From assembly GCF_008017835.1 (NCBI RefSeq), contig NZ_VRLT01000026.1:62001-126000 (forward strand): a DNA stretch of 64,000 bases, given 5' to 3'. The translations under genes were made by a program, and so were the position numbers. Each line of letters begins with the position of its first letter. Position 1 is the first letter of the stretch. Positions 1 to 64,000 of this stretch are shown here, in pieces. Under the pieces are notes generated by a model. That model did no database searches. It saw only the letters and a program-made list of their open reading frames with translations, and was not told the DNA's origin. This stretch comes from Mesonia sp. HuA40 (GTDB lineage: Bacteria; Bacteroidota; Bacteroidia; Flavobacteriales; Flavobacteriaceae).

Positions 1-445
1 GATTTACCTTGTAATCTCTCAAAGATCTCTTTTGAATATAAAACCCCTTGTATTTCCTCATTTTCTCTTTTAACAAAGCAAACTCGTCTTGAGTTAACTG
101 AGGAATAATTACCGATCGTAATCTCGGGGAATAAATACGAGCTTTATCAAGCCGTTCAATCAATTTTTCTTTGGTTATATTTAAAAGACTTGCTAATTCT
201 ATGGTGTCAAATTCCTTTATTTCTCTAGGTATCGCCATCACATCATAAGAAGGCTGATTGGCTACCAAAAGGTTACCGTCACGATCAAAAATATATCCAC
301 GTTGAGGATAGTCATACTTAATGCTTACCGCATTATTTCGTGATAGCGCCTCATAAGAGCGATCAATTACCTGTAAATACAACAGCCTAATCAAAAAGAT
401 CAAGCCCGTTAAACTTACTAAGACAATTGGAAAAAATTTTCTCAC
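1..445 (-). CDS. mrdA: penicillin-binding protein 2, N-terminal part (cut by window edge)
   Basis: Peptidoglycan transpeptidase of the elongation machinery. Only about 148 codons are visible; the frame is open to base 1 and the transpeptidase domain lies outside. It starts at a GTG (443-445) that overlaps the mreD stop as GTGA, suggesting translational coupling. One N-terminal membrane anchor (residues about 4-20) is followed by the PBP-dimer region with YPQRGYIFDRDGNLLVAN, the conserved stretch that follows the anchor in PBP2 proteins. It is last of the visible mreB-mreC-mreD-mrdA order, which is the usual arrangement. The family call is safe; the start codon is inferred from the overlap. 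Confidence 0.9.
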   Translation of the reverse strand, partial: MRKFFPIVLVSLTGLIFLIRLLYLQVIDRSYEALSRNNAVSIKYDYPQRGYIFDRDGNLLVANQPSYDVMAIPREIKEFDTIELASLLNITKEKLIERLDKARIYSPRLRSVIIPQLTQDEFALLKEKMRKYKGFYIQKRSLRDYKVN

Positions 446-945
446 GTTTTTTTTGATTTAAATATAAGGGTAATCAGTATAATAAAAAGAAAGGTTAAGA
501 CACTTGAATAGATCGTTTTTTCTAATATATCGAGCATCCTTTCAAAATTAAAATATTCTAAGAGGTATAAAACAAAATGATGCGTTAAAATTACTAACCC
601 AATGTAAGACAATCTTTGGGAAACAGGAGTCTGGTTAAATTTCAATGTATTTAACTCATAACTAATACCAAATGCAAACCGTAATAAAATTGGACGTATG
701 TAGGCTACAAATACACAGGCCGCAGCATGCATCCCACCAGTATCATCGAAAAAATCTAAGCTTAATCCCAGTATAAATGAAAGTAGCATTACCCGTGCAT
801 GACTTAAACCAAAGGGTAATAATATTATGAAAATGACATATACCTGAGGATTAACAAATTCAAAGAGATTAATTTTATTAAAAATAAATATCTGAAATAA
901 AACCAACAGTATAAATCGAGTGCTATGTTTTAAGATTGTATTCAT
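442..945 (-). CDS. mreD: rod shape-determining membrane protein MreD
   Basis: Integral membrane component of the Rod (elongasome) complex that links MreC and MreB to peptidoglycan synthesis. The 167-residue product is almost entirely hydrophobic, with about five membrane segments and no soluble domain, the usual size and shape for MreD. Its start overlaps the end of mreC (ATGA) and its stop overlaps the mrdA start, so the genes are tightly coupled. MreD sequences are poorly conserved, so the assignment rests on membrane topology plus position between mreC and mrdA. Confidence 0.9.
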   Translation of the reverse strand: MNTILKHSTRFILLVLFQIFIFNKINLFEFVNPQVYVIFIILLPFGLSHARVMLLSFILGLSLDFFDDTGGMHAAACVFVAYIRPILLRFAFGISYELNTLKFNQTPVSQRLSYIGLVILTHHFVLYLLEYFNFERMLDILEKTIYSSVLTFLFIILITLIFKSKKT

Positions 946-1751
946 TCTAAATTTTGTAAATCTCCTTTTTGCTTATTATTAATGAAATAAACATAGTTTA
1001 AATTAGTCATATCATTAAACAATTGGACATTTATGGTGTAATAATTCTTACCTGGTTCAAGTTCAAAACTCACCACCTTGCCCACTGGTAAATTTGGCGG
1101 GAAAATTAAAGAACGACCTTCTGTTGTTATTGTATCTCCTTTTTTCACATCGGCTAGACGAGGTATGTCTTCTACTTGGATAATTTGCGGATTTTCACCA
1201 TTCCAAGTTAGGGTCCCAAAGTGATTAGATTTTTTCAGTTTGACATTTACTGCAATTTGCGAGTTTAATATCGAAATAACTCGACTATGGTTTTGGGCAG
1301 TTTGTTCTACAATACCTACAATACCTTTTTGTGTAATTACCCCTAGATCTACTTGAATACTATCCTTTTCACCCTTATTGACCAACAAGTAATTATCTAA
1401 ATGATTGTAACGGTTTGCCACTACTCGACCAGAACTCAATTCATAAACCGAATCGGAAATATTAAGTTGCACTGATCCTCTTTCTTTCAAAATCGTCTGT
1501 GCCTCTAAAAGCTGTTTTCTAAGGTCTAAATTTTCCTCGACTAATAGTTTATTATCCTTTTTTAATCTAAAATATTGATCTACACCGCTCAATGCGTTAT
1601 AAATTCCTCCTGTAAGCCAATTTGCAGACGAAACAATCTTACTTTTATGATAAGAATGTGACTCTATGGTAAATATCAAGGAAATACAAAATAACAACAA
1701 GAATAGCAGGGTATTCTTATAAGATATAAGAAAATTAATTATTTGCTGCAT
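942..1751 (-). CDS. mreC: rod shape-determining protein MreC
   Basis: Periplasmic scaffold of the elongasome, anchored in the inner membrane, that bridges MreB/MreD and PBP2. The 269 residues show an N-terminal membrane segment (about 10-28), a coiled-coil region (about 60-90) and the MreC beta-domain, including VNKGEKDSIQVDLGVITQKG and a later LPVGKV. The length is typical. It lies 17 bp downstream of mreB and overlaps mreD by 4 bp, so it belongs to the same transcript. Nothing unusual is seen. Confidence 0.95.
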   Translation of the reverse strand: MQQIINFLISYKNTLLFLLLFCISLIFTIESHSYHKSKIVSSANWLTGGIYNALSGVDQYFRLKKDNKLLVEENLDLRKQLLEAQTILKERGSVQLNISDSVYELSSGRVVANRYNHLDNYLLVNKGEKDSIQVDLGVITQKGIVGIVEQTAQNHSRVISILNSQIAVNVKLKKSNHFGTLTWNGENPQIIQVEDIPRLADVKKGDTITTEGRSLIFPPNLPVGKVVSFELEPGKNYYTINVQLFNDMTNLNYVYFINNKQKGDLQNLE

Positions 1752-1768
1752 TACATCTTTATGCTATT

Positions 1769-2797
1769 TTATTTAATTAAAATACCTTTGAATTTGTTTA
1801 TATTTTTAAGTGTAATTCCTGTACCACGCACCACTGCACGCAAGGGATCTTCTGCGATATATACAGGAAGATCTGTTTTTAAAGAAAGCCTCTTATCTAA
1901 TCCTCGTAGCATAGAGCCTCCTCCTGCAAGGTAAACACCTGTATTGTAAATATCTGCAGCCAATTCGGGCGGAGTCTGCGATAAGGTCTCCATTACCGCA
2001 TCTTCTATTCTTAATATTGATTTATCTAATGCCTTAGCAATTTCTCTATAAGTTATATTTACTTGCTTTGGTTTTCCTGTTAACAAGTCTCTACCTTGAA
2101 CATTCATTTCTTCTGGAGGCGCTTCGATATCCTCGGTTGCTGCTCCAATTTGAATTTTTATTTTCTCGGCAGTGCGCTCTCCTACATACAAGTTATGCTG
2201 GGTACGCATATAGTAAACAATATCGTTAGTAAAAACATCTCCCGCAACTTTAACAGACCTATCGCAAACAATACCGCCTAATGCGATAACTGCGATTTCT
2301 GTGGTACCTCCTCCTATATCTACAATCATATTCCCTTTTGGCTGCATGATGTCTACGCCTATCCCTATAGCTGCGGCCATAGGCTCGTGAATAAGGTAAA
2401 CCTCTTTACCGTTAACTCGCTCTGCGCTTTCTTTTACAGCTCGCATCTCAACCTCGGTAATACCAGAGGGTATACAAATTACCATGCGCAATGCAGGGGT
2501 GAAAATTTTCTTTTTTAAAGCAGGTATTTCTTTTATGAACATAGTAAGCATTTGCTCACTTGCATCAAAATCGGCAATAACACCATCTTTTAAGGGCCTT
2601 ATGGTTTTTATATTTTCGTGGGTTTTACCTTGCATCATCGCAGCCTCTTTACCCGCTGCAATTATTTTTTTAGAGGTTCTATCTCTAGCAACAATAGAGG
2701 GGCTATCTACCACCACTTTATCGTTATGAATAACCAAAGTATTTGCCGTACCTAAGTCAATTGCAATTTCTTCAGTAAGAAAATCAAAAAATCCCAT
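1769..2797 (-). CDS. mreB: actin-like cell-shape protein MreB
   Basis: Cytoplasmic actin homologue that forms membrane-bound filaments guiding lateral wall synthesis. The 342-residue product begins MGFFDFLTEEIAIDLGTANT, an amphipathic N-terminal helix followed by the phosphate-1 ATP loop. Further on are the phosphate-2 motif (DIGGGTTE, about residue 160) and the adenosine motif (YLAGGGSML, about residue 290). It is the first gene of the mre set and lies 46 bp downstream of purH. No obvious -7 box was seen in that gap, so it may be transcribed from the purH promoter. Confidence 0.97.
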   Translation of the reverse strand: MGFFDFLTEEIAIDLGTANTLVIHNDKVVVDSPSIVARDRTSKKIIAAGKEAAMMQGKTHENIKTIRPLKDGVIADFDASEQMLTMFIKEIPALKKKIFTPALRMVICIPSGITEVEMRAVKESAERVNGKEVYLIHEPMAAAIGIGVDIMQPKGNMIVDIGGGTTEIAVIALGGIVCDRSVKVAGDVFTNDIVYYMRTQHNLYVGERTAEKIKIQIGAATEDIEAPPEEMNVQGRDLLTGKPKQVNITYREIAKALDKSILRIEDAVMETLSQTPPELAADIYNTGVYLAGGGSMLRGLDKRLSLKTDLPVYIAEDPLRAVVRGTGITLKNINKFKGILIK

Positions 2798-2843
2798 AAT
2801 TTAGTTCTCTGCGCTTTAAAAAATCGGTCAACCGATTATAAAA

Positions 2844-4370
2844 TTAGTGTTTAAAATGACGTGTACCTGTCATAACCATGGAAACTTCATTTTTATTGCA
2901 ATAATCTATACTTAAATCATCTTTTATTGAGCCTCCTGGTTGAATTACTGCCTTAATTCCTGCCAAGTTAGCAATTTCAACGCAATCTGGAAAAGGAAAA
3001 AACGCATCACTCGCCATTACCGCCCCTTTTAAATCGAAATTAAAAGATTCTGCTTTAGCTATAGCTTGTTTTAAGGCATCTACTCGGCTCGTTTGGCCAG
3101 TACCGCTAGCACAAAGTTGTTTGTTTTTGGCTAAAACAATGGTGTTTGATTTGGTATGTTTGCAAATTTTTGAAGCAAAAAGCAAGTCTTCCAACTCTGT
3201 TGAATTGGGCTTTTGGATGGTTACCTCTCTTAAATCTTTAGCTGAATCTGTCTTAAAGTCTTGATCTTGTACCAAAACCCCATTTAAACAAGTACGAACA
3301 GTACGTTTTGGTAAAGCTGTATCTTTTTGTTCTAAAAGTATACGGTTCTTCTTACCTTTTAAAATTGAAAGAGCCTCATTTGTATAGCTAGGTGCGATAA
3401 CCACTTCACAAAATAATTGATGAATTTCTTTTGCCGTTTCTTCATCTATGGTTTGATTACTTATTAAAATACCTCCAAAAGCAGAAACGGGATCGCCTGC
3501 TAAAGCATCTAGATAAGCTTGTTTTAAGGTCTCTCGTTGGGCTACCCCACAGGCATTATTATGCTTTAAAATGGCAAAAGTAGGTGCATCACCTCTAAAT
3601 TCTTTCATTAAATTTACCGCTGCATCTACATCTAGCAAATTATTATATGATAACTCTTTACCGTGCAATTTATTAAACATTGCATCAAAATCACCATAAA
3701 AGAAACCTTTTTGATGCGGGTTTTCCCCGTAACGTAAAACTGAACCTTGAGTGTAACTTTGTTTAAAAGATGTTTCTTCTTCATTAAAGTAATTAAAAAT
3801 CGCCGTGTCATAATGTGAAGAAACATTAAAAGATTTTGCCGCAAATAACTTTCTATCTTTCAACGAAGTTTTACCGTGGTTATCATTAAGAACAGCTAAT
3901 AATTGTTCATAATCTTCTCTAGAAGAGACACACAAAACGTCTTTAAAGTTTTTGGCTGCGGCACGAATTAAAGAAATTCCTCCAATATCGATTTTTTCGA
4001 CTATATCTTGTTCACTAGCTCCAGAAGCTACAGTTTTTTCAAAAGGATATAAATCTACAATTACCAAATCAATTTGTGGTATTTGGTAAGTTTCCATTTG
4101 CTCTTGATCCTGTAGGTTTTCCTGTCTATTTAAGATACCCCCAAATACCTTAGGATGCAAAGTCTTTACTCTACCGCCTAGGATTGAAGGATAATCTGTA
4201 ATATCCTCAACCGCAATCACATCTATCCCTTTTTCTTTTATAAATTTTTCTGTACCTCCAGTAGAGTAGATTTTAACACCTAAGGCATCTAACTTTTCTA
4301 CAATTGGTCCTAATCCTTCTTTATGGAATACAGAAATTAAAGCTGATTTGATTGTTTTTAAATCGTTCAT
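2844..4370 (-). CDS. purH: bifunctional AICAR transformylase / IMP cyclohydrolase
   Basis: Catalyses the last two steps of IMP synthesis: formylation of AICAR with 10-formyl-THF, then ring closure. The 508-residue length is standard. The N-terminal MGS-like cyclohydrolase domain shows YSTGGTEKFI and GGRVKTLHPKVFGGIL. The transformylase domain shows RYGENPHQKG, LKHNNACG and a C-terminal KAVIQPGGSIKDD. It is the apparent first gene of the minus-strand run leading into mreB, with its own -7 box at 4393-4400. Purine and cell-shape genes sharing a transcript would be a positional coincidence rather than a pathway link. Confidence 0.97.
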   Translation of the reverse strand: MNDLKTIKSALISVFHKEGLGPIVEKLDALGVKIYSTGGTEKFIKEKGIDVIAVEDITDYPSILGGRVKTLHPKVFGGILNRQENLQDQEQMETYQIPQIDLVIVDLYPFEKTVASGASEQDIVEKIDIGGISLIRAAAKNFKDVLCVSSREDYEQLLAVLNDNHGKTSLKDRKLFAAKSFNVSSHYDTAIFNYFNEEETSFKQSYTQGSVLRYGENPHQKGFFYGDFDAMFNKLHGKELSYNNLLDVDAAVNLMKEFRGDAPTFAILKHNNACGVAQRETLKQAYLDALAGDPVSAFGGILISNQTIDEETAKEIHQLFCEVVIAPSYTNEALSILKGKKNRILLEQKDTALPKRTVRTCLNGVLVQDQDFKTDSAKDLREVTIQKPNSTELEDLLFASKICKHTKSNTIVLAKNKQLCASGTGQTSRVDALKQAIAKAESFNFDLKGAVMASDAFFPFPDCVEIANLAGIKAVIQPGGSIKDDLSIDYCNKNEVSMVMTGTRHFKH

Positions 4371-4392
4371 GTTGTGTTGTTGTTTAAAAGCG

Positions 4393-4400
4393 CAAAAATA
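4393..4400 (-). promoter_or_regulatory. -7 box of the purH promoter
   Basis: On the minus strand this reads TATTTTTG, matching the Bacteroidota -7 consensus TAnnTTTG, 22 bp before the purH start codon. No clear -33 TTTG was found. Confidence 0.5.
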
Positions 4401-4567
4401 GTATTTCTCTTAGTAAAATATGCAGTTGTTTTAAAAATAAAAGAACATTATTTAATAAAAATCGCCAGTTCTATAAAAACATCGATTCTAAATTTGAAAA
4501 TTTAAATCATCTTGTAACAAATACCAACGCATAACGTCTTATATTTAAGCTTAATTAAATTGTTTAT

Positions 4568-5824
4568 ATGCTGATTTATCTAAGGATTATAAAAGAAAGT
4601 TTCAACTTTGCGATTAACGCCTTAACCAATAATAAACTAAGAACCTTTTTATCACTCCTGGGGGTAACCATTGGTATATTTTCTATCATAGCTGTTTTAG
4701 CTGCAGTAGATTCACTTGAGAAAGAGGTAAAAGGAAGTTTAAGCACCTTAGATAGTAGTACCATCATACTCACCCGATTTTCTTTTGGCCCAACCGAAAT
4801 ACCCCAATGGAAAAGACAACAATTTCCTGATGTAAGTTATCAGGAATACCAGTATTTAAAGAGGAATTTACCTGAGACCAAAGCGGTTACCTATACAATT
4901 AACGTACCCTCAAAACCCATAAGCTTTGGGGGTAAACAAGCGCAAAGCGTTCAAATTTCACCATTAGGTAGCGAGTATTACGACATTGAAAACTTAAGCC
5001 TAATTTCTGGCCGGTTTTTCAATGAATCTGAAGCCGTTAGTGGAAGCCCGGTATTGGTAATGGGATACGAAATTGCCGAAAATTTATTTTCTAATCCAGA
5101 AAGTGCCCTCAATAAAGAAGTGAGGCTTTACGGAAGAAAATTTACTGTCATTGGTATTTTAGAAAAAGAAGGAACAAGCATGTTTGGCCCTTCAAAAGAT
5201 GGTAGTGTTTTTATTCCAGTAAATGTTGCACGCCGCATTTATGGAGATAATAATCGAGGTACATTCCCACAAATTATTATCAAACCAGAAGAAGACGTTG
5301 ACAATGAAGCCTACTTGGCCATGTTAACTCAAAAAATGAGACTCTACAGAGGATTAAAACCAGAAGAAACCGATAACTTCTTCATAAATCAACTTAAAGG
5401 ATTTACCGACTTTATTGATAATATAACGGGTCAATTAAATTTAATAGGTTTGGTAATTAGCGGGTTTTCTTTGCTCGTGGGCGGATTTGGTATTGCCAAT
5501 ATAATGTTTGTTTCTGTAAAAGAACGAACAAATCTTATTGGTATACAAAAATCATTGGGAGCTAAAAATAAATTCATCTTGCTTCAGTTTCTTTTCGAAG
5601 CCGTTATCTTAGCGATTATTGGAGGATTGGTTGGTTTGGTTTTTGTTTACCTCACTACCCTTATTGCCTCAGCTGCAACAGACGATTTTACGTTTATATT
5701 ATCTGCGTATAATGCTATTTTAGGCATAAGCATTTCTGGCGCTATTGGCCTTATTGCAGGAATCATCCCTGCACTATCGGCATCAAAATTAGATCCGGTA
5801 GAAGCTATACGCACTGGTATGTAA
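4568..5824 (+). CDS. FtsX/MacB-type ABC transporter permease
   Basis: Inner-membrane permease of the type VII (mechanotransmission) ABC family, as in MacB, LolC/E and FtsX. The 418 residues show an N-terminal membrane helix with TFLSLLGVTIGIFSIIAVLA, a large periplasmic MacB_PCD domain (about 55-270) and three C-terminal helices with the motif NIMFVSVKERTNLIGIQKSLGA. No ATPase gene is adjacent, so the partner lies elsewhere. It is followed by an unknown gene and a two-component system in the same direction; a functional link with them is only a guess. The substrate cannot be read from the sequence. Confidence 0.9.
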   Translation: MLIYLRIIKESFNFAINALTNNKLRTFLSLLGVTIGIFSIIAVLAAVDSLEKEVKGSLSTLDSSTIILTRFSFGPTEIPQWKRQQFPDVSYQEYQYLKRNLPETKAVTYTINVPSKPISFGGKQAQSVQISPLGSEYYDIENLSLISGRFFNESEAVSGSPVLVMGYEIAENLFSNPESALNKEVRLYGRKFTVIGILEKEGTSMFGPSKDGSVFIPVNVARRIYGDNNRGTFPQIIIKPEEDVDNEAYLAMLTQKMRLYRGLKPEETDNFFINQLKGFTDFIDNITGQLNLIGLVISGFSLLVGGFGIANIMFVSVKERTNLIGIQKSLGAKNKFILLQFLFEAVILAIIGGLVGLVFVYLTTLIASAATDDFTFILSAYNAILGISISGAIGLIAGIIPALSASKLDPVEAIRTGM

Positions 5825-5903
5825 TGGATTAATGATATCAAATTAGGCTTTTTTATGTTAAATTATATATATTTACATAAACTAACCCAATCTAAAAATA
5901 TCA

Positions 5904-6368
5904 ATGAATACATTATCATCTCCAATTGTTAGCCAATTAAAAAACTTTCAATTAACCAATGAAAGCCATCTCAAACAATTAGCGCTGCACTTAAGTATCA
6001 ACATTCCGAATCATTCTTTTTACAATTTTGCACTTTACAACTTGAGTAATCAGACTTGTTCCACTTTAGTTGTAATGCTTAGCGATGGCACCACTAATCG
6101 GTACAAAGATAAACCTGTAGAAACCCAAATAAGCCTTGACATCGATTTAAGTTTATTGAATTTTACTTCTATCATAAACCAACAGTTACAAATTATTTCT
6201 TATCATCAACTTCCAGGAGAAGTTGAACCGTCATCGATGCTCTACAATTTAAAAGAATTGCTCCTTGAACACCAAATGAACACCTATCAAATTTTATGTG
6301 AAGATGAAGCAAATCAACATCTACAATATCCTATCGAAGCCTGCGGCGGTATCATTTCAAATGCTTAA
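5904..6368 (+). CDS. hypothetical protein upstream of sensor kinase
   Basis: A 154-residue soluble protein I do not recognise. It has no signal peptide, no membrane segment and no obvious catalytic motif. It begins with an amphipathic stretch and is rich in Asn, Gln, Leu and Ser. Its stop lies inside the start of the kinase gene (8-bp overlap), so the two are translationally coupled and the protein probably works with the kinase and regulator. It could be a cytoplasmic accessory or sensor, or a lineage-specific orphan. The ORF is well placed, but its coding status rests mainly on length and coupling. Confidence 0.65.
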   Translation: MNTLSSPIVSQLKNFQLTNESHLKQLALHLSINIPNHSFYNFALYNLSNQTCSTLVVMLSDGTTNRYKDKPVETQISLDIDLSLLNFTSIINQQLQIISYHQLPGEVEPSSMLYNLKELLLEHQMNTYQILCEDEANQHLQYPIEACGGIISNA

Positions 6369-8097
6369 AGCATTTCTAATCTTGCAGTTTATATTTGTAT
6401 CTGCGTTAAGTTTAGCCCAGGAACAACCGAAGGAAGCATTTGATTCTATCGCCTATTATCAAGAGGAACTTCACAAGGAAGATAACCCAAAATCTCGCGC
6501 AGATAACTTGGTAAAATTGGCTCAAAATTACAATTTAAATGATAGGCATGACAAAGCCTCACCTTTACTTTTTGAAGCATTAGAAATCTATAAATCGCTA
6601 AACTTAGAAAAAGAATTAGCTTATTGTAACTATGAGATTTTTAACACAGGTAACGCCAAGAATAGTGAACAATCGAGACGACACTTACAAGCTTTTTATG
6701 AATATGCCCAATCAAAAAACGACATAAAAGCGCTGGTTCAATCTCATTTGGGTTTTGGTGTATCTTACCTCTCAAGTAATACTTATCCTAAAGCAAAAGA
6801 AAATTATCAAAAAGCCATAGCGCTAGCAAGTCAAATAGGCGATAGCTTATCGCTTGTTCGGGCACGTGGTAATTTAGGTTTAATACATTCTGGGTATGAA
6901 AATTTACAAGACTCTGCCCGTATTAAATACCAAAAAAATATTGATTATTTACAAAGTACCACTGAACCTGAATTATTGGTAAACAACTTAATTAACTATG
7001 CCAATAGTTATGAGAAAGAAAAAAAGTTTAAACTGGCCTTGAACTATATAAATCAAGCAAAAGAAGTACCTATTAGCACTAATGTAGATTTATACCATAA
7101 GGTAATAAACGCAAAGCTTGCCCGCTGTCATTATGAATTGGGAGACTACAAAACGGCTTTAGATTACATGTATAAATCTGAACAGTTGCGTCGAAAAATA
7201 AACTATGAAAAGCAGAAAATAGCTATTGCAGATTTACAAGAAAAATATGAGGCCGAAAAGAAAGAAAAAGAAAATATAGTCTTAAAACATGATATTGAAA
7301 GAAAGAAAAAGGTACAGCAGCTCTTATGGGCCGGTATAATTTCAGCTTTATTGATAGGATCTTTAATTGTTTTTTTAATATTGAAAAATGCACGAAAGAA
7401 ACGAGAACTGATCCGTAAAGAGGAACAATTAAAACAAAAACAAATTGAAAAAGAACTCAAAGATCAAGAGTTAAACAGTATAGATACATTAATTGAAGGT
7501 CAAGAGAAAGAGCGGCAGCGATTGGCTGAGAATCTACACGATAATTTAGGTGCTACTCTTGCTGCCCTAAAAATTAATTTAATGCAATTGCAAAAACCTG
7601 ATGCCAATTTTAAGCAACAAGCCTTACAAAATGGGCTGGAATTGATAAATGATGCTTATGAAAAAGTACGAGGAATGGCCCATGAAAAAAGTACTGGGGT
7701 GATTGCTAAAAAAGGATTATTACCCGCGATTAAAAAGCTTGCCAACCAATTTTCTACCCAAGATCTAGCAATTTCTGTAGAAGATTTTGGTTTAGATAAT
7801 CGTTTAGATAATAGTTTAGAAATAAGAATTTACAGAATTATTCAAGAATTACTCACCAACATCATTAAGCACGCTAAAGCCACACAAGCTACCATATCGC
7901 TAACCAATCACGACTCATGTCTCAATATTATTGTTGAGGATAACGGCATTGGCCTACCCAAAAATTTTAAATTTTCTAACCAAACAGGAATTGGCTTAGG
8001 AAGTATTGAGAAAAGAGTGGAAAACCTGATGGGAACCATTGAAATTGATTCTAACCCTCAGCGGGGTACAAGCATAATTATAAACATACCCTTATGA
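6361..8097 (+). CDS. TPR-containing sensor histidine kinase (HisKA_3 type)
   Basis: Membrane sensor kinase of the NarX/DesK-like family. The start at 6361 is preferred over an upstream in-frame ATG because it begins a clean signal peptide (MLKAFLILQFIFVSALSLAQ). Residues about 40-290 form periplasmic TPR-like repeats, then a coiled coil, a membrane helix (about 320-341) and a second coiled coil. The dimerisation/phosphoacceptor motif LAENLHDNLGATLAALKI puts the phosphorylated His near residue 393. A HATPase_c domain ends the protein (NIIKHAKA, EDNGIGLP, GIGLGSIEKRV). It overlaps the response regulator gene by ATGA. The TPR input domain suggests protein or peptide sensing, as in many Bacteroidota kinases. 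Confidence 0.92.
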   Translation: MLKAFLILQFIFVSALSLAQEQPKEAFDSIAYYQEELHKEDNPKSRADNLVKLAQNYNLNDRHDKASPLLFEALEIYKSLNLEKELAYCNYEIFNTGNAKNSEQSRRHLQAFYEYAQSKNDIKALVQSHLGFGVSYLSSNTYPKAKENYQKAIALASQIGDSLSLVRARGNLGLIHSGYENLQDSARIKYQKNIDYLQSTTEPELLVNNLINYANSYEKEKKFKLALNYINQAKEVPISTNVDLYHKVINAKLARCHYELGDYKTALDYMYKSEQLRRKINYEKQKIAIADLQEKYEAEKKEKENIVLKHDIERKKKVQQLLWAGIISALLIGSLIVFLILKNARKKRELIRKEEQLKQKQIEKELKDQELNSIDTLIEGQEKERQRLAENLHDNLGATLAALKINLMQLQKPDANFKQQALQNGLELINDAYEKVRGMAHEKSTGVIAKKGLLPAIKKLANQFSTQDLAISVEDFGLDNRLDNSLEIRIYRIIQELLTNIIKHAKATQATISLTNHDSCLNIIVEDNGIGLPKNFKFSNQTGIGLGSIEKRVENLMGTIEIDSNPQRGTSIIINIPL

Positions 8098-8717
8098 TAA
8101 AGATAAGTATTGCAGAAGACCACCAATCGCTAATAGACGGCATAGATTTATTGCTGAAATATGAAGAAGACTACAAAATAATTCATACTGCTAATAACGG
8201 AAAAGATTTGCTGGAGCAAATTAAAAAGAAACAACCCGATGTAGTTTTAACCGATATTCGCATGCCCATTTTAGACGGAATAAGCCTCACCCAAACCATT
8301 ACTCAGCTGTTTCCCAAAATTAAAATAATTGCTTTTACCATGTTTGACCAATTGGAAGCCATTGAACAAATGCGCCAAGCCGGTGCACATGGATATATCT
8401 TAAAAAGTTCTGGTCTCAATGATCTTAAAATAGCGATTGATACTGTCTTAAAGGGTGAGAATTATTATGATAAAGCCATAGATATAAAAACTCTTGGTCA
8501 AAATATTAGCAACAAAAAAACTATTTTAAGTAAATCTGAACGTGAGATATTGCAACTCATAGGAAAAGGGCTTACCAGCAATGAAATAGCAGAAGAACGC
8601 TATTGCTCTGTTTCAACGGTAGAGACCCATAGAAAAAACATGATTAAAAAGCTAGGTTTACAAGGAAAAGGAGAATTGCTGCGCTATGCAATCGAAAAAA
8701 AATATGACTTCAATTAA
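8094..8717 (+). CDS. LuxR/NarL-type response regulator
   Basis: Cytoplasmic DNA-binding partner of the upstream kinase. The 207 residues comprise a receiver domain (about 1-120) with acidic pocket ED at 8-9, phosphoacceptor Asp54 in VVLTDIRMP and Lys in YILKSSG, then a LuxR-type helix-turn-helix (about 142-200) with LSKSEREILQLIGKGLTSNEIAEE and STVETHRKNMIKKL split across it. The start overlaps the kinase stop, and the transcript ends at the hairpin at 8719-8744. Its targets are unknown. Confidence 0.95.
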   Translation: MIKISIAEDHQSLIDGIDLLLKYEEDYKIIHTANNGKDLLEQIKKKQPDVVLTDIRMPILDGISLTQTITQLFPKIKIIAFTMFDQLEAIEQMRQAGAHGYILKSSGLNDLKIAIDTVLKGENYYDKAIDIKTLGQNISNKKTILSKSEREILQLIGKGLTSNEIAEERYCSVSTVETHRKNMIKKLGLQGKGELLRYAIEKKYDFN

Positions 8718-8718
8718 A

Positions 8719-8749
8719 AAGCCCCCTGAGATTACGGGGGGCTTAATTC
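8719..8749. terminator. bidirectional intrinsic terminator
   Basis: The hairpin AAGCCCCC / GGGGGGCTT with a 9-nt loop lies between the convergent response regulator and dipeptidyl peptidase III genes. The run of T is better on the minus strand (TTTTT), but it probably serves both. Confidence 0.8.
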
Positions 8750-8764
8750 AATTACCTTCTATTT

Positions 8765-10813
8765 TTAATTTTCTAAGGGTAAGAAGTTATAGTTTTTGCT
8801 GTAATTGAGCATTTGATGCATAAAAGATTCAGGTTGCTCTACGGTTATTTTTATTATTTCACCGTCTTCATTCATTTCTGGTATTAAAATAGGGTTTACA
8901 AAACCGCTATAAGGTTTAGCATTGAATTTAGAATTTCTTTCGATCACTTCTTTATGCAATTCTTGATCTACTTTAACCCCATAATTCTCTACAAGTGCCT
9001 TAACTGCTTTAAAATCACCTTCTGACTTAATTCTTTGCGTTTCTTTAAGTAACTCTCCAAATAATTCGCGTAGTTTTTGATAATCATTTATTACAAAATA
9101 AGTCTTACCTTCTTTGTTGATTTTTTCAATTATATTATCTTCTTTTCCTTTTTCATACACCCAAGCGCTCACCCATTGTCTATTTCTCATATGAGCCTCC
9201 TCAATATCTTTACCAAGTTCAATTCTAGTTAATTGGGTCATTAATCCATTTCTAATATAATCATTATAAGCAGCTTTTCCTAGCTTCTCACTATCATCGG
9301 TTAAACCGAGTTCTTGCAATTTAGGGTTCATTAAATAATATAAACCAACCAAATCTGCTCTTCCTTCTTCTAAGGTCGATGCATATTCTTTTAAAGTTTC
9401 TTTGGTTTCTCCAACGCCAGGATTAAGTTTACCCGAAGCGTGTCCAACCACTTCGTGCAAAGCAGTATGTAATTTATCTGCCAATTCACCATATTGTTCA
9501 GATAATTTAATTTCTTCTTCAGTATAAGCAAACTCCTTTAACTTATCAGTGCCTCCAGCATTGTTGTAAGCATTTATGATATTACCCAACGAAACCGATT
9601 TACTACCATGCTCTTGTCTAATCCAATTGGCATTAGGTAAGTTTACACCGATGGGCGTGCTGGGCGATGCGTCACCTGCTTCACCAGCTACAATAACGGT
9701 TTTGTAAGTAACTCCTTTTACATTTTCTTTTTTATGCTCCTTAGCAATTGGCGCATTGTCTTCGAACCACTGCACATTATCTTCTAATACAGCCATTTTT
9801 TTTGACATATCGAAGTCTTTAATCTGTACGATATTTTCGAAAGACCCTCGATAACCTTTAGGATCATTGTACACCTCTATAAATCCGTTGATGTAGTCAA
9901 TATTTCCCTCGGTAGCTTCAACCCAAGCCACATTATAATCATCCCAAACCTGTAATTTTCCAGTGGTGTAGTACTCTATTAAAAGTTCCAAAGCATCTGC
10001 TTGCGCTTTATTTTCAGCAACAGTTTTTGCTTTTTCTAGCCATTCAATTACTTTAACGATTGACTCATGGTACATACCATCAACCTTATACGTTCTTTCA
10101 ATTAATTCCCCATTTTCCTTCACCAGCTTAGAGTTTAATCCAAAAGAAAGGGGCTTTTCTGGATTAGGTGATGTTTTTTTTGCGTAAAAATCATCCACCT
10201 CAGCTGCCGTCACCTCTACTCCATAAAAATTAGTTGCTGATCCTTTTAGCAAACCTTTTGAAGCATCTAAGTTTACTTTTTTGGCATCCTTGTCATTAAA
10301 AATTACCTCGAACACCTCATCTTCAAGATTATAATTTGTTTCAGTTAAAAGGGTTTTCAAATAAGATTTCTCAAATTCTGGCTTTATTTTATCGTTAGAA
10401 TAATGGTGATGTATACCGTTTGAAAACCATACGCGTTTTACATAGGTCATAAAATTATCCCAAGAGGCTGTATTTTTATCACCGTTGTAATTATTCACAA
10501 CGTGCTCTAAGGCTTTTCTTATTTTTAAATTGTGCCTGTAATTTTGATCCCAAATAATATCTCTTCCCGCAAGGCCAGCTTGGGTTAAGTAATAAACTAA
10601 TTTTTGTTCTTTTAAACTTAGGTTTTCCCATCCAGGTATTTGGTAACGCAATATTTTAATATCGGCAAATTCTTCAACTACATAATCAAAGTCCTGCTTT
10701 TGATCTATTTCGGCCGTCGAAACTTCTTGTTTTTCTAATTTGGCACTTTCTTGCTTACAAGCCAATACACTAAGTGCTGCTGCAAAAAACAAGGGAATAA
10801 ATTTTAATTTCAT
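8765..10813 (-). CDS. dipeptidyl peptidase III (M49) lipoprotein
   Basis: Zinc metallopeptidase of family M49, which removes dipeptides from the N-terminus of short peptides. The 682 residues carry the M49 zinc motif HEVVGH (residues 453-458) and the second motif EEGRAD (family form EECRAE), supplying the third zinc ligand. The N-terminus is a lipoprotein signal (MKLKFIPLFFAAALSVLAC), so the enzyme is probably anchored in the cell envelope, unlike the cytosolic eukaryotic form. It is a single-gene unit, convergent with the response regulator. The peptide-scavenging role is inferred. Confidence 0.93.
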   Translation of the reverse strand: MKLKFIPLFFAAALSVLACKQESAKLEKQEVSTAEIDQKQDFDYVVEEFADIKILRYQIPGWENLSLKEQKLVYYLTQAGLAGRDIIWDQNYRHNLKIRKALEHVVNNYNGDKNTASWDNFMTYVKRVWFSNGIHHHYSNDKIKPEFEKSYLKTLLTETNYNLEDEVFEVIFNDKDAKKVNLDASKGLLKGSATNFYGVEVTAAEVDDFYAKKTSPNPEKPLSFGLNSKLVKENGELIERTYKVDGMYHESIVKVIEWLEKAKTVAENKAQADALELLIEYYTTGKLQVWDDYNVAWVEATEGNIDYINGFIEVYNDPKGYRGSFENIVQIKDFDMSKKMAVLEDNVQWFEDNAPIAKEHKKENVKGVTYKTVIVAGEAGDASPSTPIGVNLPNANWIRQEHGSKSVSLGNIINAYNNAGGTDKLKEFAYTEEEIKLSEQYGELADKLHTALHEVVGHASGKLNPGVGETKETLKEYASTLEEGRADLVGLYYLMNPKLQELGLTDDSEKLGKAAYNDYIRNGLMTQLTRIELGKDIEEAHMRNRQWVSAWVYEKGKEDNIIEKINKEGKTYFVINDYQKLRELFGELLKETQRIKSEGDFKAVKALVENYGVKVDQELHKEVIERNSKFNAKPYSGFVNPILIPEMNEDGEIIKITVEQPESFMHQMLNYSKNYNFLPLEN

Positions 10814-10897
10814 CTTAATTAATTTTATTTTTAAACTGTTTAAAACTTTCGTGGACTAAAATAAGTATATTCGTTTTACCATGCTCAAGACTTTTGT

Positions 10898-11983
10898 ATG
10901 AAAATATTTAAATATATCTTTTTATTAATTTTAGTAATTATTATTGGTACCACACTATATGTTGCTACACTAGACGGAAACTTTAAATACACACTTACTC
11001 AAGAAACTGAAGCTCCCCGCTCAATGGCTTTCAAACAGATATATAATTTTAAGAACTGGGAAAATTTTGTGATTGACTCTAGCGGCTCAACTATCGCTAT
11101 AAATGCGAATAAAAAAATTCAAAAAGTTGATTCTATCGCCCAATTTGACAGCTTTAGTGAAATTTCTGGCAAATTAATCACAGTTGAAAGTGTGCCTTTC
11201 TCAAAAATCAAACAAAAAATGAATTTGAGTCAAGGGAGGAATAAGGCAGAAATCTATCTAGACTGGACAATACAAGAATCTGAATCTAGCACGCAATTAC
11301 AACTTTCACTTTCTGGTAAAAGGAATTTTTTAGCTAAATTTTATAGTTTATGGGAATCACCAAGCCTAGACAAAATTATAGCCGAAAATTTTAATTTAAG
11401 TTTAAAAAACCTAAATAAATATTTGATGCGTGAAATGGAGAAAACAAGCGTCTCTATTGATGGCACTACCCAATTTAGTGGTGGTTACTATTTATACGCT
11501 TCTACGGCTACAAAAAATAATTCTGACTTGATTGTTGAAAAAAGTCAAAAAATAATAAAGCAAGTTGAAGCTTATATGCAACGTAATAAATTAAAGGCTT
11601 CGGGTTCTAGTATCACGGTGTTTAATAATATAGATACCCTTAATCAATCGGTAATAATTTCTGCAGGCATCCCTATTTCTTCAAGGGTAATTACGCTTGA
11701 AGCGGATGATGTGCTTACAGGTTTTATACCCAAAAGAAAAGTTTTAAAATTAACCTTACAAGGAAATTATAAAAACTTAACACAAGCTTGGGAAAAAGCT
11801 TTTGCTTATGCACAGCAAGAATTTTTAATTGTTGATAAACAAGCGGAGCGCTTTATGATTTACGTGGTTTCTTCTAATGAAGAAGAAAATCCAGCCAATT
11901 GGGTAACCGAATTGTATTTGCCGTTGGAAGAAGCTGAAAGCGGAACAACTACAGAGGAGCTTCAATTAAATGAATACAACTAA
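10898..11983 (+). CDS. SRPBCC/GyrI-like domain membrane-anchored protein
   Basis: A 361-residue protein with an N-terminal membrane helix (about 5-24). A START/SRPBCC-like ligand-binding region follows (about 30-165; APRSMAFKQIYNFKNWENF resembles the opening helix of this fold), then a GyrI/AraC-effector-like region (about 180-345). This two-domain form occurs in Bacteroidota, but no ligand or reaction is established from sequence. crcB follows directly, its ATG adjoining the stop, so the two are co-transcribed. Confidence 0.6.
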   Translation: MKIFKYIFLLILVIIIGTTLYVATLDGNFKYTLTQETEAPRSMAFKQIYNFKNWENFVIDSSGSTIAINANKKIQKVDSIAQFDSFSEISGKLITVESVPFSKIKQKMNLSQGRNKAEIYLDWTIQESESSTQLQLSLSGKRNFLAKFYSLWESPSLDKIIAENFNLSLKNLNKYLMREMEKTSVSIDGTTQFSGGYYLYASTATKNNSDLIVEKSQKIIKQVEAYMQRNKLKASGSSITVFNNIDTLNQSVIISAGIPISSRVITLEADDVLTGFIPKRKVLKLTLQGNYKNLTQAWEKAFAYAQQEFLIVDKQAERFMIYVVSSNEEENPANWVTELYLPLEEAESGTTTEELQLNEYN

Positions 11984-12352
11984 ATGAAACCCTTTTTATT
12001 GGTATTTTTAGGAGGTGGCTTGGGAAGTGCTTTGCGCTATTTTGTACAGCGCCTTTTCAATACTAGCACATGGCCTTTTGGCACCCTATTAGTAAATATA
12101 CTGGGCTGTCTTATTATCGGCTTTGTAGCCGGTTGGCTACTAAAAACCGAAAAGTTTTCTACCGCTTTAAGTCTTTTGGTAATTTCTGGCTTTTGCGGTG
12201 GATTTACTACCTTTTCAAGCTTTGGGCTAGAAGGTTTTAAAATGTTGCAAGCTCAAGCCTATTGGCAGTTCATAGGTTACACTTTAATAAGTGTATGTTT
12301 AGGTTATTTGGCTGTTGGCATTGGCTTGTATTTAATGCGAGTTTCTTATTGA
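11984..12352 (+). CDS. crcB: fluoride-specific ion channel CrcB (Fluc)
   Basis: Small dual-topology channel that exports fluoride. The 122 residues form four membrane helices, with the Fluc signatures GGGLGSALRY, a conserved Asn in LVNILGC, and GFCGGFTTFSSF, which carries the Phe-box/Thr-Ser pore residues. The start directly abuts the preceding stop, leaving no room for a separate fluoride riboswitch, and none was seen upstream of the SRPBCC gene. Its 3' end overlaps the convergent DUF1684 gene by 7 bp. Confidence 0.95.
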   Translation: MKPFLLVFLGGGLGSALRYFVQRLFNTSTWPFGTLLVNILGCLIIGFVAGWLLKTEKFSTALSLLVISGFCGGFTTFSSFGLEGFKMLQAQAYWQFIGYTLISVCLGYLAVGIGLYLMRVSY

Positions 12353-12969
12353 TCTTTGTTATACATTTTTACTCCTGCCAAAACCGAAAACTCTAAATGA
12401 TTTTCTGCCGGCGGAATAGGGCAGGAATACTTTTTATTATATACGCAATAAGGATTATAGGCCTTATTAAAATCTAATTGCAAGCTTGACTGGTTAGAGC
12501 TGCTCATCCAGATATCTAAATACCTACCACCGGCGTAGGTCTCTTTTCCGTTAGATAAATCCGTAAAGGGAATGAAAAAATAATTTTTATACTCAGGATC
12601 TGATTTTAAGCGTTGGTTCTGATAAACATTTAATTTATAAGGCACTTTTTCATAAGTAAAATGCAATTCGCCATACTTTGCATATAAGGGCAATCGATTA
12701 GTAGTGGTTTTCATAGCGAAAACCGAATCGTTTGCTGTACGAACAAATTTAGCTTTTACAATAAAAGTTGAATCAATTTCAAAAAACGATAATGATACAA
12801 AATCTGCTAAATCCTCTTGTGCCAGTGGAGAAGAATCTGGATTTTTAAACTTTTCGTTTAAGTCAGCTTGGAATTCTTTAGCACTAACTTGTTGTTGCGC
12901 CACGCCAACTGCACTTATAAAGCTAAAACAAATTAAAAAACAGTAAGATAAATTAAACTTTTTACTCAT
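12346..12969 (-). CDS. DUF1684 family secreted protein
   Basis: A 207-residue exported protein with signal peptide ending AVGVAQQQ. The conserved DUF1684 C-terminal signature is clear: GGRYLDIW, then DFNKAYNPYCVYNKKYSCP and PPAENHLEF. The family has no proven reaction; the His/Cys-containing signature suggests a metal site, but that is unproven. It is convergent with crcB. Confidence 0.85.
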   Translation of the reverse strand: MSKKFNLSYCFLICFSFISAVGVAQQQVSAKEFQADLNEKFKNPDSSPLAQEDLADFVSLSFFEIDSTFIVKAKFVRTANDSVFAMKTTTNRLPLYAKYGELHFTYEKVPYKLNVYQNQRLKSDPEYKNYFFIPFTDLSNGKETYAGGRYLDIWMSSSNQSSLQLDFNKAYNPYCVYNKKYSCPIPPAENHLEFSVLAGVKMYNKDQ

Positions 12970-12991
12970 ATTGTTACGGTTGTGATAAAAT

Positions 12992-13020
12992 TAAACTGCC
13001 CTTTCTATAAGGGCAGTTTA
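12992..13020 (-). terminator. intrinsic terminator of icmF
   Basis: Perfect 10-bp stem TAAACTGCCC / GGGCAGTTTA with a 9-nt loop, just past the icmF stop and followed on the minus strand by TTTAATTTTA. Confidence 0.85.
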
Positions 13021-13025
13021 AAAGT

Positions 13026-16000
13026 TTACATATTTCTACGGTACTGCCCACCTACTTCAAACAGAGCTTCTGTAATTTGACCTAATGAACACACTTTTGT
13101 TGCATCCATAAGTTCTTCAAACATATTCTTATTTTGAATAGCCGCTTCTTTAACGCGCTCAAGTGCATCATCGGCACTATCTTCATAGGTTTTATGCAGT
13201 TTTTGAAGGGTCTTAATTTGGTTTTGTTTTTCTTCTTCTGTAGCACGAATTACCTCGCCTGGTGTAACCGTAGGTGAGCCTTTACTACTTAAAAAAGTGT
13301 TTACTCCAATTATAGGGAAATCTCCATTATGCTTTAGCGTTTCATAATAAAGACTTTCTTCCTGTATTTTTGAACGCTGGTACATGGTTTCCATCGCGCC
13401 CAATACACCTCCTCTTTCAGTAATTCTATCAAACTCTTGCAATACGGCTTCTTCTACCAATTCAGTCAATTCCTCAATGATAAAAGAACCTTGAATTGGA
13501 TTCTCATTTTTTGCAAGCCCTAACTCTTTATTGATAATCAACTGAATTGCCATTGCGCGTCTCACAGATTCTTCTGTAGGAGTTGTAATAGCTTCATCAT
13601 AAGCATTGGTATGCAAAGAGTTGCAGTTATCATAAATAGCATACAGCGCTTGAAGTGTAGTTCTAATATCATTAAAATCGATTTCTTGAGCATGTAAAGA
13701 TCTACCAGAGGTTTGAATATGATATTTTAGCATTTGTGCTCTAGGATTGGCTCCGTATTTTTCTTTAAGTGCCTTGGCCCAAATTCTACGGGCTACTCTA
13801 CCTATTACAGCATATTCAGGATCAATACCATTGGAGAAAAAGAAAGAAAGATTCGGACCAAATTTATTGATATCCATACCTCTACTTAGGTAATATTCTA
13901 CATAAGTAAATCCGTTAGCCAAAGTTAAGGCCAATTGGGTTATGGGGTTGGCTCCTGCTTCGGCTATATGGTAGCCTGATATAGAAACCGAGTAAAAATT
14001 ACGCACTTGATTTTCTATGAAATATTCTTGTACATCGCCCATCAAACGCAATGCAAATTCGGTAGAAAAAATACAGGTATTCTGAGCTTGATCTTCTTTT
14101 AAAATATCTGCTTGAACAGTACCGCGTACCACAGCTATGGTCTCTTTTTTTATTTTCTCATACACTTCTTTGGGTAAAACTCGATCTCCAGTTACACCTA
14201 ATAACATTAGTCCTAAACCGTTGTTACCCTCTGGCAATTCACCTTTATAGGTTGGCCTTTCTAATCCGCTTTCTTGATAAATCGCTTTTATTTTTTGCTC
14301 AACTTCTTCCTCAAGACCATTTTCTTTAATGTATTTTTCGCATTGCTGATCTATGGCTGCATTCATAAAGAAACCAAGCAACATTGGAGCCGGACCATTA
14401 ATGGTCATACTTACCGAGGTTAAATGATGTGCCAAATCAAATCCAGAATATAGTTTTTTTGCATCATCTAAGCAGCAAATTGAAACCCCAGCATTACCAA
14501 TTTTACCATAAATATCTGGTCTTAAATCGGGATCGTTTCCGTAAAGGGTAACCGAGTCAAATGCCGTAGAAAGTCTTTTTGCGGGCAAGCCTAAACTAAC
14601 ATAATGAAACCTTCTATTGGTTCTTTCTGGTCCTCCCTCACCGGCAAACATACGGGTAGGGTCTTCTCCTTGGCGTTTGAACGGATATAAACCTGCGGTA
14701 TATGGGAATTTTCCTGGTACATTTTCTTGAAGAATCCACAACAATAAATCGCCCCAAGCTTTATATTTTGGTAAAGCAACTTTAGGGATTTGCGTATGTG
14801 ATAACGAAGTGGTGTGCGTATCTATTTTTATTTCTTTATCTCTTACTTTAAAGCTATAAATAGGGTCCTGATACTTCTTAATGGTAGCTGGCCAATTTAA
14901 AATCTCTTCCCAATTATAAGGATCTAAATCCATTTTCACTTTATTGAACTGAGCGATTAATAGATTGATTAAATCAATATCCGATTCATCCTGCAAATCA
15001 TTTTTTATCGCCTCCTCGTCTAGTCCGTTTTTATTTAGATAAGCTAATTCGTTTTGCTTCGAGAGTTTAATATCAAGCAATGTGGTGATAGTTTTATATA
15101 CGCCATAAAGTTTTTGAGCTACATTAACCTGGATATTTACATTTTGATCGTAGGCTCGATTATTCTCTGAGATTTCAGAGAGGTAGCGTACCCGTGCTGG
15201 AGGGATAACAAATATCTTCTCAGACATTTCATTGGTAATATGATACTGACTATTCAAGGATGCATCGGTTTTTTTAGCCAAGGCATCCATGATATTTTTG
15301 TACAACGTATTCATACCAGGGTCATTGAACTGGGAAGCTATGGTCCCGAATACCGGTATATTGGCATCGTCTTCATGAAATAGGTGGTGATTTCTCTTGT
15401 ATTGTTTTTTTACATCGCGCAAAGCGTCAAGAGCGCCACGTTTGTCAAATTTATTTATAGCTACTAAATCGGCGAAATCAAGCATATCTATCTTTTCCAA
15501 TTGCGTAGCGGCTCCAAATTCGGGAGTCATTACATACAAGGAAACATCAGAATGGTCTAATATCTCGGTATCACTTTGTCCGATTCCCGAAGTTTCTAAA
15601 ATAATTAAGTCATACTGTGCGGCTTTTAGCACTTGAACTGCTTCGCGTACGTGTTTTGACAAAGCCAAATTAGACTGTCTTGTGGCTAGTGAGCGCATGT
15701 AAACCCGAGGAGAATTTATAGCATTCATACGAATACGATCGCCCAGAAGGGCTCCTCCCGTTTTTCTTTTTGATGGGTCTACCGATATAATTCCAATAGT
15801 TTTATCGGTAAAGTCAGATAAAAAACGACGTACCAATTCATCTACTAGAGATGACTTTCCTGCTCCTCCGGTACCTGTAATTCCTAATACGGGAGTTTTA
15901 CAACTTTTATTGATTTCGTGAATCTCATCTAATAAATTTTGTGCTGTTTCTGGAAAATTCTCTGCAGAAGATATCAAACGAGCCATACTTCCTGGATCTT

Positions 16001-16490
16001 TATCTTGCACTTTTTGCAATGCTATATTGGCTTTATCACCCAAAGGGTAATCTGATCTTTCTACCAGATCATTAATCATACCCTGTAACCCGAGTTCCCG
16101 ACCATCGTCTGGGCTGTATATACGAGTAATACCATAGGTTTCTAATTCCTCAATTTCTTCGGGAAGAATTACTCCACCACCACCTCCAAAAATCTTAATA
16201 TGAGTGGCATTCTTTTCTTTAAGCAAATCATACATATACTTAAAATATTCTGTATGCCCCCCTTGATAAGAAGTCATAGCAATTGCGTTAGCATCTTCTT
16301 GAATAGCAGTGTTTACCACTTCTTCTACACTACGGTCATGCCCCAAATGAATAACCTCAACTCCCGTTGATTGTATGATGCGACGCATAATATTGATTGC
16401 GGCATCGTGACCATCAAATAAAGATGCGGCCGTTACAATTCTTACTTTATGCTTGGGTTTATATATTTTTACATTTTCCATAACTAACAT
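13026..16490 (-). CDS. icmF: fused isobutyryl-CoA mutase / G-protein chaperone IcmF
   Basis: Adenosylcobalamin-dependent acyl-CoA mutase that interconverts isobutyryl-CoA (or a related branched acyl-CoA) and the linear isomer, with its own repair GTPase in the same chain. Order in 1154 residues: B12-binding domain first (SLFDGHDAA, cobalt-ligand His28), MeaB-like GTPase with Walker A GTGGAGKS (206-213), then the TIM-barrel mutase ([20 protein letters not shown] at its start). The B12-GTPase-mutase order distinguishes IcmF from methylmalonyl-CoA mutase. Met1 or Met4 could be the start. It is a single-gene unit ending at 12992-13020. No B12 riboswitch was seen upstream. Confidence 0.93.
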
Positions 16491-16632
16491 TCCTTTTTTA
16501 GCGTGCGTAAATTTAAGAAAAACTAATTACTTTTTGTCTTGATTCTCAATTTTGAAATCCTCTGAAAGGAAAGACTATTAGCAAGCCTACTATTATTTTA
16601 AGTCAAAAACTAAAGATGACACCTAATTTTCT

Positions 16633-16640
16633 TAATTTTG
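16633..16640 (+). promoter_or_regulatory. -7 box of the DUF4197 gene promoter
   Basis: TAATTTTG matches TAnnTTTG, 55 bp before the start codon at 16696. Confidence 0.45.
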
Positions 16641-16695
16641 ATAACAAAACAAATCGATATCTTAATAGTCAAATCAATTTTAAACCCTTTCAATT

Positions 16696-17415
16696 ATGAA
16701 AAATATTTACTTCTTTTTATTTATACTAGCCGTTTTTAGTCTTCAATCCTGTGCAGAATTACAAAGTATTGCTAGTCAAATTCCGCAAGAAAACAAGGTG
16801 TTAACCAATCAGGATATTGCACAAGGTCTTAAGGCGGCATTGAAAAAAGGTGTTGATCAAGAAGTTAAAAAACTTACTTTAGAGAATGGATTTTACCAAA
16901 ATGAGGCGGTTAAAATTTTATTACCAAAAGAATTGACCAGAGTTGAAAATACGCTTAGAGATATTGGACTTGGCAATTTGGCAGATGAAGGGATTAAAGC
17001 CTTGAACCGAGCGGCTGAAGATGCTGTAAAAGAAGCAACGCCTATTTTTGTCAATGCTATTGCGCAAATGACTATAAGCGATGCGAAAAATATTTTAATG
17101 GGAGACCAAAATGCTGCAACAGCGTATTTAAAAGCTAAGACTAATCAAGAATTATACAAAAAATTTAATCCAGTAATCCAAAATTCATTTCGCAAGGTTG
17201 GAGCAGACCAAATTTGGAGTAATCTCATCACCAAATACAACCAAATACCCCTTACCAAAAATGTTAACCCCGATTTAACTGATTATGTAACGAACCAAGC
17301 ATTGGAGGGTGTATATTTTATGATTGAGCAAGAAGAGAAACAAATAAGGAACAAAGTTAGTGCTCGTACAAGTCAAATTTTACAACAGGTTTTTGCACTT
17401 CAAGATCAATTTTAA
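16696..17415 (+). CDS. DUF4197 lipoprotein
   Basis: A 239-residue lipoprotein: signal MKNIYFFLFILAVFSLQSC with lipobox LQSC, then an all-helical domain. DUF4197 hallmarks include the repeated QDIAQGLKAALKKGVDQ and the central LRDIGLGNLADEGIKALNRAAEDA. Family members are widespread in Bacteroidota and Proteobacteria with no known function. The probable location is the outer-membrane inner leaflet. It is monocistronic, with a -7 box at 16633-16640. Confidence 0.85.
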   Translation: MKNIYFFLFILAVFSLQSCAELQSIASQIPQENKVLTNQDIAQGLKAALKKGVDQEVKKLTLENGFYQNEAVKILLPKELTRVENTLRDIGLGNLADEGIKALNRAAEDAVKEATPIFVNAIAQMTISDAKNILMGDQNAATAYLKAKTNQELYKKFNPVIQNSFRKVGADQIWSNLITKYNQIPLTKNVNPDLTDYVTNQALEGVYFMIEQEEKQIRNKVSARTSQILQQVFALQDQF

Positions 17416-17499
17416 TTTTAAATAAAATTAACTTTTTTTACCACTTCCTAAACATAAATACAAAACATTATGTTCTAAATTGATAATAAAAAAACGAAC

Positions 17500-17679
17500 A
17501 TGTTTTGGAAAAGTAAAAGAAGTCGGATTGATCGTTTGAAAGAAAAATATCAATTACTTATGAAGAAGGCATTTCTTATAGCCCCAAAAAACAAGAAAAA
17601 GAGTGATTACTTGAATCGGCAAGCAAGGCGTATATTTCAAGAGTTGAAACGCGCCGGTTGGAACAGTCAATATTTTTAA
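17500..17679 (+). CDS. small basic protein, Lacal_2735-like
   Basis: A 59-residue basic protein beginning MFWKSKRSRIDRLKEKY, with a helical pattern and a conserved-looking SDYLNRQARRIFQEL. It resembles the short flavobacterial family known as Lacal_2735 (an MF-[basic]-KLxxKYxxLMxEA pattern, then SDxxxxxAxxIxxxL). No function is known. It is read in the same direction as mscS, 26 bp upstream of it. Confidence 0.65.
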   Translation: MFWKSKRSRIDRLKEKYQLLMKKAFLIAPKNKKKSDYLNRQARRIFQELKRAGWNSQYF

Positions 17680-17705
17680 TTTAAAATGCTTAAATCTCTA
17701 AAACG

Positions 17706-18596
17706 ATGAACCAAAATGCTGCCGATAAGTTTATAGAATCTGCTACTGCCTATTACCAAGAGTTTATTGGTCTTCTTCCCAAAATTGGTATTGGAATATT
17801 AATAGTTATTCTTGGGAGTCTTATCGCTAAATTTATTTCTCAAATATATTTAAAAAGAATAAAGCGTAAAACTACCGACCCTTTGATGGCAAGATTTCTA
17901 GCGCAAGCCATCAAAATAAGTTTTATTTTATTATCATTTATGCTAGCACTCGAAATTGCTGGCTTAAGCAATATTGCCGCTGGAGTTTTGACAGCAGCTG
18001 GTGGTGCTGCCATTATTTTAGGATTTGCTTTTCAAGACATTGGAAAAAATTTTTTAGCAGGAATTATCTTAGCGTTCAACAGACCATTTCACATTAATGA
18101 CACCATTATGGTAGGTGATTTTTTTGGCAAGGTAAAGGCTTTAAATTTTAGATACACGCATATCAAAAGCTCAGATGGGCGAGACATTTTTATCCCTAAC
18201 TCTGATGTACTTACCAAAGCGGTAGAAAACTATACAGCCGACGGCTTTTTTAGAAATGAGTTTATTGTAGGAATAGGGTATGAAGATAATATAGAGCAAG
18301 CCAAGAAAATAATCATGGATATTATTAATAGTCAACCAGAAATCATTCAAAACGATTTAGACCACCAGAATTTTGTAACCGAAACAGAGCTAGCGGTTAA
18401 CGCTGTAAACTTAAAGGTTTTCTTTTGGGTAGATACGCTGGATTACAGAGTTTCTTCCCGTATTTTTAGGGGGCTTATCATCCGTAAAGTAAAAGAGGCT
18501 CTAGATGAAAAAGGCTTTAATCTCCCCGCCAATATTACTGAACTCAAGCTTTATAAAAATACAAAAGATATTCCTTTGCGCCTTAAGAAAGATTAA
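17706..18596 (+). CDS. mscS: small-conductance mechanosensitive channel MscS
   Basis: Tension-gated channel of the inner membrane that releases solutes on hypo-osmotic shock. The 296 residues give three membrane helices; the pore helix TM3 is the Gly/Ala-rich AAGVLTAAGGAAIILGFAFQ, followed by the beta-domain (FHINDTIMVGDFFGKV) and the alpha/beta C-terminal cage. The length equals that of E. coli MscS. Its 3' end overlaps the convergent binding-protein gene by 14 bp. Confidence 0.95.
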   Translation: MNQNAADKFIESATAYYQEFIGLLPKIGIGILIVILGSLIAKFISQIYLKRIKRKTTDPLMARFLAQAIKISFILLSFMLALEIAGLSNIAAGVLTAAGGAAIILGFAFQDIGKNFLAGIILAFNRPFHINDTIMVGDFFGKVKALNFRYTHIKSSDGRDIFIPNSDVLTKAVENYTADGFFRNEFIVGIGYEDNIEQAKKIIMDIINSQPEIIQNDLDHQNFVTETELAVNAVNLKVFFWVDTLDYRVSSRIFRGLIIRKVKEALDEKGFNLPANITELKLYKNTKDIPLRLKKD

Positions 18597-19380
18597 TTTG
18601 ACAAATTTCTTTGTATAAATTAATAAAATATGACATAGCTTTAAGTAGACGTGAACCATACCAGCTAAAAAATTCACCATCAACCAGTACAACTTTATCT
18701 TGTAAGTTTTTAGGAAATTCTTGGATGTGTTTTTCTTTAAACGGAAAAGGCTCTGAGGACAAAAAAATAAAATCTACTTGAGGTAAATTTTCCCAATTAA
18801 TTTCAGGATACCTTGATTTGTGGGCGTAAACATTTTGATAGCCTGCGAGGTGCAAAATATGGTGAATGAAGGTCTGATTTGCCGCTACCATCCAAGGATC
18901 TTTCCATATAAAATAAACTACTTTTTTCAATGGAGCTTTACTCACTTGTAGTTGCAGCTGTTGCTGTTTTTGGTTAATAGCTGCAAGAATTTCTTCAATA
19001 GCTAAATTGCAATCAAAAAGAACACCATATTGACGCATTAACTCAAAAGCTTCAGGAAGCGTATTCACATCTGAAACGTGCACCGGTGCTATTTTTTGAA
19101 GTTCGTCAACCATCTCTGGTGTATTCTCTTCTTTGTTGCACAGAATTATATCTGGGTTTAATGCTTCAATTTTATCTAAATGTACTTGTTTGGTACCTCC
19201 TACCACAGTGCTTTGTTTACGGATATTTTTAGGGTGTACACAAAATTTAGTTACGCCAACCACTTTATCTGCTAAACCTAAATCGACCAACAATTCTGTT
19301 TGACTTGGCACCAAACTGATTATTCGTTGCGGGGCTTTATCTAAACATAGCCTTCGGTTTAATTGATCAAAAACTTGCAT
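18583..19380 (-). CDS. BtuF-like helical-backbone metal/cobalamin-binding protein
   Basis: A 265-residue member of the periplasmic-binding-protein fold III family (BtuF/FhuD-like): RIISLVPSQTELLVDLGLADKVVGVTKFC, cut here by text only, is the typical opening, and LNPDIILCNKEENT and VDFIFLSSEPFPF follow. No signal peptide is visible from either possible start, so it may be cytoplasmic or use an unrecognised export route. B12 binding is inferred from similarity to BtuF and from the B12-dependent enzymes IcmF and NrdJ nearby; siderophore or heme binding remains possible. No transporter genes are adjacent. Confidence 0.75.
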   Translation of the reverse strand: MQVFDQLNRRLCLDKAPQRIISLVPSQTELLVDLGLADKVVGVTKFCVHPKNIRKQSTVVGGTKQVHLDKIEALNPDIILCNKEENTPEMVDELQKIAPVHVSDVNTLPEAFELMRQYGVLFDCNLAIEEILAAINQKQQQLQLQVSKAPLKKVVYFIWKDPWMVAANQTFIHHILHLAGYQNVYAHKSRYPEINWENLPQVDFIFLSSEPFPFKEKHIQEFPKNLQDKVVLVDGEFFSWYGSRLLKAMSYFINLYKEICQINLS

Positions 19381-19428
19381 AGGAGGCTATTTTGATATTT
19401 CTAAAGTTAACTTGCTTCTTTCTAAACT

Positions 19429-20256
19429 TTAAGACAATAATTGATCTACATAAACTTTCATTTGTTGCTGAAGTTCAAAGGCTTTGTTTTTGGCGGCTTC
19501 TGCAAAATCTGTTTGTCTACTAGCGTAAATAATTCCTCGCGAAGAGTTGACTAGCAAGCCTACTTGATTGTTAAGCCCGTATTCGCAAACCTCTTTTAAA
19601 TTTCCACCTTGAGCTCCTACCCCAGGAACCAATAAAAAATGGTTAGGCACAAGCTCTCGAATAATCTTAAACGAAGATGCTTTTGTGGCGCCCACTACAA
19701 ACATTAAATTTTGCGAGTTCTTCCAATTCACAGCCGTTTTCAAAACTTTATGATAAAGCTCCTGGTTATTCACTAAAGCTTGCGTTTGAAAATCGAGTGC
19801 GCCCTCATTAGAGGTTAAGGCCAATAAAATGGTGTGCTTATTGGGAAAAGCCAAAAACGGCTCTACTGAATCTTTACCCATATAAGGAGCTACCGTCACC
19901 GAATCAAATCCCAAATCTTCGAAAAAAGCTTTTGCGTAGCGACTAGAGGTATTACCTATATCACCTCTTTTGGCATCTGCTATGGTAAAAATATCAGGAT
20001 ACTGCTCATTAATATACCGTATAGTCTTTTCTAAAGCTAACCAACCCTTAACACCATAAGCTTCATAAAAAGCGGTATTAGGTTTATAAGCCACGGCAAG
20101 TTTATGGGTTGCATCTATAATTGCTTTATTAAAAGCAAAAATTGGGTCTTCTTCTTGAAGTAAGTGCTCGGGGATTTTATCTAAATCGGCATCTAAACCG
20201 ATGCATAAAAAAGATTTCTTTTGTTTTATTTGCTGAACAAGTTCTGCTGTGGTCAT
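19429..20256 (-). CDS. pyrF: orotidine-5'-phosphate decarboxylase (type 2)
   Basis: Converts OMP to UMP, the last step of pyrimidine synthesis. The 275 residues match the longer type 2 subfamily, with the active-site region [19 protein letters not shown] (catalytic Lys/Asp array) and VPGVGAQGG near the C-terminus. It lies 27 bp downstream of prfA and is probably co-transcribed with it, a common order in Bacteroidota. Confidence 0.95.
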
Positions 20257-20283
20257 AATAGTGATGCAAGTGCCTTTAAAAGA

Positions 20284-21360
20284 TTAAAAGATATCTGATC
20301 CTTCTTTAAGTTTTTCGGTATTAGCAACCAATTTTAATTCGTCAATAATTTTTTGAATATCCCCGTTCATTATATTAGACAAATCATATAAAGTTAAATT
20401 TATACGGTGGTCGGTAACACGGCCTTGCGGATAATTATAGGTTCTAATTTTTGCACTACGGTCACCACTAGTTACCATTGAACCTCTTTTAGCTGCATCG
20501 GCCTCTTGTTTTTTGGCCAGCTCCATATCATACAATCTAGAGCGTAAAACTTTAAATGCCTTTTCTTTATTTTTATGCTGTGATTTTTGATCTTGACATT
20601 GAGCTACTATACCTGTAGGCTCGTGCGTAAGACGAACTGCAGAATAGGTTGTATTTACCGATTGCCCTCCAGGACCAGAAGAACAGAAGTAGTCAATTCT
20701 TACATCTTTAGGATCTATTTCTACATCAAATTCTTCGGCTTCTGGAAAAACCATTACGGTTGCTGCGCTAGTATGCACCCTTCCTTGGGTTTCTGTTTGT
20801 GGCACACGCTGTACACGATGCACTCCTGCTTCATACTTTAAAGTACCATAAACGTCTTCTCCGCTCACCTCAAATTGAATTTCTTTAAATCCTCCATTAG
20901 TTCCTTCAGAAAAATCTACTGTACTTACACTCCAGCCTTTGCTCTCACAGTATTTAGTAAGCATTTTATAAATATCTCCTGCAAAAATACTTGCTTCATC
21001 CCCGCCTGTTCCCGCACGAACCTCAACTACTGCATTTTTAGCATCTTCAGGATCTTTAGGTATAAGCATCATTCTTATTTTTTCTTCTAGCTCAGGAAGT
21101 TCTTGTTTAGCCTCTTCTAGCTGCATTTTGGCCATTTCGACCATTTCTTCATCGCTCCCATCGGCAATAATCTCTTCGGCTTCGCTCTTATTTTGAGTAA
21201 GTTCTATATAGCGCTCTCGCTCTACCATTAACTTTTTAAGGTCTTTATACTCTTTTGTAAGCTCTACATATCTTTTTTGATCGGCAATGATTTCAGGTTG
21301 TATAATTAAATCGTTAACCTCGTCAAATCGCTGCTTTACTATGTTTAATTTATCTATCAT
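20284..21360 (-). CDS. prfA: peptide chain release factor 1
   Basis: Recognises UAA and UAG stop codons and triggers peptide release. The 358 residues include the GGQ loop ([20 protein letters not shown]) and the decoding-domain stop-recognition loop in the [18 protein letters not shown] region, which contains the RF1-type motif position. The length is standard. A -7 box lies at 21379-21386 and pyrF follows. Confidence 0.96.
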
Positions 21361-21378
21361 AAAAATTCAATAATTGCA

Positions 21379-21386
21379 CAAATTTA
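21379..21386 (-). promoter_or_regulatory. -7 box of the prfA-pyrF promoter
   Basis: Reads TAAATTTG on the minus strand (TAnnTTTG), 18 bp before the prfA start, implying a very short leader. Confidence 0.5.
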
Positions 21387-21497
21387 CGATTATTTCTTGA
21401 TTGTATTAACTGCTGCTTTTAATATTATGCTCTAACTAGTATATTTTTCTAGTTGCTATTAAATCCGCATAAGCAACTATTACTTGTTGTATAAATT

Positions 21498-21529
21498 AAA
21501 AAACGACCAATGTTTATTGGTCGTTTTTT
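21498..21529 (-). terminator. intrinsic terminator of nrdJ
   Basis: Hairpin of ACGACCAAT / ATTGGTCGT with a 4-nt loop, flanked by A and T runs on both sides. It lies past the nrdJ stop. The T tract works in both directions, but only nrdJ is transcribed into it. Confidence 0.85.
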
Positions 21530-21561
21530 AATTTACACATTGAATTTAGTACTTACTAATT

Positions 21562-24108
21562 TTATCCGCATTTTGAAGAACCGCAATTGGTGCAAGTAAG
21601 GCATCCCTCTTGATACACCAATTGGTCTGAGTTACAGCTTTGACATCTGCCTTTGGCTTGAGTTCCATCTTCTACATATCGCTTGAGTGCACGCACTACA
21701 CCATTTTTCCAAGTGTTTATAGATTGGCTGTCAAGCTGAAGACTATTAATAAGGTCTACAATTTTATTGATTGGCATCCCGTAGCGCAATGTACTCGAAA
21801 TCAGTTTTGCATAATTCCAATACTCTGGGTCAAATTTATGCGAAAGCCCTTCAATAGTGGTTTTATAACCACGTTTATTCTCGTATTGGAAATCATAACG
21901 AGAAGTACCGTCTGCATTTCTGTTCTTAATTATTAATCCATTGGTTACCCAGCGTGGCAATAAAATACCGTCTTCATCATCGGCTAGACCGGTAAAAATC
22001 TCATAAGGTTGATCATTTATACTTCCAATAAAAGCAATCCACTTCTCTTTATTGTTTTGAAAACGCACAATATCGGCTGTTAAAACATCTGGTCTTTTTG
22101 TAGGAAAAGCAGTTAAAGTTTCTGCATTTTCTTCTTCTTTTTCTTCGTTTGAAATCAATACACCACTTCTTGAACCGTCTCTATAAACGGTAACCCCTTT
22201 ACATCCCGATTGCCAAGCTTCAAGGTAGAGCTTTCCTACTAATTCTTCTGACACATCGTTAGGTAAGTTAATGGTAACACTAATAGAGTGATCTACCCAT
22301 TTTTGCACTGCGCCTTGCATATGAACTTTGCTTAACCAATCTACATCGTTTGAGGTAGCTTTGTAATAGGGCGACTCTTGCACGAGTTGATCTAACTCTT
22401 GTTGGGTGTAATTTTTATTCACATCATACCCTTGGACTTGCATCCATTGTTTAAACCTGTGATGAAATACAACATACTCTTCCCAAGAATCGCCTACTTC
22501 ATCAACAAAATCTACACGGGCTTCTTTGTCATTTGGATTTACTTTACGCCTACGTTTATAGACCGGTAAAAAGACGGGTTCAATTCCCGAACTTGTTTGG
22601 GTCATTAAACTTGTAGTCCCAGTTGGAGCTATTGTTAGTAGCGCTATGTTTCGTCTACCATACTCCATCATTTCATAATACAGTTGCTCATCGGCTTCTT
22701 TCAAACGGAGTATAAACGGGTTATTGGCCTCTCTTTCTGAATCATAGATTGCAAAAGGACCTCTTTCCTTGGCGGTATAAACCGATCCGCGATAGACGGC
22801 TAAAGCTAAATTTTTGTGAACTTCTACCGAGAATTCGTTACCTTCTTGCGAACCATACTTGATTCCTAGGGCAGCTAACATGTCTCCTTCGGCTGTAATA
22901 CCAATTCCTGTTCTTCTTCCTTCTTCAGCTTTTCGTTGAATGTTTTTCCATAAATTACGCTCGGTTGCTTTAATTTCTGAAGATTCTGGATCAGCATCAA
23001 TCTTTTCTATAATCGCATCTATTTTTTCAAGCTCGAGATCAATGATATCGTCCATCATGCGCTGAGCGTAAGCAGCATGCTTCTTAAATAAATCAAAGTC
23101 AAAACTAGCTTCTGGAGTAAAAGGATTATTAACGTATGAGAATAAGTTTATAGCCAATAACCTACAAGAATCGTAAGGACACAATGGTATTTCACCGCAC
23201 GGATTTGTTGATACGGTTTTATACCCTAGGTCAGCATAACAATCTGGTATAGATTCTCTCGTAATTGTATCCCAGAATAATATACCTGGTTCGGCTGATT
23301 TCCAGGCATTGTGAACTATCTTCTTCCATACTCCTGAAGCATCAATTTCTTTTTCAAATTTTGGCTTTTCGCTAAAAACAGGATATTTTTGAGTATAAGA
23401 TGTATCGTTTTTAACTGCTTTCATAAACTCATCATCAATCCTCACCGAGACATTAGCACCGGTAACTTTACCTTGTTCCATTTTAGCATCAATAAAGTCT
23501 TCTGCATCTGGATGATTTATAGATACCGACAGCATAAGGGCTCCTCGCCTACCGTCTTGCGCAACTTCTCGTGTTGAATTCGAATAACGCTCCATAAAAG
23601 GCACTATCCCCGTTGAAGTAAGGGCAGAGTTTTTCACTTCGCTCCCTTTTGGCCTTATATGCGATAAATCGTGACCAACCCCTCCACGACGCTTCATTAA
23701 CTGAACTTGCTCTTGATCTATCTTCATTATCCCTCCGTAGGAGTCTGAATCGCCGTCATTACCTATAACAAAACAATTAGAAAGCGAGGCTACCTGATAG
23801 GGGTTTCCTATACCGGCCATAGGGCTACCTTGAGGTACAATATATTTAAAATCTTTAATAAGATTAAAAACCTCCTCTTCACTCATTGGGTTAGGATACC
23901 TTTTTTCTATTCTAGCTATTTCCTTAGCAATACGACGGTGCATATCATTAGGAGTTGCCTCATAGATATTCCCTTCAGAATCTTTTAGCGCGTATTTGTT
24001 TACCCATACACGAGCAGCAAGATCATCGCCATTAAAATATTCTAGAGAAGCTTTGAATGCTTCATCTTGTGAAAAAACTGAAGTTTTTTGTTTTGTTTTT
24101 ACTTTCAT
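21562..24108 (-). CDS. nrdJ: adenosylcobalamin-dependent ribonucleotide reductase (class II)
   Basis: Reduces ribonucleotides to deoxyribonucleotides with a B12-generated radical and without oxygen. In 848 residues: N-terminal SLSNCFVIGNDGDSDSYGG, VGHDLSHIRP, the active-site STNPCGEIPL, APTGTTSLM, and a C-terminal Cys-rich tail (CQSCNSDQLVYQEG, CTNCGSSKCG) that can bind zinc or carry the redox Cys pair. The length is typical of the flavobacterial form. It is a single-gene unit, with a -7 box at 24204-24211 and a terminator at 21498-21529. It depends on B12, as does IcmF. Confidence 0.95.
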   Translation of the reverse strand: MKVKTKQKTSVFSQDEAFKASLEYFNGDDLAARVWVNKYALKDSEGNIYEATPNDMHRRIAKEIARIEKRYPNPMSEEEVFNLIKDFKYIVPQGSPMAGIGNPYQVASLSNCFVIGNDGDSDSYGGIMKIDQEQVQLMKRRGGVGHDLSHIRPKGSEVKNSALTSTGIVPFMERYSNSTREVAQDGRRGALMLSVSINHPDAEDFIDAKMEQGKVTGANVSVRIDDEFMKAVKNDTSYTQKYPVFSEKPKFEKEIDASGVWKKIVHNAWKSAEPGILFWDTITRESIPDCYADLGYKTVSTNPCGEIPLCPYDSCRLLAINLFSYVNNPFTPEASFDFDLFKKHAAYAQRMMDDIIDLELEKIDAIIEKIDADPESSEIKATERNLWKNIQRKAEEGRRTGIGITAEGDMLAALGIKYGSQEGNEFSVEVHKNLALAVYRGSVYTAKERGPFAIYDSEREANNPFILRLKEADEQLYYEMMEYGRRNIALLTIAPTGTTSLMTQTSSGIEPVFLPVYKRRRKVNPNDKEARVDFVDEVGDSWEEYVVFHHRFKQWMQVQGYDVNKNYTQQELDQLVQESPYYKATSNDVDWLSKVHMQGAVQKWVDHSISVTINLPNDVSEELVGKLYLEAWQSGCKGVTVYRDGSRSGVLISNEEKEEENAETLTAFPTKRPDVLTADIVRFQNNKEKWIAFIGSINDQPYEIFTGLADDEDGILLPRWVTNGLIIKNRNADGTSRYDFQYENKRGYKTTIEGLSHKFDPEYWNYAKLISSTLRYGMPINKIVDLINSLQLDSQSINTWKNGVVRALKRYVEDGTQAKGRCQSCNSDQLVYQEGCLTCTNCGSSKCG

Positions 24109-24203
24109 AATCAGGCTTTTTGCGGTCTTTGTTTTAACTAAATTTCAAAAGATAAACTTAGCAAAAAAAAAGACATGTTTCACACCATAAAAATAAAAGT
24201 TTA

Positions 24204-24211
24204 CAAAAGTA
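24204..24211 (-). promoter_or_regulatory. -7 box of the nrdJ promoter
   Basis: Reads TACTTTTG on the minus strand, 95 bp before the nrdJ start. The leader shows no recognisable B12-riboswitch structure. The same TACTTTTG occurs before purM and glnN. Confidence 0.45.
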
Positions 24212-24301
24212 TAATGCTAACTAACTGATTAAAAGTGGTTTAATTATTTATCAACAGAAAAAAGTTAACAAGTTTTGAAGATTACTAGAGGTAAAATCTG
24301 T

Positions 24302-25348
24302 TTAAAAGGCAACCGTTACCCCTATACCTAATTGCTGTTTCCACTGTACTCGAGAGCCTCCTTCTACTAGCTCTCCAGCTTCATTTTCAATTTGGATTTT
24401 TATATTGTCATCATATTTTAAGTGAGACCCTAAACGTGCCCGGATAAAACTATTGACTTTAAAATTAAGGCGAAACTCCCAATCAACATCTACGTTGCCA
24501 AATTTATCTATATAGTCTGAATATAAACTAAGTCTGTTGTGCATACTAACATTCTCCCAAAGGGTCAAGTCATGTTCTGCGGTAATCAATATACCTAATT
24601 CTGTTTTTGTATTTTCACCTTCTTTTAGCAGGTTACCTTCTTCATCATAAACAGCAGGGGTTACACCAAAAGCACCTTGATTTGCTAATTCTTGGTCGAA
24701 AACCATTGTAGACCTTAGTGTTAAAGGCGAAGCATAGGCTGAAAAGTTTTTCTCTTCGATGTTAATTTCTCCCCCGACCCCAAGAAACACATTGGCTGGC
24801 GAGAAAAATGTTGATATTTTATCATCGGTATTAGGATATTTATATCCATTGGTTAATTGAGTACTTACTCTCATTTTTGCCGAATAGAACCAATTGGAAA
24901 GACTATCTGCTCGAAAACCAATGGTCGAATTAAGCTCTATATTATCATCGGTCTTTTTTAAAATTTCATCTTTTTGTTGGTTGACACCATAGCGCACGAG
25001 CAACTCATTGTTCCATCTTAAAAAACCTCGCTCATAAATACGTTTAAATTTTGCATTTAACAAACTAGATAATGATGAAACTCCCCCCGCATTCCAATTA
25101 ACAAAAGCCACCTCACTAATATCGTATTCTATTTTGTTGACCTTGGTCCAATAAGAAACCGGCACCTTACGTTTAAGCACTTGGTTAGGCGTGTAATCTA
25201 TACTTGAAGGTATGACCGTTCTGGCCCTAAAATTAAATGGTTTAAGTGTATCAGACACCTGAGCAAAAGATACATTCACGCATAAAATGCACATCCAAGC
25301 TAAAAGATACGCTTTGAACTTATCAAATCGCAAATTCATGAACAACAC
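24302..25348 (-). CDS. DUF3078 family outer-membrane/secreted protein
   Basis: A 348-residue exported protein with a signal peptide ending CVNVSFAQ. It has the DUF3078 pattern: a conserved WNAGGVSSLSSLLNAKF near residue 85, alternating beta-strands throughout and a final strand ending in Phe (GIGVTVAF), as expected of an outer-membrane beta-barrel. The function is unknown. It lies 8 bp downstream of purM, so the two are co-transcribed. Confidence 0.8.
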   Translation of the reverse strand: MLFMNLRFDKFKAYLLAWMCILCVNVSFAQVSDTLKPFNFRARTVIPSSIDYTPNQVLKRKVPVSYWTKVNKIEYDISEVAFVNWNAGGVSSLSSLLNAKFKRIYERGFLRWNNELLVRYGVNQQKDEILKKTDDNIELNSTIGFRADSLSNWFYSAKMRVSTQLTNGYKYPNTDDKISTFFSPANVFLGVGGEINIEEKNFSAYASPLTLRSTMVFDQELANQGAFGVTPAVYDEEGNLLKEGENTKTELGILITAEHDLTLWENVSMHNRLSLYSDYIDKFGNVDVDWEFRLNFKVNSFIRARLGSHLKYDDNIKIQIENEAGELVEGGSRVQWKQQLGIGVTVAF

Positions 25349-25356
25349 TTATCGGT

Positions 25357-26532
25357 TTAGTAATCGAAAGTTCCTTTATCTGATTGGATACTAAGACTTT
25401 TCCCTTTATTAGAAGTTTCAACTCGACCTATTATTTTTGCATCTACATCAAATGATTTTGAGATGGCAATAATTTGTTCGGCCACTTCTTGAGAAACATA
25501 AAATTCTAAGCGATGCCCCATATTAAAAACTTGATACATCTCTTTCCAATCTGTTTTACTCTCTTCTTGTATCATTGCAAACAACGGCGGCACCTCAAAC
25601 ATATTGTCTTTTACAATATGTAAATTTTCAATAAAATGAAGGATTTTAGTTTGTGCACCCCCACTACAATGTACCATACCGTGAATTTCTTTTCGGTTTA
25701 TTTTTGATAAAACTTCTTTAACAATAGGAGCGTAAGTTCGTGTTGGAGATAAAACTAACTTACCTGCATCCAATTCTGTTTCTGTTTCATCAAGTAAATT
25801 TTTTGAACCTGAGTAAACCAATTCTTCGGGTATATTCGCATCAAAACTTTCGGGATATTTTTTCGCTAAAGCGGAATTAAAAACATCATGTCTTGCCGAG
25901 GTTAGTCCATTACTACCCATCCCGCCGTTATAAGCATCTTCATAACTAGCTTTACCATATGAAGCTAAGCCAACTATAACATCTCCAGCTTGAATATTTT
26001 TGTTGTCGATAACGTGATCACGTCTCATTCTAGCTGTCACGGTTGAATCTACGATTATGCTGCGCACCAAGTCTCCTACATCGGCAGTCTCGCCTCCTGT
26101 TGAAAAGATATTTACCCCGTGCTCTTTTAAGCTCTCGATTAATTCTTCTGTTCCCGTAATTATAGCCGAAATTACTTCACCGGGAATTACATTTTTATTT
26201 CTCCCTATGGTCGAGCTTAAAAGAATATTGTCGGTGGCTCCTACACAAAGTAAGTCATCAATATTCATAATTAAAGCATCTTGAGCAATTCCCTTCCACA
26301 CACTCAAGTCTCCAGTTTCTTTCCAATACATATAAGCTAAGGAAGATTTAGTACCGGCACCATCTGCATGCATAACCAAGCAATGTTCTTCAGACCCAGT
26401 TAAGTAATCGGGTACAATTTTACAAAAGGCTTGCGGAAACAATCCTTTATCCACGTTTTTAATCGCGTTGTGTACATCTTCTTTTTGCGCAGAAACTCCA
26501 CGTTGAGCATATCGTTTACTTACCTTGTTCAT
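25357..26532 (-). CDS. purM: phosphoribosylformylglycinamidine cyclo-ligase (AIR synthetase)
   Basis: ATP-dependent ring closure of FGAM to AIR in purine synthesis. The 391 residues are of the longer Bacteroidota form, with ATP-binding HADGAGTKSSLAY, substrate-binding IMNIDDLLCVGATDNILLSS, GGETADVGDLVRS, and a C-terminal NMGHRLEFYV. It has its own -7 box at 26553-26560, although no terminator separates it from the curli operon 65 bp upstream, so readthrough is possible. Confidence 0.93.
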   Translation of the reverse strand: MNKVSKRYAQRGVSAQKEDVHNAIKNVDKGLFPQAFCKIVPDYLTGSEEHCLVMHADGAGTKSSLAYMYWKETGDLSVWKGIAQDALIMNIDDLLCVGATDNILLSSTIGRNKNVIPGEVISAIITGTEELIESLKEHGVNIFSTGGETADVGDLVRSIIVDSTVTARMRRDHVIDNKNIQAGDVIVGLASYGKASYEDAYNGGMGSNGLTSARHDVFNSALAKKYPESFDANIPEELVYSGSKNLLDETETELDAGKLVLSPTRTYAPIVKEVLSKINRKEIHGMVHCSGGAQTKILHFIENLHIVKDNMFEVPPLFAMIQEESKTDWKEMYQVFNMGHRLEFYVSQEVAEQIIAISKSFDVDAKIIGRVETSNKGKSLSIQSDKGTFDY

Positions 26533-26552
26533 ATCAAATGCTTTTAAAGTTG

Positions 26553-26560
26553 CAAAAGTA
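26553..26560 (-). promoter_or_regulatory. -7 box of the purM promoter
   Basis: Reads TACTTTTG on the minus strand, 20 bp before the purM start codon; TAnnTTTG consensus. Confidence 0.5.
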
Positions 26561-26597
26561 CTTAATTTACAAGTAAGCTTATATTATTATTCAAATA

Positions 26598-28103
26598 TTA
26601 TTTCCATTCAGGCATATAGGCCCCATCTACCAATAAAAAGCGTGGTTCATTATCGTTAGGGTTTATATCGCTAATATAAATTTGTGGAGTTGCATTTAAA
26701 TTATTGGGAACGTTAACAAAAATAATATCTGCACCTGTAGGCGAAAACTTTGGATCCAAATCATTGGTTCCTGCTTCTTTCTCACTAGAAATATCTACCA
26801 ATGCTTGCGTGTTTAGGTTATATAAAAATATTCTTGAATCTAACTTCCTATAGTTAGGATTTTCAAAACCTTGCACGTCTCGTGTAAACAACACGCGATT
26901 TCCTGCAGGTGAAAAATCAATCCCGCCAACTGCTCCAGGCAGGTTTTGCTGAATCATATGAGTGACTAGATTTGTATTTAAATCATAAACAAATACTTTT
27001 GCATTGTAACCACTATTATCATTGGTAATAAGTGCTATTTTAGAATTGTCATTTTCATACACGGCAACTTCTGTAATCAAACTACCGTCTGATGTTTGGT
27101 AAATGGCTTGTGTGCCACCACCGGTATAGTTCACTTGAAAAAGGTTGGTAAAATTAGGATAAACCAGGGCGTTGCCATTGGATGTCCAATCAAAATCAAC
27201 CATTTCCATATTGAATCCTCCTATTGGAATACTTGAGATTTGCTGTTGGTCACTCCCATCTGGATTCATTGTGAACAGATGCGTTTGGGCTCCTACGCTT
27301 CGCATAAAAGCAATTTTATTTACCGCATTGTTTTTTCTGGGTCTAAAGCTATTGTAATTTTCTGATGTAAGCTGAATTTCATCTTCATCTTCAGAAAGTG
27401 CAAAGATTACATTATTCCCATTCACATTCTTAACAAAATGATTAGTAATTACAGGAAAATCAGTAGTTTTAAATGTAAATAATTCACTTCGCACTGCATC
27501 ATTTACACCATCGTTTACGCTAACTTGCCAAAAATATTGTTTAGAAAACTGTAAATTATTAACCTGTTTGATCGTATCTGTAATATTTTCAAAACGCAAC
27601 ACTTCTTGGTTTTGAGCATCTCTAATTTCGAGTGTGTAAGTTAATGATTCTTGATCTTCTCTGTCTTTACTTTTACCCCAAGCAAACTCAAAATTGTTTG
27701 ATACGTCGACTTGATTATCCTGAGGAAGTAAAGGTACTGGAGCTTTTGGTGGTGTATTTAAAACCGCCTCATTTTCCATCTCGAATATAACATTTACACT
27801 GCTGTTCGCTTGAACAGTTACCCCTTCAAAATTTGCTGTAAGCCCTTCCTTTTTTGCCTGAACCGAATACTCTCCTACGCTTACACCTTCTAGAATAAAT
27901 TGACCAAAATCATCAGTAAATACAGTTGAAGTAGCAGGATTTGTAGAAATCTTAGCGTTTGCAATAGGTGATTTATCTTCTTTATTTACTACAGATCCAG
28001 TAATATCTCCTATTTCAGATTCATCTATAGTATCTTCTTCGCAGCCATAATGGAATACACCCAAAAAGGCAAGAATTAAAAATAGTAATTGTTTATTCTT
28101 CAT
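26598..28103 (-). CDS. curli-operon lipoprotein with CarboxypepD-like, FN3-like and TolB-like propeller domains
   Basis: A 501-residue lipoprotein. The start at 28103 gives a signal ending FHYGC (lipobox); an upstream in-frame ATG would add 11 charged residues. Order: carboxypeptidase-regulatory-like domain (about 30-110, ITGSVVNKEDKSPIANAKI), an FN3/Ig-like domain (about 115-215, PLLPQDNQVD...WGKSKD), then PD40/WD40-like blades (about 220-500, such as FTMNPDGSD and DPKFSPTGADIIFV). The start overlaps the csgG stop by 11 bp, so it is translationally coupled to it. Proteobacterial curli operons have no such gene. A role in fibre anchoring or secretion quality control is an inference. Confidence 0.82.
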   Translation of the reverse strand: MKNKQLLFLILAFLGVFHYGCEEDTIDESEIGDITGSVVNKEDKSPIANAKISTNPATSTVFTDDFGQFILEGVSVGEYSVQAKKEGLTANFEGVTVQANSSVNVIFEMENEAVLNTPPKAPVPLLPQDNQVDVSNNFEFAWGKSKDREDQESLTYTLEIRDAQNQEVLRFENITDTIKQVNNLQFSKQYFWQVSVNDGVNDAVRSELFTFKTTDFPVITNHFVKNVNGNNVIFALSEDEDEIQLTSENYNSFRPRKNNAVNKIAFMRSVGAQTHLFTMNPDGSDQQQISSIPIGGFNMEMVDFDWTSNGNALVYPNFTNLFQVNYTGGGTQAIYQTSDGSLITEVAVYENDNSKIALITNDNSGYNAKVFVYDLNTNLVTHMIQQNLPGAVGGIDFSPAGNRVLFTRDVQGFENPNYRKLDSRIFLYNLNTQALVDISSEKEAGTNDLDPKFSPTGADIIFVNVPNNLNATPQIYISDINPNDNEPRFLLVDGAYMPEWK

Positions 28104-29487
28104 CTTTATTTGTGTTTTTTTCTTTGTTGCCTCCAAACATATAGGTTAAACCGATTCCTACATCGAGAAAATAATCATCTCGTTTTCCATAATTCAATGC
28201 GTCTATTTCATCAGAAAAAGACAAGTGATAAGTTCCTTTTAAAAATACATTTAATCTAGAGTTTAAATTATATTGAAGACCAGCTCCATATTGAATTTTA
28301 AAAAATTCCTCTTGATTTGTAAACCAGTTATTTTTCTCGCTTTGAAAAAGCATACCAGCCCCCGCATGAAAGAAGGGTGAAAATTTATCAAAGGGTAAGA
28401 GGTAAACCTCGGTATCTAAATCAACGCCTAAATGCAAGGTGTTTTTGGAGTTCGGAATTTCAAAGTCTAAAGCATACCCCTTTAGACTAGCTCCGAAATG
28501 AGGAACGAACCGGTGATGGTATCCTAATTTTCCGATATAGTCAAAATCTCTCGCACCATAATCTCCCAAAAATCTATTTAACCCCAATTGAATTTCAATA
28601 GCGTTTGTATAATTAAAATCGATTTTTTTACGGTTATATAATTCAACAGCCTGCTCTTCCTGTTTCTGTTGATTATATTTCTCGATTAAAGCTTGTGCCT
28701 CTTCTGTGTTTTCTGCCGACCAAATTTTCTCTTCTAAGCCCTCAATAATAATGGCCTCAACAGCTTTTTCAATAGCCTCTTTGACTACCAATTGTAAAGG
28801 TTCATTTTTAGTATAGCCAGTTTCTACCTCTAAAAGTCTTTGAAAGTTTACATACCTAAACAAGCTTGCATCAATAGCTTGAGACAAAATTGTTTTTGAG
28901 ACATAGACAGTCTTTAAAATTTCACCATTTGAGGTGGAAATGGCCCGTAAATAAATCGTAATACGATCTTGTTTATACTGTGTACTGCCTCCTGCTCCAA
29001 AATATCGTGCGCCAAAGCCTCCTGTTAATATGTTAGTATCGTAAGACACCACCCCTCCTTCTAATAGCACACCTGCGAATAGTAACGGAGGTACTGCCGG
29101 GCCATTACTCCCTGCGTATTCTTGCCTTGTAGATCTAATGATATTTCGCTCATTAAGTAAATTACTTAAGTTTTCACGTTCTATTGGCGTAAACCACTCC
29201 GAGTCTTCTAATGCTTTTATCAATATTGAAGTTCCTCCTTGGGTTACAGCAGTACTAAAAGAGCTCCCGTTTTGAATTTCTTTATATTGCCCGGTTTGAT
29301 CTTTAAAAGAATAAACACCAACTACAACTTTTTTCTGTGGTTTAGGAAGGTCTTTTAAGGTTTTGCTAGCTGTGGTCAATTCACCGGTACGTGCCTTTTG
29401 TTGTTTTATAGGTTGATTAAAGTAAGTTCCACAACCAACAAAAAAGCCCGTAACCAGGATAACTGATATGGTTTTCCATCGTTTCAT
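28093..29487 (-). CDS. csgG: curli secretion channel CsgG with C-terminal beta-barrel extension
   Basis: Outer-membrane lipoprotein that forms the nonameric secretion pore for curli subunits. It begins with a lipobox (FFVGC); the CsgG domain runs to about residue 265 and shows GVYSFKDQTGQYKE, WFTPIERENLSNLLNERNI, and the constriction-loop region with transmembrane hairpins around GGFGARYFGAGGSTQYKQD. E. coli CsgG is about 277 residues; this protein has 464. The extra 190 residues look like a porin-type beta-barrel (alternating strands, last strand YFLDVGIGLTYMF). It lies between csgF and the propeller lipoprotein. Confidence 0.93.
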   Translation of the reverse strand: MKRWKTISVILVTGFFVGCGTYFNQPIKQQKARTGELTTASKTLKDLPKPQKKVVVGVYSFKDQTGQYKEIQNGSSFSTAVTQGGTSILIKALEDSEWFTPIERENLSNLLNERNIIRSTRQEYAGSNGPAVPPLLFAGVLLEGGVVSYDTNILTGGFGARYFGAGGSTQYKQDRITIYLRAISTSNGEILKTVYVSKTILSQAIDASLFRYVNFQRLLEVETGYTKNEPLQLVVKEAIEKAVEAIIIEGLEEKIWSAENTEEAQALIEKYNQQKQEEQAVELYNRKKIDFNYTNAIEIQLGLNRFLGDYGARDFDYIGKLGYHHRFVPHFGASLKGYALDFEIPNSKNTLHLGVDLDTEVYLLPFDKFSPFFHAGAGMLFQSEKNNWFTNQEEFFKIQYGAGLQYNLNSRLNVFLKGTYHLSFSDEIDALNYGKRDDYFLDVGIGLTYMFGGNKEKNTNKDEE

Positions 29488-29500
29488 AAATGTCCAGAAA

Positions 29501-29896
29501 TTAATTAGGTACTATAATTTGTGTTTGCTCTCCCGTATTAGTGTCTAGGATATTAACCACTAAACCCTCTAGTGATTCATAAATTTCTACCTCTAAACTT
29601 CCGAATGAAAAAGTTCCTGGTTTTAAATCACCATCTCCCAACTGGTTGGTGAGTAATGTACGCTCGAGTTGACCTAATAATTGACGATTTAGACCTTTAG
29701 CAAAGTCTTCTAATTCTGAATCGATATCACGATCTGATTGCTCTTCAAAATCATTCTGAGCGTTAGCAGAACTAAGCAACCATTGATAATTGAAAGTATC
29801 GCCCCCAAATGCAGGGTTTTTAGGTTTATAAGTTAGTTGTTGTGCGGATACCGCTAAACTAAATATTAATAAAAGCAAGGTTAGGATTGACTTCAT
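29501..29896 (-). CDS. csgF: curli assembly protein CsgF
   Basis: Secreted accessory that binds the CsgG pore and couples export to surface nucleation. The start at 29896 gives a proper signal peptide (MKSILTLLLLIFSLAVSAQ); an upstream in-frame ATG adds 19 non-signal residues. The mature N-terminus QLTYKPKNPAFGGDTFNYQW plus LLSSANAQN is the diagnostic CsgF pore-binding segment (family form F-x-Y-x-P-x-NP-x-FGG...LLSSANAQN). 131 residues, normal length. It lies 4 bp after csgE and 13 bp before csgG. Confidence 0.95.
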   Translation of the reverse strand: MKSILTLLLLIFSLAVSAQQLTYKPKNPAFGGDTFNYQWLLSSANAQNDFEEQSDRDIDSELEDFAKGLNRQLLGQLERTLLTNQLGDGDLKPGTFSFGSLEVEIYESLEGLVVNILDTNTGEQTQIIVPN

Positions 29897-29900
29897 AATA

Positions 29901-30659
29901 TTAAAATTTTTGTATTGTTTCTTTATTTCTTTCAATTTGTTGTAAATAGCCACTAAGCCTCCTCAACGCATTTTCGGCCATACCTTTTAAATAATCTTGT
30001 TTAGGTTGTACAAAAAATTGATAGACAACATCTTGATTAACCAAAACTTGTATTTTGGTATTTCTTCCCAGATTAAATTGTTCTTTTACGTGAACAATGT
30101 ACAGGCTATTTATTCCGCTTTGACGATATATCGTAGAGAAATAATTATAAAAATCATTTCCTGCTTTGGTTTTCATTTCTTGCGTAACCACTCCCCTTAA
30201 AACAAACCCCACATCATCATTAGCGCTTAACTTATTTATCATATTTTTTACATTAGCTTGCTGATTTTGAATTGATTCATTTTTATTTTCGTTTAAAACC
30301 AATCGGTCTTTACCCACCAATTGATCGTCTATATCATAAATCAGTAATAGAATAATAATCTTCGCTTTATCATCTAAATTTATGGTGGTCTTTGAAAGTT
30401 CTTTTCCCTCATTAGGTAAAAGAGTGAATCGACCTGCTTGGCTATTTTTTGAATGATTACTGCCCACGTGTTTTATAACAGACAACTCATACCTCAAACT
30501 AGCATTGAAGCTTGTTTTATTAAGAGCAGTACCAGTAATCGTTAAAAAATCATCTTGAAAATTAGTTTGTATTTTAGCCTCAATAGTTTGATTGTAAACT
30601 TGAGAAAAACCCAAATTCACACTAAAAAATAATATAGTTATGTAGTTAAACAGTTTCAA
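29901..30659 (-). CDS. csgE: CsgE with N-terminal CsgH-like domain
   Basis: Periplasmic adaptor that delivers curli subunits to CsgG. The 252-residue product is about twice the length of E. coli CsgE (~129). After the signal peptide (1-20), residues about 28-125 look like the beta-sandwich chaperone CsgH (LRYELSVIKHVGSNH, then SQAGRFTLLPNEGKEL). Residues about 140-250 are the CsgE domain (RGVVTQEMKTKAGNDFYNYF, FFVQPKQD). CsgE identity is supported by the motif and by its position before csgF. The CsgH relationship is my reading of the pattern and needs a profile or structure match. Confidence 0.85.
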   Translation of the reverse strand: MKLFNYITILFFSVNLGFSQVYNQTIEAKIQTNFQDDFLTITGTALNKTSFNASLRYELSVIKHVGSNHSKNSQAGRFTLLPNEGKELSKTTINLDDKAKIIILLLIYDIDDQLVGKDRLVLNENKNESIQNQQANVKNMINKLSANDDVGFVLRGVVTQEMKTKAGNDFYNYFSTIYRQSGINSLYIVHVKEQFNLGRNTKIQVLVNQDVVYQFFVQPKQDYLKGMAENALRRLSGYLQQIERNKETIQKF

Positions 30660-30677
30660 TTTATTGATTTAATTTAT

Positions 30678-31187
30678 TTATCTAAAGCTTCTAATAATAA
30701 TACCACGATCTCCAACACTTTGCTCTATTTTTAAGTTATTCGTTAATCGATTAGCTCCGTGTTGTATGTATTGGTTTCCTCCATTTTGAATCAATTCAAA
30801 ATTGATTGTACCTAGAGGATCATTTATATAACGTAATGCTAAATTACTGTCTCCAGACTGACTTATTCTTTCATTAATTTGTTTTGCTTTTAAGCTCACT
30901 CCAATAATATTCTCATTACCATTCTGACTTAGTCGTACTTCAGATTGATTTGAATTGACTTGTGTAATAACAATATTTCGTTCTCCTATTTGATCAATAT
31001 AAACCTGGTTTCCTAAGGGTGGTACTTGTTCGGACAGCACACTAGTTTCGGCAAATCGACTCAAAAAATTAAGATTGGCTGCATTTTCCTCAACTATTTC
31101 TGGATTGTCTTCACTTTGTTCTTGAGCGACAGAATTCCAGTTAAATAGAATAGTGCAGAAAACTATTAAAATTAATTTTTTTCTCAT
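30678..31187 (-). CDS. csgB: minor curlin / nucleator CsgB-like protein
   Basis: Probable fibre nucleator. The start at 31187 gives a signal peptide ending SVAQEQ; an upstream in-frame ATG adds 26 residues that are not signal-like. The 169-residue product has about five degenerate curlin repeats (YIDQIGERN, RLSQNGNEN, RISQSGDSN, ELIQNGGNQ, KIEQSVGDR) and a basic C-terminus (IIIRSFR), as CsgB has for surface attachment. It lies second in the operon, 155 bp after csgA and separated from it by a hairpin (31209-31254), and 18 bp before csgE. CsgB against a second CsgA paralogue rests on order, repeat degeneracy and the basic tail. Confidence 0.82.
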   Translation of the reverse strand: MRKKLILIVFCTILFNWNSVAQEQSEDNPEIVEENAANLNFLSRFAETSVLSEQVPPLGNQVYIDQIGERNIVITQVNSNQSEVRLSQNGNENIIGVSLKAKQINERISQSGDSNLALRYINDPLGTINFELIQNGGNQYIQHGANRLTNNLKIEQSVGDRGIIIRSFR

Positions 31188-31208
31188 TTTATTAGTATTT
31201 AAAAATAC

Positions 31209-31254
31209 AAGGGTAAACGAACCAAAGAGCTTTTCTCTATATTCATTTACCCTT
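31209..31254 (-). promoter_or_regulatory. hairpin between csgA and csgB
   Basis: Perfect 9-bp arms AAGGGTAAA and TTTACCCTT enclose a 28-nt segment that contains a second small hairpin (AGAG/CTCT). No long T tract follows on the minus strand, so this looks more like an RNA-processing, stabilising or attenuating element than a full terminator. It would lower downstream expression relative to the major subunit csgA. Confidence 0.5.
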
Positions 31255-31342
31255 AGTATCCTCATCTCGGATATCTAGTTGATAATTAACACTAAATACT
31301 TGAAATGAGATGGTTAGTTAGTAGGATATAATTTGCTAAATA

Positions 31343-32266
31343 TTAGTTAGACTGGTTCACCCAAGCTGAGTTTGCACCTGCTTGATTTACGTGACTTGTG
31401 TTTCCTAACATTCCTGACTGGGTAACTTTTGCATAGTTATCTGCAGTAATAAGACCTTGTTCTTTTTGCGTGATGTAAGACTTGTTCATTTCACCATCTT
31501 GGTCTACATTAGCGTAGTTAGTGTTTAGTCCTACTCCTCCAGACTGAGTTACTTCTGAGCGGTTATAATCACCCAATTGATCTAAAATAGATCTGTTACC
31601 GTCGTCATGTTGCTTAACTCTCTCTACGTTTGAGTATCCTGGAGCTAAATATGCACCTGAAGTCTCTTGTCTTGAAGTAGCACGGTTATCATTACCCATT
31701 TGTTCGATATCTGAGTAATTACCTTTAGACTGATTTGGTCTGGCTATTTGTCTTACATTAGCATAGTTATCATCTCCTTGTTGATTAACTTTAGACCTGT
31801 TATTATCATAAGTTTGGAAGATTGTAGAACGGTTACCATCTCCATTCTGAATGGCATTTGCCCAGTTATCTTCGGCATTCATCCCGTTACCTTGCTGTAT
31901 GTTTGAACGGTTATCTTGCCCGTCTTGATCTACATAAGCTTTGTTTCTATCTCCTTGTTGTTCAACAGTTGATCTTTGTTGAGTAACCAAACCTCCGTTT
32001 TGATCTACTTTTGCGTAGTTTGAGTCACCACTTGCAGGATTACCTCCCACATTTCCTTTTTGATCTACTTTAGAGTAGTTGTGTCCTACTTGATCGATGT
32101 CGGCTCTGTTAGCTGTAAACTCTTGGTCTACATCACTATTGTTATTACCACTTTGATCTACCCAAGCCTTATTAGTAACACCGGTTTGGTCTACATTACT
32201 TGTGTTTTGAGCGAAAGCAACAGCACCAAAAAGTAGAGCGGCTGCACAGAAAATTGATTTTTTCAT
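31343..32266 (-). CDS. csgA: major curlin subunit CsgA-like amyloid protein
   Basis: Secreted amyloid subunit that builds the fibre. The signal peptide is MKKSIFCAAALLFGAVAFAQ. Residues about 21-307 are some 22 strand-turn units of the form N-[RYKS]-[SA]-x-[VI]-x-Q-x-G-x-x-N (for example NKAWVDQSGNNN, RSKVNQQGDDN, YANVDQDGEMN). E. coli CsgA is 151 residues with ten strands, so this fibre unit is about twice as long. First gene of the operon, preceded by a leader of about 125 nt from a -7 box at 32397-32404. Several units are spaced by longer turns (for instance VGGNPASGDSN). Confidence 0.93.
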   Translation of the reverse strand: MKKSIFCAAALLFGAVAFAQNTSNVDQTGVTNKAWVDQSGNNNSDVDQEFTANRADIDQVGHNYSKVDQKGNVGGNPASGDSNYAKVDQNGGLVTQQRSTVEQQGDRNKAYVDQDGQDNRSNIQQGNGMNAEDNWANAIQNGDGNRSTIFQTYDNNRSKVNQQGDDNYANVRQIARPNQSKGNYSDIEQMGNDNRATSRQETSGAYLAPGYSNVERVKQHDDGNRSILDQLGDYNRSEVTQSGGVGLNTNYANVDQDGEMNKSYITQKEQGLITADNYAKVTQSGMLGNTSHVNQAGANSAWVNQSN

Positions 32267-32396
32267 AATTGTAATTTTTAGTTAAAAATTAATTAAAGAT
32301 TGATTAGGATTAGTTTTTAAGCTAATCGGTTTTTAGGTTAATGTCTTCCGTTAGTATAAAAGACACAAAACTCATAAGCTTATAATAAAGAAAATG

Positions 32397-32404
32397 CAAA
32401 CCTA
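32397..32404 (-). promoter_or_regulatory. -7 box of the csg operon promoter
   Basis: Reads TAGGTTTG on the minus strand (TAnnTTTG), about 130 bp before the csgA start. No -33 TTTG lies at the right distance, suggesting an activator is needed. Confidence 0.45.
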
Positions 32405-32883
32405 ATTTCATTTTCTTTGAATTCGATAGGGTGTTAACAGTCCCTTTCGGATCGATTGTCTTTGGAATTTCTTCCTCTAATAATCTGGTACTAAATTACA
32501 TACAGAAGCCGCCCTTTCAAACAATTATTTAAAATTCTCGTTTAAAACGTGATAAAATTAGTTAAAATGTATTTTTTTAACAATTAAAAACAGTTAATGT
32601 GTTATTTTTTATTTTAAACGTATTAATACTCTTTAAAAATTATAATAAATTTTACCAATATTGGATATCATAAATTAAATTACTTGATATTATTACCTTT
32701 GTTGAAATTTGAAAAATTAAATATCCCCAATACCAGTTATAAATCCGCAAATTAAAAAATCCAACTCTAATGCCCTTTTTTGCTTTTTCTCTATTTATCG
32801 ATTTAAATGACTGATAAAGGATTAAATTTAAGTTAATTACGCTTAAATTAAGCCATGTAAAGCACTATAAATCAATTTATAAC

Positions 32884-32912
32884 AAAAAAAAACTGCACCC
32901 AGTGGAGTGCAG
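32884..32912 (-). terminator. intrinsic terminator of glnN
   Basis: On the minus strand, stem CTGCAC / GTGCAG is followed directly by TTTTTTTTG, 24 bp past the glnN stop. Confidence 0.8.
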
Positions 32913-32935
32913 CTCTTAATTTATTTTTTTAGCTC

Positions 32936-35122
32936 TTAATGAATTAACAACATTTCGCGGTATTTGGTCAAAGTCCATATTTCATCATCAACAAGAAGCT
33001 CTAGTTTATCACAATGGTACCTGATTTTTTCGAAAAACGGTTTTACCTCAAAACAGTAAGCTTCTGCTCTTTTTTCAAGATCTTCAAGTTTATTTGCTTT
33101 TTTACGCTGATCTATCATGGCGGTAATACCAGAATTGATTTGCTCTATATGATGAGAAATTTGCTCAATTATATTCAACTGCTCCTGCCCGTAATTTCTA
33201 AAGTTATCTCCGTAAATCTCTTTAAGGCCTTTTACGTTTTTAATTAAAATGTTTTGGTAGCGAATGGCGGTAGGAATTACGTGATTTCGGGCAATATCAC
33301 CTAGAACCCTTCCCTCTATTTGTATATGCTTAGAATATTCTTCTAAGTTAATCGCATGCCTGGCTTCAAGTTCTATTTTATTCATCACTCCCATTTCTTC
33401 ATATAACTTAATAGTATCGGGGTGCAATTGAATTTTAAGCGCTTCGGGGGTGGTTTTATTGTTGCTTAATTTTCTCTTTTTGGCTTCCTTCTCCCAAGCT
33501 TCTCCATATCCATCTCCTTCGAATCTTATTCGCTTTGAATCGCGAATATACTCACGTAAAACATTAAAAATAGCATCATCCTTTTTTAACTTTTGATCTT
33601 TAATTAAAGAATCTACTTGCAACTTAAACTCTTTTAATTGTTTTGCAACAATCATATTAAGCAAAGTCATAGGTTTAGCGCAGTTAGCCGTTGAACCTAC
33701 TGCTCTAAACTCAAATTTATTTCCCGTGAAAGCGAAAGGGGAAGTTCTATTTCGATCGGTGTTATCTAACAAAATTTCAGGTATTTTACCTACTACATTT
33801 AGCTTTAGCTCTGTTTTTTCTTGCGGAGACAATTTACCATCGGTAACTTTTTCTAGTTCATCTAATACATTTGTAAGCTGTGAACCTATAAATACGGATA
33901 TAATGGCTGGTGGAGCCTCATTGGCCCCCAAGCGATGATCGTTTGATGCAGTTGCAATTACAGAACGCAACAGCTCTTCATTCTCATTTACAGCTTTAAT
34001 CGTATTTACAAAAAAGGTAAGGAATTGTAAATTTTTCATAGGAGTAGAACCTGGACTCAATAGGTTAACTCCCGTACTGGTAGATAGAGACCAATTATTA
34101 TGCTTACCACTACCATTAACTCCTGCAAATGGCTTTTCATGAAATAGTACTTTTAATTTATGTTTCTCTGCCACCTTCTCCATTACATCCATAAGCAATT
34201 GGTTGTGATCTACCGCCAAGTTGGCCTCTTCAAAAATAGGCGCTAATTCAAATTGGCTTGGTGCCACCTCGTTATGTCTCGTTTTAACCGGAATACCCAA
34301 AAGCATACACTCGTTTTCTAAATCTCTCATGTAATCTAGAACACGGGAAGGTATCGCTCCAAAATAGTGATCATCTAATTGTTGGCCTTTTGCTGCAGAA
34401 TGCCCCAAAAGCGTTCTTCCAGCTTGCATTATATCTGGCCTACTATTGGCTAGGGAGGCGTCAATTAAAAAATATTCTTGCTCCCAACCTAAAGTTGTAA
34501 TCACTTTATTTACTTTCTTATCAAAATAACGTGCTACTTCTGTAGCCGAATGATCTAGTACTTGCAATGAACGTAACAAAGGAGTTTTAAAATCTAAGGC
34601 TTCTCCTGTATAAGAAACAAAAATGGTAGGTATACATAAGGTAGTACCTAAAATAAATGCTGGTGAAGTAGGATCCCAAGCCGTATAACCACGAGCTTCA
34701 AATGTATTTCTTATACCCCCGTTGGGGAAACTAGAAGCGTCAGGTTCCTGTTGTACCAATTGTCCGCCACCAAATTTTTCAATTGCAGCATCACCCATTT
34801 CAACATCAAAAAACGCATCATGCTTTTCAGCTGAAGATCCAGTAAGTGGTTGAAACCAATGTGTATAATGGGTCGCACCTTTGGCTATAGCCCATTCTTT
34901 CATTCCTGTGGATATGTGATCTGCCACATCTCGCGAAATTTTGCTTCCCTTATCAATAGCATCTATCAAACTTCGGTAAGAACTTTTGGTAAGGTATTGG
35001 CGCATAGCCATTTCATTAAATACATTTTTACCAAATATTTCTGAACGGCGAGGTGCTTCAGATACCCGTACAGGTTGGCGGTTTAAGGCTTCTTTTAGTG
35101 CTTGAAAACGAAGGTTTCCCAT
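32936..35122 (-). CDS. glnN: type III glutamine synthetase
   Basis: ATP-dependent ammonia assimilation into glutamine. The 728 residues match GSIII (~730), much longer than GSI. The start at 35122 (MGNLRFQALKEALNR) is the family N-terminus; a longer ATG lies 17 codons upstream. Visible motifs include THWFQPLTGSSAEKHDAF, NEVAPSQFELAPIFEEANLA, HEKPFAGVNGSGKHNNWSLS and DRNRTSPFAFTGNKFEFRA. It has its own -7 box (35148-35155) and terminator (32884-32912), so it is monocistronic. This is the usual GS of Bacteroidota. Confidence 0.96.
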   Translation of the reverse strand: MGNLRFQALKEALNRQPVRVSEAPRRSEIFGKNVFNEMAMRQYLTKSSYRSLIDAIDKGSKISRDVADHISTGMKEWAIAKGATHYTHWFQPLTGSSAEKHDAFFDVEMGDAAIEKFGGGQLVQQEPDASSFPNGGIRNTFEARGYTAWDPTSPAFILGTTLCIPTIFVSYTGEALDFKTPLLRSLQVLDHSATEVARYFDKKVNKVITTLGWEQEYFLIDASLANSRPDIMQAGRTLLGHSAAKGQQLDDHYFGAIPSRVLDYMRDLENECMLLGIPVKTRHNEVAPSQFELAPIFEEANLAVDHNQLLMDVMEKVAEKHKLKVLFHEKPFAGVNGSGKHNNWSLSTSTGVNLLSPGSTPMKNLQFLTFFVNTIKAVNENEELLRSVIATASNDHRLGANEAPPAIISVFIGSQLTNVLDELEKVTDGKLSPQEKTELKLNVVGKIPEILLDNTDRNRTSPFAFTGNKFEFRAVGSTANCAKPMTLLNMIVAKQLKEFKLQVDSLIKDQKLKKDDAIFNVLREYIRDSKRIRFEGDGYGEAWEKEAKKRKLSNNKTTPEALKIQLHPDTIKLYEEMGVMNKIELEARHAINLEEYSKHIQIEGRVLGDIARNHVIPTAIRYQNILIKNVKGLKEIYGDNFRNYGQEQLNIIEQISHHIEQINSGITAMIDQRKKANKLEDLEKRAEAYCFEVKPFFEKIRYHCDKLELLVDDEIWTLTKYREMLLIH

Positions 35123-35147
35123 GTTGTGTGTGTTTTTAATTACTCTG

Positions 35148-35155
35148 CAAAAGTA
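35148..35155 (-). promoter_or_regulatory. -7 box of the glnN promoter
   Basis: Reads TACTTTTG on the minus strand, 25 bp before the chosen glnN start. This position would place transcription start inside the longer ORF, supporting the shorter start at 35122. Confidence 0.5.
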
Positions 35156-35241
35156 AGTTAAAAATAAAAACACCCCCTAAATTTGATTATTTTTTTAAAA
35201 AAAATAATACTTCAAACAAACACCCCCCCTATAAAAAACAT

Positions 35242-36186
35242 CTACACGAAACTTAAAGCTACAAAAATTGTATAAGCTATAAAAATTATAAATCCCTTAT
35301 ACCTACTAAAAATGAATTTTTTAGGCAAGAAAATTAGAGGTAACAAGATTAATGCAAAACCTAGCATCCACAAAATATCGAAACTCAATACTTGTTTTGA
35401 TTGCATAACAATTGGTTTTATGATAGCTGTCAAACCCAGCACAGAAGCTATATTAAAGATATTTGAACCAATGAGATTACCCAACGACAAAGCTTTTTCT
35501 TTCTTTAAGGCAGCAATTACAGAAGCTGCTAATTCTGGAACACTGGTACCAATAGCAATCATAGTTACCGAGATAACCCGTTCACTAATTCCAAGAGCCT
35601 CCGCAAGATCAACAGCGCCATTTACCAGTAGCTCTGAACCATAATACAAAGTACTAATTCCGATTATTAACCAAACAACTATTTTAAAAGAGCTTGTGGT
35701 TTGCAAAGCTTCATCTACTTCGTCAGGCATTACCTCGGTGTTTTTTCGAGCTCTCCGTATTAATAAGATTAAATAAGCGATAATTCCCAATAAAAAAATA
35801 AGGCCTTCAATTCTACTTATCATCTCATCATTAGCTAAGAAACCGTATAATAATAAAGAAAGGCTTATCATTACAGGCCAGTTGAATTTATAGAAATCTT
35901 TATCTATAGCCAAATCACCTATTATGGCCGTAATACCTAGAACGAGCCCTATATTAGCAATATTAGACCCAATCACATTACCTAAACTTATATCTGAAAA
36001 TCCTTCTAAAGCTGCCTGTAAACTCACCAATAATTCTGGCATAGAGGTGGCAAAAGACACTACCGTAAGCCCGATTACCATTTTTGATATATTAAATTTA
36101 AAAGAAAGTGCTACAGATGATCTCACTAAAAATTCACCTCCAACAACTAGCAAGGTTAGCCCGATTAAAATAAAAAGTACAGCCAT
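35242..36186 (-). CDS. CaCA-family Na+/Ca2+ antiporter
   Basis: Inner-membrane cation/proton or sodium/calcium exchanger. The 314 residues have about ten membrane segments with the two inverted alpha repeats: FATSMPELLVSLQAALEG with LGNVIGSNIANIGLVLG, and GTSVPELAASVIAALKKEKA with LGNLIGSNIFNIASVLG. This matches the YrbG-like bacterial group. The exchanged ion cannot be decided from sequence. It is a single gene between glnN and a divergent small gene. Confidence 0.93.
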   Translation of the reverse strand: MAVLFILIGLTLLVVGGEFLVRSSVALSFKFNISKMVIGLTVVSFATSMPELLVSLQAALEGFSDISLGNVIGSNIANIGLVLGITAIIGDLAIDKDFYKFNWPVMISLSLLLYGFLANDEMISRIEGLIFLLGIIAYLILLIRRARKNTEVMPDEVDEALQTTSSFKIVVWLIIGISTLYYGSELLVNGAVDLAEALGISERVISVTMIAIGTSVPELAASVIAALKKEKALSLGNLIGSNIFNIASVLGLTAIIKPIVMQSKQVLSFDILWMLGFALILLPLIFLPKKFIFSRYKGFIIFIAYTIFVALSFV

Positions 36187-36318
36187 TTATTTTTTTTGCG
36201 AATATACAATTTTTGGAAGTTATTAGAGATATTGCTACCCATTCGATAAATAATTATTTTCATGTCAAAATAGGTAATGGATTATTTTATTTTTAAATTA
36301 CACGTATAAAAAACAACC

Positions 36319-36468
36319 ATGAGGAAATTAATTTTTAAAAGTCTAGCCCGTCTTAACAAAAGGGTCTTACCTAGTTACTCAAAAAAAGGGCTGCAAATTG
36401 AAAAAGCAAGTAAATTACAACTAGCAATAATTGCTTATAAAGCCTGGGTTATTAAAAATGCATTATAA
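36319..36468 (+). CDS. small basic flavobacterial protein (49 aa)
   Basis: A 49-residue basic protein: MRKLIFKSLARLNKRVLPSY, then a helical KASKLQLAIIAYKAWVIKNAL. Similar short proteins occur in many Flavobacteriaceae and are often mislabelled as SsrA-binding protein. The conserved pattern (two-helix, Leu/Lys-rich) suggests a real gene; the function is unknown. It is convergent with apt, 10 bp away. Confidence 0.6.
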   Translation: MRKLIFKSLARLNKRVLPSYSKKGLQIEKASKLQLAIIAYKAWVIKNAL

Positions 36469-36478
36469 TAAAGTAGAC

Positions 36479-36991
36479 TCAAAAGGAAAGTAAACTAAAA
36501 ACTTCTTTTTCACCCAATCGTTTTCGCCCCTTCAAATTAACCAATTCAAGTAGAAAATTGCATTGCACTACCTCGCCACCTAGTTTTTCTATTAACCTTA
36601 CAGCCGCATAAGCAGTGCCACCGCTAGCTAATACATCATCATGTAAAAGCACCCGATCTCCCCTCTTTATGTAATCTTGATGTATTTCTACCTGATCTTG
36701 CCCGTACTCTAAAGAATAAGTTTCTGCTAAGGTCTTAAAGGGTAATTTATTTGCTTTTCTAATCATTACAAAACCGGCTTGAAGTTCTACTGCCAACATA
36801 CTAGCAAAAATAAAGCCTCTAGACTCAACACCTACCACTTTATCAATCTGAAGCCCCCCAATACTTGCTTTAAGATCCGCTAAAGCTTTCCTAAGAGCTT
36901 CTGGATGCTGTAAAAGAGGAGTTATATCTTTATATATAATTCCCGGTTTAGGAAAATCTACAACATCTCTTATATATGTTTTCAAGTCCAT
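36479..36991 (-). CDS. apt: adenine phosphoribosyltransferase
   Basis: Purine salvage: adenine plus PRPP gives AMP. The 170-residue length is standard. Motifs: FPKPGIIYKDITPLLQ, VVGVESRGFIFAS, and the PRPP-binding loop VLLHDDVLASGGTAYA (usual form VDDVLATGGT). It is the last gene before the tRNA and island on the left. Confidence 0.96.
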   Translation of the reverse strand: MDLKTYIRDVVDFPKPGIIYKDITPLLQHPEALRKALADLKASIGGLQIDKVVGVESRGFIFASMLAVELQAGFVMIRKANKLPFKTLAETYSLEYGQDQVEIHQDYIKRGDRVLLHDDVLASGGTAYAAVRLIEKLGGEVVQCNFLLELVNLKGRKRLGEKEVFSLLSF

Positions 36992-37076
36992 TTCGCTTTA
37001 CTTTCTTTACAATTATTTTTTACGGATTTGAGTTCGTCTTAAAACAATAAAAGTAAAGAAAAAAATTTAATAAATC

Positions 37077-37107
37077 TTTGCTGTATAGTATAATTAGTAT
37101 ATATTTG
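37077..37107 (+). promoter_or_regulatory. tRNA-Arg promoter
   Basis: TTTG (37077-37080), a 19-bp spacer and TATATTTG (37100-37107) exactly match the Bacteroidota -33/-7 promoter, with the tRNA beginning about 32 bp downstream. Confidence 0.85.
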
Positions 37108-37138
37108 CACCCGCAACCAGAAATGGAAGCAAATTTAA

Positions 37139-37212
37139 GGCCTCGTGGCGCAACTGAATAGCGCATCTGATTACGGCTCAGAAGGTTGCAGGTTTGAATC
37201 CTGCCGAGGTCA
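37139..37212 (+). tRNA. tRNA-Arg (anticodon ACG)
   Basis: A 74-nt cloverleaf: acceptor GGCCTCG / CGAGGTC with one G-T pair, D arm GCGC/GCGC, anticodon stem TCTGA/TCAGA with loop TTACGGC (anticodon ACG), T arm GCAGG/CCTGC with loop TTTGAAT, discriminator A. CCA is not encoded. The A34 is expected to be edited to inosine to read CGN codons. Its 3' end is the target of the island described at 37192-50710. Confidence 0.97.
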
Positions 37213-37213
37213 C
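37192..37213 (+). repeat. left attachment-like repeat (3' end of tRNA-Arg)
   Basis: The last 21 bases of the tRNA plus one base match 50689-50710 at 18 of 22 positions, with the final nine (CGAGGTCAC) identical. Direct repeats of a tRNA 3' end flanking accessory genes are the usual footprint of tyrosine-integrase insertion; no integrase remains. Confidence 0.7.
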
Positions 37214-37236
37214 TTTAAAGAGCTTAAACTCTTATC

Positions 37237-37277
37237 AAAACCACGTAATTCTTATGAATTATGTGGTTTTCTGTTTT
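37237..37277 (+). terminator. terminator after tRNA-Arg
   Basis: 15-bp stem AAAACCACGTAATTC / GAATTATGTGGTTTT (one G-T wobble), 4-nt loop, then CTGTTTTTT. Confidence 0.85.
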
Positions 37278-37318
37278 TTAGAGCAACATTTAAAATGATA
37301 TGATTTGGGGATCATCAA

Positions 37319-37369
37319 CAATTTCTAGATTATTGACTTTTTAAGCAAATAATTTTTCAAGTCGATATA
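37319..37369. repeat. second flanking repeat, left copy
   Basis: Begins CAATTTCT and ends GATATA; it resembles 50818-50869 with a shared core (TTTTTAAG, AATAATTTTT, TTCAAGTC). It lies about 105 bp beyond the tRNA-end repeat, as its partner does on the right, so the duplicated edge spans roughly 180 bp in total. Confidence 0.55.
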
Positions 37370-37629
37370 AGAAAAATTTGGGTTTTCATACTCCTCTTAA
37401 CTGTACTCTAAAAGTTATTAATTTTTAGTAGATAGCTCGTTCATAAAATACTATATTATAGAGCCTGCACGGCATTTAAATTACAATACCCTTTAAATCA
37501 TACTTGGGTAAAGCTAACCTAGTCTTTAAGTATCCTAACTTTATATCAAAGCAAGGTTTAAACCAAATTGTCTCTATTCTAAATCTATATTGAATCCATT
37601 ATGAGTATACTTGAATCCACTAATTAGTA

Positions 37630-37805
37630 CTTACTGTAGGTCTTGGTGTAGAATTAGAACCAGATGGATCTTTCTATCTGGTACCCCTAGGTGTGGAGTA
37701 TGAAAAGGCTATCACGGATTCCTTTTACCTTATGTGTTTCTAGACCAGCGATTTGATGACTATAACACCTGGACAGTAGGTCTAGGTGTCGGTTTAAAGT
37801 TATAG
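37630..37805 (+). pseudogene. remnant of an outer-membrane protein C-terminus
   Basis: One frame reads LTVGLGVELEPDGSFYLVPL and then VEYEKAITDSFYL. After a one-base frame change it continues PYVFLDQRFDDYNTWTVGLG and ends VGLKL. This repeated TVGLGV / VGLGV pattern with a beta-strand-like end is typical of the last strands of a small beta-barrel. There is no start, a frameshift splits it, and the rest of the gene is missing. Its end overlaps the convergent methyltransferase stop by 6 bp. Confidence 0.6.
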
Positions 37806-38390
37806 TTTCTGAAAAACGAGTGTTGTCATTGCTCTTTTGTCTTGAACATTAGTCGTTTTTACTGGATCTAATAATTCAACAGGAAAATCAGTCAATAACG
37901 ATGCTATAATTTCTCTTGTAATAAAAAACGTCCCATCTCTATTAGTATGAGATTCTTTCAAGTAAGGTGTATTACCATCTAGTCCAATATTAGATGCTAC
38001 TCGTATAAAAAGCGTTCCTTCAGGTTTCATTACTCTTATCAATTCTGATAACATTGTAAAAAAGTGTTTTTCGCTTTGCGCGAAATGTAACACAGCACTG
38101 CATATGATGTGATGGAACTTGGCATCATCATAAGGCAACTTTTCAATACTGCCTGTGCTGAAATTATGTGCAAGTTTAGGATACTGTTGTTTTGCAGTTT
38201 CCAGTCGCTCATTATCGGTATCTATTCCATAAATATCAAAATTATTGAGATAAAACCATCTCAGATTTCTCCCTTCTGCGCAACCAGCATCAAGTATTGT
38301 TTGCCCTACTGAATAACGCTCTTTCATTATTTGATCTATTATATAAATATCTGTCTTACCTACAAGATCTGTTATGTTTGGGGTTTTCAT
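37800..38390 (-). CDS. class I SAM-dependent methyltransferase
   Basis: A 196-residue methyltransferase (Methyltransf_11-like). Motif I is TILDAGCAEGRNLRW (unusual Cys-Ala-Glu in place of Gly-x-Gly), followed by DIYGIDTDNERLE at the end of strand 2 and IICSAVLHFAQS as motif IV. The substrate is unknown. It appears intact and is divergent from the broken sulfide:quinone reductase, so the palindrome at 38445-38458 may control both. Confidence 0.8.
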   Translation of the reverse strand: MKTPNITDLVGKTDIYIIDQIMKERYSVGQTILDAGCAEGRNLRWFYLNNFDIYGIDTDNERLETAKQQYPKLAHNFSTGSIEKLPYDDAKFHHIICSAVLHFAQSEKHFFTMLSELIRVMKPEGTLFIRVASNIGLDGNTPYLKESHTNRDGTFFITREIIASLLTDFPVELLDPVKTTNVQDKRAMTTLVFQKL

Positions 38391-38444
38391 TCTGCTTTAA
38401 AATAATTAATACCGCAAGTATATAAACTTAATAATGAAGCTTAT

Positions 38445-38458
38445 GTGACCTGAGTTAC
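38445..38458. promoter_or_regulatory. palindromic operator 1 (GTGAC-N4-GTTAC)
   Basis: One of three near-identical palindromes in the island. It is centred about 29.5 bp before a weak -7-like TATTTTTA (38481-38488) of the sulfide:quinone reductase remnant, almost the same spacing as at cydA. This corresponds to about -41 from the transcription start, the class II activator position of Crp/Fnr proteins. Confidence 0.55.
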
Positions 38459-38513
38459 AGCATACAAGTTTTTAAGAAAGTATTTTTATAGGATTAAAAA
38501 AACGCTTAAAAAA

Positions 38514-39557
38514 ATGGGAGCACATTATCAGGTATTAATAATAGGAGGAGGAACTGCAGGTATTATGACTGCGGCTCAACTTCTAGAGCAAAAAAAGTAA
38601 ACAAGTATTGGGATTATAGAACCAGCAGACACACATTACTATCAGCCCGCGTGGACGCTAGTAGGCGCTGGAGCTTATGATTACAAAAAGACTGGAAAAC
38701 CTATGAAAGAAGTAATGCCCAAGGGTGCTACTTGGATTAGGGATTATACAACAGCTTTTAACCCAGAAAATAATGCTGTAGCTACTAAAAGTTCTGGTAA
38801 TCTCACTTACGATTACTTTAGAAAACAAGGAATTCTCAAGAAGACCAATGTAATCTTTGCAACGCCAGGAAGCGTCATTTTTGGTGTAAAACCTATACGA
38901 GACACTTTAATGAAGGTTATAGGAAGATATGGTATAAACTTTAAACCTTTTTATGCACCTATCAAAATTGATGCAGAACACAAGGTAGCTTACTTCAAGC
39001 ACGTTGCACCCGATGAAAACAAGTGTGTACTAAATGAAGATAATGGTATAGCCGAAGAATTTACAGAAGGTAATATCATTAAAATCCCATTTGATATGCT
39101 TCATCTCGCACCACCACAAGCAGCACCAAAATTTGTTCGTGAGTCTTCACTTGTAAACGAAACTGGATGGTTAGATGTAGACACCAATTCCCTACAACAT
39201 AATAGGTACACAAATATTTTTGGATTAGGTGATGTGGCAGGACTACCTACTGCAAAAACAGGAGCTGCCGTACGCAAACAAGTGCCTGTAGTGGTAGACC
39301 ACTTAAGTCTACTCATTGCTCAAAATAGAATAGGTACAAGATCTTACAATGGCTATTCTAGTTGTACACTTGTAACTGGATAAGGAAAAATGACCCTAGC
39401 AGAATTTGATTATGATGGTAATTTCAAACCAGACCCTAAATTAAAACAGATGCCAATTTTTGATAGTGCTAAAGAACACTGGAGATTATGGATGCTTAAG
39501 AAATTCGGATTACCTTACTTGTATTGGAACAAAATGTTGAAAGGAAAAAAGGTGTAA
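38514..39557 (+). pseudogene. sqr: broken sulfide:quinone oxidoreductase
   Basis: All pieces lie in one frame from ATG 38514: FAD-binding QVLIIGGGTAGIMTAAQLLE, stop TAA at 38598-38600, IEPADTHYYQPAWTLVGAGA, later IFATPGSVIFGVKPI and NIFGLGDVAGLPTAKTGAAV, a second stop TAA at 39381-39383 where Tyr is expected, then the C-terminal WRLWMLKKFGLPYLYWNKML. A section of roughly 75-85 residues is deleted between TYDY and FRKQG, joining two similar GATTACTT words and removing a catalytic-Cys region. Two nonsense codons plus the deletion mean it is inactive. Membrane-associated sulfide oxidation would have been its role. Confidence 0.9.
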
Positions 39558-39704
39558 AACAAATATTTCTAGTAGAGTAAAAAAGCGTATTTCAATATTG
39601 AAAATCGCTTTCTATATAAATAATAACACCATTATATTTAAAATAAAAAACGTCACGTGACTACATATTAGTAAGCAAGCAATTCATCCTGTTTACTATC
39701 TGTT

Positions 39705-40127
39705 GTGCCGTCTTCTTATCTGATTTCTTCAAGTTTGATGCTCTTCAAAATATTGAAGTCAACATTTGTCGTCATTGGAGTTTTAATGAGAATACTCGGC
39801 GTATTGCAATTAGGTAGAAATCTATCACCATCCCCAACACTTGTCGCGGGCGATAGTCTGATACAAACAGGACCTTACAAGTGCATTAAACATCCTATTT
39901 ACACGAGTATCCTCCTAATTTTTTTGGGTTATGGTTTATAGACCGCATCTGGTTATAAGCCTGCTATAACCCTAATTCCTAATCCTATATTTGTATTTTA
40001 GTCTAGATATGAAGAAGAAATGCTTTCTGTTGTTTTTCAGAATACCAAGTATATAATAGAAGTACAAGTCGATTTTTACCTAGAACGTTTTCAGCCAAAT
40101 AAGTTGCTAATTGTTAAAAATAGTTAA
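39705..40127 (+). pseudogene. broken isoprenylcysteine carboxyl methyltransferase-like gene
   Basis: In one frame: a membrane segment, LVAGDSLIQTGPYKCIKHPI (ICMT/NnrU-like signature TGPYxxxRHPxY), YTSILLIFLGYGL, stop at 39939-39941, a poorly conserved stretch, a second stop at 39999-40001, then SRYEEEMLS matching the conserved ARYEExxL near the family C-terminus. The 5' part is also unclear, with only a GTG start. Clearly decayed. Confidence 0.7.
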
Positions 40128-40139
40128 TCAAACACCTAT

Positions 40140-40153
40140 GTAACATAGGTTAC
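40140..40153. promoter_or_regulatory. palindromic operator 2 (GTAAC-N4-GTTAC) of the peroxiredoxin gene
   Basis: Perfect inverted repeat GTAAC-ATAG-GTTAC, 67 bp before the peroxiredoxin start and centred about 40 bp before the -7 box TATATTTG (40187-40194). That is about 11 bp, one helical turn, further upstream than at cydA, as for a class I activator site. Confidence 0.6.
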
Positions 40154-40186
40154 TGTAGCATGTTTTAATATAGCTTAAATTTATAG

Positions 40187-40194
40187 TATATTTG
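40187..40194 (+). promoter_or_regulatory. -7 box of the peroxiredoxin promoter
   Basis: TATATTTG matches TAnnTTTG, 26 bp before ATG 40220. No -33 TTTG is seen. Confidence 0.55.
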
Positions 40195-40219
40195 AAAAAT
40201 AATCATTAAAAACTATACT

Positions 40220-40885
40220 ATGGATAATGAAAATTTATTGAAAGAACAGGTTACTTCTATGCCAAGGATAGGCGATACAGCACCAGATTTTGAAGCTTTG
40301 ACAACAAAAGGAAAAATTAAAATGTCTGAATTTGCTAAGGACAAATGGACAGTGATGTTTTCGCACCCAGCAGATTTTACACCAGTTTGCACAACTGAAT
40401 TGAGTGGATTTGCAGAAAGAAAAGCAGAGTTTGATGCTTTAAATACAGAGCTTCTAGGGTTAAGCATAGACAGTATTCACGCTCATCTAGGATGGGTTCA
40501 AAACGTAAGAGAAAACACGGGAGTTTACTTCGACTTCCCTATTATCGCAGACATCGATATGAAAGTATCAAAACTTTACGGAATGCTTCAACCTAATGAA
40601 AGCGAGACAGCTGCTGTAAGAGCCGTATTCTTTATCGACCCATCTAAAAAGATTCGTTTAATTATGTACTACCCACTTAATGTAGGTCGTAATATGGATG
40701 AGATTTTAAGAGTTTTAGATGCGCTCCAGGTATCAGATGAAAAAGGAGTTGCTATGCCGATGGATTGGAAACGTGGTGAGAAAGTAATTTGCCCGCCACC
40801 AAAGTCCTTAGATGCCTTAAACGATAGATTAGCAGACGACTCAGTAGAAAAAATTACTTGGTATTTAGCCAAAAAAGATATCTAG
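40220..40885 (+). CDS. peroxiredoxin (Prx6/1-Cys-like group)
   Basis: Thiol peroxidase reducing hydrogen peroxide and organic peroxides. The 221-residue length and HPADFTPVCTTEL with peroxidatic Cys57 match the Prx6-like group, as do the family C-terminal extension and VICPPP (Cys about 192). The gene is intact, in contrast to its neighbours on both sides, and has its own operator, -7 box and terminator. Confidence 0.93.
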   Translation: MDNENLLKEQVTSMPRIGDTAPDFEALTTKGKIKMSEFAKDKWTVMFSHPADFTPVCTTELSGFAERKAEFDALNTELLGLSIDSIHAHLGWVQNVRENTGVYFDFPIIADIDMKVSKLYGMLQPNESETAAVRAVFFIDPSKKIRLIMYYPLNVGRNMDEILRVLDALQVSDEKGVAMPMDWKRGEKVICPPPKSLDALNDRLADDSVEKITWYLAKKDI

Positions 40886-40897
40886 AAAAGAAAATGA

Positions 40898-40932
40898 GGG
40901 TTTTCCTTATTCTTTCGAAAGCCCTTTTTTAT
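40898..40932 (+). terminator. terminator of the peroxiredoxin gene
   Basis: Stem GGGTTTTC / GAAAGCCC (one G-T pair) followed by TTTTTTATTTTT. Confidence 0.75.
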
Positions 40933-40966
40933 TTTTAATAGTCTATTAAAAATTAAAAACCAGATT

Positions 40967-41440
40967 ATGAAAAACATAAATAACATAGGTTTAGACCATA
41001 AAACATCTTAAACCACCGCGTCACAACTGAATGACCTATTGTCTAATTACCAAATGTTCTATATGAATCTTAGAGGATTCCACTGGAATATAAAGGGAAA
41101 AAAATTCTTTGAATTACACCTTAAGTTTGAAGAGTTATATAACGACGCTCTAGTAAAGGTAGATGAAATTGCAGAGCGGGTACTAACGTTGAGTGCAAGG
41201 CCATTACATTCATTTAAAAAGTATCTGGATACCTCTGATATTAAGTCTTCTGAAAATGTAACCGATGGAGAAGAAGCTATCCATAACATTCTTGAATCAT
41301 TAAAAATCTTATTACGTAAAGAAAGAGAAATTTTATCCATTGCTTCTGAAGCCAATGATGAAGGAACAGTTGCTTTAATGAGTGATTACATCGTAGAGCA
41401 AGAGAAACTTGTTTGGATGCTATCTGCTTATCTAGACTAA
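40967..41440 (+). pseudogene. dps: Dps-family ferritin-like gene with early stop codon
   Basis: From ATG 40967 the frame reads MKNINNIGLDHKTS, stop TAA (41009-41011), then continues uninterrupted for 142 codons through a full Dps four-helix protein: NLRGFHWNIKGKKFFELHL with the ferroxidase His, YNDALVKVDEIAERVLTL with the Asp and Glu ligands, and ALMSDYIVEQEKLVWMLSAY. Upstream helix 1 is short, so a product starting at TTG 41039 (133 residues) could still fold. Counted as a pseudogene, but residual expression is possible. Confidence 0.8.
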
Positions 41441-41450
41441 ATTTCAAATT

Positions 41451-42761
41451 ATTACAAAATCTAAAACATATAAAATTACAACCACCACAGGGCTTGCCCT
41501 TGTGGTGGCTTATATGGTTGGGACTGGGGCATTCACAAGTTTAGGTTTTCAATTAAAAGTTTTAAACAATCCTACAGTAGTTTTACTACTATGGGTCTTA
41601 GGTGGTGTAATCGCGCTTTCTGGAGTTTTTAGTTATGCTGAAATCGGTACGCATATCACACGCTCTGGTGGCGAGTAGGCGTTTTTGAGTAAACTATTTC
41701 ATCCGCTCATTGGGTATCTGTCTGGATGGATATCGATAACTGTTGGATTTGCTGCACCCATAGCGCTTTCTGCAATGGCATTTATAGCCTATTTTCCTGT
41801 AGATAATCTAAATCCTAAATGGGCAAGTATAATACTTGTAGCCATCATTACTTTTATTCACACCAAAAGTTTAAACTTAAACTCAAAATTTCAGAACATA
41901 AGTACCTTTTTAAAGATCGCTTTGATTCTTGTTTTCATTGGGATAGGACTTTATTTAGAGCCAAGTTTTAATAATACCCATCTCTTTTCAAATTCTGACT
42001 ACAGTCAGCTCATTTCACCAGCATTTGCTATTGCATTAATCTATGTGAGTTACTCATATTCTGGATGGAATGCCGCTGCATATATAACAGAAGAATTCAA
42101 GAACCCTAAAAAGTCCTTACCCATAGCGCTCATAGTCGGTACACTTATCGTAACACTACTTTACACTTTGCTACAATACATCTTTTTAAAACACGTGCCC
42201 ATAACAGCGCTTAAAGGGCAACTCGATGTAGGTACCATTGCAATGCGTAAAATGCTAGGTAACGAGATAGCCGCGGTTTTTGGATTAGCTATTTCACTGT
42301 TGTTGGTATCAGGAATTAGCGCAATGGTCTGGGTAGGTTCTCGAGTAACTTCGAGTATTGCAAATGATCATACCTTTTGGAACTATTTTAGTGTTCCCAA
42401 AAGCAACATTCCGAAGCGAGCACTATGGCTTCAATTTGTCATCAGCAGCTTGTTAATTATCACTGGAACTTTTGAACAGATACTCATTTACTATGGTGTA
42501 TTACTTACCATATCATCTATGACTACGGTACTAGGCGTTTTTAAATTAAGAAGACAAGTTAAAAATCAAGAAACTAAAGGATATAAAAGCCCATTATTTC
42601 CAATTTTTCAATTAGTTTATATTGCGCTATCCCTGTGGATGATTGTTTATGCATTTGTCAATAGTCCCTTTGAAATATTAATCGGTCTGGGCAATATCGT
42701 CTTAGGACTCGCAACCTATTTATTAAGTATTAAAATGAACCATAACTTAAAATCAAAATAA
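41451..42761 (+). pseudogene. amino-acid permease (APC family) with internal stop
   Basis: The frame begins without an ATG (ATT-ATT-ACA...) and reads ITTTTGLALVVAYMVGTGAF, the APC helix 1 unwound motif. At 41676-41678 a TAG replaces the Tyr expected after ITRSGGE. Beyond it the frame is open for 358 codons (YLSGWISITVGFAAPIALSA, SYSGWNAAAYITEEFKNPKK, and so on) to the stop at 42759-42761. Twelve-helix transporter of the amino acid/polyamine family; broken by loss of the start and one nonsense codon. Confidence 0.82.
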
Positions 42762-42762
42762 A

Positions 42763-43485
42763 ATGAAATCAACAAAACTAGTAATTACAGCGATGCTACT
42801 TACAGCAATTGTAGGATGTAAAGAAGCTGATAAGAAAAGTGAAAAACAAGAAATCACACAGGAAATGCATCACGGTGGCGAACATCTCAAAAAAGATGAT
42901 ACTAAAACCGCAAACGAGTATATGCACAAGTCATCAGTAGATGAATTGATTGAACGATTTGATTCGCCAGAGCGAGATGCCTATCAAAAACCTGCTATAG
43001 TACTGGATTACCTAGGTGATTTAGAAGGCAAAAAAATAATGGACATCGGTGCAGGTTCGGGCTATTTTTCAGTCAAGCTAGCTGAAAAAGGCGCCCATGT
43101 CATTGCTGCAGATGTAAGTGAAGACTTTCAAGCAGCACTTAAAAAACGTATTGAAGCAAATAATATAGAAGACATTGAGCTGCGTAAAATACCTTATGAT
43201 AGCCCTAATTTATCTGCAGGTGAAGTAGATATGGTTTTAATCGTAAACACCTACCATCATATAGAAAACCGCAGCGCCTATTTTGCAAAGGTCAAAGAAG
43301 GAATTCAATCCGATGGTGAACTGGTCATTATTGATTTCCTCAAAAAGGAACTTCCTGTAGGTCCTCCATTAAATCATAAAGTAGCTCTAGAAACTGTAAA
43401 GGCTGAATTGAAAGAAGCTGGCTACACAAATATAGACGTCAATACCAACTTGCTACCGTATCAATTTATAATTAAAGCCAAATAA
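42763..43485 (+). CDS. SAM-dependent methyltransferase with lipoprotein signal
   Basis: A 240-residue protein with an N-terminal lipoprotein signal (MKSTKLVITAMLLTAIVGC), a charged His-rich linker (EMHHGGEHLKKDD), then a class I methyltransferase domain: KIMDIGAGSGYFSVKLAEKG (motif I), VIAADVSEDFQ, and VDMVLIVNTYHHIENRSA (motif IV). SAM is normally cytoplasmic, so an exported methyltransferase is unexpected. The fold is well supported; location and substrate are not. It starts 1 bp after the permease stop and lies 3 bp before the next methyltransferase. Confidence 0.82.
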   Translation: MKSTKLVITAMLLTAIVGCKEADKKSEKQEITQEMHHGGEHLKKDDTKTANEYMHKSSVDELIERFDSPERDAYQKPAIVLDYLGDLEGKKIMDIGAGSGYFSVKLAEKGAHVIAADVSEDFQAALKKRIEANNIEDIELRKIPYDSPNLSAGEVDMVLIVNTYHHIENRSAYFAKVKEGIQSDGELVIIDFLKKELPVGPPLNHKVALETVKAELKEAGYTNIDVNTNLLPYQFIIKAK

Positions 43486-43488
43486 GCT

Positions 43489-44082
43489 ATGACCGATTTT
43501 TGGAATCAACGTTATGGCGAGCAGGCATTTGCCTATGGCAAACAACCAAACGTCTTTTTTAAACAACAGCTTGATATATTAGATTCTGGCAGCATACTCT
43601 TCCCTGCCGAAGGTGAAGGCCGTAATGCGGTATATGCAGCATCACAAGGTTGGAATGTAATGGCTTTTGACACTAGTGAAAAAGGAAAAGAAAAAGCGCT
43701 ACAACTCGCTCAGGAACAAAAGGTTGCAATTACGTATACAATTACCGATGTAATGCAATTTCATAGTGATACCGCTTTTGACGTTATTGCTTTGTGCTAT
43801 GCTCATTTTCCTGCAAGTATCCGTAAGCAAGCGCACAAGCATCTATTGCAATTTTTAAAACCGAATGGTATCGTTGTTTTTGAAGCTTTCGCGAAAGCGC
43901 AATTAGGAAATGCTTCTGGTGGTCCAAAAAATATAGAAATGCTATTTTCTATCGATGAAGTCAAAGAAGAGTTTACTAATCTAGATTTTAGTTATCTAGA
44001 AGAAAAAACCGTAACTCTTAAAGAAGGGAACTATCATCAGGGAACGGCAGAAGTCATACGTTTCGTAGGAAAGAAACTTTAA
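43489..44082 (+). CDS. TehB-like class I methyltransferase
   Basis: A 197-residue cytoplasmic methyltransferase opening FWNQRYGEQAFAYGKQPNVF, with motif I SILFPAEGEGRNAVYAASQG and AFDTSEKG. This resembles the TehB/thiol-methyltransferase-like group that includes tellurite-resistance enzymes; the actual substrate is unknown. A copy of the palindrome GCTTTCGCGAAAGC lies inside the coding sequence (43885-43898), encoding part of FEAFAKAQ. It ends at the hairpin at 44087-44110. Confidence 0.82.
   Translation: MTDFWNQRYGEQAFAYGKQPNVFFKQQLDILDSGSILFPAEGEGRNAVYAASQGWNVMAFDTSEKGKEKALQLAQEQKVAITYTITDVMQFHSDTAFDVIALCYAHFPASIRKQAHKHLLQFLKPNGIVVFEAFAKAQLGNASGGPKNIEMLFSIDEVKEEFTNLDFSYLEEKTVTLKEGNYHQGTAEVIRFVGKKL
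43885..43898. repeat. palindrome GCTTTCGCGAAAGC, coding copy
   Basis: Perfect 14-bp palindrome inside the TehB-like gene. The same core occurs at 46785-46804. Confidence 0.6.
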
Positions 44083-44086
44083 GAGA

Positions 44087-44110
44087 AAGCCCTTCGATAT
44101 TGAAGGGCTT
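44087..44110. terminator. bidirectional terminator
   Basis: Stem AAGCCCTTC / GAAGGGCTT with a 6-nt loop between the convergent methyltransferase and TonB-receptor genes. Confidence 0.8.
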
Positions 44111-44117
44111 CTACTTT

Positions 44118-46229
44118 TTAGAAATCATACTTCACAAAAATCGAGAAGTTTGTTCCAGGGTCATTTATAGGAGCTCTTGTAAAATCAGCCTGATTCACAA
44201 AAGAGAAATTTAAATGATTATTATACGTCTCATTAAACACATTGAGCACCGCTAGACCTATATTCACATCCTTTACAGGCTTGAAGCCGAAACGTAAATC
44301 CAACACCTCATAACCAGGTGTTTCTTGTTCTCTAAGGCTTGTAGCAATCTCATCTTGCTTAGACGTTATAGTATAGTCTAAACTCGCCCAGAATTTTTCT
44401 TTTTCAAATCCTAATCCAAAACGGGTTGTAAATGGTGGTGTTAGCGGTAGTGCTTCGTCTAGGTCTTGATTTCTTGTATATACGTAAGACAATGCGCTAG
44501 AAAAATTAAAGTGGCTTGCAAAATCTATCGTAGCCTCTGCTTCAAAACCTGTTTTGTTTGCTTTATCTAAATTGATAAATCGTTTTACTTCTTGTGGCTG
44601 TGCATTGGGCATAAACTTTCTATCGAGTGTAGGGTCTACAACGGCAACAATGTAATTCTCATAACGTGCATAATACCCAGATATAGCATAATGCAAAGCG
44701 TTAATCCCTTTGTCAAAACGTTTACGACCTTTAATACCTATTTCAAACTGATTATTTACCTCAGCGTCCAGATTAGGATTTCCTACATATTCAAAAGGGT
44801 CTTGCCCCACAGAAAAATGATTAATGTATCGCTCTATCATATTTGCAGAACGTACACCACGGCCATAAGCAACTTCTAGCGTTTTATTAGCTGATAATTT
44901 ATGTTTCATTGATATTGTAGCAGAAACGTTATGCTCTTCACGCTGTTCTAAATTGGCATAGAGTTGTTGAAAATCTGCTTCAGGGTCTTTAATATCAGAG
45001 ACTACTACATCGTAACGCATCCCAGCCGTTAACATCGTTTTGTCTGAAACGGCATACTTATTTTCAGCAAAGAGTCCAAAATCATTTACATAGGAATCTT
45101 GCCAAATCTTATCTTGAAATACCATAGGTTGCGGTAATAAATCGCCCATCATATTACGTTTTACAACGCGAGTTCTACCGCCATCTCTTGCAATAAGCAA
45201 TGCATCTATCCCACCATAAAGAATCCATTTTTCTGTTGGTTTCATTTTCAGCTCTAGCTTACCGCCAGCAGTAGTGGCATCTATGGTAGATACAGCTTCT
45301 GTCATCATAAAAGAAGGTCTTCTGCTGTTAGCCATAATGTGGTCTACAAAAGAATAATAAGCTTTTGCGTTTACTTCCTTAACGAAACCTTTTAAATCAG
45401 ATAATTTGTAATCCAGTGATAAAATAGAGCTGTTGTCCTCTTCTGTATCCATAGGCAGTCCAGCGTGTAAAACATCTCTACCGTAAGATTGTCGCCAGTG
45501 TGCTTGTATTCTTTGGGAATCACTTAAATTATATCCTACTCGCAAGCCATAGTCTAAACTTCTAAATGATGACGGAATTTCAGTTTCATCACCGTCTTCA
45601 TAATTGCCAAAATCACGATAGCCAGCATTTGCAGTGATATCGTATTTTTCAGCTACTTGATGCAATTTGATGGATGATACCAACGCATTACCATTAGTTT
45701 CATAACCAGTACTCACATTGCCGTGTAAGCCATTATCTAGTCGCATCGGTGGCTGAGTAACTAGATTTACTATACCGCCAAAGGTAGCGCCATATCGTAC
45801 GGTATAAGGTCCTTTTATTACTTCTATGCGTTCAATATCTTCAGGCACTACGTGTGTAGTCACTGGGTCCATTCGATTAGGGCAAGCGTGCATCGCCTTT
45901 GTACCGCCATCAAATTGAATGTTAAGCTGTTCATACTGACTTGCTCTAAACGATGGGTCAATCGCATAATTACCACGTTTAATAAGCGAGAAACCATTAA
46001 GGTCGGTAAAAAGATCAGCAACGTTTTTGGGTTGTACCACTTTCTTTTCTAGTTCTGTTTTTACTGTGGTAAGTACTGGGTCTGTATTTCGTTTACCTGT
46101 GATGAGTACTGTATTAAGCGTCACCGTTTTTATACTATCGTTTTGAATTATGTCTTTTTTTATCGTTTCCTGCGCACACAAAAACACAGGAAAGAATGCT
46201 ACTACTAGCACTAATTTTCTAAAATTCAT
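44118..46229 (-). CDS. TonB-dependent receptor, OprC/NosA copper-receptor-like
   Basis: Outer-membrane active transporter. The start at 46229 gives a signal peptide (MNFRKLVLVVAFFPVFLCAQ); an upstream ATG adds 17 residues. In 703 residues: plug domain about 35-170 with VIKGPYTVRYGATFGGIVNL, barrel to the end, final FSIFVKYDF with C-terminal Phe. The plug carries MHACPNRMDP, so Cys116 and Met120 form a CxxxM, and the barrel has HIM at 297-299. As I recall, P. aeruginosa OprC binds copper through C143, M147, H323 and M325, a matching CxxxM...HxM with almost the same spacing. Copper uptake is therefore likely. Its partner is the upstream Cys-rich gene. Confidence 0.85.
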   Translation of the reverse strand: MNFRKLVLVVAFFPVFLCAQETIKKDIIQNDSIKTVTLNTVLITGKRNTDPVLTTVKTELEKKVVQPKNVADLFTDLNGFSLIKRGNYAIDPSFRASQYEQLNIQFDGGTKAMHACPNRMDPVTTHVVPEDIERIEVIKGPYTVRYGATFGGIVNLVTQPPMRLDNGLHGNVSTGYETNGNALVSSIKLHQVAEKYDITANAGYRDFGNYEDGDETEIPSSFRSLDYGLRVGYNLSDSQRIQAHWRQSYGRDVLHAGLPMDTEEDNSSILSLDYKLSDLKGFVKEVNAKAYYSFVDHIMANSRRPSFMMTEAVSTIDATTAGGKLELKMKPTEKWILYGGIDALLIARDGGRTRVVKRNMMGDLLPQPMVFQDKIWQDSYVNDFGLFAENKYAVSDKTMLTAGMRYDVVVSDIKDPEADFQQLYANLEQREEHNVSATISMKHKLSANKTLEVAYGRGVRSANMIERYINHFSVGQDPFEYVGNPNLDAEVNNQFEIGIKGRKRFDKGINALHYAISGYYARYENYIVAVVDPTLDRKFMPNAQPQEVKRFINLDKANKTGFEAEATIDFASHFNFSSALSYVYTRNQDLDEALPLTPPFTTRFGLGFEKEKFWASLDYTITSKQDEIATSLREQETPGYEVLDLRFGFKPVKDVNIGLAVLNVFNETYNNHLNFSFVNQADFTRAPINDPGTNFSIFVKYDF

Positions 46230-46300
46230 TTTAATTTTTTTTAAATTACTTACGGGAAGATTGTAGGATAAGCCTTGCATTATCCTATCTGCATTATTTG

Positions 46301-46678
46301 TTATGTAAGTAAAACAGTCCTGGGTGGATGGAAGATGCGAGTGTGATTCTCCTCGCTTTTTAAAAGGATATAATTACTAGTATTAGTTGTTATGTATATG
46401 GGTGCAGCAAGTTGCTCTGTATTGGAATATACCTCGCAATACACCAGTTGTTCCCATTCTATTTGTAACGCAGGTTTTTCTGGGTTTGAAGTTGAGCTCT
46501 TTGAAACCTTAGTCAAGAAACACTTTCCATTACACTGCATCGCAGGTTTGCCTTTATTTTCACAAAGTTGCTCTATAAAACTTTCCATATCAAGTGCATA
46601 CCAGCTATAGGTAATCGATACCTTAAGACTGTTACTCAACAGTAAAAAAGATAAAATAATAGCACTTATTAGTTTCAT
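46301..46678 (-). CDS. small secreted Cys-containing protein, partner of copper receptor
   Basis: A 125-residue protein with a short N-terminal hydrophobic segment (about 3-20). It has a cluster of potential metal ligands: CENKGKPAMQCNGKC at about residues 39-53 (C-x9-C-x3-C with an internal Met) and a further Cys at about 81. Such small proteins often precede TonB receptors in Bacteroidota; no function is assigned. It lies 71 bp upstream of the receptor start in the same direction, under a promoter overlapping the inverted repeat 46821-46851. Metal handoff is an inference. Confidence 0.7.
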   Translation of the reverse strand: MKLISAIILSFLLLSNSLKVSITYSWYALDMESFIEQLCENKGKPAMQCNGKCFLTKVSKSSTSNPEKPALQIEWEQLVYCEVYSNTEQLAAPIYITTNTSNYILLKSEENHTRIFHPPRTVLLT

Positions 46679-46784
46679 ACTGCAATAGTATTCTAAATAG
46701 AGAACGAGAGCAATGATAAAAGTCAGTTTAAAAGAAAAATATAGTAGTATACTACCGTTTTCAATGCCCAGATTTCTTGTTTTA

Positions 46785-46804
46785 TACGCTTTCGCGAAAG
46801 CGTA
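46785..46804. repeat. palindrome TACGCTTTCGCGAAAGCGTA
   Basis: Perfect 20-bp palindrome in the intergenic region between the copper-receptor operon and cydA. It shares its core with 43885-43898, and a decayed form is visible near 49611-49626 (CGCTTTCGCTAAAGTG). It could be a REP-like element or an operator. Confidence 0.65.
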
Positions 46805-46820
46805 ATTACAACCATTTAAA

Positions 46821-46851
46821 TTGGTCTAATTATATCACAAAATTAGACCAA
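46821..46851. promoter_or_regulatory. 11-bp inverted repeat operator at the copper-receptor promoter
   Basis: TTGGTCTAATT and AATTAGACCAA, perfect arms 9 bp apart. The minus-strand -7 box TAATTTTG (46838-46845) lies inside, so a bound protein would block or control the Cys-rich-protein/receptor operon. The half-site TGGTCTA resembles those of HutC/GntR-type regulators, but the arms are further apart. Confidence 0.6.
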
Positions 46852-46916
46852 TACTAGCCTTTCTAAAGCTACTAAAATTACACAAGAAAACCTTTTAAAA
46901 CGAAATCATTCACTGT

Positions 46917-46930
46917 GTAACACCGGTTAC
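46917..46930. promoter_or_regulatory. palindromic operator 3 (GTAAC-N4-GTTAC) of cydAB
   Basis: Perfect inverted repeat GTAAC-ACCG-GTTAC, centred 28.5 bp before the cydA -7 box, hence about -41 from the expected transcription start: the class II activator position. It takes the place of the missing -33 element. Confidence 0.65.
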
Positions 46931-46951
46931 CTATAGAATACAAAAAAACGT

Positions 46952-46959
46952 TAATTTTG
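46952..46959 (+). promoter_or_regulatory. -7 box of the cydAB promoter
   Basis: TAATTTTG fits TAnnTTTG, 18 bp before the cydA ATG, implying a short leader. Confidence 0.6.
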
Positions 46960-46976
46960 TATAAAAATATATTGAA

Positions 46977-48332
46977 ATGGATACAGAAATTCTTGCAAGG
47001 ATCCAGTTTGCTTTCACCATTGCTTTCCATTACATCTACCCGCCATTAAGCATAGGTCTTGGCCTCATAATGGTTTTTATGGAGGGAATGTATTTGAAGA
47101 CTGGAAATAAACAATACGAGGTTTTAACTAGGTTTTGGTTAAAAATTTTTGCTTTAACTTTTGGTATAGGTGTGGCGACAGGTATCATTATGGAATTCGA
47201 GTTTGGCACAAACTGGGCGGTTTATTCCAGATACGTAGGTGATATATTTGGTAGCGCACTAGCAGCAGAAGGTTTATTTGCTTTTGGATTAGAAAGTGCA
47301 TTTTTAGGGATTCTACTTTTTGGTTGGAACAGAGTATCACCTAAAGTTCATTTCATATCAACCATTGGGGTGTTTTTAGGGTCTATGTTTTCAGCGGTGT
47401 GGATTGTTGTAGCAAATAGCTGGCAACAAACACCTGCGGGATATCATATTGTAGGTGAAGATTTTAATGCAAGAGCAGAAGTTACCGATTTCTGGGCGAT
47501 GGTATTCAACCCTTCAAGTGTAGATAGAATCATTCACGTATGGCAAGGTGCTTTTTTAGCCGGTGCTTTTTTAGTATTAAGTGTGCACGCATATTACTTA
47601 ATAAAAGGGCGTTATGTAGAAATATCAAAAAAGGCTTTTAAAATAGCTTTAGGTCTAGCCACAGTAATATCACTTACGCAGCTGTTTTCTGGTCACAGGT
47701 CTGCCGAAGTTGTTGCAGAACATCAGCCTGCAAAACTAGCAGCGCTAGAAGGCCATTATGAAGCAAACGGCGCTGCAGACATGTATTTATTTGGTTGGGT
47801 AGATAACGAAACCCAAGAAGTTACAGGGCTTAAAGTGCCTGGTGGTTTGTCATTTTTATTACACCAGGATTTTGAAGAACCAGTAACGGGACTGAAGGCT
47901 TTCCCTAAAGAAGACAGACCTAGTCAAGTAAATGCTGTATTTCAATTCTATCATATTATGGTGAGTATCGGGATGTTCTTAATAGGTCTAACCTTGTACG
48001 CAAGTTACCTATGGTGGCGAGGCACTTTATTTGAAAAGAAATGGTTGTTACGCATATTTGCGTTCTCAGTTTTATTACCGCAAATAGCAAATCAAGTAGG
48101 CTGGTTTGCTGCTGAGATGGGAAGACAACCTTGGATTGTCTATGGTCATTTAAGAACTAGTGAAGGCTTCTCTCAAGAAGTTTCTTCAAATCAAATACTA
48201 TTTTCTTTGATACTATTTTTAGTGGTCTACACGATATTGTTTCTTTTATTTCTCTATTCGGTAAATAAAAAGATAAAGCAAGGTCCTTATGATGAAGCTA
48301 AGAATCCTGATGAATTTTTAAAATACGTTTAA
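46977..48332 (+). CDS. cydA: cytochrome bd oxidase subunit I
   Basis: Quinol-oxidising subunit of the bd-type terminal oxidase, carrying hemes b558, b595 and d. The 451 residues are of the short Q-loop (CIO-like) form. Visible are the N-terminal FTIAFHYIYPPLSIGL with heme-ligand His18, EGLFAFGLESAFLG, the His of IIHVWQGAFLAG, and EMGRQPWIVYG, the conserved quinol/heme region (GRQPW). It is followed 10 bp later by cydB. The oxidase has high oxygen affinity and resists sulfide, cyanide and NO, fitting the neighbouring sulfide and peroxide genes. Confidence 0.96.
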   Translation: MDTEILARIQFAFTIAFHYIYPPLSIGLGLIMVFMEGMYLKTGNKQYEVLTRFWLKIFALTFGIGVATGIIMEFEFGTNWAVYSRYVGDIFGSALAAEGLFAFGLESAFLGILLFGWNRVSPKVHFISTIGVFLGSMFSAVWIVVANSWQQTPAGYHIVGEDFNARAEVTDFWAMVFNPSSVDRIIHVWQGAFLAGAFLVLSVHAYYLIKGRYVEISKKAFKIALGLATVISLTQLFSGHRSAEVVAEHQPAKLAALEGHYEANGAADMYLFGWVDNETQEVTGLKVPGGLSFLLHQDFEEPVTGLKAFPKEDRPSQVNAVFQFYHIMVSIGMFLIGLTLYASYLWWRGTLFEKKWLLRIFAFSVLLPQIANQVGWFAAEMGRQPWIVYGHLRTSEGFSQEVSSNQILFSLILFLVVYTILFLLFLYSVNKKIKQGPYDEAKNPDEFLKYV

Positions 48333-48342
48333 ACACATACCT

Positions 48343-49380
48343 ATGGAAACTTTTTTAGGTTTAGATTACCCAACACTTTGGTACTTAGTTGTAGGACTTT
48401 TATTTTCTGGTTATGCCATTCTAGAAGGCTTTGATTATGGTGCTGGCGCGTGGCATTTATTTTTCAGGAAAGACTTAAGTAGGCGTATCGCCATTAACGC
48501 CATTGGTCCTTTATGGGATGCCAATCAAGTATGGCTTATTATTGGTGCAGGTGCCTTGTTTGCAGGGTTTCCTGTAATGTATGCCACGATGCTATCGGCT
48601 ATGTATGTACCATTTATGTTGTTTTTAATGCTTCTTGTACTTAGGTCTGCAGCTATCAAATTCAGAAGCGCAGAAGAAATGAAGTGGTGGCGTAAAACGT
48701 GGGACATCATCTATTTTGGCTCAAATGTTTTGATTTCATTCTTGCTAGGTGTTGTTTTAGCTAATATTTTACAAGGCTTTGAACTGGGCGAACACTACAG
48801 TTATAAAGGGGGCATGTTTTTTTCGTTTCTAAATCCTTATGCCATAATGGTAGGATTGACCACAGTATCATTATTTATGACACAAGGAGCCATTTTTCTG
48901 TTGCTTAAAACAGAAGGACGTTTGCATGCCAGGTTAACCTTTTTATTAAAAAAGGGAATGATTTTCTTTATTGTCAGTTTCGCGGCGACATCGCTTTACA
49001 CATTAGTATTTCTTCCAGGTGTTACAGACAAATTTAAGGAGTATCCAATTTTCTTTATAATACCCTTACTTGCATTTTTATCTGTTGCAAATATTCCTCG
49101 TTTAGTATCAAAAAAGAAATATGCTTACGCTTTAGTATTTTCATCTCTAACAATGGCGTTTTTACTTATGTTAGTGGCTTTTCAATTATATCCAGTACTA
49201 TTACCATCTACCATAGCCTCGGAATATAGTGTGACTATTTATAACGCGGCTTCTTCGCAAAAGTCTTTGGGAATTATGTTAACCATAGTAGCCATAGGGT
49301 CACCTTTGCTTGCAGGCTATTTCTTATTTCTTTATAAAACTTTCAACGGAAAAGTGAAGTTAGATGACACCAGCTACTAG
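48343..49380 (+). CDS. cydB: cytochrome bd oxidase subunit II
   Basis: Structural partner of CydA. The 345 residues form about nine membrane segments and open with the typical LWYLVVGLLFSGYAILEGFDYGAGAW, cut here to its key part GFDYGAGAW; NAIGPLWDANQVWLI follows. It is shorter than E. coli CydB (379) and similar to CIO-type forms. The last codons overlap the terminator stem at 49363-49388. No cydDC assembly genes are in the window. Confidence 0.95.
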   Translation: METFLGLDYPTLWYLVVGLLFSGYAILEGFDYGAGAWHLFFRKDLSRRIAINAIGPLWDANQVWLIIGAGALFAGFPVMYATMLSAMYVPFMLFLMLLVLRSAAIKFRSAEEMKWWRKTWDIIYFGSNVLISFLLGVVLANILQGFELGEHYSYKGGMFFSFLNPYAIMVGLTTVSLFMTQGAIFLLLKTEGRLHARLTFLLKKGMIFFIVSFAATSLYTLVFLPGVTDKFKEYPIFFIIPLLAFLSVANIPRLVSKKKYAYALVFSSLTMAFLLMLVAFQLYPVLLPSTIASEYSVTIYNAASSQKSLGIMLTIVAIGSPLLAGYFLFLYKTFNGKVKLDDTSY

Positions 49381-49398
49381 GTCTCATCATCTTTTTTT
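49363..49398 (+). terminator. terminator of cydAB
   Basis: Stem GATGAcACC / GGTcTCATC (one internal mismatch) with an 8-nt loop, overlapping the cydB stop, then ATCTTTTTTTTAG. Confidence 0.65.
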
Positions 49399-49414
49399 TA
49401 GTAAGCATGGGAGC

Positions 49415-49495
49415 TTAGAGACTAACCAAGAAGTGAATAATAATCATAGCTACTACTGCTACTACTATGTGTTTGGCGGTTTTTGAGTTACTCAT
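49415..49495 (-). CDS. 26-residue single-membrane-helix protein
   Basis: A short ORF: MSNSKTAKHIVVAVVAMIII, then HFLVSL. A charged N-terminus precedes one clean hydrophobic helix. A minus-strand -7 box TACATTTG (49520-49527) lies 24 bp before the ATG, at promoter distance. It is convergent with cydB. The size recalls CydX-type bd-oxidase subunits, but CydX lies on the same strand after cydB, so that identity is only a possibility. Too short for standard gene callers. Confidence 0.45.
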   Translation of the reverse strand: MSNSKTAKHIVVAVVAMIIIHFLVSL

Positions 49496-49861
49496 AAGTA
49501 ATATTATTTATTACTACTTCAAATGTAGCCATCGTAAAAACCATAAAGAATGACTTTTGTTAGTTTACGCTTTAACGCTACGCTCTTCCTACGGTCGTGT
49601 TTCTCATAGACTCGCTTTCGCTAAAGTGTAGTAACCTTATTCAGATGCAAGCTAATATATTACCAAATAGTTTATTAAGGGTTACCGTGGACCTAGGATA
49701 CTTAAACAATTCTTTTCAAAAAAAATTGGCTAGAACAAGAGCCTAAAAATCTCTTCAATCGGCATCTATAGTTCGACTAGAAAATCGCCGAAATAATCAA
49801 GTTTAACACGACCTCATTACGATTTAAAAATGAGTAATTCCCACTGCTGCTAAAACCATTT

Positions 49862-50134
49862 CTATTGGCAATAAGGAAGTAAAGTCGCAACAACATCACT
49901 AATCTTAAAGTTAAGAGAGGTAAGATAAGTAACAAGTAACCTTGCACCTAACCTATAATTTGCTTTAAAATCAAGACCTTGAAATGTAGCCCAACCACCA
50001 TTTTCAATGGTCCTTAGAACATACTTATTTTCACAATAAGCTTTTGTAGATACTTCAAGAAATTTATTCAAACCACGTACAACATGGTTGTCTTTTGCAT
50101 TCTGTATAAGTACACAGATAGCAATAAAACTCAC
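49862..50134 (-). CDS. uncertain ORF, possible gene remnant
   Basis: A 90-codon frame starting at GTG with no recognised family. It includes VRGLNKFLEVSTKAYCENKY and RLGARLLVTYLTSLNFKISD. The composition is protein-like rather than low-complexity, but the frame upstream is closed by stops and no promoter was seen. It is probably the tail of a lost island gene. Confidence 0.25.
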   Translation of the reverse strand: MSFIAICVLIQNAKDNHVVRGLNKFLEVSTKAYCENKYVLRTIENGGWATFQGLDFKANYRLGARLLVTYLTSLNFKISDVVATLLPYCQ

Positions 50135-50463
50135 CTCACCTCCTTTTGTTGTCCGCTCAAACTAAGAGCCATTCTCACGCGTTTATTTGAACGCTAGGTC
50201 ATTTTCATCGGCACCTTCTTAAGAATGCGCTAAGTGCATCTCTACGCTATTGCAAAAAAAATACCTTTGATAATCCCTTTCAACATTTTATTTATTTTCT
50301 TTCTAACTTTTATTAAAAATTTTATAATTATTAAATAAACCAAGCTGCATTTATGCATCCTTCAGAATAAATAATTCCACCACAGCTACTTATGACAGTT
50401 TTTGCTTATTAGGGTGCATTTTTCACCCTAAGATGAGATATAGATTATTGGAAATACATTAAA

Positions 50464-50668
50464 ATGAAAATTAAAAAAGACTCCGTATTTTCAAATAACG
50501 TTCACTACTTGGTAGACAGAACTGAGCGCTACATTCGTAAGTTGTTAAATCACATTACTACTCCCTTTGGTAAGAGGGCATACCAAATCATCCCCGCATA
50601 AGAAATTTCTGAATATAATGAAATTATTTAGGAAATGGTAAACCAATAACTTGAGCAAGTTTTATAGT
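50464..50668 (+). pseudogene. remnant of a MarR-type regulator
   Basis: From ATG 50464: VHYLVDRTERYIRKLLNHIT, like the first dimerisation helix of MarR proteins, then directly GKRAYQIIPA, stop (50599-50601), EISEYNEII, stop, EMVNQ. GKRAY...IIPA resembles the segment just after the winged helix in MarR proteins, so the DNA-binding part would have been deleted internally. The match is by eye and short. Confidence 0.4.
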
Positions 50669-50688
50669 AACTGATATAGATAATATAA

Positions 50689-50710
50689 GTTTGAAATCTT
50701 GCGAGGTCAC
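50689..50710 (+). repeat. right attachment-like repeat (degenerate tRNA-Arg 3' end)
   Basis: Matches 37192-37213 at 18 of 22 positions and ends in the same CGAGGTCAC. The upstream sequence does not resemble the rest of the tRNA, so this is not a tRNA duplication. It marks the probable right edge of the island. Confidence 0.65.
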
Positions 50711-50817
50711 GAATAAATATTAAACCTCACTCCATTGCGGGATCACTTGAGTTTGAACGTGAGAATATTTATTTCATAAGGAATCTTCCGCTCAAAGGGC
50801 AATCAGGAAATCAAGGA

Positions 50818-50869
50818 CAATTTCTGAGTTTTTGATTTTTTAAGGGAATAATTTTTTCAAGTCTGTATA
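50818..50869. repeat. second flanking repeat, right copy
   Basis: Partner of 37319-37369: CAATTTCT at the start, TTTTTTAAG, AATAATTTTTT and TTCAAGTC in the same order, and TATA at the end. Confidence 0.55.
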
Positions 50870-51106
50870 TCATCCCCACCCCAAAATTGTACATCAAATA
50901 CTTTAATTTATACACTATTAAATTAGTTAAAAGCCATTTCTTGAACTCTATTTGTCGACAAAGTGGTTTTTGAAAAACAATCACAATTAAATCTAACTTT
51001 CTTATCCTAGCCTTATTGCTTAAATAAAGTAATTTCTTGTCAGAATAATATTGATTTTCCGCAATCACCTAAACAGCAATCCTCCAATCTGTTTAAAGAT
51101 GCGGTA

Positions 51107-51137
51107 ACAAAAAAGCCACGAATTCGGCGTGGCTTTC
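51107..51137 (-). terminator. terminator of the rhodanese gene
   Basis: Stem AAAGCCACG / CGTGGCTTT with a 7-nt loop; TTTTTTG follows on the minus strand. Confidence 0.8.
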
Positions 51138-51155
51138 TTGCTATTGTTCTTTAAA

Positions 51156-51473
51156 TTATTTAGCTACTTCGCCTTCCCAAATAGAAAAGCCTCCTTCTAA
51201 ATTAAAGGTAGAACTAAAGCCTAGTTGATCCATAATCTGACAAGCCTGAGTACTTCTTCCGCCAGACTTGCAATACACATAAAAGTTTTTAGACTTATCT
51301 AATTCTTGAGTACTGTTCATAAATTCTTGAGGCTCTTGAATGTTTGCTAAAATTGCTCCTGGTATAAATCCTTCCTCAAACTCTTCTGGCGTTCTCACAT
51401 CTAACAAGACGGCATTTTTATCGTTGGCAAGTTGATTTCTCCAAGTTTCTTGATCTAAATTTTCCATGTCCAA
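51156..51473 (-). CDS. single-domain rhodanese-like protein
   Basis: Sulfurtransferase fold of 105 residues with LLDVRTPEEFEEGFIPGAIL at the start and the active-site loop YCKSGGRSTQA (Cys in CKSGGRS), followed by FNLEGGFSIWEG. No signal peptide, so cytoplasmic. A -7 box (TACATTTG on the minus strand, 51491-51498) and a terminator make it a single-gene unit. It is the first core gene to the right of the island. Confidence 0.92.
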   Translation of the reverse strand: MDMENLDQETWRNQLANDKNAVLLDVRTPEEFEEGFIPGAILANIQEPQEFMNSTQELDKSKNFYVYCKSGGRSTQACQIMDQLGFSSTFNLEGGFSIWEGEVAK

Positions 51474-51490
51474 TATTTTAATTAGCGTAA

Positions 51491-51498
51491 CAAATGTA
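51491..51498 (-). promoter_or_regulatory. -7 box of the rhodanese promoter
   Basis: Reads TACATTTG on the minus strand, 17 bp before the start codon. Confidence 0.5.
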
Positions 51499-51591
51499 AC
51501 TAATAAAAAAACAACTCAATTAATCCTAAAATGCAAAAATTAAATAAAGCTTTCTAGTATAAAAAAAACACCCTAATTTCGCACCACACAA

Positions 51592-52176
51592 ATGAAAAGC
51601 ATTACACCGCAACCTAATCACGTTTTAATTATAGACAATCACGATAGTTTTGTCTATAATCTTGCCCACTACATCGAAATGAATAACTTCATTCCGATAG
51701 TAAAAAGACCTGATTTAATCGACTTAAATTCTATTGCTAATTACAGCCATATTTTAATTTCACCAGGTCCTGGACTTCCCAAAGAAACACCGTTGCTCGC
51801 AGAAATCATAAAAAAATATGGTCCTAGCAAAAACATTCTAGGAGTATGTTTAGGTCATCAAGCTATAGCTGAAGTTTTAGGTGCCAACTTATATAATCTA
51901 AAAAAAGTATACCATGGAGTATCCTCAAGAATTAAAAGAACAAATACATCCGACGCTTTGTTAAATAGACTACCAACAGAGTTTGATGTGGCCAGATATC
52001 ATTCTTGGGCAGTAAAAGATTTACCAGATTGCCTAACTCCTACTAGTTATGATGAAGAAGGCTGTCTTATGTCTTATGAACACAAGGAACTTAAGTTATT
52101 CGGAGTTCAATTTCATCCCGAATCTATTCTTACACCTTTAGGAATGACTATTCTTAAAAATTGGTTAACAATATGA
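51592..52176 (+). CDS. pabA: glutamine amidotransferase of aminodeoxychorismate/anthranilate synthase
   Basis: Hydrolyses glutamine to supply ammonia for a chorismate-using partner (PabB or TrpE). The 194-residue class I amidotransferase shows IIDNHDSFVYNLAHYIE, oxyanion-hole LISPGPGLP, nucleophile GVCLGHQAIAEVLG and the His/Glu pair in GVQFHPES. No pabB, trpE or other tryptophan gene is adjacent, so folate against tryptophan cannot be settled; pabA is the more likely name outside a trp operon. Confidence 0.85.
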   Translation: MKSITPQPNHVLIIDNHDSFVYNLAHYIEMNNFIPIVKRPDLIDLNSIANYSHILISPGPGLPKETPLLAEIIKKYGPSKNILGVCLGHQAIAEVLGANLYNLKKVYHGVSSRIKRTNTSDALLNRLPTEFDVARYHSWAVKDLPDCLTPTSYDEEGCLMSYEHKELKLFGVQFHPESILTPLGMTILKNWLTI

Positions 52177-52303
52177 ACATTTACATACACTTAACCGAGG
52201 ATAAATATGATTAAACTTCTATTATTAATTTAACAACAATGGTTCGTTTTTTTTAAGTATTTTTACCTTAAAACAACATAATATTAATTACTATTCACAA
52301 AAA

Positions 52304-52726
52304 GTGAAATTTAAGGAATCAACACATAAGCATTATATTCTAAAAGAGATCCTATTAGAACATGGTGATTTTTACTTTTGCAAGGATTTCATTGTGGCCG
52401 AAATTAAGCCAGAAGTATTATGGAATTGGGAAAAGGCTAAGCATTTAATTGCTGTAGCTACAAATTTTTATACAGATGGAATTCCTAATTTATATATTTC
52501 AAATAAAATAAACGCTTATGCCATTGACCCTATGGTTTGGAAGAAAGTAATTGAAACACTTGGACCCACCCACTACATCGCAATTTCTCGTACTAGCTCC
52601 TCAAAAGTAAATCTTTTATTCGAAGAAATGTTTTATAAAGGAGACATTCACCAAGTCGAGAGCTTAGATCAAGCTATAAATTGGTTTAAAAACAATAAAA
52701 ATCTTATGAAAAGGAATAAGATTTAA
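52304..52726 (+). CDS. hypothetical protein (STAS/SEC14-like by pattern)
   Basis: A 140-residue soluble protein beginning at GTG 52304. It has alternating strands and helices: LLEHGDFYFCKDFIVAEI, VLWNWEKAKHLIAVATNFY, PNLYISNKINAYAIDPMVW and a C-terminal SLDQAINWFKNN. This pattern resembles a flavobacterial family usually annotated as STAS/SEC14-like, with no proven role. No partner gene is evident. Confidence 0.6.
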   Translation: MKFKESTHKHYILKEILLEHGDFYFCKDFIVAEIKPEVLWNWEKAKHLIAVATNFYTDGIPNLYISNKINAYAIDPMVWKKVIETLGPTHYIAISRTSSSKVNLLFEEMFYKGDIHQVESLDQAINWFKNNKNLMKRNKI

Positions 52727-52860
52727 CAAGATGTTACCAGTAGCTAAAATGCTAATTTAAAGCATTTTAAGTATCTTTATATCATTAAATCGTATTAACC
52801 TTAAGCAACTTCAAATTTGGTTAGGTGTTTTAGATTAGATGAAGCTTAAGTTAATACAGA

Positions 52861-52894
52861 AATCGGGATTTTTTTCAAATCCCGATTTTTTTTT
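52861..52894. terminator. intrinsic terminator
   Basis: Perfect 11-bp stem AATCGGGATTT / AAATCCCGATT followed by a run of eight T. It lies 135 bp after the hypothetical gene at 52304-52726. Confidence 0.8.
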
Positions 52895-53011
52895 CCACAG
52901 CTACAATCGTTAACTTCAGGTTAAAATACTATTACAATTCCAAGCTAAACTGTACATTTAAATAAAACCACGCAAATGAAACCTTTTATTTGCCTATTAA
53001 AATTAAAAATT

Positions 53012-53164
53012 ATGAGAAAATTATTGCTATCGGCCTTTTTTTTAGGCCTATTTGCCACAAGCTTTGTAGGCTGTCGAGAAAAAAGCGCTACCGAAAAGGC
53101 TGCAGATGATATAGAGAATGCAGCCGAAGATGTTGGCGATGAAATAGAAGATGCCGTAGATTAG
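53012..53164 (+). CDS. small acidic lipoprotein
   Basis: A 50-residue product. The start at 53012 gives a lipoprotein signal MRKLLLSAFFLGLFATSFVG followed by the lipobox Cys; an in-frame ATG 36 bp upstream adds a non-signal stretch. The mature part is short and strongly acidic (EDVGDEIEDAVD), in an entericidin-like or Lpp-like helical style. The function is unknown. It ends just before a terminator at 53188-53217. Confidence 0.7.
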   Translation: MRKLLLSAFFLGLFATSFVGCREKSATEKAADDIENAAEDVGDEIEDAVD

Positions 53165-53187
53165 GTAAATGTAAACTACAAACCATA

Positions 53188-53217
53188 AGCATTCTGGGAA
53201 GCCAGAGTGCTTTTTTT
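53188..53217 (+). terminator. terminator of the small lipoprotein gene
   Basis: Stem AGCATTCTGG / CCAGAGTGCT (one G-T pair), GAAG loop, TTTTTTT after it. Confidence 0.8.
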
Positions 53218-53253
53218 GTCTAAAAACAAAATAGCTAGTTGCATAATAATTGC

Positions 53254-53261
53254 TAAATTTG
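53254..53261 (+). promoter_or_regulatory. -7 box of the kynurenine operon promoter
   Basis: TAAATTTG fits TAnnTTTG, 25 bp before the kynU start at 53286. Confidence 0.5.
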
Positions 53262-53285
53262 TTACACTTACAAACTAAAACAGCT

Positions 53286-54554
53286 ATGACCCAATATAAA
53301 AACAGTCTAGAATTTGCTAAAGAACAAGACGAAAAAGACCCATTAGCAAAATTTAGAAATGAATTTTATTTTCCACAAAACAATCAAAATCAAAATCAAA
53401 TATACCTTTGCGGCAATTCTCTAGGATTGCAACCCAAAAGAACTCAAGAATACATCAATCAAGAATTACAAGACTGGGCGAAATACGGAGTTGAGGGACA
53501 CACCTTAGCAAAAAATCCTTGGGTGCCGTATCATGAATTACTCACCAACAAAATGGCTAAAATCGTAGGTGCAAAACCTAAAGAAGTGGTGATGATGAAC
53601 ACCCTTACGGTTAACCTGCATTTGATGATGGTTAGTTTTTATAGACCTACAGATAGAAAATTTAAAATACTAATTGAAAAAGATGCTTTCCCCTCAGACC
53701 GCTATGCTGTAGAATCGCAATTGCGTTTTCACGGAATTAGTCCAGAAGAAGGACTATTGTTATGGGAACCACGTGAGGGTGAAGAATTATGTAGGTTTGA
53801 AGACTTACAAAAGATTGTGGAAGAACAAGGTAATCGAATTGCCTTGATGATGATAGGCAGTACCAATTATTATACGGGACAATCTTTTCCGCTAAAAAAA
53901 ATTGTACAATTAGGACATCAAAATGAGATAAAAGTAGGATTTGATTTAGCGCATGGCGCCGGTAATATTCAACCTAATTTACATAAAATAGGCGCAGATT
54001 TTGCCGTGTGGTGTTCGTATAAGTACCTCAACAGCGGTCCGGGTAGCGTGGGTGGTTGCTTTGTTCATGAAAGACATGAAAACGATTTAAAACTACCTAG
54101 ATTTGCAGGATGGTGGGGCCACGATAAAGAATCAAGATTTAATATGCGCCAAGATTTTGATCCAATCCCAGGAGCAGAGGGCTGGCAATTGAGCAACCCC
54201 CCAATTTTATCTCTTGCCGCTATAAATGCATCTCTAAGTTTATTTGAAGAGGCCGGCTTTGATAAGCTAATTCAAAAATCAAAAAATTTAACTGGTTATC
54301 TTGAGTTTCTAATTAAAGATTTACAAGATAATCGCATACAAATAATAACACCATCAAACCCCGATGAGCGAGGTTGCCAACTTTCCTTAAAATTGACAGG
54401 AGTTAACAAATCCCTTTTTGACAACTTAATCAAAGACGGCGTAATAACAGATTGGAGAGAACCTAATGTAATTCGAATCGCTCCAGCACCTCTTTATAAT
54501 AATTATGAAGATGTCTTTAAAATGGTTCAATCTTTAAAAAAACACTTGGGTTAA
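53286..54554 (+). CDS. kynU: kynureninase
   Basis: PLP enzyme cleaving 3-hydroxykynurenine to 3-hydroxyanthranilate and alanine. The start at 53286 (MTQYKNSLEFAKEQDEKDPL) is chosen because the -7 box at 53254-53261 lies inside the longer ORF. In 422 residues: YLCGNSLGLQPK, GHTLAKNPWVPYHE, MNTLTVNLHLMM, and the PLP-Lys motif AVWCSYKYLNSGPG. First gene of the pathway operon; kmo starts 1 bp after its stop. Confidence 0.96.
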   Translation: MTQYKNSLEFAKEQDEKDPLAKFRNEFYFPQNNQNQNQIYLCGNSLGLQPKRTQEYINQELQDWAKYGVEGHTLAKNPWVPYHELLTNKMAKIVGAKPKEVVMMNTLTVNLHLMMVSFYRPTDRKFKILIEKDAFPSDRYAVESQLRFHGISPEEGLLLWEPREGEELCRFEDLQKIVEEQGNRIALMMIGSTNYYTGQSFPLKKIVQLGHQNEIKVGFDLAHGAGNIQPNLHKIGADFAVWCSYKYLNSGPGSVGGCFVHERHENDLKLPRFAGWWGHDKESRFNMRQDFDPIPGAEGWQLSNPPILSLAAINASLSLFEEAGFDKLIQKSKNLTGYLEFLIKDLQDNRIQIITPSNPDERGCQLSLKLTGVNKSLFDNLIKDGVITDWREPNVIRIAPAPLYNNYEDVFKMVQSLKKHLG

Positions 54555-54555
54555 G

Positions 54556-55953
54556 ATGCAAGAAAAATCAACATTAATTATAGGAGCTGGCTTATGTGGT
54601 AGCTTATTAGGGTTACGTTTGGCACAAAGAGGCTATCAAGTAAAATTAATTGAAAAAAGGCCAGATCTAAGAAAAAATGAGATTTCGGCAGGCAGGTCAA
54701 TCAATCTTGCTTTATCCAATCGTGGCTTAAAGGCTATGAAACTAGTAGGAATTGAAGAAAAGGTTAAAGAATTATGTATTCCGATGCACGGCCGCATGAT
54801 TCACCAAAAGGACCGAGACGAATTTCTTTCGCCTTATAGCGGATTAACTTCAGAGTACATCAATTCCATTTCGAGAACTAGATTAAACGCATTGCTTCTG
54901 GATGAGGCTGAAAAATTTCCAAATGTAGAAATTTTATTTAACCACACCTGTCTTGATGTAAACCTGGAGGCCGCCACAGCCACGTTTAAAGATGAAACCA
55001 ACCAGGAAGAAAAGCAGTTTAAGTCAGATGTGATTTTTGGAGCAGATGGCGCAGGTTCTATAGTAAGAAAAAGTATGTGGGAAGACCGCTTATTTCTATT
55101 TAGTTTCTCGCAAAACTTTCTTACTCACGGTTACAAAGAGTTAAGCATTCCTCCTACAAAAGATGGTGGCTATAGGCTAGTAAAAAACGCTTTGCACATT
55201 TGGCCTAGAGGAGAAAATATGGTTATTGCCCTACCTAATCTAGACGGTAGTTTTACGGTTACCCTTTTTATGGCCTATGAAGGAGGAGAATACAACTTAA
55301 ACAACCTAAATACTCCAGAAAAAGTAGAGGCTTATTTTAAAGAAACATACCCCTCTGCATACCCGCATATGCCAACACTTACTCAAGATTTTTTTGAAAA
55401 TCCAACGAGCCCGCTGGGCACTGTCAAATGCTATCCTTGGAGTTGTTCAGGAAAAACTTTACTCATTGGTGATGCCGCGCACGCAATAGTTCCGTTTTAC
55501 GGACAAGGCATGAATGCTTCTTTTGAAGACGTGGTAGTGCTAGACAAAATTATAGAAGAAAATCCCACATCTAATTGGAAATCTATTTTTGATACTTATC
55601 AAAAAGAGCGCAAAGCCGATGCTGATGCTATTGCCGATTTAGCTATTGATAATTTTCATGAGATGAAATCTCATACGGCTGCAGAAATTTTTCAGAAAAA
55701 AAGAAAAATTGAAACAGCTTTAGAGCAAAAACATCCTAAAAAATATGCTTCAAAATACAGGTTGGTTACCTTTAGAGAGGATTTGGGGTATAACAAGGCA
55801 ATGAAAAAAGGAAGAGCACAGGATAAAGCCATATTGAGTTTGCTGAATAAAGGAGTAATAGATACTGAGATGAATTTAGAAGATTTGCTTCATAAAATTA
55901 ATCAAGAGACACAGGAAATCTTAAATGAAGATGCCATCCTTCGCGGGATGTAA
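54556..55953 (+). CDS. kmo: kynurenine 3-monooxygenase
   Basis: FAD/NADPH enzyme that hydroxylates kynurenine to 3-hydroxykynurenine. In 465 residues: Rossmann IIGAGLCGSLLGLRLAQRGY, AGRSINLALSNRGL (the KMO-specific loop), DVIFGADGAGSIVRKSM with the DG motif, and GDAAHAIVPFYGQGMNA as the second FAD motif. The C-terminal helices are present. It lies between kynU and the decarboxylase/hydratase gene, 11 bp before the latter. Confidence 0.96.
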   Translation: MQEKSTLIIGAGLCGSLLGLRLAQRGYQVKLIEKRPDLRKNEISAGRSINLALSNRGLKAMKLVGIEEKVKELCIPMHGRMIHQKDRDEFLSPYSGLTSEYINSISRTRLNALLLDEAEKFPNVEILFNHTCLDVNLEAATATFKDETNQEEKQFKSDVIFGADGAGSIVRKSMWEDRLFLFSFSQNFLTHGYKELSIPPTKDGGYRLVKNALHIWPRGENMVIALPNLDGSFTVTLFMAYEGGEYNLNNLNTPEKVEAYFKETYPSAYPHMPTLTQDFFENPTSPLGTVKCYPWSCSGKTLLIGDAAHAIVPFYGQGMNASFEDVVVLDKIIEENPTSNWKSIFDTYQKERKADADAIADLAIDNFHEMKSHTAAEIFQKKRKIETALEQKHPKKYASKYRLVTFREDLGYNKAMKKGRAQDKAILSLLNKGVIDTEMNLEDLLHKINQETQEILNEDAILRGM

Positions 55954-55964
55954 ACCAACAATAC

Positions 55965-56723
55965 ATGAATTTAGATCAAGTTGCCCATTTAATTGACCAA
56001 GCCACTTTAAAGGCACAGCCCATACAGCAAAAAGATTTTCCTGATTTAAGTTTGCAAGATGCTTATACCGTTCAACGCAAAACCATAAATTTGCGACTAG
56101 AGCGAGCCGAGCATATAACGGGATTTAAATTAGGATTTACCTCACGTGCTAAAATGGAGCAAATGGGTGTGCACGATCTAATTTGGGGCTTTCTAACCAG
56201 TGGCATGCAAATCAATCCGCTTAGCGAAGTAGATCTAAGTAAATACATAAAACCAAATGCTGAGCCTGAAATTGCTTTTCGTGTATCTCAGCCTATTACA
56301 GAATCTATACCGTTAAAAGACGTCCCTAAGTATGTTGATAAGATGGCAGTTGCAATCGAATTAATAGATACTCGGTATGAAAAATTCACCTTTTCTCTAG
56401 AAGATTTGGTAGCCGACAATTGCTCATCTGCAGGTTATTGTATAGGCAAGTGGCAAAATCTTAAAGAAGATATTACCGATTTACCCATCACGCTAATGGT
56501 AAACAGTAAAGTGCAAGAACAAGGAAGTTCATCTGCAATTTTAAACAACCCATTGCAATCCGTAATAGAGCTAAGCCGATTAACCTCTAAAGTTGGCGTA
56601 AAAATAAAACCTGGACACATAATTTTGGCCGGAGCGGCCACCAAGCATATACCTTTGCTGAAAAATAACGAAATAACAACCCAAATAGATAAAATAGGAG
56701 CGGTAAGCTTCAAAACTAAATAA
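55965..56723 (+). CDS. 4-oxalocrotonate decarboxylase / 2-oxopent-4-enoate hydratase family
   Basis: Metal-dependent FAA-hydrolase-like enzyme of the meta-cleavage pathway. The 252 residues show GFKLGFTSRAKMEQMGVHD, KPNAEPEIAFRVSQ with the conserved PEIAF metal-ligand region, and VGVKIKPGHIILAGAATKHI. Decarboxylases (AmnE/XylI) and hydratases (AmnF/XylJ) share this fold and size. Since it directly precedes the deaminase that yields 4-oxalocrotonate, the decarboxylase role is favoured; the other activity would need a second gene or a dual enzyme. Confidence 0.85.
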   Translation: MNLDQVAHLIDQATLKAQPIQQKDFPDLSLQDAYTVQRKTINLRLERAEHITGFKLGFTSRAKMEQMGVHDLIWGFLTSGMQINPLSEVDLSKYIKPNAEPEIAFRVSQPITESIPLKDVPKYVDKMAVAIELIDTRYEKFTFSLEDLVADNCSSAGYCIGKWQNLKEDITDLPITLMVNSKVQEQGSSSAILNNPLQSVIELSRLTSKVGVKIKPGHIILAGAATKHIPLLKNNEITTQIDKIGAVSFKTK

Positions 56724-56729
56724 AGAAAA

Positions 56730-57158
56730 ATGGCAGGAAAAGTAATAGAAGGAAAAGCGAAACCAAGAGGTAAATATCCACACGTTAAGCGAGTAGGCGA
56801 TTTTATTTACGTCTCGGGCACCAGCTCACGTAGAGCAGACAACACTTTTGAAGGTGTTGAAGTTGACGAAATGGGAACCACAAATTTAGATATTAGCAAA
56901 CAAACTGAGGCAGTTTTAAACAACATTGATGCAATTTTAAAAGAAGAAGGTGCTTCCTTAAAAGACGTTGTAGATGTCACCTCCTTTTTGGTAAATATGA
57001 ATGATTTTAAAGGCTACAATGAGACCTATGCTAAGTTTTTTGATCAAGAAACAGGACCAACCCGCACCACAGTAGCTGTACATCAATTGCCTCACCCCCA
57101 TTTGTTGATTGAAATAAAAGTGGTGGCTTATAAAAAACAAGCTTACGCAGGACATTAA
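56730..57158 (+). CDS. amnD: 2-aminomuconate deaminase (RidA family)
   Basis: Hydrolyses 2-aminomuconate to 4-oxalocrotonate and ammonia. The 142-residue RidA fold shows [20 protein letters not shown], characteristic of the NbaF/AmnD-type deaminases, and [20 protein letters not shown] and [20 protein letters not shown] near the C-terminus. It is longer than ordinary RidA (~130). Last gene of the first transcription unit, with a terminator 26 bp downstream. Confidence 0.9.
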
Positions 57159-57183
57159 TAATGATATAGACACCCCCACTATC

Positions 57184-57215
57184 AAACCCTAGTTTACTTC
57201 CCTAAACTAGGGTTT
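57184..57215 (+). terminator. terminator of the kynU-kmo-decarboxylase-amnD operon
   Basis: Perfect 13-bp stem AAACCCTAGTTTA / TAAACTAGGGTTT with a 6-nt loop. Confidence 0.8.
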
Positions 57216-57374
57216 GGTTCTAATATCCTATTATCGCTGATTAACTAAAATTCAACAACTTTCATTCTGATTCGTTTAAAACTATGAAGCAACATTAATC
57301 AAAAATAATACTCAAGCGCTTCAATTTAATAATTTAAGATAACGAAAAACCAAGCATCCTAAATCAAGAAATTC

Positions 57375-57382
57375 TATATTTG
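57375..57382 (+). promoter_or_regulatory. -7 box of the second kynurenine transcription unit
   Basis: TATATTTG, 18 bp before the dehydrogenase ATG at 57401. Confidence 0.55.
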
Positions 57383-57400
57383 TAGAAAACCAATTGATTG

Positions 57401-58849
57401 ATGCTACGCATACAAAATTTTATTAACGGACAACTAATTGACCCTGCTTCCAACGAATGGATAGACAATATAAACCCTGCTCTAGGTGAGGTTTACGGTC
57501 AAATACCAAACAGCCAAGAGACAGACGTGAACCAAGCTGTAACTGCAGCCAATAAAGCATTTTCTGGATGGTCAAACACCAGTATAGAAAAAAGGAGTGA
57601 ATGCTTGTTAAGAATTGCAAAAGGTATTGAAAACCGTCTAGAAGAGTTTGCCCAAGCCGAATCTGTAGACAATGGTAAACCTTTAAGTTTAGCAAGAAAA
57701 GTTGATATTCCGAGGGCAATTGCTAACTTTAGGTTCTTTGCAAAAGCAATAACTCAATATGCAAGTAAATCGCACCAAACGGTACACACCAACAGCATCA
57801 ATTTTACCCTAAGAAAACCAGTAGGAATAGTTGGCTGTATTTCTCCCTGGAATTTACCACTATATCTCTTTAGCTGGAAAATAGCTCCAGCTTTGGCCGC
57901 AGGAAACTGTGTAATCGCAAAACCAAGTGAGGTAACTCCAGTAACTGCCTTTTTACTCAGTCAAGTTTGTCAAGAAGCTGGTTTACCGCCAGGAGTTTTA
58001 AACATTGTACACGGATCGGGTGAACATTGCGGTCAAAGTATCGTAGCACACCCCTCGATTAAAGCCATCTCATTTACGGGAGGCACTAGCACAGGACAAC
58101 ATATAGCTCGCACGGCTGCACCCATGTTTAAAAAACTCTCGCTCGAACTAGGAGGTAAAAACCCCAACCTTGTATTTGCAGATTGTGATTATGAAAAAAT
58201 GTTAAAAACCACTCTGAAATCTTCATTTGCCAATCAAGGTCAAATTTGCCTTTGCGGAAGTAGAATTTACGTAGAAGAAAGTATTTTCAACAAATTCAAA
58301 AATGACTTCGTCGCGGCTACCAAAAAACTTATTGTGGGTGACCCTAACCACCCTAGTACAGATTTAGGAGCTTTGGTTTCTCAAGCCCATCTTAAAAAGG
58401 TTTATAATTACATAAAGCAAATAAATCCCGCAGAAGCTAAAATTCTTGTGGGTGGAAATTTGGTGCATCCTAAAGGTTTTGAAAAAGGATATTTTTTAGA
58501 GCCTACCATCATAGAAGTCAACAACAACCAATGTCGTCTAAATCAAGAAGAAATTTTTGGTCCCGTAGTTACCTTAATGCCTTTTAAAACCGAAAAGGAG
58601 GCATTAAAATTAGCCAATGAAGTTCGCTACGGACTTTCATCAACGGTATGGACAAATGATATTAACAGAAGTATGCGCCTAAGTCAAGAAATTGAAGCCG
58701 GAATTGTTTGGGTAAACACCTGGTTGAACCGAGATTTGCGAACACCATTTGGGGGTGTAAAGGAAAGCGGCGTTGGGCGTGAAGGAGGTTTTGAAGCATT
58801 AGACTTTTTTACTGAACCCAAAAACGTTTGCATACAATACCAAGCATAA
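57401..58849 (+). CDS. amnC: 2-aminomuconate 6-semialdehyde dehydrogenase
   Basis: NAD+-dependent oxidation of 2-aminomuconate semialdehyde to 2-aminomuconate. The ATG at 57401 is preferred to a TTG one codon upstream. The 482-residue ALDH shows GCISPWNLPLYLFSWKIAPA, FTGGTSTGQHIA, LELGGKNPNLVFAD, and the catalytic-Cys region ANQGQICLCGSRIYV, the double-Cys form seen in the ALDH8A1/AmnC group. First gene of the second unit; the SDR follows 18 bp later. Confidence 0.92.
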   Translation: MLRIQNFINGQLIDPASNEWIDNINPALGEVYGQIPNSQETDVNQAVTAANKAFSGWSNTSIEKRSECLLRIAKGIENRLEEFAQAESVDNGKPLSLARKVDIPRAIANFRFFAKAITQYASKSHQTVHTNSINFTLRKPVGIVGCISPWNLPLYLFSWKIAPALAAGNCVIAKPSEVTPVTAFLLSQVCQEAGLPPGVLNIVHGSGEHCGQSIVAHPSIKAISFTGGTSTGQHIARTAAPMFKKLSLELGGKNPNLVFADCDYEKMLKTTLKSSFANQGQICLCGSRIYVEESIFNKFKNDFVAATKKLIVGDPNHPSTDLGALVSQAHLKKVYNYIKQINPAEAKILVGGNLVHPKGFEKGYFLEPTIIEVNNNQCRLNQEEIFGPVVTLMPFKTEKEALKLANEVRYGLSSTVWTNDINRSMRLSQEIEAGIVWVNTWLNRDLRTPFGGVKESGVGREGGFEALDFFTEPKNVCIQYQA

Positions 58850-58867
58850 AAAAATAATTAAATCAAC

Positions 58868-59653
58868 ATGCAATTAAACTTAGATAACAAAAACGCATTA
58901 ATTTGTGGTAGTACAAGCGGAATAGGAAAAGAAGCTGCAATAGCACTCGCTCAAGAGGGAGTGCAAATAACTCTAGTCGCTAGAAATGAGGAAAGGTTAA
59001 AAGAAACTTTAGCCGAATTAGCCACCAATCACGATCAAAAACATGATTATATCATCGCTGATTTTTCTAAACCCGAAAAACTAGCAGAAAGCCTTCAAGA
59101 GGCCTTACGTAAAAAAGATTTTCATATACTTTTAAATAATACAGGTGGTCCCGCTGGTGGCAAAATTGCTGACGCCAAAACACAAGAGTTTATCAATGCC
59201 TTTAACCAGCACCTAATTTGCAACCACATTTTAGCGCAAGCCGTACTCCCTGGAATGAAAAAAAGAGGTTTTGGCCGAATTATCAATGTAATCTCAACAT
59301 CGGTAAAGCAGCCTTTAGATGGGTTAGGCGTTTCTAACACGATTCGCGGTGCCGTGGCCAATTGGAGCAAAACGCTAGCCAATGAAGTTGGTGCTTTTGG
59401 TATCACAGTGAATAATGTATTACCCGGAGCTACCGCAACCGGCAGATTACAAGAAATTATTAGCAATAAGGCTCAAAAAACAGGAAAGACCCAAGAAGAA
59501 ATTGAACAAAGCATGCAGCAAGCCGTGCCAGCAAAACGATTTGCACGACCTCAAGAAATAGCTAATGCTATTTGTTTTTTAGCTAGTGAAAGCGCTGGTT
59601 ATATCAACGGAATTAATCTACCTGTTGACGGTGGGCGTACCAAAAGCTTGTAA
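58868..59653 (+). CDS. short-chain dehydrogenase/reductase
   Basis: A 261-residue SDR: cofactor loop GSTSGIGKEAAIALAQ (GxxxGIG), LLNNTGGPAGGK in place of the usual NNAG, and a catalytic region with Ser in NVISTSVKQP but no clear YxxxK; the expected Tyr position reads NTIRGAVANWSKTLA. SDRs of this FabG-like type with variant catalytic residues accompany ACMS decarboxylase genes in some Bacteroidota. The step it serves is not evident. Co-transcribed within the second unit. Confidence 0.78.
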   Translation: MQLNLDNKNALICGSTSGIGKEAAIALAQEGVQITLVARNEERLKETLAELATNHDQKHDYIIADFSKPEKLAESLQEALRKKDFHILLNNTGGPAGGKIADAKTQEFINAFNQHLICNHILAQAVLPGMKKRGFGRIINVISTSVKQPLDGLGVSNTIRGAVANWSKTLANEVGAFGITVNNVLPGATATGRLQEIISNKAQKTGKTQEEIEQSMQQAVPAKRFARPQEIANAICFLASESAGYINGINLPVDGGRTKSL

Positions 59654-59733
59654 TTAGAACGTAATCTATACATAAGCTCTTAGAATCTATGGTATTAAAC
59701 CCGTATTAATCGGTTACCTAAAAAACTTAAACC

Positions 59734-60822
59734 ATGAAAAACAGACGATCATTAAGAATTAACGGACACTCTCATTTACTACCCTATCCAGAAGAAATTC
59801 CGGCTTTTATGAAAGAAAAAGAAATTTTCTGGGTTGATGACGAACGCAAATACATGTTGCAAAAAAACTGGAAGAGACCTGTAACCGATTCTAGTTTCTT
59901 TTTAGACGAAAAATTAGAGTGGATGGAGCGTAACCAGCTCGATCATGCTGTTGTGCTCAACCTTTCTCAACTTTACGGAAACGGTTTAAGGGTTGAAGAG
60001 ATGAAAAAAGCACTACGCTTTCAAAATGATTTTAATGCGCGTGTACAACATGACAACCCTAGTAAATTTACTTGTGGATTTGTGGTTCACCCCGGTTTTG
60101 TAAGAAGTGCTTTATGGGAGATTGAACGATGTGTAGAAGAATTAGATATGCGCCTGCTTTGCTTACCCACGCATTATATGGATAGTATTGGTACCTGGCG
60201 ATGTATTTTTGATGAAGAAAATGAACCTATTTTTGAATTAGCCAATCAATATAACCTGGCTGTTGAAATTCACCCTTACGATGGTGAAAAGTTCATAAAA
60301 CTAGAAAACACCGCATGGCGTTTTCATTTAATCTGGATGTTAGCACAATGTGCAGATGCTTATCATTTTTTAACTTTAAATGGTTACCCTGATAAATATC
60401 CCAATATGCGTGTATGCTTTGCTCATGGCGGACAGCTGGCACAAATTAATCTAGGACGAAGAATTCAAGGTTTTGATGGTAGACCTGATTTATTTGAAGG
60501 TAAAGTACATCCTAGAAAATCTGTGGGACATCCCAATATCTTTTTTGACACTTTGGTACACGATACAGGCTCTTTAAAATTATTGGTAGAAAACCAAAAA
60601 CCTCAACAGATTATCATGGGCTTAGATGATCCTTACCCTTTAGGAGAAATGGAGAGTGACTCCCAATCTTCTTACCCGGGAAAAATATTAGATTTGGCCG
60701 TTGAGCGAAATATTTTAACAAGCGAGCAATGTACCGCTATTTGGGACGATAACATTATCCGTTGGTTATGCGGCAAAGATGAAGACGCTCAAGAAAAACT
60801 ATTAAATAGGATTTTAAATTAA
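59734..60822 (+). CDS. 2-amino-3-carboxymuconate 6-semialdehyde decarboxylase
   Basis: Zinc amidohydrolase-fold enzyme that decarboxylates ACMS to 2-aminomuconate semialdehyde, diverting flux from quinolinate and NAD. In 362 residues: N-terminal metal motif NGHSHLLP (HxH), VEIHPYDGEKF (metal His), VCFAHGGQLAQIN (His) and IIMGLDDPYPLGEM (metal Asp). It is longer than the ~335-residue animal enzyme by some N-terminal sequence. The step before it (3-hydroxyanthranilate dioxygenase) is missing from the cluster. Confidence 0.9.
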   Translation: MKNRRSLRINGHSHLLPYPEEIPAFMKEKEIFWVDDERKYMLQKNWKRPVTDSSFFLDEKLEWMERNQLDHAVVLNLSQLYGNGLRVEEMKKALRFQNDFNARVQHDNPSKFTCGFVVHPGFVRSALWEIERCVEELDMRLLCLPTHYMDSIGTWRCIFDEENEPIFELANQYNLAVEIHPYDGEKFIKLENTAWRFHLIWMLAQCADAYHFLTLNGYPDKYPNMRVCFAHGGQLAQINLGRRIQGFDGRPDLFEGKVHPRKSVGHPNIFFDTLVHDTGSLKLLVENQKPQQIIMGLDDPYPLGEMESDSQSSYPGKILDLAVERNILTSEQCTAIWDDNIIRWLCGKDEDAQEKLLNRILN

Positions 60823-61463
60823 TGCATTTCTTACCCGAAGATATAGATCAATACACGGTGAATCATAGTTCACCCGAACCTGAACTTTTACAAAAACTCA
60901 ACCGAGAAACCCATCAAAAAATATTGCAACCACGTATGTTAAGTGGGCATTACCAAGGAAGGGTTTTAAGCATGTTAACCAAATTAATAAATCCTAAAAA
61001 CATTTTAGAATTAGGAACTTATACCGGTTACTCTGCTCTTTGCATGGCTGAGGGCATGCAAACCGATGGTGTTTTACATACAATTGATAAAAATGAAGAG
61101 CTATTTGATTTTCAAAGAAAATATTTTGACAAATCTTCTTGGGCTAAACAAATCATTCAACACTTAGGAGAAGCTAAGCAAATTATACCTCGACTTGATC
61201 TAAATTTTGATCTGGTATTTTTAGATGCTGATAAAAACAACTACCTTACCTATTTTGAGTTGATTGTTCCCAAATTGAATTCAGGTGGAATTATTCTTAC
61301 TGACAACGTTCTTTGGAGCGGAAAAGTTACCAAAGCATTAAATCCTAATGACGAGGACACAAGAGTGCTATTGGCTTATAATAAAAAAGTGAACGAAGAT
61401 CCACGGGTTGAAAGCGTAATGCTACCTATTAGGGATGGCCTTACCATTACCCGAAAAAAATAA
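60822..61463 (+). CDS. O-methyltransferase (COMT/CCoAOMT family)
   Basis: A 213-residue SAM-dependent O-methyltransferase with ILELGTYTGYSALCMAEGM (motif I), DLVFLDADKNNYLTYFELI (divalent-metal Asp region) and GGIILTDNVLWSGKV. Metal-dependent enzymes of this group methylate catechol-like hydroxyls. The start ATG overlaps the stop of the decarboxylase gene (TAATG), placing it in the kynurenine operon. A role on a hydroxyanthranilate-like intermediate is possible but unproven. Confidence 0.9.
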   Translation: MHFLPEDIDQYTVNHSSPEPELLQKLNRETHQKILQPRMLSGHYQGRVLSMLTKLINPKNILELGTYTGYSALCMAEGMQTDGVLHTIDKNEELFDFQRKYFDKSSWAKQIIQHLGEAKQIIPRLDLNFDLVFLDADKNNYLTYFELIVPKLNSGGIILTDNVLWSGKVTKALNPNDEDTRVLLAYNKKVNEDPRVESVMLPIRDGLTITRKK

Positions 61464-61467
61464 ACAC

Positions 61468-61983
61468 TTACAAATAGCGTTCTTTTAAGATATTTAGATG
61501 ATGTTGGTTGTGCCCCGAAATGATCCAGAGCAAAATCCTGGGTGAAAAGGGGCAGTCGCTTGCTTCTAGCTCGAGATCAAGCTGTTCTACCCTCAATTGT
61601 TTCAACAACATAAAAGTATGCTGGCGTACCAATAAAAAATCAGCTTTAAGCTGGTCTAAACTAAGCAAGTCGCTTGCATCATTGGCTGCAAAAGCATTTT
61701 CATCAAAACCGACTAATGCCGTTTGGTCTCCACGTAAAATTCTTAATAAACGATAAGAAAAAACCTGCTCGCAATCTATTATGTCTTGCCAAAGTTGCTT
61801 TATTGTCCATTTTTCTGGCGCATAACGAAAATCTTCAAGTGATGCTGGTATATTTTCAAAAACATCTATACTCGCTTGCTTGGTGAGCGAAAGCGATTCT
61901 AAAACATGAACGCCTGGTGCGGCATCAAGATAATTTTGATAGTAATAAGGGGCTTGACTAGGCTGAGGTTTATAAATTTTCAT
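61468..61983 (-). CDS. DinB/YfiT-like putative metal-binding protein
   Basis: A 171-residue four-helix protein: PEKWTIKQLWQDIIDCEQVF (first metal-site helix) and the C-terminal ISGHNQHHLNILKERYL with the HxxxH triad typical of DinB-like enzymes. Members include thiol S-transferases; the substrate is unknown. It overlaps the PAP2 gene start by 14 bp and is last in the minus-strand run; it is convergent with the O-methyltransferase, 4 bp apart. Confidence 0.85.
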   Translation of the reverse strand: MKIYKPQPSQAPYYYQNYLDAAPGVHVLESLSLTKQASIDVFENIPASLEDFRYAPEKWTIKQLWQDIIDCEQVFSYRLLRILRGDQTALVGFDENAFAANDASDLLSLDQLKADFLLVRQHTFMLLKQLRVEQLDLELEASDCPFSPRILLWIISGHNQHHLNILKERYL

Positions 61984-62542
61984 TGGTTAAATTCGGAGAA
62001 TTTTTTTTAACAAAAGCATAAATTAATAAAGCTATACTTACTCCTAGAATTGCTCCGGCTAAAAGATCTAATGGATAATGCACCCCCACATAGATACGGC
62101 TGCTGGCAAATAAAAAAGGCCATAAGTAAAGAAAATAAATCCAACTAAAGCGTTTCCTAAAAAGCAACACAAAATAAGTTGTAATGGCCATAGACGTTGA
62201 GGTGTGTCCCGAGACAAAGCTAAAATAGGTTGGCTCTTGCAATACCCGTATTAAGTCTTTTAAACTATCTACTTGGTTGGGGCGTAACCGCTGCACACTA
62301 AATTTTATCAAACGAGTAATACCAAAAGTTACAGCAAAGCTTCCCAGGTAGCCCAATAGCAGGTATTTACGACTAGTTGCATCTTTAAAGTTGTAGAGTA
62401 TTAAACCTAGTAAAAACAAATATAAGGGAATCCAGAATTCTTCTTGGGTAACAAGAATCCAAAACTGATCGTATTGCTCTACCCCTAAACTATTAAGATA
62501 AATAAAAAGCTCTCTATCCCATTGTTTAATTTGATCTAGCAT
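61970..62542 (-). CDS. PAP2-family membrane phosphatase
   Basis: Lipid phosphate phosphatase or undecaprenyl-pyrophosphate phosphatase of the inner membrane. The 190 residues have about five or six helices and all three catalytic motifs: KFSVQRLRP, SGHTSTSMA and SRIYVGVHYPLD (nucleophile His). The start overlaps the TatA-like gene stop by one base. Confidence 0.92.
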   Translation of the reverse strand: MLDQIKQWDRELFIYLNSLGVEQYDQFWILVTQEEFWIPLYLFLLGLILYNFKDATSRKYLLLGYLGSFAVTFGITRLIKFSVQRLRPNQVDSLKDLIRVLQEPTYFSFVSGHTSTSMAITTYFVLLFRKRFSWIYFLYLWPFLFASSRIYVGVHYPLDLLAGAILGVSIALLIYAFVKKNSPNLTNENL

Positions 62543-62820
62543 TAGCGACGTCTTCTTATCGCTCCTGTGATCTCCTCTATTTCTTCTTTCACCTTATCAA
62601 CTTCATCGGTAATTTCTTTACCCCTAAAGTCTTCTAGATGCTCATTCGAGGTTTGCGTAATCTCATTTTTAATATCGTTGGTGGCGTCTTTTATTTGACG
62701 CATACCCTGACCTAAGCCTCTGGCTATTTCAGGAATTTTATCGGCACCAAAAACCATAACTAATATAAAAACTATAAAAGCTATTTCTGCTCCACTTATA
62801 AATAAAAAACTGATATACAT
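62542..62820 (-). CDS. TatA-family twin-arginine translocase protein
   Basis: The start at 62820 (MYISFLFISGAEIAFIVFIL) gives the usual short N-terminus; an upstream ATG adds 14 residues. The 92-residue product has one membrane helix, the hinge FGADKIPEIARGLGQGMRQ typical of TatA/TatE, an amphipathic helix and a charged tail. It forms the translocation pore with TatC, which is not in the window. It sits between an M1 peptidase gene and PAP2. Confidence 0.88.
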   Translation of the reverse strand: MYISFLFISGAEIAFIVFILVMVFGADKIPEIARGLGQGMRQIKDATNDIKNEITQTSNEHLEDFRGKEITDEVDKVKEEIEEITGAIRRRR

Positions 62821-62850
62821 AATGCAAATATACGAGGGAATTTTCTCATA

Positions 62851-62881
62851 AAAAAAGCTCACCCGTTAAAGTGAGCTTTTT
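62851..62881 (-). terminator. terminator of the M1 peptidase gene
   Basis: Stem AAAAAGCTCAC / GTGAGCTTTTT with an 8-nt loop; the T run on the minus strand ends the peptidase transcript. Confidence 0.8.
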
Positions 62882-62884
62882 AGC

Positions 62885-64000
62885 TTAATTTTGTTGTTTT
62901 TTAAAACGTTCAAATTCGTTTTCTTGTTTTTCTTTGGGCCAAGTATTATTGGTGGTATTTACATCGGCTGTTAGCTGATCTTTATCTACTTGTACTTTTA
63001 CCAATTGAACTTGGCTAGCCAACACACGTTTTACCTGCCTATCATTTTTTCTCCAAATTTGTGCAGGATAGGTTACTTGCTCTTCAGAGCCATCGGCAAA
63101 AGTATAGGTTACTAAAATTGGCATTACCAATCCTCCGGGTTTTTCAAAGGTAATGGTATAAAAATAGTTAGGAACTTCAATGGCTTGCCGTTCTACTTCC
63201 GTAAAGTTATCTAATAAGAACTCTTTTAAACGCGGTGCATTCTCAAGGGTCGTCTTACTTTTCATCTCATTGGTTAATTCGGTATCATTTTCGGGTACAA
63301 CGTATAAGGCATCTATGTTTTTAGGATTTGTCACCCCATAGTTTTGAAGAAAGGTTCTCCCAGAGGCCGTAGGTTGATCGGTTACATAATATTTCTTTAC
63401 GGATTCAATACCGATATCAACCACATCGGTAGTGTAAAACCAACCTCTCCAAAACCAGTCTAAATCTACACTCGAAGCATCTTCCATAGTTCTAAAGAAA
63501 TCTTCTGGGGTGGGGTGTTTAAACATCCATCGCTGAGAATAGGTTCTAAAAGCATAATCAAATAGTTCTCTACCCATTACTGTTTCTCTCAAAATATTAA
63601 GCGCCGTTGCTGGTTTACCGTACGCGTTATTACCTAATTGATACACTTGCTCTGGATTACTCATTATGGGTGCAATAAAACTTTGATTGCCTTTCATATA
63701 CGGCACTATTTTAGCAGGATCGCCTCTTCTTGACGGATATTTATTTAGTGGTTGAATAGCATTAGGATAGGTTTCGGCAAAATCTTGCTCAGCTACATAT
63801 TGTACAAAAGTATTTATGCCTTCATCCATCCAACCCCATTGCCGCTCGTCACTATTTACAATCATCGGAAAAAAATTATGCCCAATTTCATGAATAATTA
63901 CGCTTATCATTCCAAATTTCACTCGGTCTGAATAGCTGCCATCTTTTTCTGGTCGACCATAGTTCCAACAAATCATTGGGTATTCCATACCTTGTCTTTT
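62885..64000 (-). CDS. M1-family aminopeptidase, C-terminal part (cut by window edge)
   Basis: Zinc metallopeptidase of the M1 (aminopeptidase N-like) clan. The frame is open to base 64000; about 372 codons are seen. The zinc motif HEIGHNFFP near the visible N-terminus is followed by the third ligand Glu in WGWMDEGINTFVQY, the HExxH-x18-E arrangement. The C-terminal region is beta-rich and ends before the terminator at 62851-62881. The N-terminal domain, and any signal peptide, lies outside. Confidence 0.88.
   Translation of the reverse strand, partial: KRQGMEYPMICWNYGRPEKDGSYSDRVKFGMISVIIHEIGHNFFPMIVNSDERQWGWMDEGINTFVQYVAEQDFAETYPNAIQPLNKYPSRRGDPAKIVPYMKGNQSFIAPIMSNPEQVYQLGNNAYGKPATALNILRETVMGRELFDYAFRTYSQRWMFKHPTPEDFFRTMEDASSVDLDWFWRGWFYTTDVVDIGIESVKKYYVTDQPTASGRTFLQNYGVTNPKNIDALYVVPENDTELTNEMKSKTTLENAPRLKEFLLDNFTEVERQAIEVPNYFYTITFEKPGGLVMPILVTYTFADGSEEQVTYPAQIWRKNDRQVKRVLASQVQLVKVQVDKDQLTADVNTTNNTWPKEKQENEFERFKKQQN

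What the first reader, a model, noticed from the sequence alone, without database searches (positions are those of the whole stretch)
38445..46930. Shared operator GTAAC-N4-GTTAC in three island promoters
Near-identical palindromes lie at 38445-38458 (one mismatch), 40140-40153 and 46917-46930, before sulfide:quinone reductase, peroxiredoxin and cydAB. I saw no other copy in the window. At cydA and sqr the centre lies about 29 bp before the -7 box, hence near -41, and no -33 element is present; at the peroxiredoxin gene it is one helical turn further upstream. This is how Crp/Fnr-type activators bind. The regulon would join sulfide, peroxide and low-oxygen or NO responses. No such regulator is in the window.
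Basis: partly seen in the sequence, partly recalled or inferred. Interest (0 to 1): 0.78.

Follow-up and report, generated by a model that had tools for sequence, protein, structure and literature searches.

The report
Operator of a flavobacterial sulfide-response regulator
A short palindrome in front of three genes belongs to a set of genes for handling toxic sulfide that recurs in many flavobacteria, and it points to one uncharacterised Crp/Fnr-type protein as the likely switch.

Summary
Three GTRAC-N4-GTYAC palindromes precede a broken sqr, a peroxiredoxin gene and cydAB. The genome has 12 such sites, 11 upstream of genes, mostly for sulfur handling; one lies near a Crp/Fnr gene on contig C62. 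Around its orthologues, 80 named loci hold 189 sites against 9 for the reversed control, before SQR (7 of 7), YeeE (15 of 20), peroxiredoxin (7 of 10) and persulfide-dioxygenase-like genes (35 of 57). A Bacteroidota -7 box starts exactly 30 bases after the centre at 104 of 135 promoters, which in the published register (PMC6847099, passages) is -41.5, the class II activator position. Regulators with V in the recognition helix have GTAAC sites (78 AA, 0 GG); those with E mostly GTGAC (8 GG, 2 AA). Cys77 is present in 207 of 207 genes, in the region that binds cAMP in CRP, so I propose a thiol (persulfide) sensor. cydA is a patchy member: 5 of 22 cydA-bearing genomes, this one included, have a site. 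Binding, activation and signal are inferred, not shown.

The parts
38445..38458 (+). operator GTGACCTGAGTTAC before the sqr remnant
38481..38488 (+). -7 box TATTTTTA, starts at +30 from the operator centre
38514..39557 (+). broken sulfide:quinone reductase gene (in-frame stops, internal loss)
40140..40153 (+). operator GTAACATAGGTTAC before peroxiredoxin
40220..40885 (+). peroxiredoxin (AhpC/TSA, 1-Cys C-terminal domain)
46917..46930 (+). operator GTAACACCGGTTAC before cydAB
46952..46959 (+). -7 box TAATTTTG, starts at +29 from the operator centre
46977..48332 (+). cydA, cytochrome bd oxidase subunit I
48343..49380 (+). cydB, cytochrome bd oxidase subunit II

Best explanation
The palindrome is the binding site of a Crp/Fnr-family dimer. 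The best candidate is the 210-residue protein at G000:C62:79212-79841 (minus strand; L020:11210-11842). Bound at -41.5, over the place of the weak -33 element, it would recruit RNA polymerase to a promoter that has only the Bacteroidota -7 box (class II activation). Its regulon would oxidise and export sulfide sulfur: SQR makes persulfide, the MBL-rhodanese dioxygenase and rhodaneses turn it into sulfite or thiosulfate, TauE and YeeE move the products, and peroxiredoxin and, in some species, the bd oxidase protect redox balance and respiration. The signal is inferred: Cys77, with Cys83-Cys84 in most members, sits in the region that is the cAMP-binding cassette of CRP, so cysteine persulfidation or a polysulfide link is the likeliest trigger. 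Shown by sequence: sites, box register, neighbouring genes, covariation of helix residue and operator base. Inferred: binding, activation and signal. About 0.8 that this regulator class binds these sites and activates, about 0.5 that it senses persulfide.
For: In this genome 11 of 12 sites are 5' of genes and one is near the candidate crp. Of the four genes with a cNMP-binding domain, the SRVV helix was seen in this one only; one of the other three is a broken fragment whose helix was not read. Around relatives: 45 sites v 4 reversed controls in 41 loci; 189 v 9 in 80 named loci, 177 of 189 outside ORFs, 72 of 80 loci with a site; 21 v 2 in 40 loci outside the order. Pattern-free: GTAAC is the top N4 palindrome beside V-type genes, 65 of 119 v 0.05 in shuffles. 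The box TAnnTTT[GA] starts at +30 in 104 of 135 promoters and at any other offset from 20 to 59 in at most 1. T of the box is -12 in F. johnsoniae (PMC6847099, passages read). NtcA, also with an R-V helix (alignment), binds GTAN8TAC centred near -41.5 (PMC3898017, passages read). Helix/operator covariation: V-AA 78, V-GG 0, E-GG 8, E-AA 2. Cys77 207 of 207; Cys83 133 of 144 and Cys84 134 of 144 V-type genes.
Against: Raw genome counts hardly exceed, or fall below, those of the reversed pattern. Of 119 V-type genes 47 have no site within about 400 bp. The helix-operator rule has exceptions (L207 and L208: E with GTAAC), 119 of 207 genes have no site or only a mixed one, and only 2 independent pairs lie on supported branches, so the Fisher value of 7e-10 overstates it. 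Cys83 and Cys84 are missing in some members, and the fold model is least confident just there (pLDDT 67 and 63 for residues 71-90). cydA is patchy, and two relatives with a crp lack the site at a close cydA. Nothing here measures binding, expression or a signal.
Confidence: 0.75

Rival explanations
1. Same Crp/Fnr regulator and sites, but the signal is not persulfide: the three cysteines hold an iron-sulfur cluster, or the protein binds haem or another ligand and reports oxygen, NO or redox state.
For: FNR and HcpR are Crp/Fnr relatives with such cofactors (recalled; both appear among structural matches). cydA and peroxiredoxin are among the targets.
Against: A few V-type members keep Cys77 but lose Cys83-Cys84, and 9 of 144 have only one cysteine in the matched stretch, which fits a cluster poorly. 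The commonest targets are sulfide-oxidation and sulfur-transport genes.
Confidence: 0.25
2. A regulator of another family binds these palindromes, and the crp gene is only a neighbour in the same sulfur clusters.
For: Not every V-type crp has a site beside it (47 of 119 without). Binding was not tested.
Against: The -41.5 register is the Crp/Fnr class II position. One recognition-helix residue covaries with one operator base, also within a nested pair 78% identical (L260 E/GTGAC, L253 V/GTAAC). R182 and R187 are invariant in 207 of 207.
Confidence: 0.1
3. The protein represses these promoters by covering the -33 region.
For: The operator covers the -33 position, an element that is weak in F. 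johnsoniae promoters (PMC6847099, passages read).
Against: The phasing is fixed to one base pair (104 of 135 at +30), as contact with polymerase needs and mere blocking does not.
Confidence: 0.08
4. Chance palindromes in AT-rich intergenic DNA.
For: Genome-wide counts are close to those of the reversed pattern.
Against: Position, target genes, box register and recurrence across genomes.
Confidence: 0.01

Closest known systems
NtcA (cyanobacterial Crp-family nitrogen regulator)
   Same: Operator GTA-N8-TAC, 14 bp, centred near -41.5 with a -10-type box and class II activation (PMC3898017, passages); R-V at the same helix positions (alignment); best NCBIfam match.
   Different: 50.9 bits against a cut-off of 244.95, so not NtcA; sulfur instead of nitrogen targets; cysteines in the cNMP fold; Bacteroidota promoter.
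E. coli CRP (CAP)
   Same: Fold and HTH domain, R180 and R185 equivalents kept; class II geometry.
   Different: Glu181 is Val; CRP's cAMP-cassette residues are not matched and Cys77 stands in their region (alignment to a recalled CRP sequence). Laboratory CAP Glu181-to-Val changes are recalled to shift preference at base pair 7 from G:C to A:T (Ebright 1984, recalled; the 15 papers that one search listed of 25 did not include it).
Known persulfide sensors CstR, SqrR/BigR/YgaV, FisR, MarR-type
   Same: Same kind of regulon (SQR, dioxygenase, rhodanese, TauE; partly recalled). CstR and SqrR sense through cysteine thiols (passages and a figure legend of PMC9774590).
   Different: Other protein families (recalled); several are repressors (recalled). 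No Crp/Fnr sensor is named in the passages of that review found with the terms Crp, Fnr, Bacteroid, Flavobacter, CstR; the rest of it was not read.
HcpR (Porphyromonas, Desulfovibrio)
   Same: Crp/Fnr regulator in Bacteroidota; structural match 9day.
   Different: Haem and nitrosative stress (recalled); weak sequence match (E 0.0027).

Membership tests
Crp/Fnr superfamily | cNMP-binding fold plus Crp-type HTH | tested here: met
   PF00027 34.5 bits and PF13545 39.6 bits, both over cut-off; AlphaFold model of the L096 orthologue (pLDDT 85.3, pTM 0.61) matches Crp/Fnr structures
Crp/Fnr class II activator | dimer site at the spacing from the promoter box that means -41.5 | tested here: met
   +30 register at 104 of 135 promoters with T-12 from PMC6847099 (passages); start sites themselves were not measured
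Crp/Fnr class II activator | binding activates transcription | not testable with these tools
   needs expression data
NtcA | NCBIfam equivalog TIGR03697 cut-off | tested here: not met
   50.9 v 244.95 bits
CRP | NCBIfam equivalog cut-off and cAMP cassette residues | tested here: not met
   40.5 v 266 bits; cassette not matched in alignment with recalled CRP
FNR | NCBIfam Fnr cut-off | tested here: not met
   19.7 v 228 bits; only three cysteines in the protein
Persulfide sensor (functional class) | cysteine persulfidation changes DNA binding | not testable with these tools
   only conservation of Cys77 (207 of 207) and Cys83-84 was tested

The most novel reading that the evidence does not exclude
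A Bacteroidota-wide family of Crp/Fnr regulators has turned the cyclic-nucleotide cassette into a thiol sensor for persulfide. It has repeatedly retuned its operator by toggling one residue (CRP position 181, V or E) together with one base pair (GTAAC or GTGAC), while keeping sulfide genes as targets.
Probability: 0.4. Interest if true: 0.82.

Novelty: new variant of a known kind. Interest (0 to 1): 0.68.

Why it matters
How flavobacteria switch on sulfide defence was not described in any paper listed by the searches aimed at it (two searches found none, and searches listed 12 of 21 and 12 of 57). This gives a candidate regulator, a defined operator with base-pair-exact promoter geometry, a target list across many genera, and a natural test of the classical CAP specificity change in close relatives. 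Each part can be tested directly in genetically tractable flavobacteria.

Tried and rejected
Chance: rejected by position, register and recurrence. Raw genome counts as evidence: rejected, they are close to, or below, those of the reversed pattern. cydA as a core target: rejected, it is patchy. The other Crp/Fnr-like genes of this genome as regulators: less likely; C43 is a response-regulator fusion, C4 is broken, C15 has a TESLSR helix. A strict helix-operator rule: not claimed; L207 and L208 break it, and only two independent pairs on supported branches back it. Both trees were made by the quick method and warned of long branches. Rows dropped: hits without a readable helix or under 150 residues; loci L095-L174 were thinned for the trees (every fourth V-type locus, every third). 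One gene typed V by the script (probably L269, whose matched letters lie in the wing) reads E in the alignment, and L276 was not typed. L158 was left out of the fold alignment because its stretch holds a stop codon. Sites between two divergent genes (52 site-gene pairs) were kept out of the 135; 16 of those 52 have the +30 box.

Full report
Observation. The genome (G000, 2.64 Mb, 62 contigs; its Crp protein is 99% identical to one in a Mesonia MAG) holds 12 exact GTRAC-N4-GTYAC sites, and the reversed pattern gives 9. One of the 12 lies inside a coding sequence on C22. The other 11 lie 5' of genes: the three in the window, two rhodanese genes, two MBL-rhodanese (persulfide-dioxygenase-like) genes, TauE/SafE, a Sulf_transp (YeeE-type) gene, an unknown 120-residue protein, and a TolC-like gene; domains were checked with Pfam. 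With 14.7% of the window outside long ORFs, 11 of 12 is unlikely by chance (about 7e-9).

Regulator. Four genes with a cNMP-binding domain were found in the genome. One, C62:79212-79841, lies about 640 bases from the C62 site. NtcA, its best NCBIfam match though far below the cut-off, also has R-V there (alignment) and binds GTAN8TAC (PMC3898017, passages). Relatives of the profile are widespread: 212 of 295 genomes of the class match at E 0.001 or better, V- and E-types and weaker relatives together.

Recurrence. In 41 neighbourhoods (this genome's and 40 of relatives in the order) there are 45 sites against 4 reversed controls in 620 kb. Genes whose start lies within 160 bp after a site, or up to 45 bases before it: SQR 7 of 7, TolC 7 of 7, YeeE first gene 15 of 20, peroxiredoxin 7 of 10, MBL-rhodanese 35 of 57, TauE 28 of 50, rhodanese (RHOD2) 9 of 35, MBL 5 of 13, cydA 3 of 9, crp itself 7 of 85; genes usually further down in operons: cydB 0 of 9, second YeeE gene 0 of 20, RND 0 of 8; unlabelled ORFs 68 of 922. 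By their sequence (by eye, no database call) some unlabelled ones look like SulP permeases, DUF983, a SoxC-like enzyme and sterol desaturases. In L173 (Aquimarina) crp, the dioxygenase, sqr, peroxiredoxin and cydA lie in one cluster, each but crp with its own site, and crp overlaps the end of a small gene that has one; the window island looks like a scattered remnant of such a cluster. In 40 loci outside the order there are 21 sites against 2.

Promoter geometry. Of 135 sites with a gene on one side only, 104 have TAnnTTT[GA] starting exactly 30 bases after the centre; no other offset from 20 to 59 has more than 1 (first site per locus 54 of 64). In F. johnsoniae the -7 element is T-12 A-11 ... 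T-8 T-7 T-6 G-5 (PMC6847099, passages), so the centre is at -41.5. In this genome 8 of the 11 promoters have TAnnTTT at +30, two more have near-matches in register, and cydA is at +29. The median distance from centre to start codon is 57. A TG at +8/+9 is common (52 of the 104 with the box) and may be a trace of the -33 element.

Specificity. Of 207 relatives, 144 were typed V and 63 E by a text pattern; one V row reads E in the alignment. Beside V-type genes the commonest N4 palindrome found without a preset pattern is GTAAC (65 of 119; shuffles 0.05), beside E-type GTGAC (6 of 49; shuffles 0.0). Genes with an unmixed site within 400 bp: V-AA 78, V-GG 0, E-GG 8, E-AA 2; the other 119 have no site or only a mixed one. 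On the quick trees the residue changed at least twice on well-supported branches. L260 and L265 (E, GTGAC) sit within a V clade; L260 is 78% identical to L253 (V, GTAAC). L260 and L253 stand among several sulfur genes, L265 near a rhodanese. Independent pairs on supported branches number only two, so this is suggestive and not statistically secure.

Sensor. Cys77 is present in 207 of 207; Cys83 and Cys84 in 133 and 134 of 144 V-type genes. In the model of the L096 orthologue they lie in a loop and short helix at residues 72-84, but the model is least sure there (pLDDT 67 and 63 for residues 71-90). This is the region of the cAMP cassette of CRP, whose residues are not matched. With a sulfide regulon the simplest reading is a persulfide sensor; this is inference.

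Limits. cydA: 2 of 5 close genes (this genome's own included) and 5 of 22 cydA-bearing genomes have a site within 200 bp (of a second fragment in one genome, L237, only the first piece was looked at). Of the close ones without a site, G212 and G233 do have a crp match and G217 has none. Absence of sites in genomes without a V-type gene was not tested genome-wide. Six literature searches aimed at this regulon or at Crp-type sulfide sensors and four on neighbouring matters listed no description of it; several lists were cut, and only open-licence PMC papers are held.

Noticed in passing
window 38514-39557: The only clear sqr gene of the genome is broken (two in-frame TAA, about residues 103-169 missing) although its operator and -7 box remain.
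   Followed up: yes
window 39690-40125: A small methyltransferase-like stretch between sqr and prx also seems to hold in-frame stops (by eye), so this part of the island may be decaying.
   Followed up: no
window 51487-51500: One-mismatch site GTAACAAATGTAAC just before a rhodanese gene (51156-51473, minus strand), too close to the start for the +30 register.
   Followed up: partly
L082, L198, L207-L210, L212, L213: In a group of E-type paralogues the palindrome overlaps the stop codon of the crp gene itself (offsets -4 or -1); L207 and L208 carry GTAAC in spite of Glu.
   Followed up: partly
L095 9001-9629: The near-identical Mesonia MAG copy of crp matches over 629 bases, not a multiple of three, so it may carry a frameshift or an assembly error.
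   Followed up: no
window 28093-32266: Looks like a curli-type cluster: proteins with repeated curlin-like units and a CsgG-like gene (by eye).
   Followed up: no
window 53250-60822: Looks like a tryptophan/kynurenine degradation cluster (kynureninase, monooxygenase, hydratase, RidA, dehydrogenase, ACMSD-like) by eye.
   Followed up: no
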